From: Streptomyces muensis
GTDB taxonomy: Bacteria > Actinomycetota > Actinomycetes > Streptomycetales > Streptomycetaceae
Length of the DNA: 64,000 nucleotides
Direction of reading: 5' to 3'
Assembly: GCF_021474425.1 (NCBI RefSeq)
Contig: NZ_JAKEIP010000002.1
Span: 1-64,000, forward strand
Shown here: positions 1-64,000 of the stretch, in pieces
Position numbering within the stretch: the stretch's first letter is position 1
Layout of the letters: each line of letters begins with the position of its first letter
Made by a program: the position numbers and the translations under genes
Notes under the pieces: model-generated
What the model was told of the DNA's origin: nothing
The model's database searches: none
The model's input: only the letters and a program-made list of their open reading frames with translations

Positions 1-324
1 GGCCACCACCCCGGTCGGGCCCGCGCTTGTCACCCCCGACGAACTCCCGCCCGGCGCCTCGGGGTTGGACATCTCCTTGATGTGCGTGGCGTAGTTGAGA
101 CCCAGGCAGACGATCTTGTTCGGGTGGGGGACCAGTGGGGCGAGTGACGACTCGGCCAGGGGCAGGCGCTCGCCGTCGGCGGAGGCCGCACGCTCGTGCC
201 AGTCGTCGCCGGTTGCAAGCAGCGCGCCCACGTCGGCGTAGGGGAGCAGGACGAGTTCGTCGGCTTCCTGCCGGGCGGCGGAGGTCATGCGGTCGTCGGC
301 GATACGGACGGTGCTCAGTCTCAT
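1..324 (-). CDS. Fumarylacetoacetate hydrolase (FAH) family protein, 3' end beyond window
   Basis: This is the N-terminal part (about 108 codons) of an FAH-superfamily protein; the family hydrolyses or decarboxylates C-C bonds in ring-cleavage products. The N-terminus MRLSTVRIADDR and the motif GLNYATHIKEM, with the family's His, are visible. After KEM the reading frame goes into a Gly/Ser/Ala-rich stretch instead of the expected P-x-LF-K sequence, so the gene may be broken or the left end divergent. The ATG at 322-324 overlaps the TGA of the upstream monooxygenase gene (ATGA), indicating translational coupling in a leftward operon. A paralogue lies at 20471-21307. Likely role is hydrolysis of a meta-cleavage product, inferred from its neighbours. 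Confidence 0.75.
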   Translation of the reverse strand, partial: MRLSTVRIADDRMTSAARQEADELVLLPYADVGALLATGDDWHERAASADGERLPLAESSLAPLVPHPNKIVCLGLNYATHIKEMSNPEAPGGSSSGVTSAGPTGVVA

Positions 325-1997
325 CGGGGTACTCCTGGGGAGTCGTACGGGATCTCGGGGGCGAGATCGGAGGTGGCGGTGGTGGTGCCCGTGGTCGGGC
401 GGGGGCGTGCGAAGCGCCGCAGCGTCACGCCGACGTACTGGGCCCGATCGGGGGCGAATACGGCGGCCACGAACCGGTCAGGACGTACGAGGACGAAGGA
501 TCCGGTCAGCCTGGCGAGGAGGGCGTCGAGCCGGCCGTCGGAGTCGGCGATCCCCGTTCGGCCGGCCCGGTCACGCGGTGTGCGGTCGTCCAGGAAGACA
601 TCCACGGCGGTGGCGTCGGGGAGGCCGGCCCGGGCGACGGTTGCCCAGTCGGTGTCGCTCACGCCGATCCCCAGCAGGCTCCAGCCCTGTCCGAGGATGT
701 CGTCGAGCCGTGCGGGGCGGTGGTGTGGTCCGTGCAGCACCCGTGGCTGCGGCAGCATCGTGCCGACCAGTCCACTGCCCGCGCCGTCCGTCGGGAGGAC
801 GGCCCCCGCCCGTAGCCGGGTGTCGGGGCGGTAGCGCATCTCGCTGAGGTAGCGGCGAGCCGGCGGGATGTGCGTCGCCGTGCGCACCAGCGCGTCGCGC
901 AGCAGGGCACGCGGGCGGCTGGTGGTCATGACGATCCGGCCGAGGCGCACGGAGAGGTCGATCACGGCGCGGGCGTGCGGGCGCCGCTCGGTGTCGTAGG
1001 TATCGAGCAGGGTGTCACCGGCCCGGCCCGCCAACACCTCGGCGATTTTCCAGCACAGGTTGGCCGCGTCCCGGATCCCGGAGTTGAGGCCCTGGCCGGC
1101 GAACGGCGGCATCATGTGCGCGGCGTCGCCGAGCAGGAAGCAGCGGCCCTCGCGCAGCCGGTCGGCCAGCAACGCGTGGAAGCTGTAGGCGACCGCGCGC
1201 TCGATCTGGTCGGGCGTGATCTCCCGGTGGGGCCGCAGGAGTTCGCGCACGAGGGCGAACGGGGGAGAGGTACCGGCCTCGCACTCGCCCGGCTTGAGGC
1301 GGAACTCGTAGCGGCAACGCCCGTCCTGGCCCGGGACGATGACGACGGGTCGGTCGGGGTCGCCGTGGTGCATGCCGTAACGCTGGTCGTGCGTGTCCTC
1401 AAGGGTGTCGGCCACCAGCCACACGTCGGGGAAGCTGCGTCCCCGCATGGGCACGGACAGCAGGTCGCGCACGGTGCTGCGGCCGCCGTCGCAGCCGAGG
1501 ACGTAAGGAACGTCCAACTCCTCGACCGGCCCGTCCTCGCCACCTGTTCGCAGGGACACGCGCACCCGGTCGGGGTGCTGGGCGAGGGCGGTCAGCCGGG
1601 TGTCGAAGCGGACGTCGACGCAGGGCAGGCGGCGCAGCTGCGTACACAGCACCCGCTCCAGGTCGGGCTGGGCGAAGGGGTTCTTGAACGGATGCCCGTA
1701 GCGCTGGTCGCCGGTGCCGCGAGCGTGGAAGAGCGTTCGTCCGCCGATGCCGAAGTACTTCGTTCCGGTGCCCGGCACCAGGATCGGGTAGACGGCCTCG
1801 TCGAGGCCGCCGGCCGACTGCAGAGTGCGCAGGGACTCGTCGTCGAGGCTGATCGCCTTGGCGGCGTCGCTGGTCGTGGCGTCGCGTTCCACCAGCAGCA
1901 CCCGTACGCCCCGGGAGCCCAGCAGGTGGGCGGCCGTCAGCCCGGTCGGGCCTGCGCCGACGACCAGGACCGACGGCGGCGCGGATGTCGTAGGCAC
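321..1997 (-). CDS. FAD-dependent aromatic monooxygenase (MhpA/PheA-like)
   Basis: A 558-residue class A flavoprotein hydroxylase, expected to use NAD(P)H, FAD and O2 to hydroxylate a phenolic ring. Visible motifs are the N-terminal dinucleotide fold (VLVVGAGPTGLTA), the DG motif (LGCDGGRSTVRDLL) and the GD motif (LLGDAAHMMPPFAGQG). Length matches 3-(3-hydroxyphenyl)propionate hydroxylases, including the C-terminal thioredoxin-like extension. I chose GTG at 1997 because it sits five bases after the VOC stop and directly precedes the flavin fold; the longer upstream frame is the antisense-free shadow of the VOC gene. It is co-operonic with the VOC and FAH genes. The exact substrate is not readable from sequence. 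Confidence 0.85.
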   Translation of the reverse strand: MPTTSAPPSVLVVGAGPTGLTAAHLLGSRGVRVLLVERDATTSDAAKAISLDDESLRTLQSAGGLDEAVYPILVPGTGTKYFGIGGRTLFHARGTGDQRYGHPFKNPFAQPDLERVLCTQLRRLPCVDVRFDTRLTALAQHPDRVRVSLRTGGEDGPVEELDVPYVLGCDGGRSTVRDLLSVPMRGRSFPDVWLVADTLEDTHDQRYGMHHGDPDRPVVIVPGQDGRCRYEFRLKPGECEAGTSPPFALVRELLRPHREITPDQIERAVAYSFHALLADRLREGRCFLLGDAAHMMPPFAGQGLNSGIRDAANLCWKIAEVLAGRAGDTLLDTYDTERRPHARAVIDLSVRLGRIVMTTSRPRALLRDALVRTATHIPPARRYLSEMRYRPDTRLRAGAVLPTDGAGSGLVGTMLPQPRVLHGPHHRPARLDDILGQGWSLLGIGVSDTDWATVARAGLPDATAVDVFLDDRTPRDRAGRTGIADSDGRLDALLARLTGSFVLVRPDRFVAAVFAPDRAQYVGVTLRRFARPRPTTGTTTATSDLAPEIPYDSPGVPR

Positions 1998-2002
1998 GGC
2001 GG

Positions 2003-2497
2003 TTACTGGACCGGCTGGTAGGCCGGGCCGCCCTCGGTCAGCAGCCGCTCGACCTCGGCCATGATCTCCTCGGGGGGCAGGTCCAGATCGAGGCTCTTGC
2101 GGAACGGCTGGCGCACGTCGCGCTCCAGGCGGAGGTAGACCTCGTTGCGGTTGCCCTCGGGGTCGAAGAAGTAGATCCCGATCGCGTTGCCGTGGGTGAC
2201 CTCCTGCTGGACCTCGATGCCCTCGGCGCGGAACCGGTGGTGGAAGTCGATGATCGACTCCAGTGAGTCCACCCGCCAAGACACCTGGTGCGTGAGCTTG
2301 CTTCCGGCCGGGGCGGTCCGGCCCTCCTGGAGCACGAACTCGTGGTGCTCCTCGTCCGGGCGGGACGAGAAGAACACGATGCGCCGCTCCTCGTCCTCAT
2401 CGGTCACCGTCAGCCCCAGGACCCGGCTGTAGAAGTCGCGCATCTTTTCGAGGTCGTCGACCCAGAAGCCGGTGTGCCCGAGCCCAGTGATGCTCAT
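2003..2497 (-). CDS. VOC-family extradiol dioxygenase-like protein
   Basis: A 164-residue single-unit vicinal oxygen chelate protein resembling catechol 2,3-dioxygenase or glyoxalase members. Candidate metal ligands fit the His-His-Glu pattern: H8 (GLGHTGFWV), H70 (LTHQVSW) and E119 (GNRNEVYL). The FFDPEGNRNEVYL segment is typical of extradiol members. GGAG precedes the ATG by about five bases. It is first in the leftward operon, followed by the FAD monooxygenase and the FAH protein, an order fitting hydroxylation, ring opening and hydrolysis of an aromatic acid. The small size leaves open a glyoxalase or isomerase role. Confidence 0.8.
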   Translation of the reverse strand: MSITGLGHTGFWVDDLEKMRDFYSRVLGLTVTDEDEERRIVFFSSRPDEEHHEFVLQEGRTAPAGSKLTHQVSWRVDSLESIIDFHHRFRAEGIEVQQEVTHGNAIGIYFFDPEGNRNEVYLRLERDVRQPFRKSLDLDLPPEEIMAEVERLLTEGGPAYQPVQ

Positions 2498-2522
2498 ACT
2501 GTCTCCAATATCAGGACTGAGT

Positions 2523-2562
2523 AGCTGATTTATAGGACGCTAACGGTCGGATCTACGGTCGT
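2523..2562 (-). promoter_or_regulatory. Candidate promoter and direct-repeat site for the VOC/monooxygenase operon
   Basis: On the minus strand a TATAAA -10-like box lies at 2534-2529, about 30 bases ahead of the VOC start. No good -35 is visible. Two direct copies of ACGGTCG occur at 2543-2549 and 2555-2561, twelve bases apart, across the -35 area. That suggests an activator or repressor site in the divergent region between the two catabolic operons. Confidence 0.4.
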
Positions 2563-2717
2563 CAATCGCAAATTTCCGCCTTCATGCCCCTTGACTGGAG
2601 ACAAGTCCACAGTGCACGGTCCTGCTTAATGAAACCCAAGTCCGGGGTTTCGAGACATGGTGTCCGGTGCGTCGCTCAGTCAACGGCGTCCACGGAGCAC
2701 CGCCGGAGGCATCCCTC

Positions 2718-4361
2718 ATGACCGATCCCGCTGCCGAGGGCCCCGCTCCCTCTCCGAACACGCCCGCTCCGCTGGGCCGCGCCACGCTGGTGGCGGCCTG
2801 CTTCGCCATCTGCGTGGCTCAGATCGGCATTCCCCTGGCCTCGCCGCTCATCGGTGAGATACAGCAGGACCTCGGGGCGTCGGCCGCCGCCCTGGCCTGG
2901 ATCCCGGCCGCGTTCATCCTCCCGACGGCCATCCTGGAGCTGAACTTCGGCGTCCTCGGCGACCTGTTCGGACGAAAGCGCCTGCTGGTCCTCGGCGGGC
3001 TGCTGATCACGGCCGGCTGCCTGGTCGTCGCCACCGCGGGCTCGATGACCCAGCTGATCGCCGGCCAGGCGACGGCCGGCCTGGGTGCCGCGGCGATCTT
3101 CCCCTCCTCGCTGGCGGTGATCGTCGCGGGCACCCGGGAGCCCGTCGCCCGCGCCAGGGCCCTGTCGTACTGGGCACTCAGCCTCGCCTTCGGCGCGATG
3201 ATCGCCCCGCTGATCAGCGGCTTCATCGCCGAGCACGCCCACTGGGGCTGGGCCTTCGTTCCGCTCGCGGTGCTCGGCCTGATCACCTCCGCCGTCAGCG
3301 GCCGCTGGATCGTCGACTCCCGCCAGGCCACCGCCGACCGCGGCCTCGACCGGCCCGGCCAGCTCACCATCGCCGTGTCCCTGCTGGCGCTGCTCTACGC
3401 CGTCATCGAGGGCGCGAGCGACGGCTACTCCGAGCCCCACATCGTGCTCGCCTTCGTCCTCGCCGCCGCCTCCTTCACGGCGTTCCTCGCCGTGGAGCGC
3501 AGATCACGGGCGCCGATGCTGCGCCTGGACCTGTTCCGCACCCCCGCCTTCGCCGCGGCCGCCGCCATCGGACTGCTCGCCCTGTTCGGCTTGATCGGCA
3601 CGGCCTATGCGCTCAGCATCAAGTTGGAGGCAGTCCACCACGTCTCCCCGTTCCAGGCTGCTCTCCCCTTCGCGCTCGTTCAGGCGGTCCCGCTGCTGCT
3701 CACCCCGTTCCTGCCGAAACTGCTGCAGCACGTGCACCCCCGCACCCTGCTGGTCGGCGGGCTGCTGTCGCTCGCCGCCGGAGAGTTCTGGATGGCACTG
3801 CTGCCGGGCGACGCGACGGGCCTCGCGTCCATGACCGGACCGATCCTGCTGATGGGAGTCGGCTTCATCACGATGTTCTCGTCACTGACGGCCGTCGCGG
3901 TCGGCACGGTCGACATCCGGTACGCCGGCATGGCCAGCGCGGTCACCAGCCTCGTCCGGGAGACCGGGCAGGCCCTCGGCCCCGCGGTCGTCGGCGCCGT
4001 CGCACTCGGCACGGCGAGCAGCGGCCTGGCCGACAAGCTCGCCTCCTCCGGCCTTCCGCCACAGGCTCTGGGCGTGGCCGAGGCCGTCAACACCGAAGGA
4101 GGCGCACTCGCAGTCGCCAACGCCGACCTCGGCAGCCTGTCGGGCACCGTGGCCCCGCTCGCCCGCGAGGCCCTCGAATCGGGCCTCGACCTCAGCATGT
4201 ACGTCTGCGCCGGCGCCGCCCTGGCGGGCGCGGTGATCGCTGCTCTCGCCCTGCGGCACAGTGGAGCCGCTGATGCCATGGCCGTCGGCACGTCCGCCCA
4301 GGAGGCGGCCACCGCACCGGCCGACGCCCCGGACTCCGTCAAGCCGCTCCCCAGCGCCTGA
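2718..4361 (+). CDS. MFS drug/proton antiporter, DHA2 (14-TMS) family
   Basis: A 547-residue integral membrane transporter of the EmrB/QacA type, expected to export small organic molecules in exchange for protons. There are about 14 hydrophobic segments, the loop 2-3 motif GDLFGRKRLLVLGG, and the TM4-5 stretch GLGAAAIFPSSLAVI. I chose ATG 2718 because GGAGG at 2705-2709 is well spaced; the in-frame ATG further upstream lacks a site. It is first in a rightward operon with the aldehyde dehydrogenase (54-base gap) and the carotenoid oxygenase, so it may export or import an aromatic substrate or toxic intermediate. Substrate is unknown. Confidence 0.88.
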   Translation: MTDPAAEGPAPSPNTPAPLGRATLVAACFAICVAQIGIPLASPLIGEIQQDLGASAAALAWIPAAFILPTAILELNFGVLGDLFGRKRLLVLGGLLITAGCLVVATAGSMTQLIAGQATAGLGAAAIFPSSLAVIVAGTREPVARARALSYWALSLAFGAMIAPLISGFIAEHAHWGWAFVPLAVLGLITSAVSGRWIVDSRQATADRGLDRPGQLTIAVSLLALLYAVIEGASDGYSEPHIVLAFVLAAASFTAFLAVERRSRAPMLRLDLFRTPAFAAAAAIGLLALFGLIGTAYALSIKLEAVHHVSPFQAALPFALVQAVPLLLTPFLPKLLQHVHPRTLLVGGLLSLAAGEFWMALLPGDATGLASMTGPILLMGVGFITMFSSLTAVAVGTVDIRYAGMASAVTSLVRETGQALGPAVVGAVALGTASSGLADKLASSGLPPQALGVAEAVNTEGGALAVANADLGSLSGTVAPLAREALESGLDLSMYVCAGAALAGAVIAALALRHSGAADAMAVGTSAQEAATAPADAPDSVKPLPSA

Positions 4362-4415
4362 CCGTCAGCCCCCTAGGGCACAGCCGTGACAACCCCTGAC
4401 ATGGAACGGGACACC

Positions 4416-5879
4416 ATGACTCTTCTGTCCAGCAGCACCTGGGAAGGCCGGATCTTCTCCGGTGACTGGATCAGCGGATCGGGCGAGGAGTACGACGCCG
4501 TCGAGCCCGCCACCGGCAAGACACTGGGCCGCCTCGGCACCGCCACACCGGCCGACGTGGACAAGGCGGTGAAGCGGGCGGTACCGGCCCAGCGGGAGTG
4601 GGCCGCGCGGCCGTATTCGGACCGTGCCGCTGTCCTGCGTCGCGCCGCGCGTCTCTTCGAGGAGCACCAGCAGGAGATCGAGACCTGGCTGGTACGGGAG
4701 TCCGGTGCGACTCGGCCGTTCGCCGCTCTGCAGGTCAGCAGCGGTGGTGCGGAGGAGTGCTTCGAGGCCGCCGCCCTGGCCGGGGCGCCCTACGGTGAGC
4801 TGCTGCGTTCCGGGCAGCAGCGGCTGTCCTTCTCCCGCCGCACCCCCGTCGGGGTCGTCGGCGTCATCGCCCCGTTCAACGTGCCGATCATCCTGGCCAT
4901 GCGGGCCGTGGCCCCGGCGCTCGCCCTCGGCAACGCGGTCGTCCTCAAGCCGGACCCCCGCACCGCGATCAGCGGTGGTGTCGTCTTCGCCCGTGTCTTC
5001 GAAGAGGCGGGCCTGCCTGCCGGTCTGCTGCATGTCCTGCCCGGCGGAGCGGACGTCGGGGCAGCCGTCGTGGAGCATCCGCAGGTTCCTGTCATCGCGT
5101 TCACGGGTTCCACTCGGGCCGGGCGCGCCATCGGTATCGCCGCGGCCCGGCACCTCAAGCGGGTCCACCTGGAACTGGGCGGGAACTCCGCGCTCGTCGT
5201 GATGGACGACGTCGACCTGGAGCAGGCTGCCTCGGTGGGAGCCTGGGGGTCCTTCGTCCACGCCGGCCAGATCTGCATGGCCAGCAGCCGTCACCTCGTC
5301 CACGCGTCGGTCGCCGACGACTACACCGCTCTGCTCGCCCAGCACGCCGACGCGCTCAGGGTGGGCGACCCGGCCACCGAGGACGTCGCCGTCGGACCGC
5401 TCATCGACAGCGGTCAGCGCGACAACGTCCACCGCATCGTCACGGACACGGTCGAGGCCGGCGCCCGGCTCGCCGCGGGTGGCACCTACGAGGGCCTGTT
5501 CTACCGGCCCACCGTGCTCACCGGCGTACCGCTCACCGCGCCCGCGTACGCCGAGGAGATCTTCGGCCCCGTCGCGCCCGTCGTCCCCTTCCGGGACCTG
5601 GACGAGGCGGCCGGGCTCGCCGCCGGCACCGAGTACGGACTGTCCCTCGGCATCCTCACCCGGGACGTCGCGAAGGGCCTCGCCCTGGCGGAGCGCGTGC
5701 CCACCGGACTGGTCCACATCAACGACCAGACGGTCAACGACGAACCGAACATCCCCTTCGGCGGCGTCGGCGACTCCGGCACCGGCGCCCGTCACGGCGG
5801 CGCCGTCGCCAACCTCGAGGCCTTCACTGAACAGCAGTGGGTCACCGTACGCGACGAACTCCCGCGCTACCCGTTCTGA
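4416..5879 (+). CDS. Aromatic aldehyde dehydrogenase (benzaldehyde/vanillin type)
   Basis: A 487-residue NAD(P)-dependent aldehyde dehydrogenase. Visible features are the Rossmann segment (FTGSTRAGRAIG), the general base E253 in LELGGN and the catalytic C287 in GQICMA. The N-terminus MTLLSSSTWEGRIFSGDW resembles benzaldehyde dehydrogenases, which is why ATG 4416 is preferred over GTG 4386 and ATG 4401 in the same frame. It lies 34 bases before the carotenoid/stilbene oxygenase, whose cleavage would release an aromatic aldehyde; oxidation of that aldehyde to the acid is the likely role. Precise substrate is inferred from context only. Confidence 0.88.
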   Translation: MTLLSSSTWEGRIFSGDWISGSGEEYDAVEPATGKTLGRLGTATPADVDKAVKRAVPAQREWAARPYSDRAAVLRRAARLFEEHQQEIETWLVRESGATRPFAALQVSSGGAEECFEAAALAGAPYGELLRSGQQRLSFSRRTPVGVVGVIAPFNVPIILAMRAVAPALALGNAVVLKPDPRTAISGGVVFARVFEEAGLPAGLLHVLPGGADVGAAVVEHPQVPVIAFTGSTRAGRAIGIAAARHLKRVHLELGGNSALVVMDDVDLEQAASVGAWGSFVHAGQICMASSRHLVHASVADDYTALLAQHADALRVGDPATEDVAVGPLIDSGQRDNVHRIVTDTVEAGARLAAGGTYEGLFYRPTVLTGVPLTAPAYAEEIFGPVAPVVPFRDLDEAAGLAAGTEYGLSLGILTRDVAKGLALAERVPTGLVHINDQTVNDEPNIPFGGVGDSGTGARHGGAVANLEAFTEQQWVTVRDELPRYPF

Positions 5880-5913
5880 CCGCCCCGACACACCAACCCG
5901 CACGGAGAGCCCC

Positions 5914-7434
5914 ATGCCCGCGAACCCCATGACCGTCGTTCCCCGTGGGACCGGAGAGAGCCCCGCCCTCGTCGGTGCCGGAGCCGACTGGCACACCGGC
6001 AACAGGTTCCTCAACGGCCCCTTCGCGCCCTGGACGGAGGAGAACGAGGCGTACGACCTGGAGGTGGACGGCGAGATACCGTCCGACCTCGCGGGTGCGC
6101 TGTTCCGCGTCTCCTCCAATCCCCGTTTCCAGCCCCGCAACACCGACCGCTACCACTGGTGGGAGGGCGACGGCATGGTGTGCGGTGTCTATCTCCGCGA
6201 GGGCAAAGCCGCCTACCGCACCCGCTGGGTCCAGACCGACTCGATGAGGGTCGAGGTGGAGGCCGGGGAGGCGATCTACAGCGGCTTTGTCAACGGCGGC
6301 ACCCCGGGCCGGCTGCCCGAGGGCGCCCCGCGCGCCAAGAACGTGGCCAACATCAACGCCGGCCTCTTCGACGACCATCTGCTTGTCTACTTCGACGGCG
6401 GACTGCCGCACGCGCTGGACCCCGAGACGCTGCGCACCCTCGGCACGCACGACTTCCACGGCGGCGTCGATGTCCTGTGCACCGGCCACTACAAGACCGC
6501 CCCGGACACCGGCGACATGCTGTTCTTTGCCGCAGTCGGACCCACCATCACCTGGTACCGCGCCGACGTGAAGACGGCCGAGATCAAGGACTCGCACTCC
6601 TTCGACATCGGCGTGCCGGTCCTCATGCACGACTTCGCGGTGAGCGACACGTACGCGGTCTTCTTTGTCACGCCCGCCCAGTTCCGCCTCGACCTGGTGG
6701 CCCAGAGCAGGCCCGGCGTGGTCTGGGACGAGAGCTCCCTTGAACATGGCGTCCAGATCGTCCTGATGAACCGCCACACCCATGAGATCACCTGGCACGA
6801 GCTCGGCGGCCACTGGGCCAACACCCACTTCTACAACGCCTATGAGCAGGACGGTGAGCTGATCGTCGACGGGCACCGGATCAGCCGCCTCGGCAGCCCG
6901 GTCGACCGTCTCTCAACGCCCGTGGGCTCCCACGAGTGGTTCCCGCCGGCCCTGCCCTACCGCTGGCGCGTCGACCTGGCGACCGGACGGGCCACGGAGG
7001 AGATGATCAGCGGCGTCTTCGGCGAGTTCCCCAAGATCAACGACGCCTACACGGGTCGGCCGCACCGCTACGGCTACTTCGTCACCACGCGCAGCCTGGC
7101 CGACGACACCATGTCCGACGGCCTCGCCCGTCACGACTACCTTCTCGACCGCACCACCGTCGTTGACGGACCTGACGGCCTGACCAGCCCGAGCGAACCG
7201 GTCTTCGTGGCCCGTGAGAACGCCCGCGGCGAGGACGACGGCTACCTGCTCTCGCTGTGGTGGAACCGCGCCACCGACCTGAGCGAGCTCCTCGTCCATG
7301 ACGCGGCCGACCTGCGCCGCACCCCGCTGGCCCGGGTCAAGCTTCCCAGCCGGGTGCCGTTCGGCTTCCACGGAAGCTGGGCCGACCACGACGTTCTGGA
7401 CCGTGCCATCGCAGCGAAAGGCGACGACAGGTAG
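5914..7434 (+). CDS. Carotenoid-oxygenase-family dioxygenase (lignostilbene/carotenoid cleavage)
   Basis: A 506-residue member of the retinal pigment epithelial membrane protein/carotenoid cleavage family, which uses an Fe(II) held by four histidines to split a C=C bond into two carbonyl products. The four candidate ligands are H166 (LPHALD), H239 (LMHDF), H305 (THFYNAYE) and H486 (FHGSW). The first differs from the usual AHP context but is in place. ATG 5914 has a GGAG site at 5904-5907; the longer upstream frame is a shadow of the dehydrogenase gene. Pairing with an aromatic aldehyde dehydrogenase favours a stilbenoid or phenylpropanoid substrate over a carotenoid. Confidence 0.85.
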   Translation: MPANPMTVVPRGTGESPALVGAGADWHTGNRFLNGPFAPWTEENEAYDLEVDGEIPSDLAGALFRVSSNPRFQPRNTDRYHWWEGDGMVCGVYLREGKAAYRTRWVQTDSMRVEVEAGEAIYSGFVNGGTPGRLPEGAPRAKNVANINAGLFDDHLLVYFDGGLPHALDPETLRTLGTHDFHGGVDVLCTGHYKTAPDTGDMLFFAAVGPTITWYRADVKTAEIKDSHSFDIGVPVLMHDFAVSDTYAVFFVTPAQFRLDLVAQSRPGVVWDESSLEHGVQIVLMNRHTHEITWHELGGHWANTHFYNAYEQDGELIVDGHRISRLGSPVDRLSTPVGSHEWFPPALPYRWRVDLATGRATEEMISGVFGEFPKINDAYTGRPHRYGYFVTTRSLADDTMSDGLARHDYLLDRTTVVDGPDGLTSPSEPVFVARENARGEDDGYLLSLWWNRATDLSELLVHDAADLRRTPLARVKLPSRVPFGFHGSWADHDVLDRAIAAKGDDR

Positions 7435-7496
7435 CGGCGTGGCTTCGGATCCGGTCCTCGGTTCTGGGCGTCAACGGACTGCGATGGCGTGGGTGT

Positions 7497-7515
7497 CCTG
7501 GTCCGGAAGACCGGG
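7497..7515. terminator. Short hairpin between convergent genes
   Basis: CCTGGTC and GACCGGG can pair (seven pairs, one G-U) around a five-base loop, between the stop of the oxygenase gene and the stop of the convergent TetR gene. It is a plausible but weak bidirectional terminator. Confidence 0.35.
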
Positions 7516-7520
7516 TGACC

Positions 7521-8108
7521 TCAGGCCATGGCCAGGACAGCCGAGACCAAGGACCGCAGGCAGGCGCTCTCGGCTTCCTCGTCCGGCAGGGAGAGGTGCT
7601 GCATCGTCAGTCCGTCGAAGCCGGCCAGGAAGAACCTCGCGATCGTCTCAGCGGGCTGGCCGAGCCGGTGACCGGTGCGTTCGGCGGCCTGCTCGACCAG
7701 CTTCGTCGTCACCGCCAGGACCTCGCTGTAGTGGTTCTGAAGAGCTTCCTTCAGGTGTGGCGTACGCAAGGCGAACATGCTCAGCTCGGTGAGCAGCTGG
7801 TGCGAGGCCGGCTGTTCGAGCACGGTACGCCAGAGTGCTTCGGCGAGCGTGACGACGGTTTCCTCGAAGCTCGCGTCCGTGGGCGCGGCCTGTGTCACCT
7901 GGTCGAGGAGGTCGTGCGTGAGCTGTTCCATGACGGCCCGGTACAGCTCCTCCTTCGTGCCGAAGGTGTAGTGCACGGTCGCCTGCGCGACGCCGAGCTC
8001 GGCGGCGATGGCGCGGGTGCTGCCGGCGGCGACGCCCTCCCTGGCCATGAGGCCGATGGCCGCCTTGATCAGTTGCGGGCGGCGCTCTGCCGCGGATACA
8101 TGAGCCAT
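7521..8108 (-). CDS. TetR-family transcriptional regulator
   Basis: A 195-residue one-component repressor. The N-terminal helix-turn-helix is clear (RAIAAELGVAQATVHYTFGTKEELY), followed by a C-terminal ligand-binding/dimer domain. Its ATG is preceded by AGGA. The upstream region carries inverted repeats (8121-8139 and 8143-8152), and one core is also found at 10364-10374 between the amine oxidase and MMPL genes. That makes autoregulation and control of those genes plausible. Ligand is unknown. Confidence 0.88.
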   Translation of the reverse strand: MAHVSAAERRPQLIKAAIGLMAREGVAAGSTRAIAAELGVAQATVHYTFGTKEELYRAVMEQLTHDLLDQVTQAAPTDASFEETVVTLAEALWRTVLEQPASHQLLTELSMFALRTPHLKEALQNHYSEVLAVTTKLVEQAAERTGHRLGQPAETIARFFLAGFDGLTMQHLSLPDEEAESACLRSLVSAVLAMA

Positions 8109-8120
8109 GACGTGATCCTA

Positions 8121-8152
8121 TTCGACTCAGTCTGTCGAACAGGTCGCTCGAC
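8121..8152. promoter_or_regulatory. Candidate TetR operator upstream of the tetR gene
   Basis: A perfect inverted repeat TTCGAC-N7-GTCGAA lies at 8121-8139, directly upstream of the regulator start, followed by GTCG-CT-CGAC at 8143-8152. The extended core GGTCGCTCGAC matches GGTCGTTCGAC at 10364-10374 except for one base. Confidence 0.5.
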
Positions 8153-8177
8153 AAATCAGCGGTACATGATGACGGCC

Positions 8178-8238
8178 GCTCCTGGGCCGGCGGCCGGTCG
8201 GACGGCCCGCCCGTCCTACCGGCCGCCGGCCCAGGAGC
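8178..8238 (-). terminator. Strong 20-bp hairpin downstream of the SRPBCC gene
   Basis: Arms 8178-8197 and 8219-8238 are perfectly complementary over 20 bases, with a 21-base loop. It sits between the SRPBCC stop (8251) and the tetR promoter, so it most likely ends leftward transcription of the amine oxidase/SRPBCC operon. There is no U-tract, as is usual in actinomycetes. Confidence 0.7.
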
Positions 8239-8250
8239 ATTCGCCGCCTG

Positions 8251-8736
8251 TCAGAGAGCGGTCCTCGACGCCTCGGAACGGAGCAGGGTGCTGAGGTTGG
8301 CCATGGAGGTGCGCATGCCGGCGCGCATCGCGGGCTGCTGTATGGAGTCGAGGAGCAGGCCCAGCGGGCCGAGGCCGATGGTGTACTCGACCTGGTAGAG
8401 CATCTCCGTCGCCTCCCGGCCGTCGGCGCTCTGGACCGGGCGGAACTCGAAGATGTTGGTGACGTCCTGGAGTGGGGCGAATCCGGTGCCGGTGTCGACG
8501 CGGCGCTTGAAGGGCTCGATCTCCTTGACCGTCCAGACCGAGTCGGTCTTGAGCGGGCCGAGGGTGCGGTTGCGCTCGGAGTAGGTCTTGCCGACGGTGG
8601 CGACGCCGTGGTGGTCGGTGACCTCGATGGCCCCGGCGACCCACTCGGCGTACCGGTCGGTGCGGGAGATGACGTCCCAGACCCGCCCGAGGGGGGCGTC
8701 GATGACGGCGGTCTCGGCGACGACGAAACGGTTCAT
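8251..8736 (-). CDS. SRPBCC (START/polyketide-cyclase-like) family protein
   Basis: A 161-residue helix-grip-fold protein; the family binds hydrophobic ligands in a deep pocket and includes aromatase/cyclases and carbon monoxide dehydrogenase subunit G relatives. The N-terminal AVIDAPLGRVWDVISRTDRY pattern is typical, with a long C-terminal helix. ATG 8736 follows AAGGGA at a good distance; the longer upstream frame only shadows the amine oxidase. It lies 35 bases downstream of the flavin amine oxidase gene, so both probably act on the same hydrophobic or aromatic metabolite. Function beyond ligand binding is not readable. Confidence 0.8.
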   Translation of the reverse strand: MNRFVVAETAVIDAPLGRVWDVISRTDRYAEWVAGAIEVTDHHGVATVGKTYSERNRTLGPLKTDSVWTVKEIEPFKRRVDTGTGFAPLQDVTNIFEFRPVQSADGREATEMLYQVEYTIGLGPLGLLLDSIQQPAMRAGMRTSMANLSTLLRSEASRTAL

Positions 8737-8771
8737 GGCAGGGTTCCCTTGCTTGTCGGTACTTCTTGCGC

Positions 8772-10184
8772 TCAGTTCTGGTGGAGGAGTTCGGTGGCGG
8801 TGTGGCGGCCGGAGCGGACCGCGCCGTCCATGTAGCCGTTCCAGTACGGGGAGAACTCGGCGCCCGCCCAGTGCACGCGGCCGTGGGGGCGGCCCATCCA
8901 TGGGCCGAAGTCGGTGAGCACGCCGGGGGCGGCGACGGAGGTGGGGCCGCCCTGGGTCCACTGCTCGGCGGTCCAGTCCTGCTCGACGTAGTCGGCGGTG
9001 TCGAAGGCGCGGTCCCCGACGGCTTGGGCGAAGCAGCGCAGGACGGCGCCTCGGCGCTCGGCGGCCGGGCGGTGGGCCCACTTGCGCCATTCCTTGCCGC
9101 CGAGGAAGCCCATCAGGACGCCCGGTCCGCCGTCGGGCGGGGTGTTGTCGAACATCTCGCGGATGGGGGAGCCGCCGCGCAGCAGGCCCATGCCGGAGAG
9201 CCCGTCCTCCCGCCAGAACGGCTTGTCGTAGACGGCGACACACTTCATGAGGGTGCCGAACGGCAGCCGCTGGAAGAGCTGGTCCTGTTGGGCCGGCAGC
9301 AGCGGGTCCCACACGATCCGCGAGGCCACCAGCGGCGGTACGGCCACGATCACTCGGTCGGCCCGCCAGTCACCGGCGTCGGAGACCACGGTGACACCGG
9401 TGGAGTCCTGGCTGACGCGTCGCACCGGCGCCGACAGGTGGACGCGGCCGTCGAGTTCTTCGGCGAGGCGCTGGGCGACGAGCTGTGAGCCGCCGACGAA
9501 GCGGCTGTCCTGGGCGCCTCCGGTGGTACCGGTGCCGCGTTCCATGGTGCCGGGGTGGGTCTCGTTGCCGAAGGTGGAGACGTACCAGAGGCTGAACAGG
9601 GCGGAGGCGTCGCGGGCCTCGCCGCCGTAAGCGGAGTTCAGGAACAGGTTGATCATGTCGACGGCGTCGCCGGTGATCTCTGCCTTGCGCAGCCAGGTCT
9701 CGTAGGTCATGCCGTCCAGTTCACGGGCGTTCGAGGCCTTCCACGGGGCGGCCGGGTCCACCTTGGCCGCGGCCTGGCCGATGCGGGCCAGGGCGATACC
9801 CATGTCCGGCAGCGCGAACAGGTCCGGAGGGGTGTGCCCCGTGAACCGCTTGGCCTTGCCGTCGTTGACGTAGACCGTCTCGCCGGGGACGGCGGCCTGG
9901 TAGGTGGCCACGCCGACCTCCTTGGCCAGCGCCAGGATGTGGGCCTGGGTGGGGCCCACGAACTGCCCGCCGATCTCGGTCACTTGACCGTCGCCGAGGT
10001 CGTGGTTGAGCAGCCGACCGCCGACCCGGTCACGAGCCTCCAGTACGGCCACGGACTTGCCCGCCGCGACGAGCTCCCGTGCCGCGGTCAGACCGGCCAG
10101 CCCCGCACCGATCACCACTACATCCGCCCTGTGGGCGTGGCGCGCCGCGGCGACGTCCGTGTCCGTGTTCTGCGTGCTGCTCAT
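8772..10184 (-). CDS. Flavin monoamine oxidase
   Basis: A 470-residue FAD-dependent amine oxidase that would oxidise a primary amine to aldehyde, ammonia and H2O2. The N-terminal FAD fold VVVIGAGLAGLTAAREL with the downstream LEARDRVGGR motif is clear, as is the C-terminal flavin-contact segment RVHWAGAEFSPYWNGYMDGA. Length and layout match bacterial tyramine/putrescine-type oxidases. ATG 10184 is preferred because AAGGAG lies six bases upstream; GTG 10190 is the in-frame alternative. It heads a leftward operon with the SRPBCC gene and is divergent from an MMPL transporter. The aldehyde it makes could feed the nearby aldehyde dehydrogenase, but that is inference. Confidence 0.87.
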   Translation of the reverse strand: MSSTQNTDTDVAAARHAHRADVVVIGAGLAGLTAARELVAAGKSVAVLEARDRVGGRLLNHDLGDGQVTEIGGQFVGPTQAHILALAKEVGVATYQAAVPGETVYVNDGKAKRFTGHTPPDLFALPDMGIALARIGQAAAKVDPAAPWKASNARELDGMTYETWLRKAEITGDAVDMINLFLNSAYGGEARDASALFSLWYVSTFGNETHPGTMERGTGTTGGAQDSRFVGGSQLVAQRLAEELDGRVHLSAPVRRVSQDSTGVTVVSDAGDWRADRVIVAVPPLVASRIVWDPLLPAQQDQLFQRLPFGTLMKCVAVYDKPFWREDGLSGMGLLRGGSPIREMFDNTPPDGGPGVLMGFLGGKEWRKWAHRPAAERRGAVLRCFAQAVGDRAFDTADYVEQDWTAEQWTQGGPTSVAAPGVLTDFGPWMGRPHGRVHWAGAEFSPYWNGYMDGAVRSGRHTATELLHQN

Positions 10185-10541
10185 GATCACTCCTTGTCTT
10201 GGGGTGGTCCCGGCGCTGCGGACGCGCTCCGCGGGGAGAGCGGTGCAGGCCCATGACCTGGCTCTTCCCGGGGGCGGTGTGCTCCGGTGGCCATCACCAT
10301 ACAGACGACATGGTCGACTGACAATGTCGCAAGTTCAAGTTGAGTGATTTAGTCGCATGATTTGGTCGTTCGACTTGAGCAGCTGATAAAGTCGGTCCGC
10401 GAAGCGCGCCAGATGCCACCCACGGCACCGGTATGCCTCATGCCCTAGCCGCTCGGCGGCACGGGCCCACCCGCTCCACCGTTCGTGCCGCGTCCGCAAC
10501 GCGGCGTCCGGAAAATTCCTTACCGACCTTGGGAGTTCGCC
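10185..10541. promoter_or_regulatory. Divergent promoter region with candidate TetR operators
   Basis: This gene-free region separates the amine oxidase and MMPL genes. It holds an inverted repeat GACAT-N12-ATGTC (10307-10328) enclosing GGTCGAC, and the core GGTCGTTCGAC at 10364-10374, which also occurs upstream of tetR at 8142-8152 with one difference. The local AT content rises around 10315-10395, as expected for promoters. I could not assign -10/-35 boxes with confidence. Confidence 0.45.
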
Positions 10542-12740
10542 ATGGCAGTCCTGCTCCATCGGCTGGGCCGCAGCGCCTACCGCCATCGCAAGCTGGTGCT
10601 CGGTATCTGGCTCGTGATCCTGGCCGCGCTCATCACGTGCGCGGGCGTGTTCGGCGGCAAGCTCGACGACCGCTTCACCGTGCCGGGCACCGAGTCGCAG
10701 CGCGCGCTGGACACGCTCGGCAAGACGCTGCCCGAAGCCTCCGGAGCGGGCGCCCAGATCGTCTTCACCGCACCCGAGGGCCACCACCTCACCGAGGCCC
10801 GCTACACCGCGGCCATAGCCAAAACCGAGGCGGCGGCCACGAAGGCACCTCAGGTCAAAGCCGTCATGGGCCCGAGCCAGTCCGGGGCCGTCTCTGCCGA
10901 CCGGAGCACAGCGATCGTGCAGGTGCAGTACTCCGTACAGCGGGCCGAGGTGCGCCCTTCGTCCCTGGACGTGATCGAACGGGCGGCTGAGAAGGCCGAG
11001 AAGAGCGGGCTCACGACCTCGGTCGGCGGCAGTGCCTACGGCAGCAACGGCGTGCACATAGGCCCGTCCGAGATCATCGGCGTCGCCGTCGCCGTGCTCG
11101 TCCTCGTCGTCACCTTCGGCTCCCTGCTCGCCGCGGGCATGTCACTGCTGCCCGCCCTGCTCGGCGTGGCCGTGGGACTCGCCGGGCTGCTCGCCCTCAC
11201 CCCGGCGTTCAGCATCTCCTCCACCGCCATCACGCTCGCGCTGATGCTGGGGCTGGCCGTGGGCATCGACTACAGCCTGTTCATCCTGACCCGCCACCGT
11301 CAGCAACTCGCCCGCGGAACCGACCCGCAGGAGTCCATCGCACTGGCCAACGGCACCGCAGGCAGCGCGGTCGTCTTCGCCGGCAGCACCGTGATCATCG
11401 CTCTGGCCGCACTCAGCGTCATCGGCATCCCGTTCCTGACCGTGATGGGCCTCGGTGCCGCCGGAGCCGTCCTTGTCGCGGTCCTGGCCGCGATCACCCT
11501 GCTCCCGGCCCTCGCCGGATTCGCCGGCACGCGGCTGACCCCGCAGCCCGGCAGCAAGGAGGCCCAGCGGGCCACCGACCCCGACGGATCCGCCGGCCGG
11601 ACGACCCTGGGCGCTCGCTGGGTGATGACCGTCGTCGCCAAGCCCCTGCTCACCGTCCTCGCCGTCGCCGGCATCCTCGTCGCACTGGCGCTCCCCGCGA
11701 CGGACCTGCGCCTCGCTCTCCCGGACAACGGCTCGGCCCCGGTCACCTCCACCGAACGCAAGGCGTACGACACGGTCAACGACAAGTTCGGCCCCGGCTT
11801 CAACGGCCCACTCCTGGTGCTGACCGAGACCGACAAGGGCGCGGGCGCGCACGCGGGCGCTCAAGCCGCGCAGAAGCTCCGTAACCTCAACGGGGTCATG
11901 ACCGTCCTGCCCCCCGCCCCCACACACGACCCCTCGCAGACCGTCATCCAGGTCATCCCGAAGACCGGCCCGGACAGCACCCGCACCGGCCAGCTCGTCC
12001 GCGACATCCGCGCCGCCGCCCCGGACATCCGCGAGACAACCGGAGCGACGATCGCGGTCACCGGCACCACCGCCGTCAACATCGACGTCTCCAACCGCCT
12101 CAGCGACTCCCTGCTGCCGTTCATCGTGATCGTCGTCGGCCTGAGCCTGATCCTGCTGACCATGGTGTTCCGCTCGCTGGTCGTCCCGCTCAAGGCCGCC
12201 GTCGGATTCCTGCTGTCGGTGGCGGCCTCGCTCGGCCTGGTCGTCGCCCTGTTCCAGTGGGGCTGGCTGGCAGACACCCTCGGCCTCGCCCACACCGGCC
12301 CCGTCGTCAGCTTCCTGCCGATCATCCTGACCGGCGTACTCTTCGGACTCGCCATGGACTACGAGGTGTTCCTCGTCTCGGGGATGCGCGAGGAATGGGT
12401 CCACACCGGCATGGCCCGCAGGTCGGTGACCGACGGCGCGCGACACAGCGTCCGAGTTGTCACCGCGGCCGCCCTGATCATGTTCACCGTGTTCGCCGGG
12501 TTCTTCCCGCTCGACGACGCCCTGATCAAGCCCATCGCCTTCGCGCTCGCCGTCGGCGTCGCCATCGACGCCTTCGCCGTCCGCCTGACCCTCGTCCCGG
12601 CAGTCCTCGCCCTCGCCGGACGCCACGCCTGGTGGCTCCCCGCCTGGCTCGCCCGCGCCCTGCCCGACCTCGACGTAGAAGGCACACGCCTCCAGAAGAC
12701 CCCGCAGACGCAGCACAAGGAGCCCGAGCCAGCCCGCTGA
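10542..12740 (+). CDS. MMPL-family RND transporter
   Basis: A 732-residue membrane protein of the actinobacterial MMPL/ActII-3 type, which moves lipids or small hydrophobic molecules using the proton gradient. The pattern is one TM segment, an extracytoplasmic domain, five or six TM segments, and then the same again. Each repeat has a hallmark: GLAVGIDYSLFILTRHR in the first half and GLAMDYEVFLVSGMREE in the second. ATG 10542 has GGGAG at 10531-10535. It is divergent from the amine oxidase and probably controlled by the TetR at 7521-8108. Substrate is unknown. Confidence 0.9.
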   Translation: MAVLLHRLGRSAYRHRKLVLGIWLVILAALITCAGVFGGKLDDRFTVPGTESQRALDTLGKTLPEASGAGAQIVFTAPEGHHLTEARYTAAIAKTEAAATKAPQVKAVMGPSQSGAVSADRSTAIVQVQYSVQRAEVRPSSLDVIERAAEKAEKSGLTTSVGGSAYGSNGVHIGPSEIIGVAVAVLVLVVTFGSLLAAGMSLLPALLGVAVGLAGLLALTPAFSISSTAITLALMLGLAVGIDYSLFILTRHRQQLARGTDPQESIALANGTAGSAVVFAGSTVIIALAALSVIGIPFLTVMGLGAAGAVLVAVLAAITLLPALAGFAGTRLTPQPGSKEAQRATDPDGSAGRTTLGARWVMTVVAKPLLTVLAVAGILVALALPATDLRLALPDNGSAPVTSTERKAYDTVNDKFGPGFNGPLLVLTETDKGAGAHAGAQAAQKLRNLNGVMTVLPPAPTHDPSQTVIQVIPKTGPDSTRTGQLVRDIRAAAPDIRETTGATIAVTGTTAVNIDVSNRLSDSLLPFIVIVVGLSLILLTMVFRSLVVPLKAAVGFLLSVAASLGLVVALFQWGWLADTLGLAHTGPVVSFLPIILTGVLFGLAMDYEVFLVSGMREEWVHTGMARRSVTDGARHSVRVVTAAALIMFTVFAGFFPLDDALIKPIAFALAVGVAIDAFAVRLTLVPAVLALAGRHAWWLPAWLARALPDLDVEGTRLQKTPQTQHKEPEPAR

Positions 12741-12782
12741 ACCGCCTGCGCCCCCAGCGGACTCGCCGCCGAAAGGAGCCCT

Positions 12783-12810
12783 GCCCCGGAAGAACCACCA
12801 CCTCCGGGGC
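12783..12810 (+). terminator. Hairpin downstream of MMPL gene
   Basis: GCCCCGGA (12783-12790) and TCCGGGGC (12803-12810) pair perfectly around a 12-base loop, about 45 bases after the MMPL stop. The rest of 12811-13110 shows no supportable gene. Confidence 0.6.
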
Positions 12811-13109
12811 GGGGCCTCACCTTTGCTGGGGGTGCCGTCTCCCAAGGCGCCCCGATCACGGGGACACAACCAGGCTGGCTGGAACACCGCCCCCACCATG
12901 GCGAGCAGCACGGGGCGCTCCCTCACCTAGAGACGGGATGGAGTGTCACTGCGTGGGCCGAATCCGGGCAGGGTCTGGCCGGGACGCGAGAGGGCCTTGA
13001 GGGATTTCGGCTGGGGGTTCCTCGGAGAGTTCAAGGAGCAGGTGAAACAGCGTGCCAGTCGCTGAGGGAGACGGAGACGTCCGGTCCTTTGCTGAGATAG
13101 CTGTGAAGG

Positions 13110-13348
13110 GCGCTTGACCGGAACTCGACCGGGTCGAGGCCGAGTTTGTGGGCGGCGATGTCCATCATCCGCTCCACGACCCACATGTGCTGGAGCCGGG
13201 AGTAGCCGCGGTTGGGGTGGACGGGGCCCTTGTTGGTGTAGACGGTGCGATAGCGGACCTTCAGGTGCTTGAGCTGGTAGCAGGCGTTGGCGACCTGGGT
13301 CCAGATGGCTCCGCCGAGCGGCTCGTAGCGGGCGTACGCGCCGCCTCG
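13110..13348 (-). pseudogene. Molybdenum-hydroxylase large-subunit fragment
   Basis: About 78 codons resemble the molybdopterin-binding subunit of xanthine/CO-dehydrogenase-type enzymes: a GAYARYEPLGGAIWTQ start, the cofactor-contact segment TNKGPVHPNRGYSRLQ, and ERMMDIAAHKLGLDPVEFR. Full-length relatives run to about 700-800 residues, so this is an internal scrap. The upstream end fuses in the same strand to transposase sequence at about 13345, and the downstream end degenerates after DPVEFR. The gene was probably broken by insertion or deletion involving the adjacent IS. Confidence 0.65.
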
Positions 13349-14279
13349 GTCGTGACGACATGCGTTATCAGGTGCGGGTGGTGTGCGTCGCAGGTCTCGG
13401 TCAGGTGGACCTTGTAGCCGCTCCACTCGGTGGCGTTTTTGATGCAGTAGCGGGCCTCGCCGTCGTAGGGGGATTCGATGCGGTCGCGGGAGGGTGGCAT
13501 GTCCTTCGGCTCCCGCATCCGCACCCGGTCCTCGACGATGACGAACTCCTGGATCCAGCACAGGCGAAGGGCCTCAACGGCCGGAATTTGCGGCAATCAT
13601 GACGGGGCGTGAGGATCGTTGATCGCGGTCAGCAGCCGGATGCGTCCTCGCCGGTCTGCTGCATGTACTGCCTGCGCGGGCCCTCACCACGTGGCAGTCG
13701 GTAGTCTCGATGCGCCGCTGGTAGCGGTCGAACCAGTCGGCCGGCACCGTTCGCCGCAGCCAGTCGCCGGCCGCGGCGGCCAGCGCGTTCAGGGCACTGC
13801 GCAGGTGTTCCGCGGTGTTCTCCACCCGGTTCAGCCGGCGCACCGCGGCCAGGACATGCGTGGAATCGGTGCGCTGACCGCCGGGCCTCACCAGCAGGCC
13901 GGCCTCCTGCAACCGCCGCGGCGCCCGGTCGGCCACCAGACGGTCGCGGAACTCGCTCAGCACGGGAATGGTCGAACCCGGGATCGGTTAACTCCAGCCC
14001 CAGAAGAAACTTCCAGTCGATGCGCCCGCGCACGGCAGCGGTCGCCTGGCGATCCGACAGGCCCTCCACGAACTGCAGCACCGACACGAGCGCCAACTGA
14101 TGTGGCGGCCAGGCGGGTTGACCACGTTGTGGGAACAGCTCCACGAAGTCCTCGTCGGCGAACAGCGGCCCGAGCGCCTCCGGGATCCGCATGCACAGAC
14201 AGCCCTTGGGAAAGGCCAGCCGGGCCATCTCGGCGGTCTGGGTCGGAACCTCGCCCGGCAGACGTGGACGCAGCGACAT
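13345..14279 (-). pseudogene. IS1182-type transposase, multiply frameshifted and truncated
   Basis: The reading starts MSLRPRLPGEVPTQTAEM at ATG 14279 and continues with FPKGCLCMRIPEALGPLFAD, LVSVLQFVEGLSDRQA and GLELTDPGFDHS. It shifts frame near 13965 into LSEFRDRLVADR and RQRTDSTHVLAAVRRLNRVE-like sequence, and shifts again near 13700. A TGA stands where Trp is expected in DPHAPS-W-LPQIPAVEALR, and the remnant ends with YDGEARYCIKNATEWSGYKV and HLTETCDAHHPHLITHV. These blocks are characteristic of IS1182-family DDE transposases. The C-terminal third is missing, replaced by the molybdenum-hydroxylase scrap. It cannot encode an active transposase. Confidence 0.75.
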
Positions 14280-14689
14280 CTCGATCACCTCACGCTCGCG
14301 CCCCCACGCCGATCCGGCCATCATCCCGCCACCGCAAGGTCATTTGGCGACCACCACCGAATTCGCCAACGGTGTCCTGAGAGGGACGTGACCGAAGCCC
14401 GCCCCGAACTGCCTGCCGGCATCGACCCCCTGGGCACCCGAGATCGATACCGGCCGTCGCTGGGTCGGCCCGCCGCACTGCAGGCGGTCAGCGCCGCCGG
14501 CCTACGGGCCATCCACCAAAACCGACCAGAGCTGTCCCGGACCGTGAGGACGCCGCGTCAACGCGCGCAGTTCATCCATTGGTCATCTTGAGTACTCCTG
14601 GAATTACCTCGCAATTCTCAGCTGCTTCTCACATCCCACCGGTTTTGTGTCCTGCGTCGCCCGATCGGGCCGTACGACGAAGGAGGCGC
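14280..14689. promoter_or_regulatory. Gene-free region with candidate regulator site before the VTC gene
   Basis: About 410 bases without a supportable gene. Close to the VTC start there is a direct repeat TTCTCA at 14615-14620 and 14626-14631 (11-base period, typical of OmpR-type regulator sites), overlapping an inverted repeat GAATT-N7-AATTC (14601-14617). Two OmpR-type regulators are encoded in the cluster. The part from 14280 to 14590 shows nothing recognisable. Confidence 0.4.
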
Positions 14690-15595
14690 ATGGTGGCACT
14701 ACCGGTGACCACGTGGCGGAAACCCGAGAGCCGGGAGGAGGAGCAGCGCCCGGCAGAGGAACAGCCGTTGCACGTGGCCAGCAGGCTGCACTCGTTCAAC
14801 CGGTTCGAGCTCAAGTACCTCGTACCGGTCGAGGAGGCGGCCGAGATCCGGGACGAGCTGGCCGAGCGGATGGACCGCGATCTGAACAGCCCGGTCGGCG
14901 GGTACGGCGTGTGGAGCCTGTACTACGACACCCCGCAGCTGCGGTTCTACTGGGAGAAGATCGAGGGCCTGAAGTTCCGGCGAAAGCTGCGCATCCGCCA
15001 CTACGGCAACCTGGACGGGGTCACCGACGAGGCCCCTGTGTGCGTGGAGATCAAGCAGCGCGTCAACCGGGTCACACAGAAGCGCCGCATCACCCTCCCG
15101 TACGGCGTCGCCCGCCAGTTGTGCGACGGCCGGGAGATGGTGGAGCACTCCGCCAAGGAGAGCGCCTTCATCCAGGAGGTGCTCGAACTTGTCGTACGGC
15201 TGAATCTCCAACCCACCGCGATCACCGGCTACCAGCGTGAGGCCCTGGTCGGCCGAGACGCGGACACCGGACTGCGGGTGACCTTCGACCGGCGCATCCG
15301 TGGCCGGGACCGGGACTTCCACTTCGGGACACCGACCCCCGAGCACCGGTTCACCATCCCGCCGCACCTGTCGGTGATGGAGATCAAGGTCAACGAGCGC
15401 ACGCCGTACTGGATCACGGACCTTGCGGCGCGTCGGAACCTCAACCTGATCCGGGTCTCCAAGTACGTGCAGTCCATCGAGGCGTTCGGCCTGGCACCCC
15501 GGTCCGTGTTCCACATCCACGAGGCGGACCACCAGCCGCCGCACACCCCCACGTACTCGGCGCACGAAGCGCCCTTGAAAGCAGGAGCACAGTGA
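14690..15595 (+). CDS. VTC-domain polyphosphate polymerase
   Basis: A 301-residue soluble VTC-domain protein. In yeast the related domain makes polyphosphate from ATP inside a tunnel lined with basic residues. Tunnel-like beta strands with alternating Arg/Lys/Glu are visible: RFELKYLVP, RRKLRIRHYG, VCVEIKQR, ITGYQREAL and MEIKVNERTPYWI. AAGGAGG at 14680-14686 supports ATG 14690, or the adjacent GTG 14693. The stop overlaps the next start (GTGA), so it is translationally coupled to the DUF4956 gene. VTC, DUF4956 and CotH genes are commonly seen together in bacteria, but their joint role is not established to my knowledge. Confidence 0.85.
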   Translation: MVALPVTTWRKPESREEEQRPAEEQPLHVASRLHSFNRFELKYLVPVEEAAEIRDELAERMDRDLNSPVGGYGVWSLYYDTPQLRFYWEKIEGLKFRRKLRIRHYGNLDGVTDEAPVCVEIKQRVNRVTQKRRITLPYGVARQLCDGREMVEHSAKESAFIQEVLELVVRLNLQPTAITGYQREALVGRDADTGLRVTFDRRIRGRDRDFHFGTPTPEHRFTIPPHLSVMEIKVNERTPYWITDLAARRNLNLIRVSKYVQSIEAFGLAPRSVFHIHEADHQPPHTPTYSAHEAPLKAGAQ

Positions 15596-16269
15596 ACTTC
15601 GATCTGCAGGAACTCAGCGGTACGTTCAGCGTTACCGACGTGGTCGTCGCCATGGCGCTGTCGTTCATTCTGAGCACGATGATCGGCCACGTGTACCGGT
15701 ACACGCACCGCAACGTCTCCTACAGCCAGTCCTACGTCCAGACGCTCATCATCGTCGGGATGGTTGTCGCCCTGATCATGCTGGTGGTCGGATCGAACCT
15801 GGCCCGGGCCTTCTCGTTGGTCGGCGCGTTGTCGCTGATCCGGTTCCGGAATGCCATCAAGGAGACCAGGGACGTCGGCTTCGTCTTCTTGGCCATGGCC
15901 ATCGGCATGGCCTGCGGTGCCCGCTTCTACACCCTCGCCGCCGTCGCGGCCGTGGTGATCTCCGTGGTCGTCGTCGTGATGTTCAAGTTCAACTGGTTCG
16001 CCCTGAGCGTCCAGCGCCAGGTCGTCAAGGTCCAGATCCCCGCGGGCGAGGACTACACCTCGGCCATCCGTGACGTCCTCATCCGGTACACCACGGAGTT
16101 CGAGCTGGTGAGCACCGAGACGATCCGCGGCGGCGCGCTGACCGAGGTGTTCTACACGGTGCGCATGAAGAAGGGCACCGAGCCCGGCGACCTGGTGGCC
16201 GCGCTGCAAGAGCGGACATCGGGCCAGCGGGTGACCGTGTTGACCGGTTACGACTCGACCGACCTGTGA
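15592..16269 (+). CDS. DUF4956 membrane protein
   Basis: A 225-residue protein with about four N-terminal TM segments (roughly residues 14-32, 46-66, 75-95 and 100-132) and a cytoplasmic C-terminal domain of about 90 residues with a ferredoxin-like look. The central [20 protein letters not shown] stretch is typical of the family. GTG 15592 overlaps the VTC stop, and its own stop overlaps the CotH start, so the three are tightly coupled. Function is unknown; the position suggests a membrane partner or conduit for the VTC product. Confidence 0.85.
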
Positions 16270-18038
16270 TGGCCGGCGGCAGCGAGGCGGCCCCCACGGC
16301 CGCTGTGCGCAGGCCGCGGCGGATGCGGGACCGGGTACGCGTACGGCTGCGGCACCACTGGAAGCCGGCCGGCGCCCTCTGCGCGGGACTGGTGGTGATG
16401 GTCTATTTCTTCGGCGACGCCCGAGTCTCGCCGTACGTCACCTCCTCCTCCCGCGTGGAGGCGGACGCCATCACGGAGAACGTCGAGGGCACGGTCGACC
16501 TGTACGACACCTCGGTCTCCCACTCCATCCAACTGGAGTACGACCAGACCGACTTCACCAAGATGATGAAGGAGTTCCGCGAGGACGGGACCAAGGACTA
16601 CATCGAGGCCGACCTCACCATCGACGGCGTCTACCTCGAGGACGTCGGAATCCGCCTCAAGGGCAACTCCACACTGGCGTCCCTGCGCGGAAGCGGCCAG
16701 GGCAGGCCCGGTGGCGGCCGGACCATGCCCGAAGGCGCCGAGCAGGGCGCCCCGGAGGCGCAGCAGGACGGCGCAACCGGGGGCCGGGACCGCGGCCAGG
16801 CCAATGGCCGCGGTCCCGGCGGGGCCGGTGGCATCGGGGGCGGGATCACGCAGTACGACCTGTCCGAGAAGAAGCCCGAGGAACTGCCGTGGCTCATCAA
16901 GATCGACGAGTTCATCGAGGGCCGCGCCTATCAGGGCGAGCGTGAGATCTCGCTGCGCCCCGGCAGCAACGGCCAGGTTCCGGTGAACGAGGCCCTCGCG
17001 CTGAGCCTGACGGACACCACCGGTCAGAAGAACGAGCGGTACGCCTTCACTTCGGTACAGGTCAACACCCGCCCGGTCGCCGCCCGGTTGATGGTCGAGA
17101 GCCCGGACACGGAGTACGCGGAGTCCATCGCTGACGGCAACGGCGTGCTCTACAAGGCGCGGGCCGGCGGCAGCTTCGAGTACAAGGGCGACGACCCGAC
17201 CGACTACGAGGAGTCGTTCGAGCAGCTCAACAAGGTGGGCAGTCAGGACCTGGAGCCGGTCATGAAGCTCATCAAGTGGGCGAACGAGGCGTCGGACGAG
17301 GAGTTCGAGAAGGAACTCGACCAGTACCTGGACGTCGAGTCCCTGGCGACGTACCTCGCCGCGCAGAACCTGCTCATGAACTTCGACGACATGGCCGGAC
17401 CCGGCAAGAACTATCTGCTGTGGTACGACCTGGACACCAAGAAGTTCTCGGTCCTGGGATGGGACTACAACCTCACCTTCACCGGCGATGCGACCTCGGG
17501 CCCGGACGACGACACGGGCATGGGCGGTGCCTTCGGTGGTGGCGCTGGAGGTGCCACCGGGCAGAGCAGCCAGGGCGGCCAGGGCACAGGTGGCCAAGCC
17601 GCGCAGAACATGCCCTCCGGGATGCCGTCAGGAATGCCCGAAGGAATGCCCGAAGGAATGCCTTCGGGGATGCCCGAGAATCTGCCGGAAGGCATGCCGT
17701 CCGGAATGCCTTCCGGTCTGCCGGGCGGTCAGAACGGCCAAGGCGGTCAGGGCGGTGAGGGCGAAGGCGGTGGGTTCGCCGGCATGATCGGCCACCCGCT
17801 GAAGGAGCGCTTCCTGGACTCGGACACCTTCGATCCCGTCTACAAGAAGGCGTACAACGAGCTGTACGAGAAGTTCTACGGCTCCGGGACCGCCCTGAAG
17901 GCGCTGAACGCCATCGCCGAACAGGCGGGGAAGGCCGGTGCCGACGGCAAGGAGCTGGACTCCGCCGTCGAGAAGCTGCGCAAGACGGTCACCGAGCGTA
18001 CCGCGGCACTGGCCAAGAACAAGGAAGTGACCGGCTGA
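16266..18038 (+). CDS. cotH: CotH-family kinase with MPSG-repeat insert
   Basis: A 590-residue protein: basic cytoplasmic N-terminus, one TM segment (about residues 37-55), then an extracytoplasmic CotH domain. CotH proteins are atypical secreted protein kinases; Bacillus CotH phosphorylates spore-coat proteins on serines. Visible blocks are [46 protein letters not shown] and the metal-binding-type [10 protein letters not shown]. Two low-complexity inserts interrupt the domain, one Gly/Gln-rich (residues 140-195) and one with MPSG/MPEG repeats (about 448-488). GTG 16266 overlaps the DUF4956 stop; ATG 16269 is equally possible. A strong hairpin follows the stop. Confidence 0.85.
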
Positions 18039-18045
18039 TCACCGG

Positions 18046-18084
18046 CGCCCGGACGGCAGTCCCCCGTGGGGCGCCGTCCGGGCG
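18046..18084 (+). terminator. 12-bp hairpin after the CotH gene
   Basis: CGCCCGGACGGC (18046-18057) and GCCGTCCGGGCG (18073-18084) are perfectly complementary with a 15-base loop, between the CotH stop and the response-regulator start. It should terminate or attenuate transcription, so the downstream two-component genes may have their own promoter. Confidence 0.7.
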
Positions 18085-18124
18085 TTCGGCGCACCGCGAA
18101 CGCCTCACCAGCGAAGGAAGGTCC

Positions 18125-18871
18125 ATGCCCGTCGCGTCGTCGGCGCCCGCGCCACCCCCACACAATGTGCTCGTCGTCGAGGACGACCCCAGCATCCGCA
18201 CCTTGCTCACTTCCGCCCTGCACGCCGCCGGCTACTCCGTGAGCACCGCCGACACAGGCCAGACCGCCATGTTCGAGGCCGGTCGCGGCCAACCCGACCT
18301 GATCGTGCTGGACGTCGGCCTTCCGGACATCGACGGCTTCGCGGTGACCCGTCATCTGCGGGCTGAGGGCGTCTATACGCCGGTGCTGTTCCTGACGGCG
18401 CGTACGGACGTCGAGGACCGCATCATCGGCCTCAGCTCCGGCGGCGACGACTACGTCACCAAGCCGTTCCACGTGCAGGAGGTGCTGCTGCGCATCCGTG
18501 CCATCCTGCGGCGCAGTGACATGCCACCGGGCGGAGGGACCAGGAGGCCGCCGCTGCGGTACGCGGATCTGGTGCTGGACCAGCAGACCCACGAGGTGCG
18601 CCGGGCCGGGCTGCCCATCCAGCTGTCGCCCACCGAGTTCCGGCTCCTGGTCTGCCTGCTTGCGCAGCCGGAACGCGTGGTGGGCAAGAAGGAGATCCTG
18701 TCCGAGGTCTGGCACTACGACTTCGCCGGTGACGCCCGCATCGTCGACACCTACGTACGCAACCTGCGGCGCAAGATAGACCGGTTCGAGCCCCAGCTCA
18801 TCCAGACGGTCCGCGGTGTCGGCTACTGCCTGCGGGCCGCGCGCCCCGGACCGGGGGCGGCGGCGCTGTGA
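18125..18871 (+). CDS. OmpR-family response regulator (first pair)
   Basis: A 248-residue response regulator. The receiver domain has acidic pocket E19-D20-D21, phospho-acceptor D63 (LIVLDVGLPD), switch T91 (FLTAR) and K113 (VTKPF). The C-terminal winged helix ends in the usual VDTYVRNLRRKID and IQTVRGVGYCLR blocks. An AAGGAAGG site precedes ATG 18125. Its stop overlaps the GTG of the kinase gene. It is about 60 percent similar by eye to the regulator at 25077-25820. Confidence 0.92.
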   Translation: MPVASSAPAPPPHNVLVVEDDPSIRTLLTSALHAAGYSVSTADTGQTAMFEAGRGQPDLIVLDVGLPDIDGFAVTRHLRAEGVYTPVLFLTARTDVEDRIIGLSSGGDDYVTKPFHVQEVLLRIRAILRRSDMPPGGGTRRPPLRYADLVLDQQTHEVRRAGLPIQLSPTEFRLLVCLLAQPERVVGKKEILSEVWHYDFAGDARIVDTYVRNLRRKIDRFEPQLIQTVRGVGYCLRAARPGPGAAAL

Positions 18872-20439
18872 GGCGGTGGGTGCGCCGGCTGAAACCGCGC
18901 TCGCTGCGAGCCCGTCTGGTGCTCGGCGTCACGCTGCTGGCCACCTCGGCGGTTCTGCTCTGTCAGGCGGCAGGGCTCGCCCTGCTCCACTCCTGGCTGA
19001 CGGACCAGGTCGACGGGCGACTGACCCGTTTCCAGCCAGTGCCCCAGCTTTACAAGGACGTGGCCGACGGCCGGACTGCGTCAGGGGCGCCCGGCAGGAC
19101 GGGCGGCCTCCCTTCGGACTACCGGGTGTACTTCTACGACAGAGGTGGCCACCGGATTGCCATGTCGCTGAGCGGCGACGGGGGCGGTGCCGGGCCGCGA
19201 CTCCCGAAGTCGGAGGCGGAACTCGGCCTCAAGAACGGCCGCCCCTCCACGGTCGCCGCGACCGACGGCGGCAGCACCTGGCGGGTGATCGCCCGGTCCG
19301 GCACCGACGGCACCCGGGTCGTGGTGGCGCTGCCTCTGGAGGAGGTGGACGAGGCGACCTCCCGGATGCTGTGGTTCAGCGTCGCTGTCGGAGTGGCCGT
19401 CGCAACGGGGGTCGTCCTCTTCGGCACCCTCGCTGTGCGGCTGGGACTGCGGCCGCTGGTCGGAGTCGAGCGCACTGCCAGGCGCATCGCCGAAGGTGAG
19501 TTGGAACTGAGCGTTCCGGACCGGCATGCGGTCACCGAGGTCGGCCACCTCAGCCGTGCCCTGAACACGATGCTCGACCGGCTGCGCACCGCGCTGCGTC
19601 GCACCGAGGCGTCGGAGCAACGGCTGCGCCACTTCCTGGCGGACGCCGGCCATGAACTGCGAACTCCCCTCACGTCTTTGCAGGGCTTCGCCGAACTCCT
19701 GGTGCAGGAGCCGGAGATGAGCCTGGAACGACGCCAGGAGGCGCAGCAGCTGATCGTGCGGAACGCCGACCGGATGAGCCGTCTCATCGAGAGCCTGTCC
19801 CAACTGGCCAGGCTCGGTGAGGTACCCGCGACGCGGTGGCAACCGGTCGACCTCCTCTCTCTAGCGGCCGACGGTATCGCTGCCGTCGCCGTGCGACACC
19901 CCGGGCGCAGCATCGGCCTCGGCACTCTCGCCGACCCCGAGGACGACGCCCGCGTGGACGAGCTGGACGTCGTCGACGCCGTCGGCGACCCGCATCAGCT
20001 GGCGCAGATCCTGTCGAATCTGCTCACCAACGCGTGCGTCCACACTCCGACCGGGACACACATCCAGGTGCGCGTCGGCACCCTCCGAGTCCGCCCACAC
20101 GGGCCGGGCACGACTGGACCGGGCCGTACCAGCGCCAACGCGCCGCTCATACCCGGCACTCGGGTCTGTGCCGTCGAGGTCGCCGATGACGGGGCCGGCC
20201 TTGCCGAGTCGCACGCGCGGCGGGTGTTCGAGCGGTTCTACCGCGCCGATTCGGCCGAGCGGGCCGCGGCAGCGGGGTCCGGCCTGGGGCTTGCGATCGC
20301 CGCCGGCGCCGCGGAGGCCAACGGCGGCCGTCTGGAACTCGAGGCCAGGCCAGGCGAAGGCTGCACATTCCGCCTGCTCCTGCCGTATCAGCCCGCCGCT
20401 GCAGCCACGGCTGCCCCGGCTCCCCACACCTGCGTATAG
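18868..20439 (+). CDS. Sensor histidine kinase (first pair)
   Basis: A 523-residue membrane kinase. TM1 (about 16-40) and TM2 (about 168-190) frame a 125-residue extracytoplasmic sensor containing YRVYFYDRGGHRI. HAMP follows (191-244), then the H-box FLADAGHELRTPLTSLQGF with H262, and the N, G1 (VADDGAGLAE), F and G2 (GSGLGLAI) boxes of the ATPase domain. The GTG start overlaps the regulator stop. It has the same domain plan and sensor style as the kinase at 25817-27355, indicating duplication. Confidence 0.92.
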   Translation: MRRWVRRLKPRSLRARLVLGVTLLATSAVLLCQAAGLALLHSWLTDQVDGRLTRFQPVPQLYKDVADGRTASGAPGRTGGLPSDYRVYFYDRGGHRIAMSLSGDGGGAGPRLPKSEAELGLKNGRPSTVAATDGGSTWRVIARSGTDGTRVVVALPLEEVDEATSRMLWFSVAVGVAVATGVVLFGTLAVRLGLRPLVGVERTARRIAEGELELSVPDRHAVTEVGHLSRALNTMLDRLRTALRRTEASEQRLRHFLADAGHELRTPLTSLQGFAELLVQEPEMSLERRQEAQQLIVRNADRMSRLIESLSQLARLGEVPATRWQPVDLLSLAADGIAAVAVRHPGRSIGLGTLADPEDDARVDELDVVDAVGDPHQLAQILSNLLTNACVHTPTGTHIQVRVGTLRVRPHGPGTTGPGRTSANAPLIPGTRVCAVEVADDGAGLAESHARRVFERFYRADSAERAAAAGSGLGLAIAAGAAEANGGRLELEARPGEGCTFRLLLPYQPAAAATAAPAPHTCV

Positions 20440-20470
20440 GGCCGCATCTCTACCAAAAGGAGTGCCACCG

Positions 20471-21307
20471 GTGAAGCTCAGCACCGTACGACTGGGACAA
20501 GGCCGTACAGCCGCCGCACGTCTGCAGAAGAAGCACTGCGTGGTGCTGCCCTACCCGGACGTCGGGGCGCTGATCGCCTCCGGCGCCGACTGGCGGGAAC
20601 GGGCCGCTGCTGAAACCGATGAACGCCACAGGATGGACGACATCTCCTACGCGCCCCTCATCACCCGGCCGAGCAAGATCGTTCGTGTTGGACCCAACTA
20701 CGCGGCACGGGTACGAGAGACGGGCACCTCCTTCCCCACCGTTCCGGTGTTCTCCGTGGGGCAAGGCGGCCAAGGCGTTGCCGGTGCCCGCGACGCCATC
20801 TGCCTGCCGGCCGAGGGACGGAACGTGGACTGGGGCGTGGAGTTGGGCCTGGTGATCGGGTGCCGGACCCGTGGGGTCCCGGCCCGGACGGCGCTGCGCC
20901 ATGTCGCGGGCTACACCGTCGTCAATGGCGTCACCGCGCGGAGCGACTCGGGAAGCGCCCCCGCGTCGGGACTGTCCACTGACGTCACCCTGGTGGGCCC
21001 CGCCATGGTCACCACCGACGACGTGCCGATGGGCGGCCGCGGTCTGACGATGAGCTGTGTCATCGACGGACGGGTCCGCCAGAGGGCGAACACCTCGCAG
21101 CTGATCTTCGACGTCGCCACCGTCATCGCCCATGTCAGCACCGTGACCACGCTGCTGCCCGGAGACCTGATCACGACGGGCAGACCGGCCGGATCAGGCA
21201 CCGGACGCGAACCCGAGGTCCTTCTGTACCCCGGTGTGGACATGGTCACCGAGATCAAGGGTGTCGGGGAACTCAGGAACTCCGTGGTGCGGTCGGGTCC
21301 GCAGTGA
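20471..21307 (+). CDS. FAH-family protein with degenerate active site
   Basis: A 278-residue FAH-superfamily protein, paralogous to the edge gene at 1-324 (shared MxLSTVR start, LPYxDVGALxAxGxDW and NYA blocks). Several hallmark residues are changed: the usual NYATH His is R80, the DWExEL first Glu is G122, and the NDVSARD acids are G153 and S158. The closing LIFDVATVIAHVSTV and LLPGDLITTGRPAG blocks are kept. Catalysis is therefore doubtful. GTG 20471 follows AAGGAG. It sits between the first kinase and the glycosyltransferases, an odd place for a catabolic enzyme; it could be a non-enzymatic binding protein or a decaying import. Confidence 0.75.
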   Translation: MKLSTVRLGQGRTAAARLQKKHCVVLPYPDVGALIASGADWRERAAAETDERHRMDDISYAPLITRPSKIVRVGPNYAARVRETGTSFPTVPVFSVGQGGQGVAGARDAICLPAEGRNVDWGVELGLVIGCRTRGVPARTALRHVAGYTVVNGVTARSDSGSAPASGLSTDVTLVGPAMVTTDDVPMGGRGLTMSCVIDGRVRQRANTSQLIFDVATVIAHVSTVTTLLPGDLITTGRPAGSGTGREPEVLLYPGVDMVTEIKGVGELRNSVVRSGPQ

Positions 21308-21459
21308 ACCGTGGGAGAGCTTTCGGCCATAGATCTGACTCCCTGTCAGTTCCCAGCGTTCTTTCCCCGCCTCCACAGGCAGGGCGGCAACAGTGAGGCC
21401 GCGGCCCGGACCAGGGCCTCAGAGCCGCAGTCTGCCGTCCCCTCACGCCTGAGGAAGCC

Positions 21460-22749
21460 ATGACTCCCACCCCCCACCTCACCGAGACCACCGCCCGCCC
21501 GGAGCGCTTGGCGCCGTTCCAGCAGGTCGAGCGGTCCCTTCATCCACAGGCCGGTACCGCGACGGTCGACATCGTCGTGCCGGTCTACAACGAGGAACGC
21601 GCCCTGCCCGGCTGCCTGCGCACACTCCACGCCCGACTGGCGGCGGACTTCCCCTTTCCGTGGCGGATCACGGTCGCCGACAACGCCAGCACCGACGAGA
21701 CCCTCGCCACCGCCCGTCGCCTCGCCGACGAACTGCCGGGCGTCGGCGTGGTCCACCTCGACCGCAAGGGCCGCGGGCTCGCCCTGCGCACCGTCTGGGG
21801 CGCCAGCGACGCGGACATCGTCGCGTACATGGATGTGGACCTGTCCACCGGCCTCGACGGGCTGCTTCCGCTGGTCGCGCCCCTGGCCAGCGGTCACTCG
21901 GACCTCGCCATCGGTTCCCGGCTGGCACCTGGGTCGCGCACGGTGCGCGGCCCGCGCCGCGAGTTCATCTCCCGCTGCTACAACGGCATCATCCGGCTCA
22001 CGCACGGCGTCCGGTTCACCGACGCCCAGTGCGGATTCAAGGCGGCCCGCACCGAGGTGCTGAAGCCGCTGCTGCAGGTGACCCGCGACGACGCGTGGTT
22101 CTTCGACACCGAGCTGCTGCTGCTCGCCGAGCACAACGGACTGCGTGTCCACGAGGTCCCCGTCGACTGGGTCGAGGACGTCGACACCCGGGTGGACGTG
22201 GTGAACACCGCCACCGACGACCTGCGGGGCCTGTGGCGGATGGCGCGGTTCAAGGCATCCGGCGGCGCCCGGGTCGACGTACCGTCTCGCCCCGCACCGG
22301 CCGCCGAGCACCCCGACGCGGTCCTCGCACCCGCTGCCCGACGTGGCGCGTTGTCCTGGGAGGTCGGCTGTTTCCTGGCGATCGGTGTCGTCTCCACGGT
22401 CGGGCAGGCGCTGCTGTACTGGCTGCTGCGCGGTTGGTGGAGCCCGGCTGTCGCCAACCTGGTCTCGCTGTTCGTCCTCACCGTCCTCAACACGGAGGCG
22501 AACCGACGCCTCACCTTCCGGTACTCCACCGCTCCGCCCGTGCGGACGCACCTGGGCGCCGGGGGCCTGTTCGTCCTGGGGTACCTGGTCACCTCCGGCG
22601 CGGTGCTGTGGTTCAAGTCGATCGCCCCCGGGGCCTCGACAGCCGCGGAGACCGCGATCCTCGCCACGGCATCCGTCGCGGTCACCTGCGTGCGCTTCGC
22701 CGTGCTGCGGCTGGCCGTCTTCACCAGCGCCCCCCGCCGTACCCGTTGA
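21460..22749 (+). CDS. Polyprenyl-phosphate glycosyltransferase fused to GtrA domain
   Basis: A 429-residue fusion. Residues about 36-265 are a GT2 domain of the dolichol-phosphate mannose synthase type (VDIVVPVYNEERALPGCL, MDVDLSTGLDGL as the DXD region, DAQCGFKAAR). Residues about 300-425 are a four-TM GtrA domain, which in other systems helps flip polyprenyl-linked sugars. The combined product would make and translocate a lipid-linked monosaccharide for the GT39 enzyme 17 bases downstream. The 150-base gap before it may contain a promoter. Confidence 0.88.
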   Translation: MTPTPHLTETTARPERLAPFQQVERSLHPQAGTATVDIVVPVYNEERALPGCLRTLHARLAADFPFPWRITVADNASTDETLATARRLADELPGVGVVHLDRKGRGLALRTVWGASDADIVAYMDVDLSTGLDGLLPLVAPLASGHSDLAIGSRLAPGSRTVRGPRREFISRCYNGIIRLTHGVRFTDAQCGFKAARTEVLKPLLQVTRDDAWFFDTELLLLAEHNGLRVHEVPVDWVEDVDTRVDVVNTATDDLRGLWRMARFKASGGARVDVPSRPAPAAEHPDAVLAPAARRGALSWEVGCFLAIGVVSTVGQALLYWLLRGWWSPAVANLVSLFVLTVLNTEANRRLTFRYSTAPPVRTHLGAGGLFVLGYLVTSGAVLWFKSIAPGASTAAETAILATASVAVTCVRFAVLRLAVFTSAPRRTR

Positions 22750-22766
22750 CGAGAGCGACTTCCGAC

Positions 22767-25025
22767 ATGAGCAATCCCACGCACCTCAAGCCTGTACCGG
22801 CCGCCTCGACCCCCGACGATTCGCCTGCGTCCGTCCGCTCGCTGCCCGCCTGGGCGGCTCCGGCCGCACTCGGAGCGATCCTCGTGCTCGCGGCCGTCCT
22901 GTACGGCTGGGCACTGGGCTCTCTGGGATGGGCCAACAGCTACTACTCCGCGGCCGTGAAGTCGATGGGGAAGAGCTGGACCAACTTCCTCTTCGGCTCC
23001 TTCGACCCGGCCGGGGTGATCACGGTCGACAAGCCGCCGGCCGCGCTGTGGCCGCAGGTGATCAGCAGCAAGATCTTCGGGCTGCACGGCTGGGCGCTGG
23101 TCCTGCCGCAGACGGTCGAGGGCGTGGCCGCGGTCCTCGTCCTGCACCGCACCGTGCGGCGCTGGGCTGGGGAGGGGGCGGCGCTGGTCGCCGCGCTGGT
23201 GCTCACTCTCACGCCCATCACCGTGGCCATCAACCGGGACAACAATCCCGACACGCTGCTCGTCCTGCTGCTGGTGTCCGCGGCGTACGCGCTCACCCGC
23301 GCGTTGCAGGCCGAGGGCAGGGCAGCGACCTGGTGGCTGTGTGCGAGCGGCTTCCTGATCGGGTGCGGATTCCTCACCAAAATGCTCGCCGCCTGGATGG
23401 TCATTCCCGCGTTCACCCTCGCCTGGCTCGTGGGAGGAAGCGGCCCCTGGATACCGCGAGTGCGGCGTCTGCTGGGCGCGGGGGCCATCCTGGCGGCGTC
23501 CTCCTTGTGGTGGGTCGCCATGGTCGCCCTGTGGCCGGGCGACCGCCCCTACATCGGCGGCAGCAAGGACGGTTCGGCCTGGGATCTCGTGGTCGGCTAC
23601 AACGGGCTGGGCCGGGTCTTCGGCTCGAGCGACGGAATGTCCCAGAACATGGGCGGGTTCGGCGGCGGGTTCGGTGGCGCGGCCAGCCTGGGCCGGTTGT
23701 TCAACGCGCAGGTGGGCGGCCAGATCAGCTGGCTGCTGCCGGTCAGCGCACTGGCCTTGGCCGTCGCCCTGGTCGGCGTGGTGATGCGCCGACGCGGCAT
23801 GCTGTCCGCCGACGCCCTGCTGCCGGCCTCCGGCTGGCTGCTGTGGGGGACCTGGCTGGTGGTCTGCGCGGCCGTGTACTCGACACAGAAGGGCATCTTC
23901 CACCCCTACTACACCACTCAGCTCGCTCCGGCGATAGCCGCCCTGTGTGGCGGACTGACCGCCGCCCTGGTCCGTGTCCACCGTGCCGGCGTGCGCTGGG
24001 CGCCCCTGGTGGGCGTGGCCGCGGTCGTGGTCAGCGCGGTCTGGGCCGTGGCACTGGTCCGCCGTGACTCCGACTGGAACGGCTGGCTGGTGTGGCCGGT
24101 CCTGCTGCTCGGCTGCGCCGCGGTCGTCCTGCTGCTCCTCGCGCGCCGGCGTGGTCGGCTGCTGACGGTCGCCGTGGGTGCCGCCGTCGCGTCGGTCCTG
24201 GTGGCCCCGGGAGCGTGGGCGGTCAGCGTACCGGGCTCGACATCCGCGATGGGCGGCTCCAACCCGACGGCCGGTCCGACGACGTTCGGCTTCGGCGGGG
24301 GCGGCCGCATGCCCCGGCAGAGCGGGAACGACGGTGACCTTCCGTCGTCGGGGATGCCGTCGGGCTTCCCGGGTGGTGACACCCCTTCGGGACAGCCCGG
24401 TCAGCCCTCCTCCGGCGATGCTCCTTCGGGAATGCCGTCAGGCATGCCGTCCGGTATGCCCACAGGGGGAGCGAACGGCATGCCGGGCATGCCCGGCATG
24501 CCCGGAGGCTCGACCTCGGGAGACAGCGACATGCCGTCATTTCCCGGCGGCGGTTCCGGGAAGGCCCCGAGCGGACGCGGCGGCTTCGGCGGTGGCGCGG
24601 AACTCACCAGCGAGCAGCGCAAGATTCTCGACTACGCCGTGGAGCACGCACCTCACGCCCGCATCAAGCTCGCCGTCGAAGGCGGTGCCATGGCCACCAG
24701 CTCCTTCATCCTGGGCTCGGACGAGACTGTCATCGGCATGGGCGGTTTCACCAGCGGCGACAACGCGCCGTCGGTGGACCAGTTGGAGGAGTGGACGAAG
24801 AGCGGGGAACTACGCTACGTCCTGGGCTCCGACACGAACAGCGGCGGCAGGCCGGGCATGACCGGGTCCCGCAACTACAGCAAGGAGCGTTCCGACTGGA
24901 TCGCTGACAACTGCACCAAGGTTCCGGCTTCGGCGTACGGCGGCACGTCGTCGAACAAGAGCAGCGGTAGCGCGATGGGCTTCGGAGCAGGAGCCGACGT
25001 GCTCTACGACTGCGCCGCCAAGTAG
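22767..25025 (+). CDS. GT39/PMT-like membrane glycosyltransferase with MPSG-repeat tail
   Basis: A 752-residue protein. The first part (about 1-480) has 10-12 TM segments with the PMT/ArnT-type first-loop region (YYSAAVKSMGKSWTNFLFG, VDKPPAALWPQ), expected to transfer a sugar from a polyprenyl phosphate to an extracytoplasmic acceptor. A Pro/Gly/Ser/Met-rich segment (about 505-610) contains repeated MPSG and MPGM units. A C-terminal extracytoplasmic domain follows (LTSEQRKILDYAVEHAPHARIKL onward). The same repeat type occurs in the CotH protein of this cluster. ATG 22767 is taken because the PMT region starts just after it; the far longer upstream frame shadows the GT2 gene. Confidence 0.85.
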   Translation: MSNPTHLKPVPAASTPDDSPASVRSLPAWAAPAALGAILVLAAVLYGWALGSLGWANSYYSAAVKSMGKSWTNFLFGSFDPAGVITVDKPPAALWPQVISSKIFGLHGWALVLPQTVEGVAAVLVLHRTVRRWAGEGAALVAALVLTLTPITVAINRDNNPDTLLVLLLVSAAYALTRALQAEGRAATWWLCASGFLIGCGFLTKMLAAWMVIPAFTLAWLVGGSGPWIPRVRRLLGAGAILAASSLWWVAMVALWPGDRPYIGGSKDGSAWDLVVGYNGLGRVFGSSDGMSQNMGGFGGGFGGAASLGRLFNAQVGGQISWLLPVSALALAVALVGVVMRRRGMLSADALLPASGWLLWGTWLVVCAAVYSTQKGIFHPYYTTQLAPAIAALCGGLTAALVRVHRAGVRWAPLVGVAAVVVSAVWAVALVRRDSDWNGWLVWPVLLLGCAAVVLLLLARRRGRLLTVAVGAAVASVLVAPGAWAVSVPGSTSAMGGSNPTAGPTTFGFGGGGRMPRQSGNDGDLPSSGMPSGFPGGDTPSGQPGQPSSGDAPSGMPSGMPSGMPTGGANGMPGMPGMPGGSTSGDSDMPSFPGGGSGKAPSGRGGFGGGAELTSEQRKILDYAVEHAPHARIKLAVEGGAMATSSFILGSDETVIGMGGFTSGDNAPSVDQLEEWTKSGELRYVLGSDTNSGGRPGMTGSRNYSKERSDWIADNCTKVPASAYGGTSSNKSSGSAMGFGAGADVLYDCAAK

Positions 25026-25076
25026 GCGACGCCGGAGCAACGGGGACCACCGGGGAGAACGGACCAGCATCACGTC

Positions 25077-25820
25077 ATGACCGAGCAGTCCGCAACGGCT
25101 CGTCCGCGACATCGGCTTCTCGTGGTCGAGGACGAGCCCAGCATCCGCACCCTGCTGGAGGCGACGCTCCGCCTGACCGGATACGAGGTGAGCAGCACCG
25201 ACACCGGACAGTCCGCCCTTGTCGAGGTCGAACGCCTGCGACCGCACCTGGTGCTGCTCGACGTGATGCTGCCCGACCTGGACGGCTTCGAGGTGACCCG
25301 CAGGCTGCGGGCGGCAGGTGACGACTGTCCGATCCTGTTCCTGACCGCCCGCACCGGCACCGACGAACGTATCCAGGGCCTGAGCGCCGGCGGGGACGAC
25401 TACGTCTCGAAACCGTTCAGCATCGAGGAGGTGTTGCTGCGTATCGAGGCCATCCTGCGCCGCACGGCACCGGTGGACGCGGCACTCCCACCACCGAGCG
25501 TCCTGCGCTACGCCGACCTCGAACTCGACGAGGGCGCTCACGAAGTGCACCGCGCGGGACAGTACATCGCCCTGTCCCCGACCGAGTTCAAGCTCCTGGC
25601 CTACCTCCTGTCCAACGCCGGCCAGGTGGTGAGCAAGGTCCAGATCCTCGACCACGTCTGGAGCTACGACTTCGCCGGTGACGCCAGGATCATCGAGACG
25701 TACGTCCGCTACCTGCGCAGGAAGATCGACTGCTTCGAGCCGCCGCTCATCCAGACCGTGCGCGGCGTCGGCTACTGCCTGCGGCTGCCCCGCGACCACG
25801 AGGGGACGCCGGAGCAGTGA
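25077..25820 (+). CDS. OmpR-family response regulator (second pair)
   Basis: A 247-residue response regulator with phospho-acceptor D62 (LLDVMLPDLDG), K112 (VSKPF) and a C-terminal winged helix (YVRYLRRKID, IQTVRGVGYCLR). It closely resembles the regulator at 18125-18871, including LLVVEDEPSIRTLLEA against VLVVEDDPSIRTLLTS. It lies 51 bases after the GT39 gene and overlaps the kinase start by GTGA. Confidence 0.92.
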   Translation: MTEQSATARPRHRLLVVEDEPSIRTLLEATLRLTGYEVSSTDTGQSALVEVERLRPHLVLLDVMLPDLDGFEVTRRLRAAGDDCPILFLTARTGTDERIQGLSAGGDDYVSKPFSIEEVLLRIEAILRRTAPVDAALPPPSVLRYADLELDEGAHEVHRAGQYIALSPTEFKLLAYLLSNAGQVVSKVQILDHVWSYDFAGDARIIETYVRYLRRKIDCFEPPLIQTVRGVGYCLRLPRDHEGTPEQ

Positions 25821-27355
25821 TCCCCCGCCTGCCCAGGCCACCCGGCTCACTGCGACAACGACTGATCCTCGGCGTCACCGTCCTCGCCACGGCGGCGGTT
25901 CTGACCTCCCAGGCCATCGGCTACGTGGTGCTCCGCTCCTGGTTGCTCGATCGCGTCGACCAGCAGCTGGTGGAGTTCCACCCTCCGACCCCGGCCTTCT
26001 ACGACGCCCTCCGTGGCGCTTTCCCCGCGTCGGACGAGCGTCTGGACGTACTGCCGTCGGATTTCCACGTCTATTTCTACGACTCTTCCGGGCATCGCCT
26101 GAACAACTCCCTCGGCACGGAGGCAAAGCCGGGGCCTCGGCTGACCGATCAGGCGCAGGACCTCGACCTGAGGGACGGGCACCCGGAAACCGTGTCCGCC
26201 ATCAGCGGTGACGGCCGCTGGCGGGTGTTGCTCAATCCGGGCCCGGACGGCATGAGCGCGGTGGTTGCCCTGCCGCTCGACACCGTCGACGGCGCCACCT
26301 CGAAGCTGTTGTGGCTGAACGCCGTGCTGCTCGCTGTCACGATCGCCGGCCTGCTCGCCCTGGGCCGGTGGGTGGTCAGGCTGGGGCTGCTGCCACTGAC
26401 CAGGACGGAGCGAACTGCCCAGGACATCACCGCGGGCCGGCTCGACCTGCGGCTGCCGGACACCGACCCGCGCACCGAGATCGGACGGCTCGGCCGGGTG
26501 TTGAACTCCATGCTCGACAAACTGCAGACCGCCCTGCTGGCCCGCGAGGCCTCCGAGGCACGGCTGCGCCGGTTTGTCGCGGACGCCGGGCACGAACTGC
26601 GCACTCCGCTCACCGCCATCCAGGGCTACGCCCAGCTCGCGCTGCGTCCGGAGCGGCGCCCGGAGCGTGAGCTGCGGGAGGCCAACCGGTTCATCGCGCA
26701 GAACGCGGAGCGCATGAGCCTACTCGTCGACGACCTCCAACTGCTCGCCACCCTGGATCGCGAACCCTCCTACCGCAAAGAACGGGTCGACCTGCTCTCG
26801 CTCGCGGCGGACGCGGTGAGCGCGGCCGCCGTCCACAGTCAGTCCCATCCCGTCGACCTGGGCCCGCTGCCCACTCCGGCAGATCCGGGCGGCATCGAGG
26901 AACTCGACGTGGCCGAGACCGTCGGCGACCCGCGCCGACTGGGGCAGATCCTGGAGAACCTGCTGTCCAACGCCCGCATCCACACCCCGCCGGGCACCCG
27001 GGTCCACGTACGGGTGGGCACGACAGAGACCGGACCCGGAACGGGCGGCACCGACCGGCCGGGACGCACCTCCGCCTCGCCGCCGCTCCCGGAGCGCCTC
27101 CCAGTCAGCGTGATCGAGGTGGCGGACGAAGGACCGGGCCTCGCCCCCGTCGACGCCGAGCACGTCTTCGAGCGCTTCTACCGGGCCGACCCCGCCCGTT
27201 CCCGCAGCCACGGCGGGAGCGGCCTCGGCCTCGCCATCGCCTCGGCCATCGCCCAGGGCCACGGCGGCCGTCTCGAACTCGACACCGTCCCCGGCGAGGG
27301 CTGCACCTTCCGCCTGGTCCTCCCCGCAGCCGACTTCGGGCAGGGCCGTCGATGA
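25817..27355 (+). CDS. Sensor histidine kinase (second pair)
   Basis: A 512-residue kinase with TM1 (about 15-39), an extracytoplasmic sensor with FHVYFYDSSGHRLNNSLG, TM2 (about 164-186), HAMP, H-box RFVADAGHELRTPLTAIQGY (H259) and an intact ATPase domain (SNARIHTPPGT, VADEGPGLAP, GGSGLGLAIA). The layout is the same as the kinase at 18868-20439 and the sensors align along most of their length, so the pairs are duplicates that may respond to related envelope signals. GTG start overlaps the regulator stop. Confidence 0.92.
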   Translation: MIPRLPRPPGSLRQRLILGVTVLATAAVLTSQAIGYVVLRSWLLDRVDQQLVEFHPPTPAFYDALRGAFPASDERLDVLPSDFHVYFYDSSGHRLNNSLGTEAKPGPRLTDQAQDLDLRDGHPETVSAISGDGRWRVLLNPGPDGMSAVVALPLDTVDGATSKLLWLNAVLLAVTIAGLLALGRWVVRLGLLPLTRTERTAQDITAGRLDLRLPDTDPRTEIGRLGRVLNSMLDKLQTALLAREASEARLRRFVADAGHELRTPLTAIQGYAQLALRPERRPERELREANRFIAQNAERMSLLVDDLQLLATLDREPSYRKERVDLLSLAADAVSAAAVHSQSHPVDLGPLPTPADPGGIEELDVAETVGDPRRLGQILENLLSNARIHTPPGTRVHVRVGTTETGPGTGGTDRPGRTSASPPLPERLPVSVIEVADEGPGLAPVDAEHVFERFYRADPARSRSHGGSGLGLAIASAIAQGHGGRLELDTVPGEGCTFRLVLPAADFGQGRR

Positions 27356-27636
27356 GTCTGTGTCTTCGGCTGCCAGAGGCGATGCGCGCTGCTCGCGTCG
27401 GTACGGGCGTCCGACGTTCCGACAGACCGTCGGCCGCGCCGCGTCATGGCTGCGCCGAGGGTTGTCAGGCGCCGGCGGCGGGTGGCTCCGGGCGGGTCCG
27501 CCGTCGGCTGGGCTCCTGCCGCCGGGGCTGGTGCAGAGCTCTCGTCCTTGGTCGCGGCCTGATCGACGCGCGGGTAGCGCGGCAGCAGGAAGATCAGCAG
27601 GAGAGCGCGTTGTACGTGACCTGCGGAATCGACCGG

Positions 27637-28250
27637 GCTGAGTGGCGGTGAACAGCAGGACATGCCGGTCGGAGAACGCCTCGACAACGCGTGACCAGCT
27701 GGGCGCCGGTGCATGATGGGCCTCGTCGACCATGAGGTGGCTGAATGCAGCCAGCAGTACCTCGCGAGCCTCCGGCTCGCAGGCCTGCAGGGCGTGCGGC
27801 GTCGCGACCACCACATTGCAGGCAGCAGCGAATGCCGCCGCCTCGGCAGCGTCATGGAAACCGTGCAGGAGTTTGCCCACCACCGGCCGCATCACGCTCG
27901 GAGTGACAATCTGGTGGGTGTGCAGGATGCCGAGCGACTCGAATTTCGCCGCGATCTGGTCACGCAGCGCGGCGGTCGGCACCAGCACCAGCAGACGCTC
28001 GGGGCGGGTGGCCCACGAGCAGCGCGAGCATCGTCTCCGTTTTACCCGTCCCCGTAGGCATCACCACGATCCCCGGTGCAGTCACCCCGGAGGCCCAGTA
28101 GCCGATCTCCGAGTGCAGGGCGCCGATCTGCGGACGTCGCAGCGCGTGCGGTTCGGCGTGGTCGCGGAACCCGATACGGTCAACGAACGAGTCCAGCACC
28201 GCCTGCGGTGAGCGAAGCGCGCTGTCGCCAATCCACCCCACACGTCCGCC
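27637..28250 (-). pseudogene. DEAD/DEAH helicase fragment with frameshift
   Basis: Leftward remnant of a superfamily 2 helicase. The first part carries [18 protein letters not shown] and Walker A VVMPTGTGKTETML (about 28061-28038). A one-base shift in the CCC run at 28012-28014 moves reading to LVPTAALRDQIAAKF, VVATPHALQ, Walker B VDEAHHAPAPSW and motif III-like LLFTATQ near 27640, where homology stops. Both ends are truncated and the helicase C-terminal domain is absent. The single-base indel could also be a sequence error, but the truncations stand. Confidence 0.7.
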
Positions 28251-28254
28251 CGTT

Positions 28255-28985
28255 CTGACGGTGGGTATGACGGCCTCGCTGCGCCGGCTCCAGACCGACC
28301 ACATCGACCTCTACCAGGTGCACCGGCCCTCACCCGACACCGACATCGAGGAGACCCTGGGCGCCCTGACTGACCTGGTGCGCCAAGGCAAAGTGCGCTA
28401 CATCGGTTCCTCCACCTTTCCCGGCAGTCAGATCGTCGAAGCCCAATGGGCCGCCCACGACCGTCGTCTGGAACGGTTCGTGTGCGAGCAGGCCCCGTAC
28501 TCCATCCTCGTGCGCGGTATCGAGGCCGACGTACTGCCCACCGCGGCCCGGCACGGCATGGGAGTGATCACCTACAGTCCGCTCGCCAGCGGCTGGCTCT
28601 CCGGCCGCTGGCGCCAGAACGCCCCCCTGCCCACCCAGTCCGCGGTCCGCGAGCGCTTCGTCGACCGCTTCGACATGTCCCTGCCCGTCAACCAGCGAAA
28701 GCTGGAGGCCGCGAAGCCCTCGCCCGTGTCGCCAAGGACAACGGGACGACGCTCATCGAGATGGCCGTCGCGTTCGCCCTCAACCACCCCGCGGTCAGCG
28801 CGGTTCTGATCGGACCACGCACCCTGGGCCATCTGGAGACAGAGTTGTCGGCGGCCGAAGTGGCCCTGAACCCGGATGTTCTGGATCGGATCGACGCCAT
28901 CGTCACGCCAGGCACGGTCATCAACCCGGCCGACATGAGCTTCACCGACCCCGCCCTGGAACCGGCCGCTCGCCGACGCCGACCG
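28255..28985 (+). pseudogene. Aldo-keto reductase fragment
   Basis: The reading from 28261 gives [59 protein letters not shown] and [17 protein letters not shown], typical of the YajO/AKR branch. One base appears missing near 28713 (KLEAA then [20 protein letters not shown] in the next frame). The remainder runs to GTVINPADMSFTDPALEPAARRR. The first 110 or so residues, including the catalytic Asp-Tyr-Lys region, are absent and the stop is lost. Non-functional remnant. Confidence 0.75.
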
Positions 28986-29029
28986 CTTGCCCGAGTCGGG
29001 TACGGCAGCACGGTCCGAGCCCTGGTCGC

Positions 29030-29350
29030 CTGCCGGACTTCACGCTCCCGGCCGGACAGATCATGGCCTCCGACTGGCGCCGACTGTTCGCCCGCAAACC
29101 GCGTACCTCTGGGGCAACGGCGAGGCTCACGTGGACTACACCGCCTGAGACGACAACGCTCGGTACGCCGTCGAGGCGGTCCTCAACGAGAAGCCGACCG
29201 GTCGTGTCCTTGCGGTCGCCGGCGACAGCCTCAACTTCTACGACTTCGTCGAGGTTTACGAGAACGGCACCGGTCAGAAACTGCGCAATGAGCTGCGGGC
29301 TTCGTTGGAGAACCTGGACCGGCGCATTGCCGAGGTCGTGGAGGACCTTG
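29030..29350 (+). pseudogene. NmrA-like/SDR NAD(P)-binding protein fragment
   Basis: C-terminal scrap reading PAGQIMASDWRRLFARK, a frameshift near 29098, then TAYLWGNGEAHVDYTA, an in-frame TGA, DDNARYAVEAVLNEKPTGRVL, AVAGDSLNFYDFVEVYEN and GTGQKLRNELRASLENLDRR. The arrangement matches the substrate-side half of NmrA-like atypical SDRs. No cofactor-binding N-terminus is present upstream. Confidence 0.6.
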
Positions 29351-29405
29351 GGCGGCTTCGTACTCGAACACTCGGCTCAGGCGCTTCCCTGCGGGCAAAG
29401 ATGCC

Positions 29406-29588
29406 GGAACCGTCGCGACTGGTCTCGGCCGCCTTGATACGCGTGTCGACCTGGGCGGCGCTGAGCGCGAAGCTGGCGCTGCCGCACATGCCGAGCACGC
29501 GGACGCGCTCGCCGTCCACGAACTCACGGGTGCCGAGGTAGTCGACGCCTGCGTGGAAGTCCTCGACGTCGGCCCGCGCAGGCGCCCC
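29406..29588 (-). pseudogene. Alpha/beta hydrolase fragment
   Basis: A leftward 61-codon scrap reads DVEDFHAGVDYLGTREFVD, GERVRVLGMCGSASFALSAA and QVDTRIKAAETS, matching the nucleophile region (GxCGSxxFAL) of dienelactone-hydrolase-like/YcjY-type hydrolases. Flanks on both sides do not continue the fold. Confidence 0.6.
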
Positions 29589-29689
29589 CAGACCGCCCAT
29601 GACCAGCACACCGATGCGCCTTATTAACCTCGCCCCGCAGGTAGTCGCCGTCAAAGCGGCCATTCCCACAGCCAAACGACACTTTGAGG

Positions 29690-29855
29690 CGGTAACCGGA
29701 AGCGGCACTTGGCCGTGGACATGCGCGGCATGCCGCTCGCCCTCATGGTCACAAGGCCTGGCCGCGCGACAGCAACTCCGCACGCGACCAGCTCTTCCGC
29801 CTCCGCCTCACACATCCCGAACTCAACGCGGCCTGGGCGGACTCTGCCTAGGGCG
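29690..29855 (+). pseudogene. IS5-type transposase fragment
   Basis: The + strand encodes RKRHLAVDMRGMPLALMVT and, after a frameshift, ARDQLFRLRLTHPELNAAWADSA followed by a stop. This is the central DDE region of IS5-group transposases. Only about 50 codons remain. Confidence 0.6.
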
Positions 29856-29859
29856 GAAC

Positions 29860-30360
29860 CCTCGATCACCTCAGCCAGGGCCCGCCGCAGCACCCCGAGG
29901 AGGACGACCAGGACGCAAGAGTGCGCCTGCCCGAGTCGGACCTTGGGGTGGACGCCGTACGCCCACACGAAGACGTAGTCCCGGTCCGACGGGTCTCACT
30001 GCTGGAAGGCCGTGTGGTCGTCGCTGCACTGCGTCGTCAGCCGAGTCACTGTCGCGGGCGACAGGCCAGCCGCGGAGCCGAGGAACGGCTCCAGTGCGGG
30101 CACGAAATCCCCGGAGGACAGGCCGTGCAGGTAGAGGAGCGGCAGGACTTCGGAGATCTTCGGGGACTTTCGACACCACGGCGCCAGGATCTTGGAGGAG
30201 AACCGCTTGCGCTCACCGGTCTCGTCGTCCACGCGGCGATCGTTGCCCCGCGGCGCGGTGACCTCGACCGAGCCGGCCGCAGTGACCACGGTCCTGGGCC
30301 GGTGATGGCCGTTGCGGACTACGAGGTGATGCCCATGCTCGTCCCGCAATCCAGCCAGTC
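29860..30360 (-). pseudogene. IS256 (mutator) transposase fragment
   Basis: The leftward reading gives LRDEHGHHLVVRNGHHRPRT, VVTAAGSVEVTAPRGNDRRV, FSSKILAPWCRKSPKISEVL and PLLYLHGLSSGDFVPALEPF. These are hallmark N-terminal blocks of actinobacterial IS256 transposases. After a stop near 29996 the next frame continues with VWAYGVHPKVRLGQAHSCVL, the first-Asp region with the Asp replaced by Tyr. The catalytic remainder is missing. Confidence 0.75.
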
Positions 30361-30484
30361 GGAGGAGCGGGTGCCTTCGGCCGGTGTTTCGCCGTGTTTC
30401 GGGCTCGGGCGAAACACCTATCGCCGGCCGGTCGCGGGGCGCCACCGTCTGTGCCGTACGCAGGAACCCAACGGGAGGCAGGCT

Positions 30485-31366
30485 ATGCGTAGGGAGAGAG
30501 CTACTCGGACAGGTCTGGCGGCGTTAATGGTGGCCGTGGCCGGACTGACTGTGTCGAGTACGCCTGCGACCGGGCAGGAGGCCACGGCCCGGCCAGCGGC
30601 GGCGCCGGAGGGCTGTGACGAGACCGGGTCCGACTGGGACGAGGCCGATATCGCTCCGGGTGACACGCGGTGGAATCCGAAGACGAAGAACACCTGGACG
30701 CAGATGCGGCAGAAGCACGTCCTGCGCGAGGACACCGGCCTCAGGGCAACCACCTACAAGAAGGGAACCTATGTCTACCTGTACGACATGAAGAGCAACC
30801 AGGTCTGCAGGAGTCTGGTCAACCCGCTGCCGGACGGGTGGCGGTTTCCTCTTCTGACCGGGTACCTCGACAACCGCAACACGTCGATCCAGGCGTGCAT
30901 CAAGGAGCCGGGCAGGGCGTCCAAGTGCGGGGAGTGGAACCGAGAGGATGCCGGAGGGCACCGGCAGTGGGACTTCGACGGCCTGGAGCGGCTGGACCGG
31001 AACATCGATCCGAACGCGACGGTCAGCTACGACGACCACGAGGATTCCGAGGGCGGCAGGATACGCCCGCACAAGTACGGCGTCTCCTACAACCACGGCA
31101 CGCGTGCCGACCTGATGCTGAACGGCTCCTACGGGATGACGTACGCGGCGTTCACGTCCAGGAGCAAGAACGTCAAGGTGCGGCTGGACAGCGACAAGTA
31201 CGGCAAGGGCGAGTGGCGCAAGCCCGGAGAGCAGGTCGGCGAACACACCTGGGTCGGGTACACGGGCATCCTCTACAACGACCACGACCGCCTGCGGATC
31301 GTCGTCAAGGGCGTCCATGAAAAGCCCAAGTACGGGAAGTGGTTCAACGGAACCGGCGTTGGCTGA
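30485..31366 (+). CDS. Secreted protein of unknown function with a TTA codon
   Basis: A 293-residue protein with a clear Sec signal (MRRERATRTGLAALMVAVAG, cleavage near ATGQEA) and a hydrophilic mature part rich in Lys, Asp, Asn and Tyr. Four cysteines are visible (CDETG, CRSL, CIKE, CGEW), possibly two disulfides. GGGAGG at 30473-30478 supports ATG 30485. Codon 14 (30524-30526) is TTA, a rare leucine codon read by the bldA tRNA in Streptomyces, so translation is probably developmentally gated. I do not recognise a domain. It is intact although surrounded by gene remnants. Confidence 0.75.
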   Translation: MRRERATRTGLAALMVAVAGLTVSSTPATGQEATARPAAAPEGCDETGSDWDEADIAPGDTRWNPKTKNTWTQMRQKHVLREDTGLRATTYKKGTYVYLYDMKSNQVCRSLVNPLPDGWRFPLLTGYLDNRNTSIQACIKEPGRASKCGEWNREDAGGHRQWDFDGLERLDRNIDPNATVSYDDHEDSEGGRIRPHKYGVSYNHGTRADLMLNGSYGMTYAAFTSRSKNVKVRLDSDKYGKGEWRKPGEQVGEHTWVGYTGILYNDHDRLRIVVKGVHEKPKYGKWFNGTGVG

Positions 31367-31612
31367 CCCCCGGCGGCATCCTCCGCTCGAGAGGGTCGCG
31401 GGACACAGCCCCTCGGGGAGACCCATCTGCAGTGAACGCGGTGGCGGTGTACGAGTCCTGGCCACCGCGGCGGATGGTCCGGGTCCATGGCGGCTGGTGG
31501 AGTCTGGTTTCGCGGTACGCGGTCGGCCAGCACCCGGCGCGGGCGACCAAGATCCCTCCTGATGCCAGAAGCCGTCCGACAGTCGACTCAGCGATGGGCC
31601 GGCGCCATGTAG

Positions 31613-31885
31613 GAAGGGAGCGACCGCTTCAACGGCAAGGTCACCATCACCGCGGGGAGTTCGACGATCAGCAACTGGACCGCGACCGTCACCGTGACCT
31701 CCCCGCAGAAGATCTCCGCGACCTGGAACGGCACCCCCGGCTGGGACAGCAGCGGAAACGTCATGACGATGAAGCCGAACGGCAACGGCGGCTTGGTTGT
31801 TGGAGCGTCGACGAGCTTCGGCTTCACGGTCATGAAGAACGGCGCCAGCACCACCCCGGCGATCGGCGCCCGCACCGCGTCCTGA
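31613..31885 (+). pseudogene. Carbohydrate-binding module (CBM2-like) C-terminal fragment
   Basis: The reading FNGKVTITAGSSTISNWTAT, VTVTSPQKISATWNGTPGWD, NVMTMKPNGNGGLVVGASTS and FGFTVMKNG matches the C-terminal portion of a family 2 cellulose/chitin-binding module. A TAG stands immediately upstream in frame (31610-31612), with no start codon or catalytic domain before it. It is the tail of a lost secreted glycoside hydrolase. The 31367-31612 stretch shows nothing recognisable. Confidence 0.65.
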
Positions 31886-31957
31886 CCGGCTCCGGGTCGA
31901 TGTCCGGCGCGGCGCACGGTCCGCCCGCGCCGGACACACCCGTCGCCCAGCCGCTGC

Positions 31958-32692
31958 TCAGCCGACCCGCAGGGTCTTCTTGGCCAGTTCGTACGCCGGC
32001 AGCATCGCCCGGTGCTCGTCGGTGTCCATCCCGCCGAGGTGGATGACGACCGGGCCCTTCCCGGTGGTGACGGCGAGCGCGGTCTCCTCCTTGGTCTCCT
32101 CCAGGAGTTCGCTGGTGACGAGGTACTTCACCTCGGCTCCGGTGGTGCCGCCGCCCGCCTTGAACGCGCTGTACTTCGCCTCGCTCACGCCGGTCTCGTC
32201 CGCCAGGAAGGCCTCCAGCACGCCGCGCGCGTCGTCGGAGCCCGGCTCGCCCGTCCAGATGCGCAGGAAGCCGATGTTCCCGGCCGGCTTGGCGTCCACC
32301 TCGCAGGCTGCCGTGACCGGCCCCTGGTGGAGGAGCGCGTCGGCGATCTCCTGGGACAGCTCGTCATCCCCGGCGTCGGCGGAGCCGTCACCGCTGCCGG
32401 CCGACTCGTCCTTGCCCGTGCCGGCGTCGACGGCCTCCGCCTTCCAGTCCTGGGCGATGTCGAAGGTGACGGGGAGTTCGCAGGCCGATCCGGCGGCGCC
32501 GATCGTCCCCCCGCTCTTCACCGCTGTGTCACCGTCACCGGCCGCCTCCGCCGACGCCGTGGCGGAAGTCGACGCCGAACCCGCCGACGCCTTCGTGTCG
32601 TCCTCGGACGCCCCCGCACAGCCCGCCAGCACTCCGGCCAGCACCGCCACCTGGGCCAGCCGACGCCGTGCCCGTCCTGCCCCCACCGACAT
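31958..32692 (-). CDS. Putative lipoprotein of unknown function
   Basis: A 244-residue lipoprotein: signal peptide with lipobox LAGVLAGC, then a Ser/Ala/Thr/Asp-rich linker (about 27-65), and a compact domain starting CELPVTFDIAQDWKAEAVD. GGGGAGAG lies eleven bases before ATG 32692. The domain resembles small actinobacterial surface lipoproteins but I do not recognise a named family. It is divergent from the mycothiol-dependent enzyme gene. Confidence 0.75.
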   Translation of the reverse strand: MSVGAGRARRRLAQVAVLAGVLAGCAGASEDDTKASAGSASTSATASAEAAGDGDTAVKSGGTIGAAGSACELPVTFDIAQDWKAEAVDAGTGKDESAGSGDGSADAGDDELSQEIADALLHQGPVTAACEVDAKPAGNIGFLRIWTGEPGSDDARGVLEAFLADETGVSEAKYSAFKAGGGTTGAEVKYLVTSELLEETKEETALAVTTGKGPVVIHLGGMDTDEHRAMLPAYELAKKTLRVG

Positions 32693-32819
32693 GGTGTTCT
32701 CTCCCCACCCTGTACCGCACACTGATCTTGTTCAGGCGGCACACAGTATCCGAGACCACCGACAAGGCGGATCCCATATCTCCGTCGGACGGATCCCGGC
32801 CCTCGGGCATCATGAACCG

Positions 32820-33611
32820 ATGACCTCGCTGAGCTTCGAGCGCTACTGCGACGAGATCGTCTCCCAGACCGAACTGCTCACCGCCCAGGTGCGCGGCGCG
32901 GACATGACCGCCCCGGTTGCCTCCTGCCCCGGCTGGAACCTGGGCCACCTGCTGCGGCACGTGGGCGGCGACCACCGGTGGGCGGAGGAGGTCGTACGGA
33001 CCCGCGCGGCCGGCCCGATCGCCGACGACCTGGTGAACGACCCGACCGCGTACGCCCACGAGGACGCGGCTTCCCTGATCCCGTGGCTGGTCGAGGGCGC
33101 GGCCCGGCTGAGCTCCACCCTCCGTGCCGCCGGTGCCGAGGCACTGGCGTGGAACCCGTCCGCCGACCGGTCGGCGCCGGTGGTGTTCTGGGCGCGTCGC
33201 ATGACCTACGAGACCGCCGTGCACCGCGCCGACGCGGCCCTCACGGCCGGATCGGACTTCGCGCTGGACGGCGACCTCGCCGTCGACGCGGTCCAGGAAT
33301 GGCTGGAGTTCTCGACCTTCCCCGAGGCGTTCGAGCCCCGGCCGGACCTGCCCGACCTCCTCGGCCCGGACCGCACGCTCCACTTCGGCGCGACCGACGC
33401 CGGGGAGTGGCTCGTCGACCTCACCGGCGAGCGCCCCCGCTGGCGGCCGGGCGCGGACGGCGCCACCGCTGTCGCGCGGGGCCCGGTGACCGAGCTCCTC
33501 CTGTACTTCTACAAGCGGCCGACGAGCGCCGTCGAGACCAAGGGCGACACCGCCCTTCTCGACCTCTGGCGCACCCGCTCCGGCTTCTGGCTGGAGGCGC
33601 CGCAGGACTGA
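32820..33611 (+). CDS. Maleylpyruvate isomerase/mycothiol-dependent (DinB-like) family protein
   Basis: A 263-residue protein with the MDMPI N-terminal helical bundle: ERYCDEIVSQTELL, then SCPGWNLGHLLRHVGGDHRW, which carries a candidate metal-binding His, and the later MTYETAVHRADAA His. Members use mycothiol as cofactor in isomerase or transferase reactions, or serve in detoxification. The C-terminal half is the usual MDMPI C domain. Convergent with the F420/NADP reductase-like gene one base away. Substrate unknown. Confidence 0.82.
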   Translation: MTSLSFERYCDEIVSQTELLTAQVRGADMTAPVASCPGWNLGHLLRHVGGDHRWAEEVVRTRAAGPIADDLVNDPTAYAHEDAASLIPWLVEGAARLSSTLRAAGAEALAWNPSADRSAPVVFWARRMTYETAVHRADAALTAGSDFALDGDLAVDAVQEWLEFSTFPEAFEPRPDLPDLLGPDRTLHFGATDAGEWLVDLTGERPRWRPGADGATAVARGPVTELLLYFYKRPTSAVETKGDTALLDLWRTRSGFWLEAPQD

Positions 33612-33612
33612 C

Positions 33613-34239
33613 CTAGCCGACGGCCCGGGGCACCACCTTGATGTTGAACGTATGGGCGCCCAGCCCGCCCGCGATGCCCATGAACAGCAACGCGAAGTGC
33701 TCCTGCCCGCGTGCGCTGGTGATGCCCCCGATGTCCAGCTGGGACGACGGCGGCCAGCCCAGGTCGGTGAGCAGCCGGCCGGTGAGCTGTTTGGCCGCGG
33801 CGTCGTCGCCCGAGAGGAAGACGGTGCTCGGCCCTTCGAGACTGTCCGGGGCGATCATCGCGGTCGAGTCCATCGTGCACAGCGTCTTGACGACGGGTGT
33901 CAGCGGGAAAGCCCGCTGGATCTGTTCCGCCAGGCTGCTGTTGGGGTGCGAGAGCTCGGTGTAGTCGTCGGTGAGGCCGACGCCGACGTCGATGAGCACC
34001 TTGTCGGCCAGGGCCGACGCCCCGATGGAGCGCAGCAGGTCCACGGACACGTTCCCCGGGGTCGCGTTCACGAGTACCTCGGCGTGCGCCGTCGTCTCGC
34101 TCAGGTCAGCCACGGGGAGACCCAGATCCGTTCGTTCCTTCGGTGAACGGGAACCGAGCAGGGCGTCGTGTCCTGCGGCTCGCCAGCCCTGCGCGAGCGC
34201 TCGTGCGACGTTGCCGGTGCCGAATAGTCCTATACGCAT
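33613..34239 (-). CDS. NADPH/F420-dependent oxidoreductase-like NAD(P)-binding protein
   Basis: A 208-residue protein with a Rossmann N-terminus (MRIGLFGTGNVARALAQGW, followed by LLGSRSP), as in F420:NADP oxidoreductases and ProC-like proteins. The middle has LVNATPGNV and KVLIDVGVGL blocks, and a helical C-terminus. The SRSP after strand 2 favours NADP. Role probably hydride transfer between cofactors or a small-molecule reductase. Start supported by the glycine-rich fold beginning at residue 3. Confidence 0.8.
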   Translation of the reverse strand: MRIGLFGTGNVARALAQGWRAAGHDALLGSRSPKERTDLGLPVADLSETTAHAEVLVNATPGNVSVDLLRSIGASALADKVLIDVGVGLTDDYTELSHPNSSLAEQIQRAFPLTPVVKTLCTMDSTAMIAPDSLEGPSTVFLSGDDAAAKQLTGRLLTDLGWPPSSQLDIGGITSARGQEHFALLFMGIAGGLGAHTFNIKVVPRAVG

Positions 34240-34445
34240 GGCTCGACGCTAGGCGGGGCGACGGCTCCGGCGAATCGGGCCGCGGGCTCAGAGGGGCCGG
34301 CACCAAGGTCGTAGTCCTGTGGCCCCGGGCAGGTCCCGGTCCGGCGCCGGTTTTGCCGAACCGGCAAGGCTGTTTGTCGTCGCCCGGAGCCTGCCGCAGG
34401 CTTCTTCAGCGTGAACACCACCACACCTGCGCACCGGGAGACGCC

Positions 34446-35087
34446 ATGACCGAGACCCCTGCCCTGAAGGCCGCCGAGTTCTGGGAGGCCCGCTACCGCG
34501 ACGGCGGCCGGCTCTGGAGCGGCCGCCCCAACGCGCTTCTCGTCCGCGAGGCCTCCGACCTCGTGCCGGGCACCGCACTCGACCTCGGCTGCGGCGAAGG
34601 CGCCGACGCGGTGTGGCTCGCCTCGCGCGGCTGGCAGGTCACCGGCGTCGACATCTCGCACACCGCGCTGGAGCGCGCCGCCGGGCACGCCGCCGAGGCC
34701 GGTGTGAGCGACCGTACGGCCTGGGAACGCCACGAGTTGGGAGAGACGTTCCCGAAGGGATCCTTCGACCTGGTCAACGCCCAGTTCCTCCAGTCGCCGG
34801 TCGCTCTCGACCAGCGGCTGATCCTGCGTCAGGCCGCCGAGGCCGTCACAGCGGGCGGCACCCTGCTGCTCGTCATGCACGCCAACTGGCCGTCCTGGCA
34901 GACCGAACCGCCCTTCGAGGCCGAGTTCCCCACACTGCGCGGCGTCCTCGACGAACTCGCCCTGCCGCAGACCCACTGGACCTTGGAGACACTGGACACG
35001 GTGCGCAGTGCGAGCGTGTCGCCCGAGGGCGTGGAGGGCTTCCGCGACAACCACGTGTGGCGCATCAGGCGCGGCGGCGACGCCTGA
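34446..35087 (+). CDS. Class I SAM-dependent methyltransferase
   Basis: A 213-residue methyltransferase with motif I ALDLGCGEGADAVWLASRGW, the acidic residue of strand 2 in VTGVDIS, and motif IV region FDLVNAQFLQSP. It resembles TehB-type and thiol/small-molecule methyltransferases. GGGAG precedes ATG 34446. Convergent with glpD. Acceptor substrate unknown. Confidence 0.85.
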   Translation: MTETPALKAAEFWEARYRDGGRLWSGRPNALLVREASDLVPGTALDLGCGEGADAVWLASRGWQVTGVDISHTALERAAGHAAEAGVSDRTAWERHELGETFPKGSFDLVNAQFLQSPVALDQRLILRQAAEAVTAGGTLLLVMHANWPSWQTEPPFEAEFPTLRGVLDELALPQTHWTLETLDTVRSASVSPEGVEGFRDNHVWRIRRGGDA

Positions 35088-35105
35088 CGCACCCCGCCTC
35101 CGCGC

Positions 35106-36715
<1,610 letters not shown>

Positions 36716-36719
<4 letters not shown>

Positions 36720-37315
36720 GGCGTGAGGGTCCTTTCCAGGATGCTGCGCAGCTCCGCCAGGAAGGCCTCGCTGCTCAGGTCGGCGTCGTCCTCGTCGGTC
36801 ATGGTCCGCAGCGACAGCGTGAAGGACTGGACGATCAGCAGCAGGGCCCGCGCCTGCCGCTCGGCATGGCCGGCGCGCACCGAACCGTCGGCATGGCCCT
36901 CGCGCACGGCGTCGGCGAGCAGCGCGATGAGCGCCTCCTGGCTCGCGCCGCGGCGGTCGAGGACGTACGGAAGGAGCAGCTCCGGGTCGACGTCGACGAT
37001 CTTCCGGAAGAGCGGATGGGCGCGGAAGGCCGCCACCCCGGCCACAAGGCCGTCGACGATCAGTTCGCGCGCCTCCGCCCCCGGCCGCCGCTCGGGCATG
37101 GCCCCGGTGGCCACCGCGACCCATTCCCGGGTCATCAGGTCACCCACCAGGGAGCGCACATCGGGCCACCGGCGGTACAGCGTCATCCGGGAGACCCCGG
37201 CGCGGCGGGCCACGTCGGTCAGCGTCGTACGGCGGACTCCGACGGCCAGGACGCAGTCCCGCACCGCGTCGAGCACCGCGTCGCTGTCCGAGTGGTTGTG
37301 ACGAATAGGCGTCAT
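36716..37315 (-). CDS. TetR-family regulator of the GlpD/lipid module
   Basis: A 199-residue regulator with helix-turn-helix LTDVARRAGVSRMTLYRRWP and a TetR C-terminal domain. It is the first gene of the leftward pair with glpD and divergent from the alkyl-DHAP-synthase-like gene 73 bases away. That position suggests control of both directions. Near its start TGTCACAGTGTAAC-like sequence (37317-37330) could contain the operator, though I see no perfect palindrome. Confidence 0.85.
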
Positions 37316-37388
37316 GTGTCACAGTGTAACGCCTGCGAGGCCGTCCGGGACACGGCATCGCTCGAATCGACGGGTGAGGACGAGAGCC

Positions 37389-38981
37389 ATGGACATGCTG
37401 TGGAGCGGCTGGGGCGATCCGGCCGAGGCGGCGCCGCTGCCCGAGACCGTGACCGGGCTGCTGCGCGACCTGCTCGGCGTCAAGCCGCGCACCGCCGCGC
37501 CGATCGCCCTCGAGGACATCGCCGTGCCCGAGCCGCGGCTCGAACCCGCCGCCCGCCAGGCCCTGTTCACCGCCGTCGGCGGCGAGGAGCACGTCCTTAC
37601 CGACGCGGAGACCCGCATCCGGCACACGCGCGGCAAGTCCACCCCCGACCTGCTGCGGATCCGCGACGGCGAGGTCGACGACCTCCCCGCCGCCGTCGTC
37701 CTGCCCGCCGACCACGACGAGGTGCTCGCCGTACTGCGCGCCTGCGCCGAACACGGCCTGCCCGTGGTCCCGTTCGGCGGCGGCACCTCCGTCGTCGGCG
37801 GTCTCGCCCCCGGCCGCCGTACCCCCTTCGTCGCACTGGACCTGCGGCGCATGAACCAACTGCTCGCCCTCGACCCGGTCTCACGCACCGCCACCCTGGC
37901 ACCCGGACTGCGCGCCCCCGAGGCCGAGGCGCTGCTGGCCGAACACGGCTTCACCCTCGGCCACTTCCCCCAGTCCTACGAGTGGGCCAGCATCGGCGGA
38001 TTCGCCGCCACCCGCTCCAGCGGCCAGGCCTCCGCCGGCTACGGCCGCTTCGACGAGATGGTCCTCGGCCTGACCCTCGCCACCCCTGAGGGCACCCTCG
38101 ACACCGGCCGCGCCCCGCGCTCGGCGGCCGGACCCGACCTGCGCCAGCTCCTGCTCGGCTCCGAAGGGGCGTTCGGGGTCATCACGTCCGTCACGGTCCG
38201 GATCCGCCCGGTCCCGCAGACCCGCGTGTATGAGGGCTGGCGCTTCGCCTCCTTCGAGGAGGGCGCCGCCGCACTGCGCCGCCTCGCCCAGGACGGCCCA
38301 CGCCCCACGGTGCTGCGGCTGTCCGACGAGACCGAGACCCTCGTAGGCCTCGCCCAGCCCGACGCGATCGGCGCCGGCCTGGAGTCCGCGGCCGGATGCA
38401 TGGCGATCACCGGGTACGAAGGCACGGACGAGGACACCTCGTACCGGAGGGAACGCGCCGCGGCCGTCCTGCGCGACTGCGGCGGCACCCCGCTCGGCGA
38501 GGAACCGGGACAGCGCTGGGCGCACGGCCGTTACTCGGCGCCCTACCTCCGGGACGCCCTGTTGGACGCGGGGGCTTTCGCGGAGACACTGGAGACGGCG
38601 ACGTTCTGGTCACGCGTCCCCGAGCTGTACGCGTCCGTCCGCGACGCCCTCACCACCACGCTCACCGAGGCCGGCACCCCGCCGCTGATCATGTGCCACA
38701 TCTCCCACGTCTACGAGAACGGCGCCTCGCTGTACTTCACGGTGGTCTCGGCGCAGGGCGAGAAGCCGGTGGCGCACTGGGAGCGGGCCAAGCACGCCGC
38801 CAACGAGGCCATCCTCGGCGCGGGCGGCACGATCACCCACCACCACGGCGTGGGCACCGACCACCGCGACTGGTACGTCCGCGAGGCGGGCCCCCTGGGC
38901 ATCGAGGCGCTGGCTGCCGTGAAACGACGGCTGGACCCGGCGGGCGTGCTCAACCCCGGCGTCCTGCTGCCCCTCGACTGA
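37389..38981 (+). CDS. FAD-binding oxidase, alkyl-dihydroxyacetonephosphate synthase-like
   Basis: A 530-residue VAO/PCMH flavoprotein. FAD-binding blocks are PFGGGTSVVGGL and FPQSYEWASIGGFAATRSSGQASAGYGRF; the C-terminus has GGTITHHHGVGTDHRDWY, the histidine-rich loop of alkyl-DHAP synthases. The eukaryotic enzyme replaces the acyl chain of acyl-DHAP with a fatty alcohol to make an ether lipid. ATG 37389 is taken for its fit to the family N-terminus. The neighbours glpD and a diacylglycerol kinase support a glycerolipid role. Confidence 0.82.
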   Translation: MDMLWSGWGDPAEAAPLPETVTGLLRDLLGVKPRTAAPIALEDIAVPEPRLEPAARQALFTAVGGEEHVLTDAETRIRHTRGKSTPDLLRIRDGEVDDLPAAVVLPADHDEVLAVLRACAEHGLPVVPFGGGTSVVGGLAPGRRTPFVALDLRRMNQLLALDPVSRTATLAPGLRAPEAEALLAEHGFTLGHFPQSYEWASIGGFAATRSSGQASAGYGRFDEMVLGLTLATPEGTLDTGRAPRSAAGPDLRQLLLGSEGAFGVITSVTVRIRPVPQTRVYEGWRFASFEEGAAALRRLAQDGPRPTVLRLSDETETLVGLAQPDAIGAGLESAAGCMAITGYEGTDEDTSYRRERAAAVLRDCGGTPLGEEPGQRWAHGRYSAPYLRDALLDAGAFAETLETATFWSRVPELYASVRDALTTTLTEAGTPPLIMCHISHVYENGASLYFTVVSAQGEKPVAHWERAKHAANEAILGAGGTITHHHGVGTDHRDWYVREAGPLGIEALAAVKRRLDPAGVLNPGVLLPLD

Positions 38982-39011
38982 CCCCACCCCACGGGCCCGA
39001 AAGGCACATCG

Positions 39012-39893
39012 ATGCGACAGTTCACCGCCATCGTCAACCCCACGGCCGGGGGATCCGCCTCAGCTGCCGCACTGCTGCACGTGGCCCGGCCGCTGCGGGA
39101 GGCCGGGGCCGACCTGGAGACCGAGTACAGCCGCAGCCTGGAACACGCCAGGGAACTCGCCCGGGACGCCGGACAGCGCGGCCGGGTGGTGCTCGCCGTC
39201 GGCGGCGACGGCATCGCCGGCGGCATCGGCGGCGCCCTCAGCGGCACGGACGCCCTGCTCGGTCTCGTCCCGGCCGGCCGCGGCAACGACTTCGCCCGGG
39301 CGCTGGACCTGCCCACCGACCCGGCGGCCCTCGCACAGGTGCTGCTCCACCACGAACCCCGTCGGGTCGACACCATCGAGGTCGAATCGGCCGTCCACCA
39401 CCGCACGGTGGTCCTCGGCAGCGTCTACGCCGGCGTCGACGCCCTGGCCAACCGCCACGCCAACAACGCCACCCTGCTGCGCGGCGCCGCCTCCTACTAC
39501 GCGGGCGGCCTGCGCGCCGTCACCACCTGGCGCGCCGCCCGCTACCGGGTCACCGTCGACGGCCAGGAACACCTGCACACCGGCTACACGGTCGTGGCCG
39601 CCAACTCCGGCTACTACGGCTCCGGTCGCCACATCGCCCCCGACGCCCGCGTGGACGACGGTCTGCTCGACATCGTGCTGATCCGTGAGGCGCCGCGCCG
39701 GCTGTTCTTCGCCCTGATGAACGACCTCAAGACGGGCGCCCACGTCCACCGCCCCCAGGTCCGGATCCTGCGCGGCAAGGAGATCCGTATCGCGGCCGAC
39801 CGCGCGGTGCCCTACGGCGCGGACGGCGAGGTCGAGGCGACCCTCCCGGTCACGGTCAGGGTCCTGCCGGGAGCACTGCGCGTCCTGTGCTGA
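39012..39893 (+). CDS. Diacylglycerol/lipid kinase family protein
   Basis: A 293-residue DagK/YegS-type kinase that phosphorylates diacylglycerol or related lipids using ATP. Visible: VNPTAGGSAS, the nucleotide loop AVGGDGIAGGIGGAL (Ile where Thr is usual), PAGRGNDFARAL, and the C-terminal DDGLLDIVLI and YGADGEVE blocks. It lies 30 bases after the alkyl-DHAP-synthase-like gene and probably shares its transcript. Confidence 0.88.
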   Translation: MRQFTAIVNPTAGGSASAAALLHVARPLREAGADLETEYSRSLEHARELARDAGQRGRVVLAVGGDGIAGGIGGALSGTDALLGLVPAGRGNDFARALDLPTDPAALAQVLLHHEPRRVDTIEVESAVHHRTVVLGSVYAGVDALANRHANNATLLRGAASYYAGGLRAVTTWRAARYRVTVDGQEHLHTGYTVVAANSGYYGSGRHIAPDARVDDGLLDIVLIREAPRRLFFALMNDLKTGAHVHRPQVRILRGKEIRIAADRAVPYGADGEVEATLPVTVRVLPGALRVLC

Positions 39894-39905
39894 CCCCGGC
39901 CACCA

Positions 39906-39923
39906 GGTGACTGGGCGGTCACC
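39906..39923. terminator. Short hairpin between convergent genes
   Basis: GGTGAC (39906-39911) and GTCACC (39918-39923) pair around a six-base loop between the lipid-kinase stop and the convergent winged-helix gene stop. Confidence 0.4.
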
Positions 39924-39935
39924 GCCTCCCGGCCG

Positions 39936-40259
39936 CTATGGGGCGGCGGTGCTGCGATCGGCCTCGGCCTGGACGAGGAGGGAGAGCAGCTCCGCCACCT
40001 TCAGCCGGGCCTCGGCGGGGTGCCGCAGCACCTTGGCAGGGTCGATCCGGTAGGTGTTGGTGCGCCCCTCACGGGTGTGCGAGAGATAGCCGTCCCGCTC
40101 CAGATCGGAAATGATCTTCTGAACCGCGCGCTCCGTGAGGCGGCAGTGCGCCGCGATATTCCGGATGCGCACGTTCGGGTTGTCGGCGATGGCGGCCAAC
40201 ACCCGGGCATGGTTGGTGAGGAACGTCCATCCGGTGTGCGGCTCAGGGACTCCGTCCAT
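39936..40259 (-). CDS. Winged-helix DNA-binding protein
   Basis: A 107-residue regulator, essentially one winged helix: HARVLAAIADNP, IRNIAAHCRLTERAVQKIIS and DLERDGYLSHTREGRTNTY. It resembles small MarR/ArsR-like proteins without cysteine ligands or a sensor domain. It is divergent from the STAS-ANTAR gene. A wide inverted repeat ATACA-N20-TGTAT (40289-40318) lies just upstream and could be a binding site. Confidence 0.8.
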   Translation of the reverse strand: MDGVPEPHTGWTFLTNHARVLAAIADNPNVRIRNIAAHCRLTERAVQKIISDLERDGYLSHTREGRTNTYRIDPAKVLRHPAEARLKVAELLSLLVQAEADRSTAAP

Positions 40260-40288
40260 GGACCAACCCTACGACTGAGCGTTCACGT

Positions 40289-40318
40289 ATACAAAAACAC
40301 GCACTGCATTTCATGTAT
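40289..40318. promoter_or_regulatory. Wide inverted repeat between winged-helix and STAS-ANTAR genes
   Basis: ATACA (40289-40293) and TGTAT (40314-40318) face each other across 20 AT-rich bases, in the only AT-rich patch of this divergent region. A TTGACG -35-like box follows at 40322-40327, but no convincing -10 is seen. Confidence 0.3.
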
Positions 40319-40392
40319 CGGTTGACGTGTTCGGCTGTTCGGGTTCACTCTGGTACGGACGACGGGGAGCAGCACCTGAGGGAGAGGCGGTC

Positions 40393-41061
40393 ATGCCGGA
40401 GCTCGCGTCCTCCGAGAACACCGAAGGCACGCCGGCGGTGAGCCCGCCGTACGCGTCGGCCGCCACCGTACGCGCGGACGGTGACAGGGTGCGGGTGACG
40501 ATCTCCGGGGAACTCGACCTGGACGCCAGCGAGCGCCTGCGAGGCGTCCTGCGTGAAGCCCTCAACCGCTCGGTCCGCGGCGTCGACCTGGATCTGGAGG
40601 GCGTCTCCTTCTGCGACTGCTCCGCCCTCAACATCCTGCTCCACCTGCGCCACCGTGCCCTGGAGAGCTCCAAGACAGTCGTCATCGACTCCGCCGGCGC
40701 GGCGGTCGACCGCCTGCTCACCCTGACCGGCACCGGCCCGCTGTTCGGCACCACGGCCCCGGACGAGACCTCCGAGGACGCCCAGCACGACCTGCGGATC
40801 GAAGTCGCCCAGCTGCGCCGGGCCATGCAGACCCGCCCGACCATCGACCTGGCCCGCGGCATCCTCATGGCCTCCTTCAGCCTCAGCTCCGAGGAGGCCT
40901 GGACGGTCCTGGTCACGGCCTCCCAGAACACCAACACCAAACTGCACTCCCTCGCCGACGACCTGGTCACCGCGGTCAAGGGCGACGCCCTGCCCGACGA
41001 GGTGCAGGAACACCTGTCGGCCGCGGTCGCCAGGATCGGCTCCGCGGCCCCCGGGCAGTGA
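40393..41061 (+). CDS. STAS-ANTAR fusion protein
   Basis: A 222-residue two-domain protein. Residues about 28-128 are a STAS (anti-anti-sigma) domain, with VRVTISGELDLDASERLRGV and the phospho-site region VSFCDCSALNILLHL, where the conserved Ser region reads DCSAL. Residues about 135-197 are an ANTAR RNA-binding module (LRIEVAQLRRAMQTRPTIDL, ARGILMASFSLSSEEAW). ANTAR domains bind paired hexaloop RNA hairpins and block termination. The fusion would couple partner-switch phosphorylation to RNA antitermination; target RNAs are not evident here. Confidence 0.85.
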   Translation: MPELASSENTEGTPAVSPPYASAATVRADGDRVRVTISGELDLDASERLRGVLREALNRSVRGVDLDLEGVSFCDCSALNILLHLRHRALESSKTVVIDSAGAAVDRLLTLTGTGPLFGTTAPDETSEDAQHDLRIEVAQLRRAMQTRPTIDLARGILMASFSLSSEEAWTVLVTASQNTNTKLHSLADDLVTAVKGDALPDEVQEHLSAAVARIGSAAPGQ

Positions 41062-41120
41062 GCGCGACACCCCGGACGGCAGGGTTGCGTCGCGCGGCGG
41101 CACACCGGCAGGGTTCGGAT

Positions 41121-41573
41121 GTGCCCACCTTGCTGATCGTGCATCACACGCCGTCACCCAACTGCCAGGCCCTGCTCGAAGCCGTCATCTCCGGTGCGAC
41201 GGCGCCGGAGATCGAGAACGTCGAGGTCGTCCGGCGGCCGGCGCTGTCGGCCACGGCCTCCGACGTCCTCGCCGCCGACGCCTACCTCCTCGGCACTCCG
41301 GCGAACCTCGGCTACATCTCCGGAGCCCTCAAGCATTTCTTCGACCAGGTCTACTACCCCTGCCTGGACGCCACACAGGGCCGGCCCTTCGGCTACTACG
41401 TGCACGGCGGCAGCGACGTCACCGGCGCGGTACGGGCGATCGACTCGATCACGACGGGCCTCGGCTGGCGCCGTACGGCGAAACCGGTGACCGTCACGGG
41501 CGAGCCCGCCAAGACCGACACCGAGGCGTGCTGGGAGCTGGGAGCGACGCTCGCCGCCGGCCTGATGGACTGA
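41121..41573 (+). CDS. Flavodoxin/NAD(P)H-dependent FMN reductase-like protein
   Basis: A 150-residue flavodoxin-fold protein: LLIVHHTPSPNCQALLEAV corresponds to the FMN phosphate loop, and AYLLGTPANLGYISGALKHF and GYYVHGGSDVTGAVRAID to the isoalloxazine loops. GTG 41121 places the fold at the N-terminus; GTG 41058, overlapping the STAS-ANTAR stop, is the alternative. Likely an electron-transfer or quinone-reductase protein. Confidence 0.78.
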   Translation: MPTLLIVHHTPSPNCQALLEAVISGATAPEIENVEVVRRPALSATASDVLAADAYLLGTPANLGYISGALKHFFDQVYYPCLDATQGRPFGYYVHGGSDVTGAVRAIDSITTGLGWRRTAKPVTVTGEPAKTDTEACWELGATLAAGLMD

Positions 41574-41648
41574 CCTGGGACGCAACACCCCCTCCCCACC
41601 AGCGTGTTTACCGACCCTGTGAGAAATTTCTGTGAATCCGTGAGGCGT

Positions 41649-41679
41649 TTGAACACCGTGCGGGCCGTCTCCGTATAAG
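41649..41679 (+). promoter_or_regulatory. Candidate promoter for the DUF1996 gene
   Basis: TTGAAC (41649-41654) and TATAAG (41674-41679) are separated by 19 bases, 50 bases ahead of the gene. This is a reasonable fit to a vegetative sigma factor promoter with a slightly long spacer. Confidence 0.4.
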
Positions 41680-41729
41680 GCCGGGGGATTTTCATGCCCT
41701 GACCGACCACGAGGCGTAGGAGTACTTCC

Positions 41730-43760
41730 TTGGGACGCAGCACGCGAAGACGCCCCACGGGCGCACGGCGCGCGACCTTTGCAGCGGTCGCGCTGATGTT
41801 GGGCGGCGGCGGCCTGGTTGCGGCCAACGTCTACGCCTCGGCGACCGAAGACGGCGGCACGGACCCGGCCCGGACGCTGTCCACACCGGCCGGCACGATC
41901 GACTGCCCCGACGTGGGCAGCGAACTGACGGCCGTACCCGACACGGCGAAGGAGGACGTCGCCAAGGAACTCGCGCTCCTGGACCAGCAGATCGCCGACG
42001 CCTACCAGCGCCTGCAGGAGTCGGCCCAGGCCATCCAGCAGGACGCCGGCTTCGCCGACAACGCGATCATGAATCCGCTCAAGGAGAAGCGCGCCGCGAC
42101 GATCGAGCGGATCGCCATCTCCGTCGACCGTGCCGGAGACCGGCCGCAGGGCCTGGAGGCCCTCGCCCCGTGCACCCTGCGCGCCGCCGACGACGGCGGC
42201 GGTGAGGACGGCAACGGCGACGGCCAGGACGGCGGCGACAACCAGCAGGGCGACGGCGACGGCGCCGACCAGGGCGGGCAACAGCCCGGCAACGGCGGAC
42301 AGGCGGGCAACGGCCCGGTCGCCGCGGACTACGCGGACATCAAGTCCGTACAGCCGAACGCGGCAGCCCCGGCCCTCCAGAAGGGCGCCTCCCGCGGCAC
42401 CTTCGCCACGAGCTGCGGAGTCAACGAGAACGGCCTGTTCAACTCCGACAACATCATCGCCGCCCCCGGTGTCTCCAACGGCGCCCACCACTTCCACGAC
42501 TACATCGGCAACCAGTCCAACACCGCCTTCGCCAGCGACGAGGACCTCGCCAACGCCAAGACGACCTGCGTCGACCAGGGCGACAAGTCGACGTACTACT
42601 GGCCCGTGATCCGGCTGCAGAACGGCACCCAGGAACAGGACGCCAACTCGCCCGGCGGCGGCATCGAGGGCAACGCCGGCGAGATCGTCACCCCGAAGGA
42701 AGTGACGCTGACCTTCGTCGGCAACCCGCGCGGCAAGGTCACCGAGATGCCGCGGCTGCTGCGCATCATCACCGGCGACGCCAAGGCGTTCGTCAACGGC
42801 ACCGCCAACGCCAACGCGTCCTGGAGCTGCACCGGCTTCGAGGACCGGCAGCTGAAGGACAAGTACCCGCTGTGCCCGCAGGGCAGCGACGTGGTGCGCA
42901 CCTTCAAGTTCCAGAGCTGCTGGGACGGCCAGAACATCGACAGCGCCAACCACCGCACCCACGTGGCGTTCGCGGCGGCCGACGGCAGCTGCCCGAGCGG
43001 CTTCGAGGCCATTCCGCAGCTGGTGCAGCGGATCGTGTACGACATCGACGCGCCGAGCCTGAAGGACGGCGGCCGGACCACCCCGCTGTTCGCGGTGGAC
43101 TCCTTCCCCGAGAACCTGCACAAGCCGGTCACCGACCACGGCGACTTCATCAACGTCTTCGACGAGGACCTGATGGGCGAGATGGTCGACTGCATCAACG
43201 AGGGCCGCAAGTGCGGTGTCGGCGCCGACGACGGCGGTGACCCGGGCCAGGAGGAGCCGACCCAGCCGCCGACCGAGGCGCCCACCACCCCGCCGGCCGG
43301 CAACGACGACCCGGAGCCCGGCGACGGAGGCGACAAGCCGACCGAGGCCCCGGCGACCGAAACGCCCGCCACGCAGGACCCCGCCACCGAGGCGCCCGCG
43401 GCCGAGGACCCCAAGGCCGACGAGCCCGAGGCCGGGACACCCGCGACCGACCCGGCGAAGGACGACAAGCCCACCGTGTCGAGCACGGTGGCGCCCAAGG
43501 CCTACGGCACCCCGTCGGCCACCGCGGACGCCGACGCACAGGACGGCTCGAAGGACGACGGCGCCGACGCGGGCAGCACTCCCGCGCAGACGCAGCCCGC
43601 CGCGGGCGGCGAGCAGTCCGGCGGCGGTTCGGGCACGGAGCCGCAGGCGGTCGGCGACCTCGCCGAGACCGGCACCACCCTGTGGCCGGCGGCAGCCGGA
43701 GCCGTGCTTCTCATGGCCGGCTTCCTGCTGCTGATGCGGACGAGGCGCCGCGCCGGCTGA
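41730..43760 (+). CDS. DUF1996 surface protein with LAETG sortase signal
   Basis: A 676-residue secreted protein. N-terminal signal (about 1-36), a helical segment (60-145), a Gly/Asp/Gln linker, then a DUF1996 domain (about 200-490) with [50 protein letters not shown]-like and [20 protein letters not shown] blocks. A long Thr/Pro/Glu/Ala-rich stalk follows, ending in LAETG, a hydrophobic segment and RTRRRAG, a typical class E sortase anchor. The start is TTG 41730 with TAGGAG seven bases upstream. DUF1996 function is unknown; the stalk shows surface display. Confidence 0.85.
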
Positions 43761-43773
43761 CCGGAGAGCGGAG

Positions 43774-43807
43774 ACCCGCCGGACCGGCTCCCGGGCCGGT
43801 CCGGCGG
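43774..43807. terminator. 14-bp bidirectional hairpin
   Basis: Arms 43774-43787 and 43794-43807 are perfectly complementary with a six-base loop, lying between the convergent stops of the DUF1996 and SDR genes. Confidence 0.7.
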
Positions 43808-43831
43808 GATCACGCCGGCGTCGCGGAGGCC

Positions 43832-44581
43832 CTAGTCCACGATGGCGCCACAGGAGATGTTCACGTCCGTCGCCGTGAGCGTTCGGGCCAGGTCCGAGGC
43901 GACGAAGGCGGCGACGTGGCCGACGTCCCCGAGGGTCGCGGTACGGCCGAGCTGGGTGGCCTCGACCAGGCTGTCGCTGATCGCCTTCTTGCCCGGGAAG
44001 CCGTCGGGGATGCTCTCCGGGACGCCGCCGGACTTCAGGGTCACGACGCGGATGCCGTGCGGGCCCAGTTCGAGGGCCCACTGGCGGCGCAGCCCCTCCA
44101 GCGCGTCCAGCGCGATCTTGAAGCCGCCGAGGCCGGGCAGCGTCTGCGGGCCACCCCCGCCGAAGGCCAGGATCACTCCGGAACCGCGCGCGGTCATGTG
44201 CCGGGCGGCCGCCCGGGTGGTCAGGAACTGCGAGCGCATCGCCGTCGCGATGGGCTGCAGAAAGTCCCCCGCCGAGATCTCCATCAGCGGCTGCTGGACG
44301 TCCCCGTACCCGATGGCGTTGAACGAGACGTCGACACGCCCCGCCCGTGCGACGACCTCGTCGACGAAGGCGTCCACGGCCGCCTCGTCCAGCGCGTCGA
44401 CCACGGCGGTCTCCGCCGCGCCGCCCGCGGCGCGGACGTCCTCGGCGAGTTCGTCGAGCGGCGCCGCGGTGCGCCCGGCGAGGAAGACCCGCGCCCCCTC
44501 ACCCGCGAAGGCGCGCGCCGCCGCCCCGCCGATGGCGCCGCCCGCGCCGTACACCACTGCGACCTTGTCCTGCAGCAACAT
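43832..44581 (-). CDS. SDR-family oxidoreductase lacking the catalytic Tyr
   Basis: A 249-residue short-chain dehydrogenase fold with cofactor loop YGAGGAIGGAAARAF and FLAGRTAAPLDEL, suggesting NADP. The usual active-site Ser region reads VILAFGGGG and the YxxxK motif reads L151-G-G-F-K155, so Tyr and Ser are replaced while Lys remains. The C-terminal SGGVPESIP block is normal. The enzyme may be a divergent reductase using another acid, or a non-catalytic binding protein. Adjacent genes encode DUF2071 and a TetR on the same strand. Confidence 0.82.
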   Translation of the reverse strand: MLLQDKVAVVYGAGGAIGGAAARAFAGEGARVFLAGRTAAPLDELAEDVRAAGGAAETAVVDALDEAAVDAFVDEVVARAGRVDVSFNAIGYGDVQQPLMEISAGDFLQPIATAMRSQFLTTRAAARHMTARGSGVILAFGGGGPQTLPGLGGFKIALDALEGLRRQWALELGPHGIRVVTLKSGGVPESIPDGFPGKKAISDSLVEATQLGRTATLGDVGHVAAFVASDLARTLTATDVNISCGAIVD

Positions 44582-44696
44582 GATCGGTCTCCGTTCCGAT
44601 GGCCTGTCCGCCGGCCGTACCGCCGCGCGGCCCGGCTCTCATCGGATACGTCGGCGCCGAACTCCGGAATTCGACACGCGCCACCGAATCAGCGGA

Positions 44697-45461
44697 TCAC
44701 GGTGTGAGGATGCCCGCCGGGCGGGCCGGGCGGCCGAGGCGGACCGGGACGCCGGGGGAGTACAGGACGCTGACGGGGGCGTCGCTCGGGGCGGGCAGCC
44801 CGGCCGCCGTCACGAGGGTCTCCTCGCAGGTGACCAGCTCGGCGCGGTGCAGTGGCCAGCGAGGGTGGTGGTTGGGCAGGTAGGCGAGCGGCTCGGGTCC
44901 GCCGAAGAAGGCGTTGTGCATGCCCCAGCGGGCGGTGAGGAAGTGCTCCAACTCGGTGGGTTCCTCGATGCGTTCACCGGTGCGCACGGTGACGCGGCTG
45001 CCGGCGCCGCGCGGACCGGGCCAGCGCCGCGAGCTCGTGTACGTGACGGTGTCGCCGTCGGTGCGGACGGCCATCCGGGACCACAGGTACGGCAGCCGGA
45101 AGCCGACCCGCCCCATCACCACCGGGATCAGCCGCGAGGCGTCCATCGACCGGAACACCACGCCCCGCCGCCCGTGCGCGTCCACCGAGTACAGGCGCAC
45201 GTTGGTCTCGGGAAACGTCCCGAGATACGGCACCCCGGGCAGCCGCAGCCACCCGACCCGATGCATCCGGAACGCGACCAGCCCGACGTAGGTGACCCCG
45301 TCGTGCGTGTCCGGAACGGTGCCCCTCGGCAACAGCCCCGCCACGACCCCCGGTTCGACGGCCCAGTGGATGAAGGCGAGGTCGAGCCACTGCTGGGTCA
45401 GCAGGGGCATGCGTATGGCGGCGGGGGCGTCAGGGGTGACGGGAGCGGGATTCGGCACCAC
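44697..45461 (-). CDS. DUF2071 (YqjF-like) protein
   Basis: A 254-residue acetoacetate-decarboxylase-fold-like protein of the DUF2071 group: LTQQWLDLAFIHWAVEPGVV, LLPRGTVPDTHDGVTYVGLV, FPETNVRLYSV and EHFLTARWGMHNA. No catalytic assignment is established for this family. The GTG start comes one base after the TetR stop, so it is translationally coupled to the regulator. Confidence 0.8.
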   Translation of the reverse strand: MVPNPAPVTPDAPAAIRMPLLTQQWLDLAFIHWAVEPGVVAGLLPRGTVPDTHDGVTYVGLVAFRMHRVGWLRLPGVPYLGTFPETNVRLYSVDAHGRRGVVFRSMDASRLIPVVMGRVGFRLPYLWSRMAVRTDGDTVTYTSSRRWPGPRGAGSRVTVRTGERIEEPTELEHFLTARWGMHNAFFGGPEPLAYLPNHHPRWPLHRAELVTCEETLVTAAGLPAPSDAPVSVLYSPGVPVRLGRPARPAGILTP

Positions 45462-45462
45462 G

Positions 45463-46128
45463 TCAGGATGGCAGCCCCGGATAGCGGGCGGCGACCCCGG
45501 TCAGATAGCCGCGCAGCATGAGCTTGGCCTCGTCGAGCAGGCCCGGATCGCCCTCGGGATCCCGACGGAACGCCTCCTGGGAGAGCGCGTCGGCGGCGAG
45601 GACCGCGGCACGGCAGGCGCGGGCCAGGGCCTCGTCGTCCCGGGCGAGACCGAGGGCGAGCAGGACGCGCCGGACGCCGTCCGCCATACGGCGCTTGTGC
45701 GCACGGTCGGCGGCGCGGGTCTGCTCGGTCAGGCCGCTGCCGAACCACAGGGCCCTGAAGCCGTGTTCGGTGCGGTAGATCGCGGCGTACGCGTCGATGA
45801 GCACACCGACCGGGTCCTCCCACCGCTCGGCCGACGCCGCGTCGACCAGGTCGTCCATGGCGGACTCCAGCCGGGCGAAGTAGCCGGCCGCGAGGGCGTC
45901 GACGATCGCGTCCCGGTCGGGCAGGTACTGGTACAGCGAACCGACCGAGACCTGCGCCTCCGCCGCGATCCGCGTCGTCGTCAGTGCCTGGACGCCCTCG
46001 CCGACCAGGACACGCTCGGCGGCCTCCAGGACACGGGCCAGCCGTGCCTTGCTGCGCGCCTGCTGGGGCGTGCGACGCAGGGGAACCTGCCAGGCACCGC
46101 CGCCGGACCGTGCGGCGGGATCGCCCAT
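45463..46128 (-). CDS. TetR-family regulator
   Basis: A 221-residue regulator; helix-turn-helix TTTRIAAEAQVSVGSLYQYLPDR-like region near residues 48-70 and a TetR_C ligand domain. It is divergent from the aldolase/kinase operon with a well-formed inverted repeat between them (46141-46167), so it probably represses both directions. Confidence 0.87.
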   Translation of the reverse strand: MGDPAARSGGGAWQVPLRRTPQQARSKARLARVLEAAERVLVGEGVQALTTTRIAAEAQVSVGSLYQYLPDRDAIVDALAAGYFARLESAMDDLVDAASAERWEDPVGVLIDAYAAIYRTEHGFRALWFGSGLTEQTRAADRAHKRRMADGVRRVLLALGLARDDEALARACRAAVLAADALSQEAFRRDPEGDPGLLDEAKLMLRGYLTGVAARYPGLPS

Positions 46129-46140
46129 GTGCGGCCTCCG

Positions 46141-46167
46141 AACCTGAACGTGACTTTGTTTCAGGTT
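46141..46167. promoter_or_regulatory. TetR operator in divergent promoter
   Basis: AACCTGAA (46141-46148) and TTCAGGTT (46160-46167) form a perfect inverted repeat with an 11-base AT-rich centre, placed between the TetR start (46128) and the aldolase start (46186). The spacing leaves no obvious ribosome site for the aldolase, whose mRNA may be leaderless or nearly so. Confidence 0.6.
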
Positions 46168-46185
46168 TACGTTACCGTCGCGTAC

Positions 46186-46872
46186 ATGACCGACTCAAGC
46201 TCGGCGCTGGGTCAGGAACGCGCCGCCGTGGCCGCGGCGAGCCGTCGACTCGGGGCCGAGGGGCTGCTCATCGGCACGGCCGGCAACGTCAGCGTGCGGG
46301 TCGACGACCGGGTCGCGATCACGGCGACCGGCGCGGTCCTCGCCGAACTGACGGCCGACCAGGTGACCGTCGTGGACCTCGACGGAAACGTCGTCGCCGG
46401 GACGCTCGAACCCACCTCGGAACTCGACCTGCACCTCGGCGTCTACCGCCGTTACGGCTCCGGCGCGGTCGTCCACACCCACGCGCCGATGGCGACCGCA
46501 CTGTCCTGCGTCCTCGACGAACTTCCCTGCATCCATTACCAGTTGCTCACCCTGGGCGGCTCGGTGCGCGTCGCGCCGTACGCCACGTTCGGCACCCCGG
46601 CGCTCGCCGAGTCCGTACTGACCGCGCTGGAGGGCCGCAGCGCCGCGCTGATGGCCAACCACGGCGCCCTCACCCACGCCCCGACGCTGGACAAGGCCGT
46701 CGAGCACGCACTGCTCCTGGAATGGGCCTGCCGGGTGTACCGGCACGCGGCCGCACTCGGAGAGCCCCGCGTCCTCGACGAGAAGCAGCAACTCGCGGTG
46801 ATCGAGGCCGCGCTTGCCCGGAACTACGGCACCACCCACCCCGTACCACCCGTGCAGGAGGGAAACCGATGA
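46186..46872 (+). CDS. Class II aldolase/adducin family protein (fuculose-phosphate-aldolase type)
   Basis: A 228-residue zinc aldolase. Visible are the phosphate loop GTAGNVSVR, TATGAVLAEL, the catalytic Glu in EPTSELDLHLGVY, the zinc-ligand pair VVHTHAPMATA and the third His in MANHGALTHA. It would split a sugar phosphate into DHAP and an aldehyde. Its stop overlaps the start of the PfkB kinase gene (ATGA). The pair fits phosphorylation then cleavage of a sugar, as in deoxyribose or fucose salvage, though no isomerase gene is nearby. Confidence 0.85.
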   Translation: MTDSSSALGQERAAVAAASRRLGAEGLLIGTAGNVSVRVDDRVAITATGAVLAELTADQVTVVDLDGNVVAGTLEPTSELDLHLGVYRRYGSGAVVHTHAPMATALSCVLDELPCIHYQLLTLGGSVRVAPYATFGTPALAESVLTALEGRSAALMANHGALTHAPTLDKAVEHALLLEWACRVYRHAAALGEPRVLDEKQQLAVIEAALARNYGTTHPVPPVQEGNR

Positions 46873-47795
46873 AGGTCGTCACGCTGGGCGTGCATGTGCT
46901 GGACGTGCTGGTGCGGCCGGTCGAGGCCATACCCGAGGGCCAGGGCGCCACCCTGGTCGAGGACATCAGGATGACCGCCGCCGGGACGGCCGGCGGCACC
47001 GCCCTCACCCTCGCCAAACTCGGCGCCTCCGTCAGCAGCGCCGGCGCGATCGGATCCGACCCGACCGGCGACATGCTGGTCCAGCTCCTGGGCGCGGCCG
47101 GCATCGACACCCGCTTCCTCGTCCGCCGCACGGACACGCCCACCTCCGCGAGCGTCCTCCCCATCCGCCCGAACGGCGACCGGCCCTCACTCCACCTCCT
47201 CGGCGCCAACATCACCTACGGCCCCGACGACGTCCCCTGGGACGCGCTCGCCGAAGCGACCCACCTCCACCTCGGCGGCCCCGAACTGATCGGCGCCGAC
47301 ACCGCCACGCGCATCCTGTCGTACGCCAAGGAACACGGCACGACCACCTCGGTGGACCTTCTCGCGCCCGGCGCGCTCGGCAGCTTCGAGCAGATCGAGT
47401 CCCTGCTGCCGTTCGTCGACCACATGCTGCCCAACGAGGACCAGGTCCTCGGCTTCACCGGCGAGGACGACCTGCTCAAGGGCGCGCGGAAACTCCTCGC
47501 CGCCGGAGCCGGCCTCGCCGCGGTCACCCGTGGCGCCGACGGCGCCCTGCTCGTCACCCCGGAAGGCACCGAGAAGGTCCCCGCCTTCGCGATCGACGTC
47601 GTCGACACCACCGGCTGCGGCGACGCGTTCTCGGCCGGCTTCGTCCGCGGCATGGGCCTGGGCCGCACCCCGTACGAAGCCGCCGTCCTCGGCTCCGCCG
47701 CGGCGGCCCTGGTGGCCCAGGGCCTCGGCAGCGACCACGGCGACTTCGACCTCACCACCGCCGACACCTTCGCCGCGGCCCACAAACCTCGCTGA
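46869..47795 (+). CDS. PfkB-family sugar kinase
   Basis: A 308-residue ribokinase-fold kinase. GGTALTLAKLGASV is the PfkB signature 1 region and VDTTGCGDAFSAGFVRGM is signature 2 with the catalytic Asp in GCGD. Substrate-side residues appear in GVHVLDVLV near the start. ATG 46869 overlaps the aldolase stop, giving a two-gene operon. Likely phosphorylates the sugar that the aldolase then cleaves. Confidence 0.87.
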   Translation: MKVVTLGVHVLDVLVRPVEAIPEGQGATLVEDIRMTAAGTAGGTALTLAKLGASVSSAGAIGSDPTGDMLVQLLGAAGIDTRFLVRRTDTPTSASVLPIRPNGDRPSLHLLGANITYGPDDVPWDALAEATHLHLGGPELIGADTATRILSYAKEHGTTTSVDLLAPGALGSFEQIESLLPFVDHMLPNEDQVLGFTGEDDLLKGARKLLAAGAGLAAVTRGADGALLVTPEGTEKVPAFAIDVVDTTGCGDAFSAGFVRGMGLGRTPYEAAVLGSAAAALVAQGLGSDHGDFDLTTADTFAAAHKPR

Positions 47796-47914
47796 CGATG
47801 ACGAGCCGCGCTCGTGCGCGCCGCTGATCCGTCAGCGTCGCCGTTCGGGTCTCGTGAATCCGTTCGTGGAATTCGGCGTCCGGGCCGGGGCCGGCCGCCG
47901 CCGTACCCGTCGAC

Positions 47915-48868
47915 ATGGGGCGTTCCGGCGTAGCCGCAGCGGAGCCAGGGCATCTCTGTGTCGTGGCATCGGGATTCTTGCATGTACCGACCTGGGCCCA
48001 GGCCGTGGCATTGGCCGGAGGATTTCTCGCATTCGGGGTGAGCGGTCTGCTCGCACGGCCCTGGATTCGCCGGAGATTCGAGGACGATCCCGAACACAAC
48101 GACCGTGTCACCTTTCTGGTGGAGGTCGTGGGGGTCTTCTACGCGTTGCTGGTGGGACTGGTCGCGGTCGGTGCCTACGACCACTACGTCGAGGTGAAAC
48201 GGCTGGTGAACCAGGAGGCGTCACAGCTCACCACCGTCTATCGCGCCGCGCAGTCCTTTCCCAACAGCCGCCGATGCAGGCTCCAGTCGCAGATGCGCAA
48301 TTACGCCGAGAACGTCATCGACGACGTCTGGCCGAAGCAGAAGCAGGGCGAGATCGAGGAGGACCAGGGAAGGCTGGACGCCGTGTTCGAGTCGCTCATG
48401 TTCTACGAGCCGCGCAATGCCCAGGAGTCCAATGCCCAGTCGGTCACCCTCGAAGCCTTCAACGACTACAACAACCTCCGCCGTGAACGGCAGGGAGAAG
48501 TGGAGATCGGGCTGCTCCCCGTGCTGTACGTGGTGCTGTTCCTCGGCGCGACCGTGACCATCGCGGCGACCTGGGCGCTCGTCGGCGTCAGACTGGTCGA
48601 CCACTTGGCCATCACCGGCCTGCTGTCCCTCTTCATCGGCGTCTTCCTGTCCCTGATCGTCGCGCTGGACTTCCCCCTCCAGGACAGCAACTCGATCCCG
48701 CCCAAACCCTGGACGGTCGCCCTCACCAAGGGAATGGGCGTCCCCGCCGACGGCGAGAAGCAGGTCGGCACCTACTTCGGCGCGTCGACGGCCGACCGCG
48801 TCCCGGGCTGCCTGCTGAACGTCTCCGACTACGTCTCGTTCGCGAGCTCCGAGCAACTCCCCGAGTGA
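47915..48868 (+). CDS. DUF4239 membrane protein
   Basis: A 317-residue protein (or somewhat shorter if GTG near 47963 is used) with two N-terminal and two C-terminal TM segments around a helical extramembrane part. Blocks VEVVGVFYALLVGLVAVGAY, NQEASQLTTVYRAA and LGATVTIAATWALVGVRLVD-like are typical of DUF4239 (bestrophin-like topology). Function unknown. Its stop overlaps the GTG of the sugar-binding lipoprotein gene, linking the two. Confidence 0.8.
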   Translation: MGRSGVAAAEPGHLCVVASGFLHVPTWAQAVALAGGFLAFGVSGLLARPWIRRRFEDDPEHNDRVTFLVEVVGVFYALLVGLVAVGAYDHYVEVKRLVNQEASQLTTVYRAAQSFPNSRRCRLQSQMRNYAENVIDDVWPKQKQGEIEEDQGRLDAVFESLMFYEPRNAQESNAQSVTLEAFNDYNNLRRERQGEVEIGLLPVLYVVLFLGATVTIAATWALVGVRLVDHLAITGLLSLFIGVFLSLIVALDFPLQDSNSIPPKPWTVALTKGMGVPADGEKQVGTYFGASTADRVPGCLLNVSDYVSFASSEQLPE

Positions 48869-50244
48869 GGAATCCGGAACCCCCGATGCCGGGCGAACGC
48901 CGTGCACGACCGACCCGTACCGCCGTGTCGGCGTCCCTGCTCGCTCTCCTCGCCCTCGGTCCGGCCGGCTGCGCGGACAGGTCCACGGACCAGGAACGCA
49001 CGACGGTCACGGTGGCGGCGGTCGACTTCATGCGCGACGTCGACGAACTCGTCGACGACTTCGAGCGGGAACACCCCGACACCCACGTCAACTTCGTGTT
49101 CCTGCCCGAGAACACACTGCGGGACAGGGTGCCGAAGGACATCGCCTCCGAGGCCGGCCACTACGACGTCGTCGCCATCGGCCCCTACGAGGCACCGATC
49201 TGGGCGTCGCGGGGATGGCTGACCCGCCTCGACGGCTACGCCCGCCAGGGCGACTACGACATGCGGGACTTCATCCCCACCGTACGCGAGTCGCTGTCGT
49301 ACAACGGCGGCCAGTACGCGGTGCCCTACTACGGCGAGTCGTCCTTCCTGATGTACCGCAAGGACCTCTTCACGAAGGCCGGCCTCACCATGCCGAAGCG
49401 ACCGACCTGGCCGGAGGTCGCCGAACTGGCGGCGCGGCTGCACGACCCCGAGCACGGCGTCGTCGGAATCTGCCTGCGCGGCGGCCCCGGCTGGGGCAAC
49501 CTCCTGATGCCGCTGAACACGGTGATCCTGACCTTCGGAGGCCGCTGGTACGACGAGCACTGGAACCCTCGGCTCACCTCCCCCGAGACCAAGGCGGCGG
49601 TGCGTTTCTACGTCGACCTGGTCCGCAGGTACGGCCAGCCCCGGGCCGCCGAGTCCGGGCCCGCCGAGTGCCTGACGACGATGCGGCGGGGCGAGGCGGC
49701 GATGTGGTACGACAGCACAGCCCTCGCCGGCAGCCTGGAGGACCCCCACAGCAGCGAGGTCGCCGGCGAACTCGGCTACGCACCCGCCCCGGTGGTCAAC
49801 ACCGCCAGCTCGGGGTGGCTGTGGGCCTGGTCCCTGGCGATCCCGGTCACCGCGAAGAACCCCCGGGCGGCCTGGGAGTTCGTCTCCTGGGCGACGTCCA
49901 AGAGCTATCCGAAGCTGTACGGACAGAGACTCGGCTGGGTCCGAGTGCCACCCGGCGGCCGGCTGTCCACGTACGAACTGCCCCAGTACCAGAAGGCCAC
50001 CAAGGCGTTCGTCCGACCGGTACTCGACGCGCTCGACGCCGTGGACCTGATCCACCCCGGCCTGCACGAACAGCCCTGGGTCGGCATGTCCTACGTCGGC
50101 ATCCCGGAGTACGCGGGCCTCGGAAACCGCGTGTCCGCCGAGATCTCCGCGGCCATCGCCGGCCGCCAGTCCGTCGACGACGCGCTGGCCAAGTCCCAGA
50201 TCTTCGCCCGGGACGTCGTCGACGGCGGCGGATACCGGGAGTAG
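48865..50244 (+). CDS. Orphan extracellular solute-binding lipoprotein (family 1)
   Basis: A 459-residue sugar-type binding protein with lipobox LGPAGC at about residue 36, then VTVAAVDFMRDVDELVDDFE, PYYGESSFLMYRKDLFTKAG, MWYDSTALAG and an AWSLAIPVTAKNPRAAWEFV block near the hinge. Such proteins feed ABC sugar importers, but no permease or ATPase gene is adjacent. GTG 48865 overlaps the DUF4239 stop; ATG 48886 is an alternative. Confidence 0.87.
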   Translation: MRNPEPPMPGERRARPTRTAVSASLLALLALGPAGCADRSTDQERTTVTVAAVDFMRDVDELVDDFEREHPDTHVNFVFLPENTLRDRVPKDIASEAGHYDVVAIGPYEAPIWASRGWLTRLDGYARQGDYDMRDFIPTVRESLSYNGGQYAVPYYGESSFLMYRKDLFTKAGLTMPKRPTWPEVAELAARLHDPEHGVVGICLRGGPGWGNLLMPLNTVILTFGGRWYDEHWNPRLTSPETKAAVRFYVDLVRRYGQPRAAESGPAECLTTMRRGEAAMWYDSTALAGSLEDPHSSEVAGELGYAPAPVVNTASSGWLWAWSLAIPVTAKNPRAAWEFVSWATSKSYPKLYGQRLGWVRVPPGGRLSTYELPQYQKATKAFVRPVLDALDAVDLIHPGLHEQPWVGMSYVGIPEYAGLGNRVSAEISAAIAGRQSVDDALAKSQIFARDVVDGGGYRE

Positions 50245-50271
50245 GACGCTCCGCGGGACCTGAGTGGCCGC

Positions 50272-50288
50272 CGCCCGGCGACCGGGCG
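50272..50288 (+). terminator. Small GC hairpin after the binding-protein gene
   Basis: CGCCCGG (50272-50278) and CCGGGCG (50282-50288) pair around a three-base loop, 28 bases past the stop. Confidence 0.45.
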
Positions 50289-50408
50289 TTGGGGCGACAG
50301 CCTCTGTACAGCGTTCCGCCGCGTGCATAACCTTGCGGCCAGAATCGGGTCCGTCAGCGCGCTGGTGGCTGGGTAGCGCGTCTCCTCGACATGCCCGATG
50401 GAGACCGA

Positions 50409-51629
50409 GTGTCCTACCGCTCCCTGCTGCGCGTCGCAGGCGCCGGCTTCTTCCCGCTGGGATTCCTGGCCCGCCTGCCCTACGCGTCCTCCGCCCTCTC
50501 CACACTGATCCTGCTTCAGGCGGCGACCCACAGCTACGCCTTCGCCGGCCTCGCCAGTGCCGCGCAGAGCATCGCCATCGCCGTGGGCGGCCCCGTGGTC
50601 GGAGCCCTGGCCGACCGCCACGGCCACCGGACCGTCGGCGTCCTCGCCGCCGTCGCCAACTTCACCGCCTGGGCGGCACTGCTGGCGGCGAGCCACGGTC
50701 CCCGGCCGGGCATGCTGCTCGCGGCCACCGCGGTGGGACTCACCCAGCCGCAGGTCGGCCCGCTCGTGCGCGTGCACTGGTCACGCCTCGTCCGCGCGCG
50801 CGACGAACGGCATCTGCTGTCCGCCGCCCTGTCCTACGAGTCGTCCGCCGACGAGGTGAGCTTCGTCGCCGGACCGGCCGTCGTCGGGCTGTTGGCCGCG
50901 GCCGACCCCGTCGCACCCGCCCTGCTGACGATGGTCGTGATCGCGGCTGCCACCCTGCCCTTCGCCCTGCTCTGCGGCGACCACGACCTTCCCCGACAGC
51001 CCACGCCGGACCACCGCGGGCCGCATCTGCCCCGGCGCCCCCTGGCCGTCATGTTCCTGGCCATGACGGCGATGGGCGTGGTCTTCGGCGCGGTCCAGAC
51101 GGCCGTCACCGTGTACGCCGACCGCATCGGGCAGCCCGGCGCGTCCGGGCTCGTGTACGCCGAGTTCGGGATCGGCAGCGCCCTGGCCGGAGCCGCCTGC
51201 GTCTGGCTGCCGACGCGGTTCTCGCTGCGCGCCCGCTACGTCACGTTCGCCGCGCTGCTCTTCGTCGGCACGCTGGTGCTGTTCGCCGGCGCACAGCTGG
51301 TCTCCCTGCCCGCCGCCGTCGGGGTGGCCGGCTGCACCGTCGCGCCGTACATGATCAACCTCTACGCCCTGACCGAACGCCTCGCGCCACCCGAGCGCGC
51401 CGCGGTCGCCATGACCGTCCTGTGCGGCGGCGGCCCTCTAGGGGTGGCGGCCGGGCAGGGCGTGTCCGGAGCTCTGGCGGATGCCCATGGGACGTACGGC
51501 GCCCTGCTGGTCGCGCTCGCCGGCGCGGCCGGTGCGCTGCTCCTGGCGGTCGCGGCCGCCCTGGCCGATCGAGGCCGCGAGGTCTGGATCATCGACAGCG
51601 TTCCGGCGCCCGAGGCGTCGCGGCGCTGA
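50409..51629 (+). CDS. MFS transporter (12-TMS)
   Basis: A 406-residue MFS protein with about 12 TM segments, motif A-like GALADRHGHRTVGVLAA and a matching second-half region. GTG 50409 is preferred because GGAG (50400-50403) lies five bases upstream; ATG 50391 in the same frame would add six residues. It ends just before the convergent TAXI gene (51632). Substrate is unknown; a drug or metabolite exporter is likely. Confidence 0.82.
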   Translation: MSYRSLLRVAGAGFFPLGFLARLPYASSALSTLILLQAATHSYAFAGLASAAQSIAIAVGGPVVGALADRHGHRTVGVLAAVANFTAWAALLAASHGPRPGMLLAATAVGLTQPQVGPLVRVHWSRLVRARDERHLLSAALSYESSADEVSFVAGPAVVGLLAAADPVAPALLTMVVIAAATLPFALLCGDHDLPRQPTPDHRGPHLPRRPLAVMFLAMTAMGVVFGAVQTAVTVYADRIGQPGASGLVYAEFGIGSALAGAACVWLPTRFSLRARYVTFAALLFVGTLVLFAGAQLVSLPAAVGVAGCTVAPYMINLYALTERLAPPERAAVAMTVLCGGGPLGVAAGQGVSGALADAHGTYGALLVALAGAAGALLLAVAAALADRGREVWIIDSVPAPEASRR

Positions 51630-51631
51630 CA

Positions 51632-52624
51632 CTAACCGTGCAGCTCGCGGTAGGCGGCGACCGCCCCGGAGTGCAGAGGCACCACCCCCGTGGAGATCAG
51701 GCTGCGGGCGTCGAGGAACTGTGTGCCGAGAGCCGTGGTGGGGACGAGGCGGCCGGCCCGGCGTACCAGCACGTGGGTGAGCGCGGCGGCGACCGGTGCG
51801 GGCAGGTCGGGGCGGCACAGGAGCAGATTGGCGACACCGATGGTGGCCACCTCGGGCGTGCCCCGGTACGCCGCGGCCGGCACCGTCACCGCCTCCAGCC
51901 CCGATCCCGAGCGTTCCGTACCGGCACGCAGCCGGGGCAGCAGGCCGGCCAGCGGCAGCAGCCGGATGCCGGGCCGGACGTCGAGGCCGGACAGCACCGG
52001 CAGCGGTACGCCGCCCGCGACCAGCAGGGCGTCGACGGAGCCGTCCGCCACCGCCCGCGCTGCCTGGGGCATCAGCAGATGCCGGACGCGGACATCGGTG
52101 CCCGGCGTCAGACCTGCCGCCCGCAGCAGACGGTCGCCGAGCACGGCACCGCCGGACGCGGGCGCCCCCAGCGACACGGTGCGCCCCGCCAGGTCGGAGA
52201 CGGCACGGATCGGCGCGTCGGCGCGGACGGCCAGCTGGACGTAGTTCTCGTAGACCCGGCCGATCGCACGCAACGGGACCCGTCGGCCGAACGGCGCGGA
52301 ACCGGCGTACGCCGCCCACGCGATGTCGGCCAGGGCCAGCGCCACGTCGGCCCGACGCTCCTCGACCAGCCGTACGTTGGCCACGCTGCCCTCGCTGCGC
52401 AGCACCTCGCAGGACAGCCGGGGGTAGACCTGCGTCACCTGGTCGGCGAGGAGTTGACCGAAGGCCGCGTAGAAGCCGTCGGACTCGCCGGTCGCGATCC
52501 GCAGCGTCCCCTCGGGGCCACGGTCCGTGTGCCGGGCGTCGGCCGTCCCGGCTCCGGCGAGCAGGGTGGCGCACGCCGTGCCGAGGGCGGCGCGCAGCGC
52601 GGTGCGGCGGGCGGGGCCGGTCAC
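51632..52624 (-). CDS. TAXI-type periplasmic solute-binding protein without TRAP permease
   Basis: A 330-residue secreted binding protein. The N-terminus has a Tat-like RRTALRAALG and an AxA-type end (GTADARH), with no lipobox Cys. The TAXI signature LRIATGESDGFYAAFGQLLA is followed by SEGSVANVRLVEERRADVAL, GRTVSLGAPASGGAVLGD and VRHLLMPQAARAVADGSVDA. No TRAP membrane subunits are present. GTG 52624 overlaps the kinase stop (GTGA), so it probably acts as the extracytoplasmic ligand sensor for that kinase. Confidence 0.85.
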   Translation of the reverse strand: MTGPARRTALRAALGTACATLLAGAGTADARHTDRGPEGTLRIATGESDGFYAAFGQLLADQVTQVYPRLSCEVLRSEGSVANVRLVEERRADVALALADIAWAAYAGSAPFGRRVPLRAIGRVYENYVQLAVRADAPIRAVSDLAGRTVSLGAPASGGAVLGDRLLRAAGLTPGTDVRVRHLLMPQAARAVADGSVDALLVAGGVPLPVLSGLDVRPGIRLLPLAGLLPRLRAGTERSGSGLEAVTVPAAAYRGTPEVATIGVANLLLCRPDLPAPVAAALTHVLVRRAGRLVPTTALGTQFLDARSLISTGVVPLHSGAVAAYRELHG

Positions 52625-54039
52625 GTCGTACGCCCCTTGGACGCGGGCGCCCCGTGCTCGGCACGCGGAAGCAGGACCCGGACCCGCAGCCCGTGCGGCT
52701 CGGCCGCCGCGAACTCGACACGGCCGCCCCGGCCGGCCACCAGCTGCTCGGCGATGGCCAGACCGAGCCCGCTGCCCCGCACCTCGCGGTGGCGCTCCGA
52801 ACGCCAGAAACGGACACCCGCCTGCGGAAGTTCCCCCTCGGCGAGGCCCGGCCCGTCGTCCCGCACCTCGAACACCGCCTCCGTACCCTCGGCGAAACAG
52901 CGCGTGCGGACGTGGGCGCCGCTCCCGGCGTACTTGATCGCGTTGTCGAGCAGGATGTCGGCCAGCTGGGCCAGCTCGCCCTCCGTGCAGATCGTGCGGA
53001 CGGCGGGGCCGGGGGAGAACTCCAGGTGGATTCCGGCCTGTTCGGCCACGGGGTGCCACAGCCGGGTCTGGGTCTCGGCGACCGCCGTCGCGTCGCACCA
53101 CGGCTCCCGCTCGTCCGTCACGGCGAGTTCGCCGGCGCGGTGTTCGGCGTGGGCGAGGGCGAGCAGGTCGTCCAGGAGGTGCTCCATGCGTTCGAGTTCG
53201 GCGGTCACTCCGGTGTAGGTGCGGGTGGCGGCCTCGGGCAGGCGGGGCTGGAGCGAGTCGATGCGCAGGCGCAGGGCGGCGAGCGGGTTGCGCAGCTGGT
53301 GCGAGGTGTCGGCGACCAGGCGGCGCTGCTGCTCCAGCGCGGTGGACACGGCGTCGGCCATGCGGTTGAAGCCGGTGGCGAGCTTGCGCAGCTCGGGCGG
53401 ACCGCCCTCCCGGGCGTGCTCGGCCGGCAGCCCGGCCGCGAGCGCCCCGACGGCGTGGTCCAGGCGGTGCAAGGGCCGTACGACCCACCGTGTGGCGGCG
53501 CGGGCCAGCAGCAGACAGGCCACGGCGAACAGACTCGCGCCGGCCAGGACCAGCGCCCAGCGCAGGGTGATGTCGTCGGCCGCGGCCCGCACCGACGCCC
53601 GCAGCACCACGGCACCGGACACCCGTGTGCCGGTACCCACCGGGCGGGCGAGCAGCTTGGCGTCGCGCGACCAGGGGCGCAGCGTGCCGCCGGGCGAGAC
53701 GCGCTGGTTGCGCAGCGCCGCGTCCAGCAGGCGCGCGACGGCCGGGTCGGCGGCGCGCATGCCGCCGGTCTGCGCCACCGGGGCACGGCGGGCGTCGACG
53801 ACCACGACCGCCTCGCCGTACAGCTCGGTGTACCGGGTGACCTCGGCGGTCAGCGCGCCGGTGTCGCCGCTGACGGCGGCCTGCTCGGCCAGCCCCGCGA
53901 AGCGGTCGAGGTCGGCGGTGCGGGCCGCGACGAGCTGCTCGGTGCGCTGGGTGGCGGTGACGCCGAGCAGCGGGACGGCGAAGCCGGCCACCGCGAGCAC
54001 GGCGAAGGCCAGGACGACGGTCAGTACCCGGGTACGCAT
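52621..54039 (-). CDS. Sensor histidine kinase (TctE-like)
   Basis: A 472-residue kinase: TM1 (about 7-27), extracytoplasmic sensor to about 158, TM2 (about 160-180), HAMP, H-box LVADTSHQLRNPLAALRLRI with H247, and a complete ATPase domain (DNAIKYAGSG, VRDDGPGLAE, GSGLGLAIAEQLV). The H-box has Gln-Leu-Arg-Asn rather than Glu-Leu-Arg-Thr, as in some actinobacterial members. Its gene lies between the response regulator and the TAXI protein gene. Confidence 0.9.
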   Translation of the reverse strand: MRTRVLTVVLAFAVLAVAGFAVPLLGVTATQRTEQLVAARTADLDRFAGLAEQAAVSGDTGALTAEVTRYTELYGEAVVVVDARRAPVAQTGGMRAADPAVARLLDAALRNQRVSPGGTLRPWSRDAKLLARPVGTGTRVSGAVVLRASVRAAADDITLRWALVLAGASLFAVACLLLARAATRWVVRPLHRLDHAVGALAAGLPAEHAREGGPPELRKLATGFNRMADAVSTALEQQRRLVADTSHQLRNPLAALRLRIDSLQPRLPEAATRTYTGVTAELERMEHLLDDLLALAHAEHRAGELAVTDEREPWCDATAVAETQTRLWHPVAEQAGIHLEFSPGPAVRTICTEGELAQLADILLDNAIKYAGSGAHVRTRCFAEGTEAVFEVRDDGPGLAEGELPQAGVRFWRSERHREVRGSGLGLAIAEQLVAGRGGRVEFAAAEPHGLRVRVLLPRAEHGAPASKGRTT

Positions 54040-54057
54040 GCGAGGGCCCCGGCCTGC

Positions 54058-54741
54058 TCAGCCGCCGAACCGGTAGCCGAAGCCGCGGATCGTGGTCAGC
54101 ACCTCGGGGCGGCCGATCTTGGCCCGCAGCTGGGTGAGATGGACGTCGAGCGAACGGGACACCGCCAGGTAGGCGTCGCCCCACACCTCGTCCATCAGCT
54201 GCTGGCGGCTGACCGCCGTACCGGCCCTGGCCGCCAGCGCGGCGAGCACCGCGAACTCCTTGGTCGTCAGCCGCACCTCGGCCCCGCCGACCGTCACCCG
54301 GCGCGCGTCGAGGTCGACCTCGACGTCCTCCGCCCGGACCGTACGCGGCGCCGGGGCGCCGGCTGCCGCGGCGGCGGTCGTGGCGGCCGACTTGGCGCGG
54401 CGGGTGACGGCCTCGATCCGGGCCAGCAACTCGGCCAGCCGTACCGGCTTGACCAGGTAGTCGTCGGCGCCCAGCCGCAGGCCGCGCACCACCGACCGCT
54501 CGTCGCCCCGCGCCGTGAGCACCACCACCGGAAGACCGCTCACGGCACGCAGCTTGCGCAGCACCTCCAGGCCGTCGAGATCGGGCAGGCCCAGGTCGAG
54601 CAGCAGCAGATCGGCCTGCCGGTGGCGGACGAGGACCTCCTCGCCACGCCGCACCCGGGCGGGCAGATGACCGTGCTCGTACAGGGCCTCGGTGAGGGCG
54701 TCGGCCACCCCGTCGTCGTCCTCGGCCAGCAGCACACGCAC
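54058..54741 (-). CDS. OmpR-family response regulator (TctD-like)
   Basis: A 227-residue regulator with D49 (LLLLDLGLPDLDG), K98 (YLVKPV) and a winged helix (LTTKEFAVLAALAARAGTAV, SRSLDVHLTQLRAKIG, LTTIRGFGYRF). It starts 16 bases after the MHS transporter stop and precedes the kinase, giving a four-gene leftward operon. A strong inverted repeat upstream of the transporter (56180-56202) is a possible target. Confidence 0.9.
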   Translation of the reverse strand: MRVLLAEDDDGVADALTEALYEHGHLPARVRRGEEVLVRHRQADLLLLDLGLPDLDGLEVLRKLRAVSGLPVVVLTARGDERSVVRGLRLGADDYLVKPVRLAELLARIEAVTRRAKSAATTAAAAAGAPAPRTVRAEDVEVDLDARRVTVGGAEVRLTTKEFAVLAALAARAGTAVSRQQLMDEVWGDAYLAVSRSLDVHLTQLRAKIGRPEVLTTIRGFGYRFGG

Positions 54742-54757
54742 GGTCGCCTCCCTTCCG

Positions 54758-56104
54758 TCAGTGATCGCGGGACTCGGTCTCCAGCGGCGATCCGTCGGAC
54801 GTCTCGCGCATCCGAATGTAGACGAGCAGCGAAATCAGGACACAGGCGGTGACGTAGTAGAAGTACCAGCTCTCGTGCCCGGCGTTCTTGAACCACAGGG
54901 CCACGTACTCGGCCGTCCCGCCGAACACGGCCACCGTCAGCGCGTACGGCAGACCGACACCCAGCGCCCGGATCGACGTCGGGAACAGCTCCGCCTTCAC
55001 CACCGCGCTGATCGAGGTGTACAGGGAGCTGACCGCCAGCGGCCCGACCATGAGGAGGAAGGCGTACACGGGATCGCTGGTGTGCGACAGCAGCGTCAGC
55101 GACGGCACCACGACCACGGCGCCCAGCACGCCGAACGCGATCAGCATCGGACGCCGGCCCACCCGATCGGACAGCAGCCCCATCACCGGCTGGAGCACCA
55201 CGAACACCAGCAGCGCGAAGAAGTTGATCCAGGCCGCCGTCGGCTTGGCGATGCCGCTGGTGTTGACCATGAACTTCTGCAGATACGTGGTGTACGTGTA
55301 GAAGAACAGCGTGCCGCCCATGGTCAGCCCGACCACGACCAGGCACTGCCGCGGATACGACAGCAGCATCCGCAGGCTGCCGCGCGCGGGCCCGCCGTCC
55401 TTGCCGTCGCCCCCCTCGGCCGCCGCGCGCTCGAAGCTCTCCGACTCGTCCATGCCGCGCCGCAGCCACAGCACGACGATCGCACCCGCCGCCCCCACGA
55501 CGAACGCGACCCGCCAGCCCCACGCCTCCATCTGCGCCGCGCTGAGCACCTGCTGGAGCACGATCTGCAGACCGAGCGCGGTCAGCTGGCCGGCGATGAG
55601 CGTGACGTACTGGAAACTGGAGTAGTAACCGCGCCGGCCGGGCGAGGCCACCTCCGACATATAGGTGGCCGACGTCGAGTACTCACCGCCGACCGACAGG
55701 CCCTGCAACAGCCGCGCCGTCACCAGCAGGACCGGCGCCGCCACCCCGATCGCCCCGTACGACGGGGTCAGCGCCACGATCAGCGAACCCGCCGCCATGA
55801 GCGTCACCGACAGCGTCAGCGCCGCACGCCGCCCTCGGCGGTCGGCGTAGCGGCCGAGCACCCAGCCGCCGATCGGCCGCATCAGGAAGCCGACGGCGAA
55901 CACCGCGGCGGTGTTCAGCAGCTGGGCGGTCTGGTCGCCGGACGGAAAGAACGCGGCGGCGAAGTACACGCTGAACGCGGTGTACGCGTACCAGTCGTAC
56001 CACTCGATCAAGTTGCCGATCGATCCGCGCACGATATTGCTGACGACCCTGCGCTCACCGCGGCGCGACTGCTGCGCGCTCGCGGGCGTGGTCTGTGTGG
56101 CCAT
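54758..56104 (-). CDS. MHS-family MFS transporter (organic acid/proton symporter)
   Basis: A 448-residue transporter of the metabolite:H+ symporter group, related to KgtP, CitA and ProP. Hallmarks are SIGNLIEWYDWYAYTAFSVY, FLMRPIGGWVLGRYADRRGR, LLVTARLLQGLSVGGEYSTS and LFPTSIRALGVGLPYALTV. ATG 56104 has AAGGGAG about six bases upstream. It is the first gene of an operon with a response regulator, kinase and TAXI binding protein, so it probably imports the dicarboxylate or tricarboxylate that the system senses. Confidence 0.9.
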   Translation of the reverse strand: MATQTTPASAQQSRRGERRVVSNIVRGSIGNLIEWYDWYAYTAFSVYFAAAFFPSGDQTAQLLNTAAVFAVGFLMRPIGGWVLGRYADRRGRRAALTLSVTLMAAGSLIVALTPSYGAIGVAAPVLLVTARLLQGLSVGGEYSTSATYMSEVASPGRRGYYSSFQYVTLIAGQLTALGLQIVLQQVLSAAQMEAWGWRVAFVVGAAGAIVVLWLRRGMDESESFERAAAEGGDGKDGGPARGSLRMLLSYPRQCLVVVGLTMGGTLFFYTYTTYLQKFMVNTSGIAKPTAAWINFFALLVFVVLQPVMGLLSDRVGRRPMLIAFGVLGAVVVVPSLTLLSHTSDPVYAFLLMVGPLAVSSLYTSISAVVKAELFPTSIRALGVGLPYALTVAVFGGTAEYVALWFKNAGHESWYFYYVTACVLISLLVYIRMRETSDGSPLETESRDH

Positions 56105-56179
56105 CGAGAACTCCCTTGTCTGCGGCCCGGGAGCACACAGAGTCGACGGCACGACAGGGCCGTTCAACAGGGCGAACGA

Positions 56180-56202
56180 AGTCCTAACAGTCCCTTAGGA
56201 CT
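56180..56202. promoter_or_regulatory. Inverted repeat upstream of the MHS operon
   Basis: AGTCCTAA (56180-56187) and TTAGGACT (56195-56202) are perfectly complementary with a seven-base spacer, about 80 bases upstream of the MHS transporter start. It is a candidate binding site for the operon's own response regulator; it could also be a small hairpin. Confidence 0.5.
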
Positions 56203-56280
56203 GACACACGGCGGGGCGCAGGCGGGGGAGGGGAGTCCGGGTGGCTGTCCGCGGAACGCGCTCGCGTGCTCTGCCGCACG

Positions 56281-56312
56281 TTGACAGGCATCTGCCGGCA
56301 TGCTGCTATAAG
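56281..56312 (+). promoter_or_regulatory. Promoter for the FAD monooxygenase gene
   Basis: A perfect TTGACA -35 (56281-56286) is followed after 18-20 bases by GCTATAAG (56305-56312), about 100 bases before the ATG at 56411. This is one of the best vegetative-type promoters in the window. The 56105-56410 gap otherwise contains only the inverted repeat at 56180-56202. Confidence 0.6.
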
Positions 56313-56410
56313 CGCTGCTCAGCAGCCCTGCGTCGGATCGCATGCCGCTCGGGCAGCGAATCGACGGCCGCCCGACCGAGGGCGGCGGCCAGAGCCCGGA
56401 GCGAGGACCC

Positions 56411-57574
56411 ATGCCGCAGCGTGCCGCCACCATCGTCGGCGGCGGGATCGGCGGCCTCGCGGCGGCCATCGCCTTGCACCGGCGAGGCTGGCGGGTCGAA
56501 GTGCTGGAACGAGCCCCGGCGTTCACCGAGATCGGCGCCGGCATCTCCCTGTGGCCGAACGCCCTGCACGCCCTGGAAGCACTCGGCCTGGCCGGCACCG
56601 TCCAAGCACTCGGCGCCGTCGAGACCGGCGGCGGGGTACGCGACCGGCACGGCCGCTGGCTGTCCCGCACGGACAACACGGAACTGACCCGCCGCTTCGG
56701 CCATCCCCTGGTCGTCCTGCACCGCGGCGACCTGCTGCGGGCGCTCACCGACGCACTGCCGGCCGACAGCCTGCGGCCGGGCAGCGAGGTGTCCGCGGTC
56801 CGCGACGACGGCCGCTCGGTCGTCGTCGAACACCAGGGCGGCGAGTCCCGCGCCGACCTCGTGATCGGCGCCGACGGACTGCGCAGCGCGGTCCGCGGCG
56901 CCTTGTGGCCGGCCGCGGCCGGCCCGCGATACGCCGGTTACACCGCCTGGCGCATGGTCACCGAGCCCCTCGCCGACCCGCCCGCCGAAGGCGCCGCGAC
57001 CTGGGGCCGCGGCGAGCGGTTCGGGTACACGGCGCTGCCGGGCGGGCGCATGTACTGCTTCGCGACCGCGTCACTGCCGCCGGGAGCGGCCTCCGGGACG
57101 TCCGAGCACGCCGAACTGCTGCGCCGGTTCGGCTCCTGGCCGGATCCCGTCCCCGCCCTGCTGGCGGCCGTCCCCGCGGACACGGTGCTCCGGCACGACC
57201 TGTACGACCTGCCGCCGCTGCCCTCCTTCGTGCACGGCCGGATCGCGCTGCTGGGCGACGCGGCCCACGCCATGACGCCCAATCTGGGCCAGGGCGCCTG
57301 CCAGGCGCTGGAGGACGCGGTCACCCTCGCCCACTGCCTCGACGGCACCCCGGACATCACCGCCGCGCTCACCTCGTACGACCTCATGCGCCGCCCTCGC
57401 ACCCAGGCCATCGCCCGCCGCTCCGCCCGCCTCGGCACGATCGGCCAGCTGGCGTGGCCGCCCGCCGTACTGCTGCGCGACACGGCGGCCCGGCTGACGC
57501 CGACGCGGACGACGCTGCGTTCCATGACACCGGTCCTCGGCTGGACCCCGCCCGATGCCCCGGCGCACTGGTGA
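56411..57574 (+). CDS. FAD-dependent monooxygenase (salicylate-hydroxylase-like)
   Basis: A 387-residue class A flavoprotein monooxygenase with AATIVGGGIGGLAAAIALHR, the DG motif LVIGADGLRSAVRGALW and the GD motif IALLGDAAHAMTPNLGQGAC. It is shorter than the MhpA-like enzyme at 321-1997, in the range of salicylate/6-hydroxynicotinate hydroxylases. ATG 56411 follows GAGCGAGGA. Its stop lies 25 bases before the membrane-protein gene. Substrate unknown. Confidence 0.87.
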   Translation: MPQRAATIVGGGIGGLAAAIALHRRGWRVEVLERAPAFTEIGAGISLWPNALHALEALGLAGTVQALGAVETGGGVRDRHGRWLSRTDNTELTRRFGHPLVVLHRGDLLRALTDALPADSLRPGSEVSAVRDDGRSVVVEHQGGESRADLVIGADGLRSAVRGALWPAAAGPRYAGYTAWRMVTEPLADPPAEGAATWGRGERFGYTALPGGRMYCFATASLPPGAASGTSEHAELLRRFGSWPDPVPALLAAVPADTVLRHDLYDLPPLPSFVHGRIALLGDAAHAMTPNLGQGACQALEDAVTLAHCLDGTPDITAALTSYDLMRRPRTQAIARRSARLGTIGQLAWPPAVLLRDTAARLTPTRTTLRSMTPVLGWTPPDAPAHW

Positions 57575-57599
57575 CCACGACACAGAGCGAGAGCGACTG

Positions 57600-59138
57600 A
57601 TGCCGGACTGGACCTATCACCCGCTGCGCGGCGGGGCCGCCGCCGTCCTCGGCGAGCGCCGCTCGCAGCGCACCGCACTGCGACTGCTGGCCTCCATCGG
57701 CTCCCGCCCCGCAGGCGCACGACTGATCGCCAGGGGCTTCGGCCACCGCCATCCGCCGAAGCGACTCGTCGGCGAGACGGCCGGCGTGCCCCTGACCGTC
57801 CGCCTGGGCATATCGGTGCCGCCCTCACTCGCCCGCGAAACGATCCGCGCCATGCCCCCGCTCGGGGCCGGAGTCGTCGAGGTGTCGCCCGTGTCGGCCG
57901 CCGACGTGGAGACCGTACGGGAGGCCGCCGCCGGGCGTTCGATCCCGGTGGTCGTCCGTGCCCGCGACGCGGAGACCGAGGCCGCGCTCAAAGCGCACGT
58001 CGACGGGTTCACCGGCGACGACGACCCGCACGTGGTCCGCGTGTCGGACCCGTCGGTCACCGCGGCGGCGGCCGTGCTCGCCGATCCGGACACCGTCGTA
58101 CTCGCCCGTCCCGAGGTGCTCGTCGCGGCCGGACCCGGCTGGTTCGCACGGGTCACCGAGGCCGCCACACCCACGGCGCCCGCGCCACGGCTCCGAGACC
58201 TCGGCCGCGATCCCCGCCGCTGGCCCGCCTGGTGCTGGGCGCTGCTCGTCGGGCTAGGTATGACGGTCGCCGGACTCGGCGCCGCGGTGATCACACTCGG
58301 ACCGGTACTGCTCTGGTACGACCGCGACTACCTCGGCATGACCCTGCACGAACTCCATGCCGCCAACCACCACCTCGTGCACTTCCTCCAGCACGACCGG
58401 ATCACCATGGCCGGCACGATGGTCGCGATCGGCGCCCTCTACACCGGCCTCGCCGTGGGCGGCATCAGACGCGGCTGGCCCTGGGCCCGCGAGGTGTACC
58501 TGATCTCGGGGGCGATCGGCTTCCCCACCTTGTTCTACTTCCTGGCCACCGGCTTCCTGGAACCCCTGCACACGGCCACCGCCGTCGTGCTGTTCCCGAT
58601 GTACCTGGCCGCCGTACGCCGGACCCCGCACGCGCCGCGATGGCGCCTCGCGCCCGAAGGACCGGAGCCGGAGCGGCGCCGGGCACTGGTCGGCCAGCTG
58701 CTGCTGATCGTCACCGGCGCGGGGCTGTTCGCCGGCGGTGCGGTGATCTCGGTGGTCGGCCTGACCGGGGTCTTCGTACCGAGCGACCTGACCTTCCTGG
58801 GCACCAGTACGCCCGTGCTGGAAGCCGTGAACCCCAGGCTGGTGCCCTTCGTCGCCCACGACCGCGCGGGCTTCGGCGGCGCCCTGATGTCCGCCGCGGT
58901 CGCGATCACTCTGCTCAGCGCGTGGGGCTGGCGACGGGGTGAGAGCTGGGTGTTCTGGACCCTGACCGCGGCGGCCGCCGCCGGCTTCCTCCCGGCCGTC
59001 GTGGTGCACGGCGCGATCCACTACACCGACTTCCTCCACCTCGCGCCGGTCTACTTCGGCATCGCCCTGACCGGCACCGGCCTGCTGCTCGCGCGTCCGT
59101 ACCTGTGCGCCGAGGTGCCGGCGGAGCACACCGGCTGA
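57600..59138 (+). CDS. Polytopic membrane protein with DHODH-like N-terminal segment
   Basis: A 512-residue protein. Residues about 35-195 look like a reduced flavin-barrel segment: RLIARGFGHRHPPKRLVGET and GVVEVSPVSAADV resemble dihydroorotate dehydrogenase, but the glycine-rich flavin motifs are not evident. The remainder has about eight TM segments starting WPAWCWALLVGLGMTVAGLG, with H-rich loops (LHELHAANHHLVHFLQHDR). No family is recognised with confidence. It follows the FAD monooxygenase closely and may share its promoter. Confidence 0.7.
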   Translation: MPDWTYHPLRGGAAAVLGERRSQRTALRLLASIGSRPAGARLIARGFGHRHPPKRLVGETAGVPLTVRLGISVPPSLARETIRAMPPLGAGVVEVSPVSAADVETVREAAAGRSIPVVVRARDAETEAALKAHVDGFTGDDDPHVVRVSDPSVTAAAAVLADPDTVVLARPEVLVAAGPGWFARVTEAATPTAPAPRLRDLGRDPRRWPAWCWALLVGLGMTVAGLGAAVITLGPVLLWYDRDYLGMTLHELHAANHHLVHFLQHDRITMAGTMVAIGALYTGLAVGGIRRGWPWAREVYLISGAIGFPTLFYFLATGFLEPLHTATAVVLFPMYLAAVRRTPHAPRWRLAPEGPEPERRRALVGQLLLIVTGAGLFAGGAVISVVGLTGVFVPSDLTFLGTSTPVLEAVNPRLVPFVAHDRAGFGGALMSAAVAITLLSAWGWRRGESWVFWTLTAAAAAGFLPAVVVHGAIHYTDFLHLAPVYFGIALTGTGLLLARPYLCAEVPAEHTG

Positions 59139-59263
59139 CGGGAGAGGGACGAGGCCCGGACGCGCCCTCCCCGCACCGCTTCATGGCCAAGGCCGCCCGC
59201 GACCTCGCCGAACGTGATCAGATGTCGACCAGGCGCCTCCGGACAGAAAGCGCAGGGGCAGGC

Positions 59264-60097
59264 ATGAGCGAATGGCAGCTGACCAGGACCTTCTCCAGCA
59301 CCTCCGGTGAGGTTCGCTGGGACCGGCTGGGGCACTCCGACCGACCGCCGGTCGTCCTGCTGCACGGCACGCCGTTCTCCTCCTACGTCTGGCGTGCCGT
59401 CGCCCGTTCCCTCGCCCGTGACCACCAGGTGTACGTCTGGGACATGCCCGGCTACGGCCTGTCGGAGAAGCACTCGGACCAGGACGTGTCCCTGGCCGCC
59501 CAGGGCCGCGTCTTCACCGAACTGCTGCGCCACTGGGGGCTGCAGGAACCCCTCGTCGTCGCCCATGACTTCGGCGGCGCCGTCGCCCTGCGCGCGCATC
59601 TGCTGCACGGTGCCCGCTACCGGGCCCTCGCCCTGGTCGACCCGGTGGCGCTGGCACCGTGGGGGTCCCCGTTCTTCCGGCTGGTCCGCGAGCACGCCGA
59701 GGTCTTCGAGCAGTTGCCGCCGCCACTGCACCAGGCCCTCGTCCGTGAGTACGTCGGTTCCGCCAGCGGCCCGGGACTGCACCCCGCGGTCCTCGACCGG
59801 CTCGTCCAGCCCTGGCTCGGCGACCCGGGCCAAGCTGCCTTCTACCGGCAGATCGCCCAGGCCGACCAGCGTTACACCGACGAGGTCCAGCACCGGTACG
59901 CCGAGATCGCCGTGCCGACGCTGATCTGCTGGGGCCAGAACGACACCTGGATCCCCCCGGAGAAGGGACGGGAGCTCGCCGCCCTGATCCCGGGCGCGCG
60001 GCTGGAGCCGATCGCCCACGCGGGCCACCTCGTCCAGGAGGACGCCGCCGCGGAACTCACAGCCGCCCTCATCGCGTTCCTCCAAGGCCGGTACTGA
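59264..60097 (+). CDS. Alpha/beta hydrolase with Asp nucleophile (haloalkane-dehalogenase-like)
   Basis: A 277-residue alpha/beta hydrolase. The oxyanion region is VVLLHGTPFSSYVW, the nucleophile elbow is VAHDFGGAVALR with Asp rather than Ser at the nucleophile position, and the catalytic His lies in IAHAGHLVQED. A central Asp in LICWGQNDTWIP completes the likely machinery. Asp nucleophiles mark dehalogenase/epoxide-hydrolase-type enzymes. ATG 59264 is chosen by domain start; weak GCAGGGGCAGG precedes it. Confidence 0.82.
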   Translation: MSEWQLTRTFSSTSGEVRWDRLGHSDRPPVVLLHGTPFSSYVWRAVARSLARDHQVYVWDMPGYGLSEKHSDQDVSLAAQGRVFTELLRHWGLQEPLVVAHDFGGAVALRAHLLHGARYRALALVDPVALAPWGSPFFRLVREHAEVFEQLPPPLHQALVREYVGSASGPGLHPAVLDRLVQPWLGDPGQAAFYRQIAQADQRYTDEVQHRYAEIAVPTLICWGQNDTWIPPEKGRELAALIPGARLEPIAHAGHLVQEDAAAELTAALIAFLQGRY

Positions 60098-60182
60098 CGG
60101 TACTGACAGAGCTGACGGAACTGAAGGCACCGACACCGCCCCGGCCAGTCGTCGCCGATCCGGCCCACGCGCACCGATCGCG

Positions 60183-61316
60183 TCAGGCGTCCAGCCGTTC
60201 CGTGTAGGCCTCGGTCGGCGGAGCCGGGGTCGGACTCGTCATGCCCACCGACCAGAACCCCCCGGTGCCGGGAACGGAGGTCACGTCGTTGAGGTACGGC
60301 GCCGGCGCCGCACCTGCCGGGCCTCGAACGACGGTCCAGGCGTCGCCGTCGCGGCGCAGATACGTACTACGGCTCTGATCCTGGTAGTTCCAGCCCGAAA
60401 CCCATGCCAGACGACCCTGCGCGTCACCCGCGATGCCGCCCAACGACCCGACGGTGAAGCCCGCTTCCACCCGCGTCCAGGCCGTGCCGTCCCAGTGGCA
60501 CAGGGCGGGGTTGCCGGGGCGGCCGGGCGGGCCGCCGATGCCGGCCTCGGTGCCCACCGCCCAGACGTCGTCCGGCCCGGCCGCGTGGAGATCGGCGATG
60601 CTCAGACGCAGGCCCGCGACCGGCGGCAGCACCGTCCACGCACCGTCCCAGCGGGCCACCAGCCCGGACCAGCCGCCGCCGTTCGACTGGTCGCCGCCGA
60701 CCCAGACCTCGTCCGGGGAGCGCACCACGACCCGGTACAGGTTCGCGCTCGCGACGGGCAGCGGTTCCAGCCACCGCCAGACCTCCCCGCCCCCGTCGCC
60801 GTACAGCAGACCGGCGGCGCCGCCTCGGCTCCCGCACATCCAGACCCGCCGCTCGGAGTCCACCGCCACCGAGTTCAGCCGAGTGTTGGTCTCGCCCGCG
60901 CCCGGGAACGTCGCCTCACGCCAAGTGGTTCCGTCCCAGCGCAACAGAGCGCTGCCGGTCCCGACGGGCTGGCCCACACTCCACGCGGCGGCCGAGCAGG
61001 TACCGGCGACATCGAGCAACCGCGTGTGGCCCAGGTGCGCCAGATCGGTCTTCGTCCAGGCGCTGCCGTTCCACAGCATGGCCAGCGCACGCCCCTGCGA
61101 CGGCCCGGCCCGGCCCTCCTCACCGACCGCCCACGCCAGCCGGGGCCCGGCCGCGTCGACACGGCGCAGCTGCGCGGCCGGAGTGCTGCCGGGTGCCGGC
61201 ACGGCCTGCCAGCCCTGCGCACGGGGCGTCGGCACATCGGCCCGCGCGGTGGCCGGGCCGAGCGCGAGCCCCGAGAACGTACCGATCGCCCCTGCCACAA
61301 ATCGCCTACGTCTCAC
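60183..61316 (-). CDS. Secreted beta-propeller protein with Tat-type signal
   Basis: A 377-residue protein. The N-terminus VRRRRFVAGAIGTFSGLALG with an ARA-D cleavage site looks like a Tat signal. The mature part is six or seven repeated W/DG units: LAMLWNGSAWTKTDL, LLRWDGTTWREATF, DEVWVGGDQSNGG, LVARWDGAWTVLPP, DDVWAVGTEAG and ALCHWDGTAWTRVEAG. That indicates a propeller fold of the type used for binding. GTG 61316 is supported by GGAGGGG upstream; a longer frame without a site exists. Confidence 0.8.
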   Translation of the reverse strand: MRRRRFVAGAIGTFSGLALGPATARADVPTPRAQGWQAVPAPGSTPAAQLRRVDAAGPRLAWAVGEEGRAGPSQGRALAMLWNGSAWTKTDLAHLGHTRLLDVAGTCSAAAWSVGQPVGTGSALLRWDGTTWREATFPGAGETNTRLNSVAVDSERRVWMCGSRGGAAGLLYGDGGGEVWRWLEPLPVASANLYRVVVRSPDEVWVGGDQSNGGGWSGLVARWDGAWTVLPPVAGLRLSIADLHAAGPDDVWAVGTEAGIGGPPGRPGNPALCHWDGTAWTRVEAGFTVGSLGGIAGDAQGRLAWVSGWNYQDQSRSTYLRRDGDAWTVVRGPAGAAPAPYLNDVTSVPGTGGFWSVGMTSPTPAPPTEAYTERLDA

Positions 61317-61457
61317 TGCTGGATCCCCTCCAGGCGGATCGGGCGGATAGGAGGGACCACCGTGAACCGGCGAACCGCACAGGTCTAGATACGTACGTGA
61401 CAAAGCAGGCGGTACGTCCCCGGGGGGTCGGTGTCGGGGGTCGGAGTCGGGATCGGC

Positions 61458-63116
61458 TCAGTACCTGCGGCCGTCGCGCAGCTCCAGCCGTTCCCCGGGG
61501 AACCGGTCACGGAAGCCGCGGTCGTGGGAGACCGCGACCACCGCGCCCGGGTAGGCCGCGAGTGCCGACTCCAGGTCCTCGACCAGGTCGAGCGCGATGT
61601 GGTTGGTCGGCTCGTCGAGTACGAGGAGGTCCGCGGGCCGGGTCACCAGGACCGCGATCTGAAGCCGCCGCTGCTGCCCGGCGGACAGCGCGGCCACCGG
61701 CACGTGCAGATCCTCCGCACGGAACAGCCCCAGCGTCAGCAGCTGTTCGGCGTACTCCTCCGGCGACCCGGGGCGCCCGGCCGCGAAGGCGGCCAGCAGC
61801 GGGAGCCGTGTGGAGCGCGCCGGCAGCTCCTGCGCCAGGTAGCCGATCCGGGCGGGACGGCGAACCGTGCCCGCGTCCGGTCGCAGATCACCCGCAAGGA
61901 CCCGCAGCAGAGTCGTCTTGCCCGCCCCGTTCTCACCCGTGACCAGCAGCCGCTGCCCGGGCGCGATCGTCAACAGCCCGTCCAGACACAGCCGTCGGCC
62001 GACCGCCACGCCGTCGAGTTCGGCGAGCGGCCCCTCGGCGGCCCGGTCGCCACTCGTCGCCGTGAGCGCCGCTGTGAACCGCAGCGGTTCCGGCGGTGCC
62101 GCCACCGGGTTGCGCCGCAGCTGGGCCAGCCGTTCCCGGGCTGCCCGCACCTGCCCGCCGAGCTTCGCCTCGTGCGAACGGCGATGCTTGCCGAAGCCCT
62201 GCCGCGGGTCCTTGCCGGTGGTGGCGAGCCGCTTCCCGGCGGCCTCGACCAGTTCCTCGGTACGGTCCACCTCCTCCAGCCAGTCCGCGTACTCCTGTTC
62301 CGCACGGCGCCGGGCGGCGGCCTTCGCGGAGCGGTAGCCGGCCCAGCCGTCGCCGTACCGGTGGACCGTGCGGGCATCCCGGTCCACCTCGAGGATCGTG
62401 GTGGCGATGTTCTCCAGGAAGCCGCGATCGTGGGTGACCGCCACGACGGTGCCCCGATGCGCGCGCAGTCGCTCCTCCAGCCAGCGCACCGCCGTGGCGT
62501 CGAGGTGGTTGGTCGGCTCGTCGAGGAGCAGCAGCTCGGGAGCGGCGGCCAGCACACAGGCCAGGGCCAGCCGTGACTGCTCGCCGCCGGAGAGCGAGCC
62601 GAGCACCCGCTCGCGGGTGATCCCGGCGAGCCCGAGGCCGTGCATGGCGGCGTCCACACGGACGTCCGCCTCGTATCCGCCGCGTTCCTCGTACGCGGTC
62701 AACAGCTCGCCGTACGCCGTGAGTTCGTCCTCCGAAGCCTCGCCGAGGCGCTCCTCCGCGGCACGCAGCAGGCGCTCCATGTCACGCAGTTCGGTGAGCG
62801 CGAGGTCGATCGCGTCCCGCACGGTGCAGTCCGGGTCGAGGTCGAGGGTCTGGGCGAGGTGGCCGATGCCACCGGGGAAGCTGACGGTGATGTCGCCGGT
62901 GTCCGGCGTCTCGGCCGCGGCCAGCAGCCGAAGCAGGGTGGACTTGCCGGAGCCGTTCTCGCCGATGACGGCGGCCTTCTCGCCCGGTCGGACGGTGAAG
63001 GAGACCTGGTCGAGGACGGTCCGGGTGCCGTACGACTTGGTGACGTCCTTGACGGACAGCTGCGCCACGGCAGCGGGTACGGCAGCGGGCAAGGCGGTAT
63101 GGGCGCGTTCGCGCAT
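61458..63116 (-). CDS. ABC-F family ATPase (antibiotic-resistance/ribosome-protection type)
   Basis: A 552-residue soluble protein with two ABC cassettes and no TM segments. First cassette: GENGSGKST, LSGGEQSRLALA, LLLLDEPTNHLDA. Second: GENGAGKTT, LSAGQQRRLQIA, LLVLDEPTNHIAL. The inter-domain linker is long and charged (YADWLEEVDRTEELVEAAGK and HRRSHEAKLGGQVRAARERL), as in ARE proteins that dislodge macrolides, lincosamides or pleuromutilins from the ribosome. AGGGAAAG precedes ATG 63116. A tiny leader ORF lies 76 bases upstream, suggesting drug-responsive attenuation. Confidence 0.88.
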   Translation of the reverse strand: MRERAHTALPAAVPAAVAQLSVKDVTKSYGTRTVLDQVSFTVRPGEKAAVIGENGSGKSTLLRLLAAAETPDTGDITVSFPGGIGHLAQTLDLDPDCTVRDAIDLALTELRDMERLLRAAEERLGEASEDELTAYGELLTAYEERGGYEADVRVDAAMHGLGLAGITRERVLGSLSGGEQSRLALACVLAAAPELLLLDEPTNHLDATAVRWLEERLRAHRGTVVAVTHDRGFLENIATTILEVDRDARTVHRYGDGWAGYRSAKAAARRRAEQEYADWLEEVDRTEELVEAAGKRLATTGKDPRQGFGKHRRSHEAKLGGQVRAARERLAQLRRNPVAAPPEPLRFTAALTATSGDRAAEGPLAELDGVAVGRRLCLDGLLTIAPGQRLLVTGENGAGKTTLLRVLAGDLRPDAGTVRRPARIGYLAQELPARSTRLPLLAAFAAGRPGSPEEYAEQLLTLGLFRAEDLHVPVAALSAGQQRRLQIAVLVTRPADLLVLDEPTNHIALDLVEDLESALAAYPGAVVAVSHDRGFRDRFPGERLELRDGRRY

Positions 63117-63191
63117 GTGACTTTCCCTGGGATGTGAAGGGTCTACGGGCAGCGGAAGCAGCAGAGGCGGCCGCGTCGGCCGTGCCCGGAC

Positions 63192-63215
63192 TCAGAGAAA
63201 GTAGAAGAAGTGCAT
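63192..63215 (-). CDS. Seven-residue leader peptide (MHFFYFL) upstream of ABC-F gene
   Basis: ATG at 63215-63213 is followed by His-Phe-Phe-Tyr-Phe-Leu and TGA. A TATAGT -10 at 63227-63222 implies a transcript start at or next to this ATG, so the mini-ORF would be translated leaderless. A GGCCG-ACG-CGGCC hairpin and other GC-rich sequence lie between it and the ABC-F gene. Short aromatic leader peptides that stall antibiotic-bound ribosomes are well known ahead of resistance genes. Too short for statistical support. Confidence 0.5.
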   Translation of the reverse strand: MHFFYFL

Positions 63216-63221
63216 GCCGCT

Positions 63222-63267
63222 ACTATAGCAAGACGAGACGACTCGTCTCCAGTAAGCGTTCTATAGA
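63222..63267. promoter_or_regulatory. Face-to-face promoters around a 15-bp palindrome
   Basis: Leftward -10 TATAGT (63227-63222) serves the leader/ABC-F gene; rightward -10 TATAGA (63262-63267) serves the metallo-hydrolase gene. Between them GAGACGA-C-TCGTCTC (63235-63249) is a perfect 15-base palindrome overlapping the -35 areas of both. A dimeric repressor here would silence both genes. No regulator gene is adjacent inside the window. Confidence 0.6.
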
Positions 63268-63275
63268 CTCCCCGG

Positions 63276-64000
63276 ATGATGGCCAGTGATCTTCTCCGCC
63301 TCACCGTCCTGGGCAGTGCGACCCCCTATGCGAGCGTGGACAATCCATGCTCCGGCTACCTGGTCTCCAGCGGCCGCACCCGGCTCTGGATGGATGCGGG
63401 CAGCGGAACGCTGGCGCAACTGCAGCGCCATGTCCGCCTCGACGAGGTGGACGCGATCTGGATCTCGCACCTGCATGCCGATCACAGCGCCGACCTGCTC
63501 ACCGCCTACTACGCGGCGCTCTACGCGGACATACGACTCGCCGCGCCCATACCCCTGTACGGTCCGCCGGGCATCGCCGACCGGCTGGCCCACTTCCTCA
63601 CCAACAGCTCCACGCGCAGCCCCGTCGAGTCCGCCTTCGCCGTCCATGAGCTGGAGGACGGGCATCGGACGCGCATCGGATCCCTCACCCTGACCAGCCG
63701 CGCAGTGGCCCACGGCATCCCGGCCTTCGCCGTGCGCATCGACGCCGAGGGCCGGTCGCTGGTCTACTCCGGGGACACCGCGCCGTGCTCCAACCTCACG
63801 CGGCTGGCCGAGGGGTGCGACGCGCTGCTGTGCGAGGCCGAAAGCGCCCAGGCGCCGGCCGAGGCCGAACAGGTGCATCACACCCCCGAGGACACCGGCG
63901 ACACGGCAAGCGCGGCCCGGGCAGGCCGGTTGATCGTCACCCACGTCGGACGATTCCTCACCCCACAACAGGCGGTGGCACGCGCCTCGGCCCGATTCGA
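63276..64000 (+). CDS. MBL-fold metallo-hydrolase, 3' end beyond window
   Basis: The first 241 codons of a metallo-beta-lactamase-fold protein. The metal motif is WISHLHADHSAD (HxHxDH), with a further AVAHGIPAFAVRI His, the bridging Asp in VYSGDTAPCSNL, and the HHTPEDTGDTA and IVTHVGRF His near the end. It resembles the ribonuclease-Z-like/arylsulfatase-type branch. ATG 63276 (or 63279) lies about ten bases after TATAGA, so the mRNA is probably leaderless. Divergent from the ABC-F gene and possibly co-repressed. Confidence 0.85.
   Translation, partial: MMASDLLRLTVLGSATPYASVDNPCSGYLVSSGRTRLWMDAGSGTLAQLQRHVRLDEVDAIWISHLHADHSADLLTAYYAALYADIRLAAPIPLYGPPGIADRLAHFLTNSSTRSPVESAFAVHELEDGHRTRIGSLTLTSRAVAHGIPAFAVRIDAEGRSLVYSGDTAPCSNLTRLAEGCDALLCEAESAQAPAEAEQVHHTPEDTGDTASAARAGRLIVTHVGRFLTPQQAVARASARF

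What the first reader, a model, noticed from the sequence alone, without database searches (positions are those of the whole stretch)
14690..27355. Candidate envelope system: VTC polymerase, DUF4956, CotH kinase, lipid-sugar pathway and two two-component pairs
The sequence shows three overlapping genes (VTC, DUF4956, CotH) followed on the same strand by a response regulator/kinase pair, an FAH-like protein, GT2-GtrA, GT39 and a second regulator/kinase pair. VTC domains make polyphosphate, CotH proteins are secreted kinases, and GT2-GtrA plus GT39 make and use polyprenyl-linked sugars. Together they suggest a pathway that builds a phosphorylated and glycosylated surface product, with two sensors reading its state. 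I know of no described pathway with this full set.
Basis: partly seen in the sequence, partly recalled or inferred. Interest (0 to 1): 0.8.

Follow-up and report, generated by a model that had tools for sequence, protein, structure and literature searches.

The report
Sensor-run polyphosphate and surface-kinase operon
Some Streptomyces carry a compact, probably sensor-controlled gene set that pairs a yeast-like polyphosphate-making enzyme and a membrane protein with a secreted kinase, and in a few species also with a surface-sugar module; it looks like an inducible way to phosphorylate the cell envelope, and it is found without the Pel biofilm sugar genes to which it had been linked.

Summary
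VTC, DUF4956 and CotH overlap by 4 bases, followed by RR1-HK1, FAH, GT2-GtrA, YkcB-type GT39 and RR2-HK2. In the 80 best named loci with this VTC subtype, DUF4956 is present in 80, CotH in 79, a two-component pair nearby in 53, GT39 in 16 and the whole set in 12, with gene order permuted in two. The two TCS are paralogues; their clade also sits beside GT39 or MacB-type transporters where VTC is absent.

New evidence: a conserved direct repeat of 11-bp period (TTCTCA-N5-TYCTCA) upstream of VTC, rare elsewhere, tracks the linked TCS (50 of 51 loci with it, 3 of 8 without). The only strong match not upstream of a VTC lies upstream of a TCS-linked GT39 in a VTC-less genome. CotH and VTC-linked GT39s share Met-Pro-Gly-rich tracts seen in none of 1,512 other neighbouring proteins. 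The triad is known from Pel clusters; here it occurs without PelG. Polyphosphate export and the surface substrate are inferred, not shown.

The parts
14615..14631 (+). TTCTCA-N5-TTCTCA direct repeat (11-bp period), candidate response-regulator box of the VTC operon
   Evidence: exact match; conserved upstream of VTC; tracks the linked TCS
14690..15595 (+). VTC-type triphosphate-tunnel polyphosphate polymerase, 301 aa, no SPX or membrane domain found
   Evidence: Pfam 3.4e-45; invariant residues; profile hits yeast Vtc4 3g3q at 5.4e-14; residue mapping
15592..16269 (+). DUF4956 membrane protein, helices then an ACT/ferredoxin-like C-terminal domain, many invariant Arg/Lys
   Evidence: Pfam 2.7e-23, sub-threshold MgtC 2.7e-05; alignment; low-confidence model
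16266..18038 (+). CotH-type kinase with N-terminal anchor helix 32-49, kinase domain outside (inferred topology)
   Evidence: Pfam 2.6e-30; 5jd9 by sequence; model matches 5jda at 1.8e-12
17517..17786 (+). low-confidence (disordered) Met-Pro-Gly-rich tract of CotH (residues 418-507), MP[S/E]G repeats, after the WDYN motif
18125..18871 (+). RR1, OmpR/PhoB-type response regulator
18868..20439 (+). HK1, HAMP sensor kinase of the triad-linked clade
20471..21307 (+). fumarylacetoacetate-hydrolase-fold enzyme, accessory
   Evidence: 18 of 80 loci
21333..21356 (+). conserved block upstream of GT2-GtrA (ATCTGACTCYCYGTCAGTTCYCAG), possible degenerate box
   Evidence: alignment of 14 loci; no PWM score above 10 here
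21460..22749 (+). GT2 with C-terminal GtrA membrane domain, likely polyprenyl-phosphate sugar synthase and flippase part (function inferred from family)
22767..25025 (+). YkcB-type GT39 (GT-C) glycosyltransferase with extracytoplasmic C-terminal domain
24432..24505 (+). core of the Met-Pro-Gly-rich tract of GT39, MP[S/T]G repeats
25077..25820 (+). RR2, second response regulator
25817..27355 (+). HK2, paralogue of HK1 (52% identity)

Best explanation
This is an inducible envelope-phosphorylation operon of Streptomyces. Shown by comparison: VTC-DUF4956-CotH is a fixed unit; in Streptomycetaceae it is usually followed by its own two-component pair; the unit's promoter carries a conserved 11-bp-period repeat that tracks that pair; in a sublineage a second module (GT2-GtrA, GT39 and a paralogous pair) is joined to it. 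Inferred: the sensor kinase detects an envelope stress, its regulator binds the repeat and turns on the unit. VTC makes polyphosphate from ATP at the inner membrane face, DUF4956 is its membrane partner and passes or anchors the chain, and CotH, anchored outside, puts phosphate on surface substrates. The linked GT39, fed by GT2-GtrA, adds a sugar to a surface acceptor in the same place; the Met-Pro-Gly tracts shared by CotH and GT39 bring the two enzymes together or are modified by them. My separate estimates: modular co-regulated unit 0.8; VTC catalytically competent 0.8; DUF4956-coupled polyphosphate export 0.35; CotH acting on the shared tracts 0.2.
For: DUF4956 80 of 80, CotH 79 of 80, TCS 53 of 80 beside type-1 VTC; 51 of 59 Streptomycetaceae loci with at least 5 kb downstream have the RR nearby. 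HKs of triad-, GT39- and MacB-linked pairs of Streptomycetaceae form one clade of 60 of 81 rows, 100/100. Box: 39 of 43 regex matches and 66 of 69 PWM matches above 18 in 2.64 Mb lie upstream of a full VTC; 20 of 27 held-out Streptomycetaceae VTC promoters positive, 200 column-permuted matrices at most 1 of 81; box in 50 of 51 loci with linked TCS and 3 of 8 without, p = 6e-5, not corrected for kinship. Of the three other PWM matches two overlap upstream of a fragmentary VTC (L020) and one is 100 bp upstream of GT39 in the VTC-less GT39-RR-HK locus L069. The positions of R264, R266 and E426 of yeast Vtc4, whose joint substitution impairs it (PMC9911596, passages), are invariant in 37 aligned VTCs. 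CotH motif and fold kept. Met tracts: CotH 43 of 87, GT39 9 of 12, other proteins 0 of 1,512, gained at least twice in linked GT39s. CotH of B. subtilis phosphorylates serine-rich repeats (PMC7821199, abstract and passages).
Against: No product, substrate, stimulus or binding was measured. DUF4956 as a channel rests on adjacency and invariant basic residues; its model is poor (mean pLDDT 63.6) and the fold search listed only weak matches, the best to soluble ferredoxin-like folds. In S. intermedius the passages I read report no change on deleting the VTC gene, more Pel on deleting the DUF4956 gene and less on deleting the CotH gene (PMC12345266), so the three are not simply one linear pathway there. 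GT39 is beside the triad in only 16 of 80 loci and the triad occurs in genomes without YkcB_C. The box scores above 18 in 0 of 15 non-Streptomycetaceae loci, although one of 13 such loci has a nearby RR; no GT2-GtrA promoter scored above 10 in the loci scanned, nor did the other VTC-less GT39 locus, L068. With one mismatch allowed the box is not specific. MPxG positions in the S. pyxinicus GT39 are often Asn, not Ser/Thr, against a simple phospho-site reading.
Confidence: 0.5

Rival explanations
1. Regulator of an exopolysaccharide. As in the streptococcal pel loci, the three proteins tune or modify a surface glycan made by enzymes elsewhere in the genome; polyphosphate is an intracellular signal or phosphate source and is not exported.
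For: Triad genes are contiguous with Gram-positive pel clusters (PMC7112168) and two of the three change Pel levels (PMC12345266). Of 41 fetched actinobacterial loci of the second VTC subtype, 13 hold a Cthe_2159 carbohydrate-binding protein and 3 a CotH-domain protein, one of which, in L039, also carries a CBM2 cellulose-binding domain.
Against: In the 17 type-1 genomes first found, and 49 VTC genomes in all, PelG gave only partial matches far from VTC. Apart from CotH, DUF4956, TCS and an ABC-transporter cluster I noted no family recurring beside type-1 triads, but not every recurrent cluster was annotated, and GT39 is there in a minority.
Confidence: 0.3
2. Two neighbouring but separate operons. 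A triad with its TCS and a glycosylation module with a paralogous TCS became neighbours in one Streptomyces lineage; sensor duplication makes them look coupled.
For: Both modules occur alone. The GT2-GtrA promoter has its own conserved block. The 12 loci with the full set are all Streptomyces.
Against: Order is permuted yet linkage kept (L094, L109); other arrangements in L096, L097, L110, and a YkcB-like C-terminus just upstream of the triad in another family (L030). The Met-Pro tract arose independently in the L096 GT39. The only strong box match not upstream of a VTC is at a GT39 promoter.
Confidence: 0.3
3. Cytoplasmic phosphate store. VTC makes storage polyphosphate during stress; DUF4956 acts like MgtC on ATP or phosphate homeostasis; CotH acts separately in the envelope.
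For: DUF4956 has a weak, sub-threshold MgtC match; the response regulators' best NCBIfam models include PhoB, though below cut-off.
Against: Near-constant pairing with CotH, 79 of 80.
Confidence: 0.2

Closest known systems
CotH / polyphosphate polymerase / DUF4956 accessory genes of Gram-positive pel clusters (PMC7112168; SIR_1592-1594, PMC12345266; passages read)
   Same: Same three families in one cluster; CotH-type protein; DUF4956 with membrane helices and ACT-like C-terminus
   Different: No full-length PelG in the 17 type-1 genomes tested (other pel genes not searched); own two-component pair; promoter box; in a sublineage a GT2-GtrA/GT39 module
Eukaryotic VTC complex (Vtc1/3/4)
   Same: Catalytic tunnel-domain residues conserved; polymerase next to a separate membrane protein
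   Different: No SPX or fused membrane domain found; partner is DUF4956, not Vtc1
Bacillus CotH spore-coat kinase
   Same: Kinase fold and active-site motifs
   Different: Predicted N-terminal anchor helix and a disordered MPxG insert after the WDYN motif; whether CotB/CotG-like substrates exist was not searched
B. subtilis YkcB-YkcC and other multi-component GT2/GtrA/GT-C glycosylation systems (papers seen in a search listing only; function recalled)
   Same: GT2-GtrA plus YkcB_C-type GT39
   Different: Next to TCS and the triad; Met-Pro-Gly tract; acceptor unknown

Membership tests
VTC polyphosphate polymerase (TTM superfamily) | Catalytic tunnel residues matching Vtc4 R264, R266, E426 and neighbouring basic residues | tested here: met
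   R101, R103, E231 and others invariant in 37 sequences; aligned to 3g3q/5iiq
VTC polyphosphate polymerase (TTM superfamily) | Polyphosphate synthesis from ATP | not testable with these tools
   needs purified protein
Eukaryotic VTC complex | SPX domain and fused membrane domain | tested here: not met
   Pfam finds only the VTC domain in 338 aa
CotH kinase | CotH fold with NFD and WDY-type motifs | tested here: met
CotH kinase | Ser kinase activity | not testable with these tools
   needs purified protein
pel accessory triad | CotH, VTC-type polymerase and DUF4956 contiguous | tested here: met
   17 of 17 type-1 loci; 79 of 80 named loci
pel accessory triad | contiguous with pelDEADAFG | tested here: not met
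   PelG only: 7 of 49 VTC genomes (5 over the family cut-off) give partial matches, profile about 321-446 of 452, on other contigs or about 1 Mb away; genomes of the 80 named loci were not searched for it
YkcB-type GT39 | PMT_2 plus YkcB_C domains | tested here: met
MtrAB, CseBC, PhoBR equivalogs | NCBIfam cut-off score | tested here: not met
   the best 25 models listed for each protein are all below their cut-offs

The most novel reading that the evidence does not exclude
VTC plus DUF4956 is a bacterial polyphosphate synthase-translocase, working like the yeast vacuolar complex but delivering polyphosphate to the cell surface. There the co-encoded CotH uses it, or ATP, to phosphorylate surface acceptors, with Met-Pro-Gly tracts as the docking site shared with a co-regulated glycosyltransferase.
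Probability: 0.22. Interest if true: 0.85.

Novelty: new variant of a known kind. Interest (0 to 1): 0.6.

Why it matters
It shows the VTC-DUF4956-CotH triad without PelG, although a 2025 paper reported not finding the three genes together outside the Pel locus, and gives a candidate promoter box, a sensor clade and two enzymes that share a peculiar tract. That makes the function of bacterial VTC proteins and of non-spore CotH kinases testable in Streptomyces. If polyphosphate is exported it would be a new route for putting phosphate on a bacterial surface.

Tried and rejected
Pel-linked explanation: set aside for these genomes because PelG gave only partial, distant matches in 7 of 49 VTC genomes, 5 of them over the family cut-off. 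The 49 include all 17 type-1 genomes; other VTC genomes, the 80 named loci's genomes and the other pel genes were not searched.

VTC-CotH fusion: long ORFs in L037, L039, L060 and L061 looked like fusions, but Pfam (L039, L060, L061) and the profile maps show separate VTC and CotH or Cthe_2159 genes; my simple gene caller had used a wrong frame.

Phospho-site reading of MP[S/T]G repeats: favoured for GT39 (59 of 68 x positions are S or T) but weakened by the S. pyxinicus GT39, where they are often Asn, and by CotH repeats (E 118, G 83, S 70 of 308).

A second box upstream of the ABC-GT39 pair in S. pyxinicus (score 14.2) overlaps a hairpin with a T-run; not counted.

Box in whole genomes (8 searched): exact matches are 1 in G083 and 1 in G162, both upstream of VTC, 3 in G000 (one upstream of VTC, two on small contigs not examined) and none in G180, G060, G113, G179 and G028. 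With one mismatch G000 has 24 against 12 for the reversed control, so it does not define a regulon. The two-mismatch count in the window is not above chance (2 against 0.73). The 4 regex matches away from full VTCs were not inspected one by one.

Thresholds (PWM above 18; 5 Met in 40 with at least 14 G+P; HMM scores; neighbour distances) were set after looking at the data. The 80 loci are the best-scoring of 414 relatives, mostly Streptomyces, so counts are not independent. Rows dropped: before I left out short loci and unnamed copies of named loci; L004, which is not a copy, was left out too; a few overlapping stretches stayed in (L033/L155, L074/L096, L076/L116). 20 further type-2 VTC genomes were not fetched. 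The unlinked GT39s were picked by me from the listed YkcB_C matches, not at random.

Fold search for DUF4956 gave no match at E 0.001 or below; the best concern its ferredoxin-like tail.
Full report
Observation. The ten genes are present at the stated place, all on the + strand, with 4-base overlaps VTC/DUF4956 and DUF4956/CotH and the start at 14690 preceded by AAGGAGG. The genome (9.9 Mb, 669 contigs) is taken as Streptomyces because its closest named VTC loci, up to 98% identical, are Streptomyces.

Distribution. VTC is uncommon: 17 of 200 family genomes and 60 of 394 class genomes (the two sets overlap). YkcB_C proteins are common: 183 of 200. VTC matches fall into two subtypes by score and neighbourhood. 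All 17 type-1 loci read VTC-DUF4956-CotH; 11 have an RR/HK pair directly beside the triad and a twelfth (L029) some kb away. In the 41 type-2 loci that I fetched (20 further genomes were not) DUF4956 adjoins VTC in 40; Cthe_2159 is present in 13 and CotH in 3; both RR and HK are near in 15 (my count from the printed maps; Pfam confirms Cthe_2159 in the 8 tested and CotH in the 1 tested).

Larger sample. A scan of named genomes gave 414 relatives, of which the best 80 were kept. DUF4956 80 of 80, CotH 79 of 80, TCS 53 of 80, FAH 18, GT2-GtrA 14, GT39 16 (one partial, L095), the whole set 12. Several TCS-negative loci end at a contig edge; with at least 5 kb downstream the RR is nearby in 51 of 59 Streptomycetaceae and 1 of 13 others. 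In L094 and L109 the GT2-GtrA-GT39-RR-HK block precedes VTC; in L096 GT39 alone does; in L030, another family, a YkcB-like C-terminus (40 bits, cut by the contig edge) ends upstream of VTC.

Sensors. HK1 is the only other protein of the genome matching HK2 at E 1e-100 or below (52% identity). Such HK2 matches occur in 9 of 200 genomes: in G000, G083, G162, G180 and G032 one is next to the triad; in G028 and G179 it is next to GT39 without VTC; in G060 and G113 next to a MacB/FtsX-type ABC transporter. The kinase tree puts 60 Streptomycetaceae rows in one clade (100/100): 51 beside the triad, 6 downstream of GT39, 1 after FAH, 2 beside MacB-type genes. Its nearest neighbours in the tree are five triad-linked kinases of another family, one of them Nonomuraea (97/90); several joins involve long branches and are uncertain.

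Promoter box. Upstream of VTC lies TTCTCAGCTGCTTCTCA. The family T[TC]CTCA-N5-T[TC]CTCA occurs 39 times upstream of VTC and 4 times elsewhere in 145 loci (2,638,544 bases); a matrix made from it gives 66 against 3 above 18. Of the 3, two are overlapping matches upstream of a fragmentary VTC (L020) and one is 100 bp upstream of GT39 in L069; the other VTC-less GT39 locus, L068, has none above 10. Held-out test: 20 of 27 Streptomycetaceae, 0 of 15 others; 200 column-permuted matrices mean 0.005, largest 1 of 81. Linked TCS and box go together: 50 of 51 with TCS, 3 of 8 without (kinship not corrected). In whole genomes the exact box is rare, but with one mismatch it is not specific. The 11-bp period fits OmpR/PhoB-type regulators (recalled knowledge). 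The GT2-GtrA promoter carries another block conserved in 14 loci.

Enzymes. VTC active-site residues are invariant and its profile reaches Vtc4 structures. CotH keeps the kinase motif; its model matches 5jda. DUF4956 is highly conserved, with Arg/Lys such as R36, R72, R84, R86, K90, R93, R111 invariant in 26 sequences, which would suit a polyanion path like the positive belt described for yeast VTC (PMC9911596, passages); this is inference.

Shared tract. With at least 5 Met in a G/P-rich 40-residue window: CotH 43 of 87, GT39 9 of 12, others 0 of 1,512, and none of the VTC, DUF4956, RR, HK, GT2-GtrA, FAH or Cthe_2159 proteins. Of 9 VTC-linked GT39 loci examined, 8 reach 6-7 Met (the ninth, L110, is cut by the locus end); 22 distinct unlinked or TCS-only paralogues, one of them partial, reach at most 4. 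The S. pyxinicus GT39 sits inside an unlinked clade (98/100), so on this tree the tract arose at least twice. Its meaning is open: docking, modification site, or metal/oxidant binding.

Literature. Searched terms: VTC domain/CotH/DUF4956, polyphosphate polymerase domain/CotH/VTC/bacteria, YkcB/YkcC, VTC/polyphosphate/DUF4956, CotH/polyphosphate/bacterial, VTC/CotH kinase/two-component/Streptomyces, CotH/CotG phosphorylation, Cthe_2159 combinations. Found: the pel-linked triad (PMC7112168, PMC12345266, passages) and a C. perfringens locus with VTC and CotH genes (PMC2879425, passages). [quoted passage not shown] the loci here are such cases, as far as PelG tells. In these searches I saw no paper describing the Streptomyces set; listings were not all read.

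Verdict. A real, modular, probably co-regulated system; a new variant of a known gene triad; mechanism inferred.

Noticed in passing
window 13034-14324 (-): Apparently decayed region upstream of the VTC promoter: fragments matching a molybdopterin-binding domain and a DUF772 transposase domain.
   Followed up: partly
window 17610-17675 and 24432-24460: CotH and GT39 tracts share a nearly identical 12-bp DNA unit (ATGCCSTCAGGM) with a TCA serine codon.
   Followed up: partly
L040, L046, L047, L051, L054, L055, L057, L059-L062, L064: Loci of the second VTC subtype hold Cthe_2159 carbohydrate-binding proteins instead of CotH.
   Followed up: partly
L037, L039: CotH-domain proteins downstream of VTC; the L039 one carries chitobiase C-terminal and CBM2 cellulose-binding domains by Pfam, and the L037 one has a similar long tail by eye.
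   Followed up: partly
L070, L071: The same sensor clade sits next to a MacB/FtsX-type ABC transporter in genomes without a VTC match.
   Followed up: partly
L020:15645-16282 (-): Fragmentary type-1 VTC match that still has the box upstream.
   Followed up: no
G000:C151:206-222 and C218:332-348: Two further exact boxes on other contigs of the same genome.
   Followed up: no
window 52621-54741 (-): A third, separate response regulator/kinase pair next to an MFS transporter.
   Followed up: no
window 41730-43760 and 5479-7434: DUF1996 protein and an RPE65-type carotenoid oxygenase, apparently unrelated to the finding.
   Followed up: no
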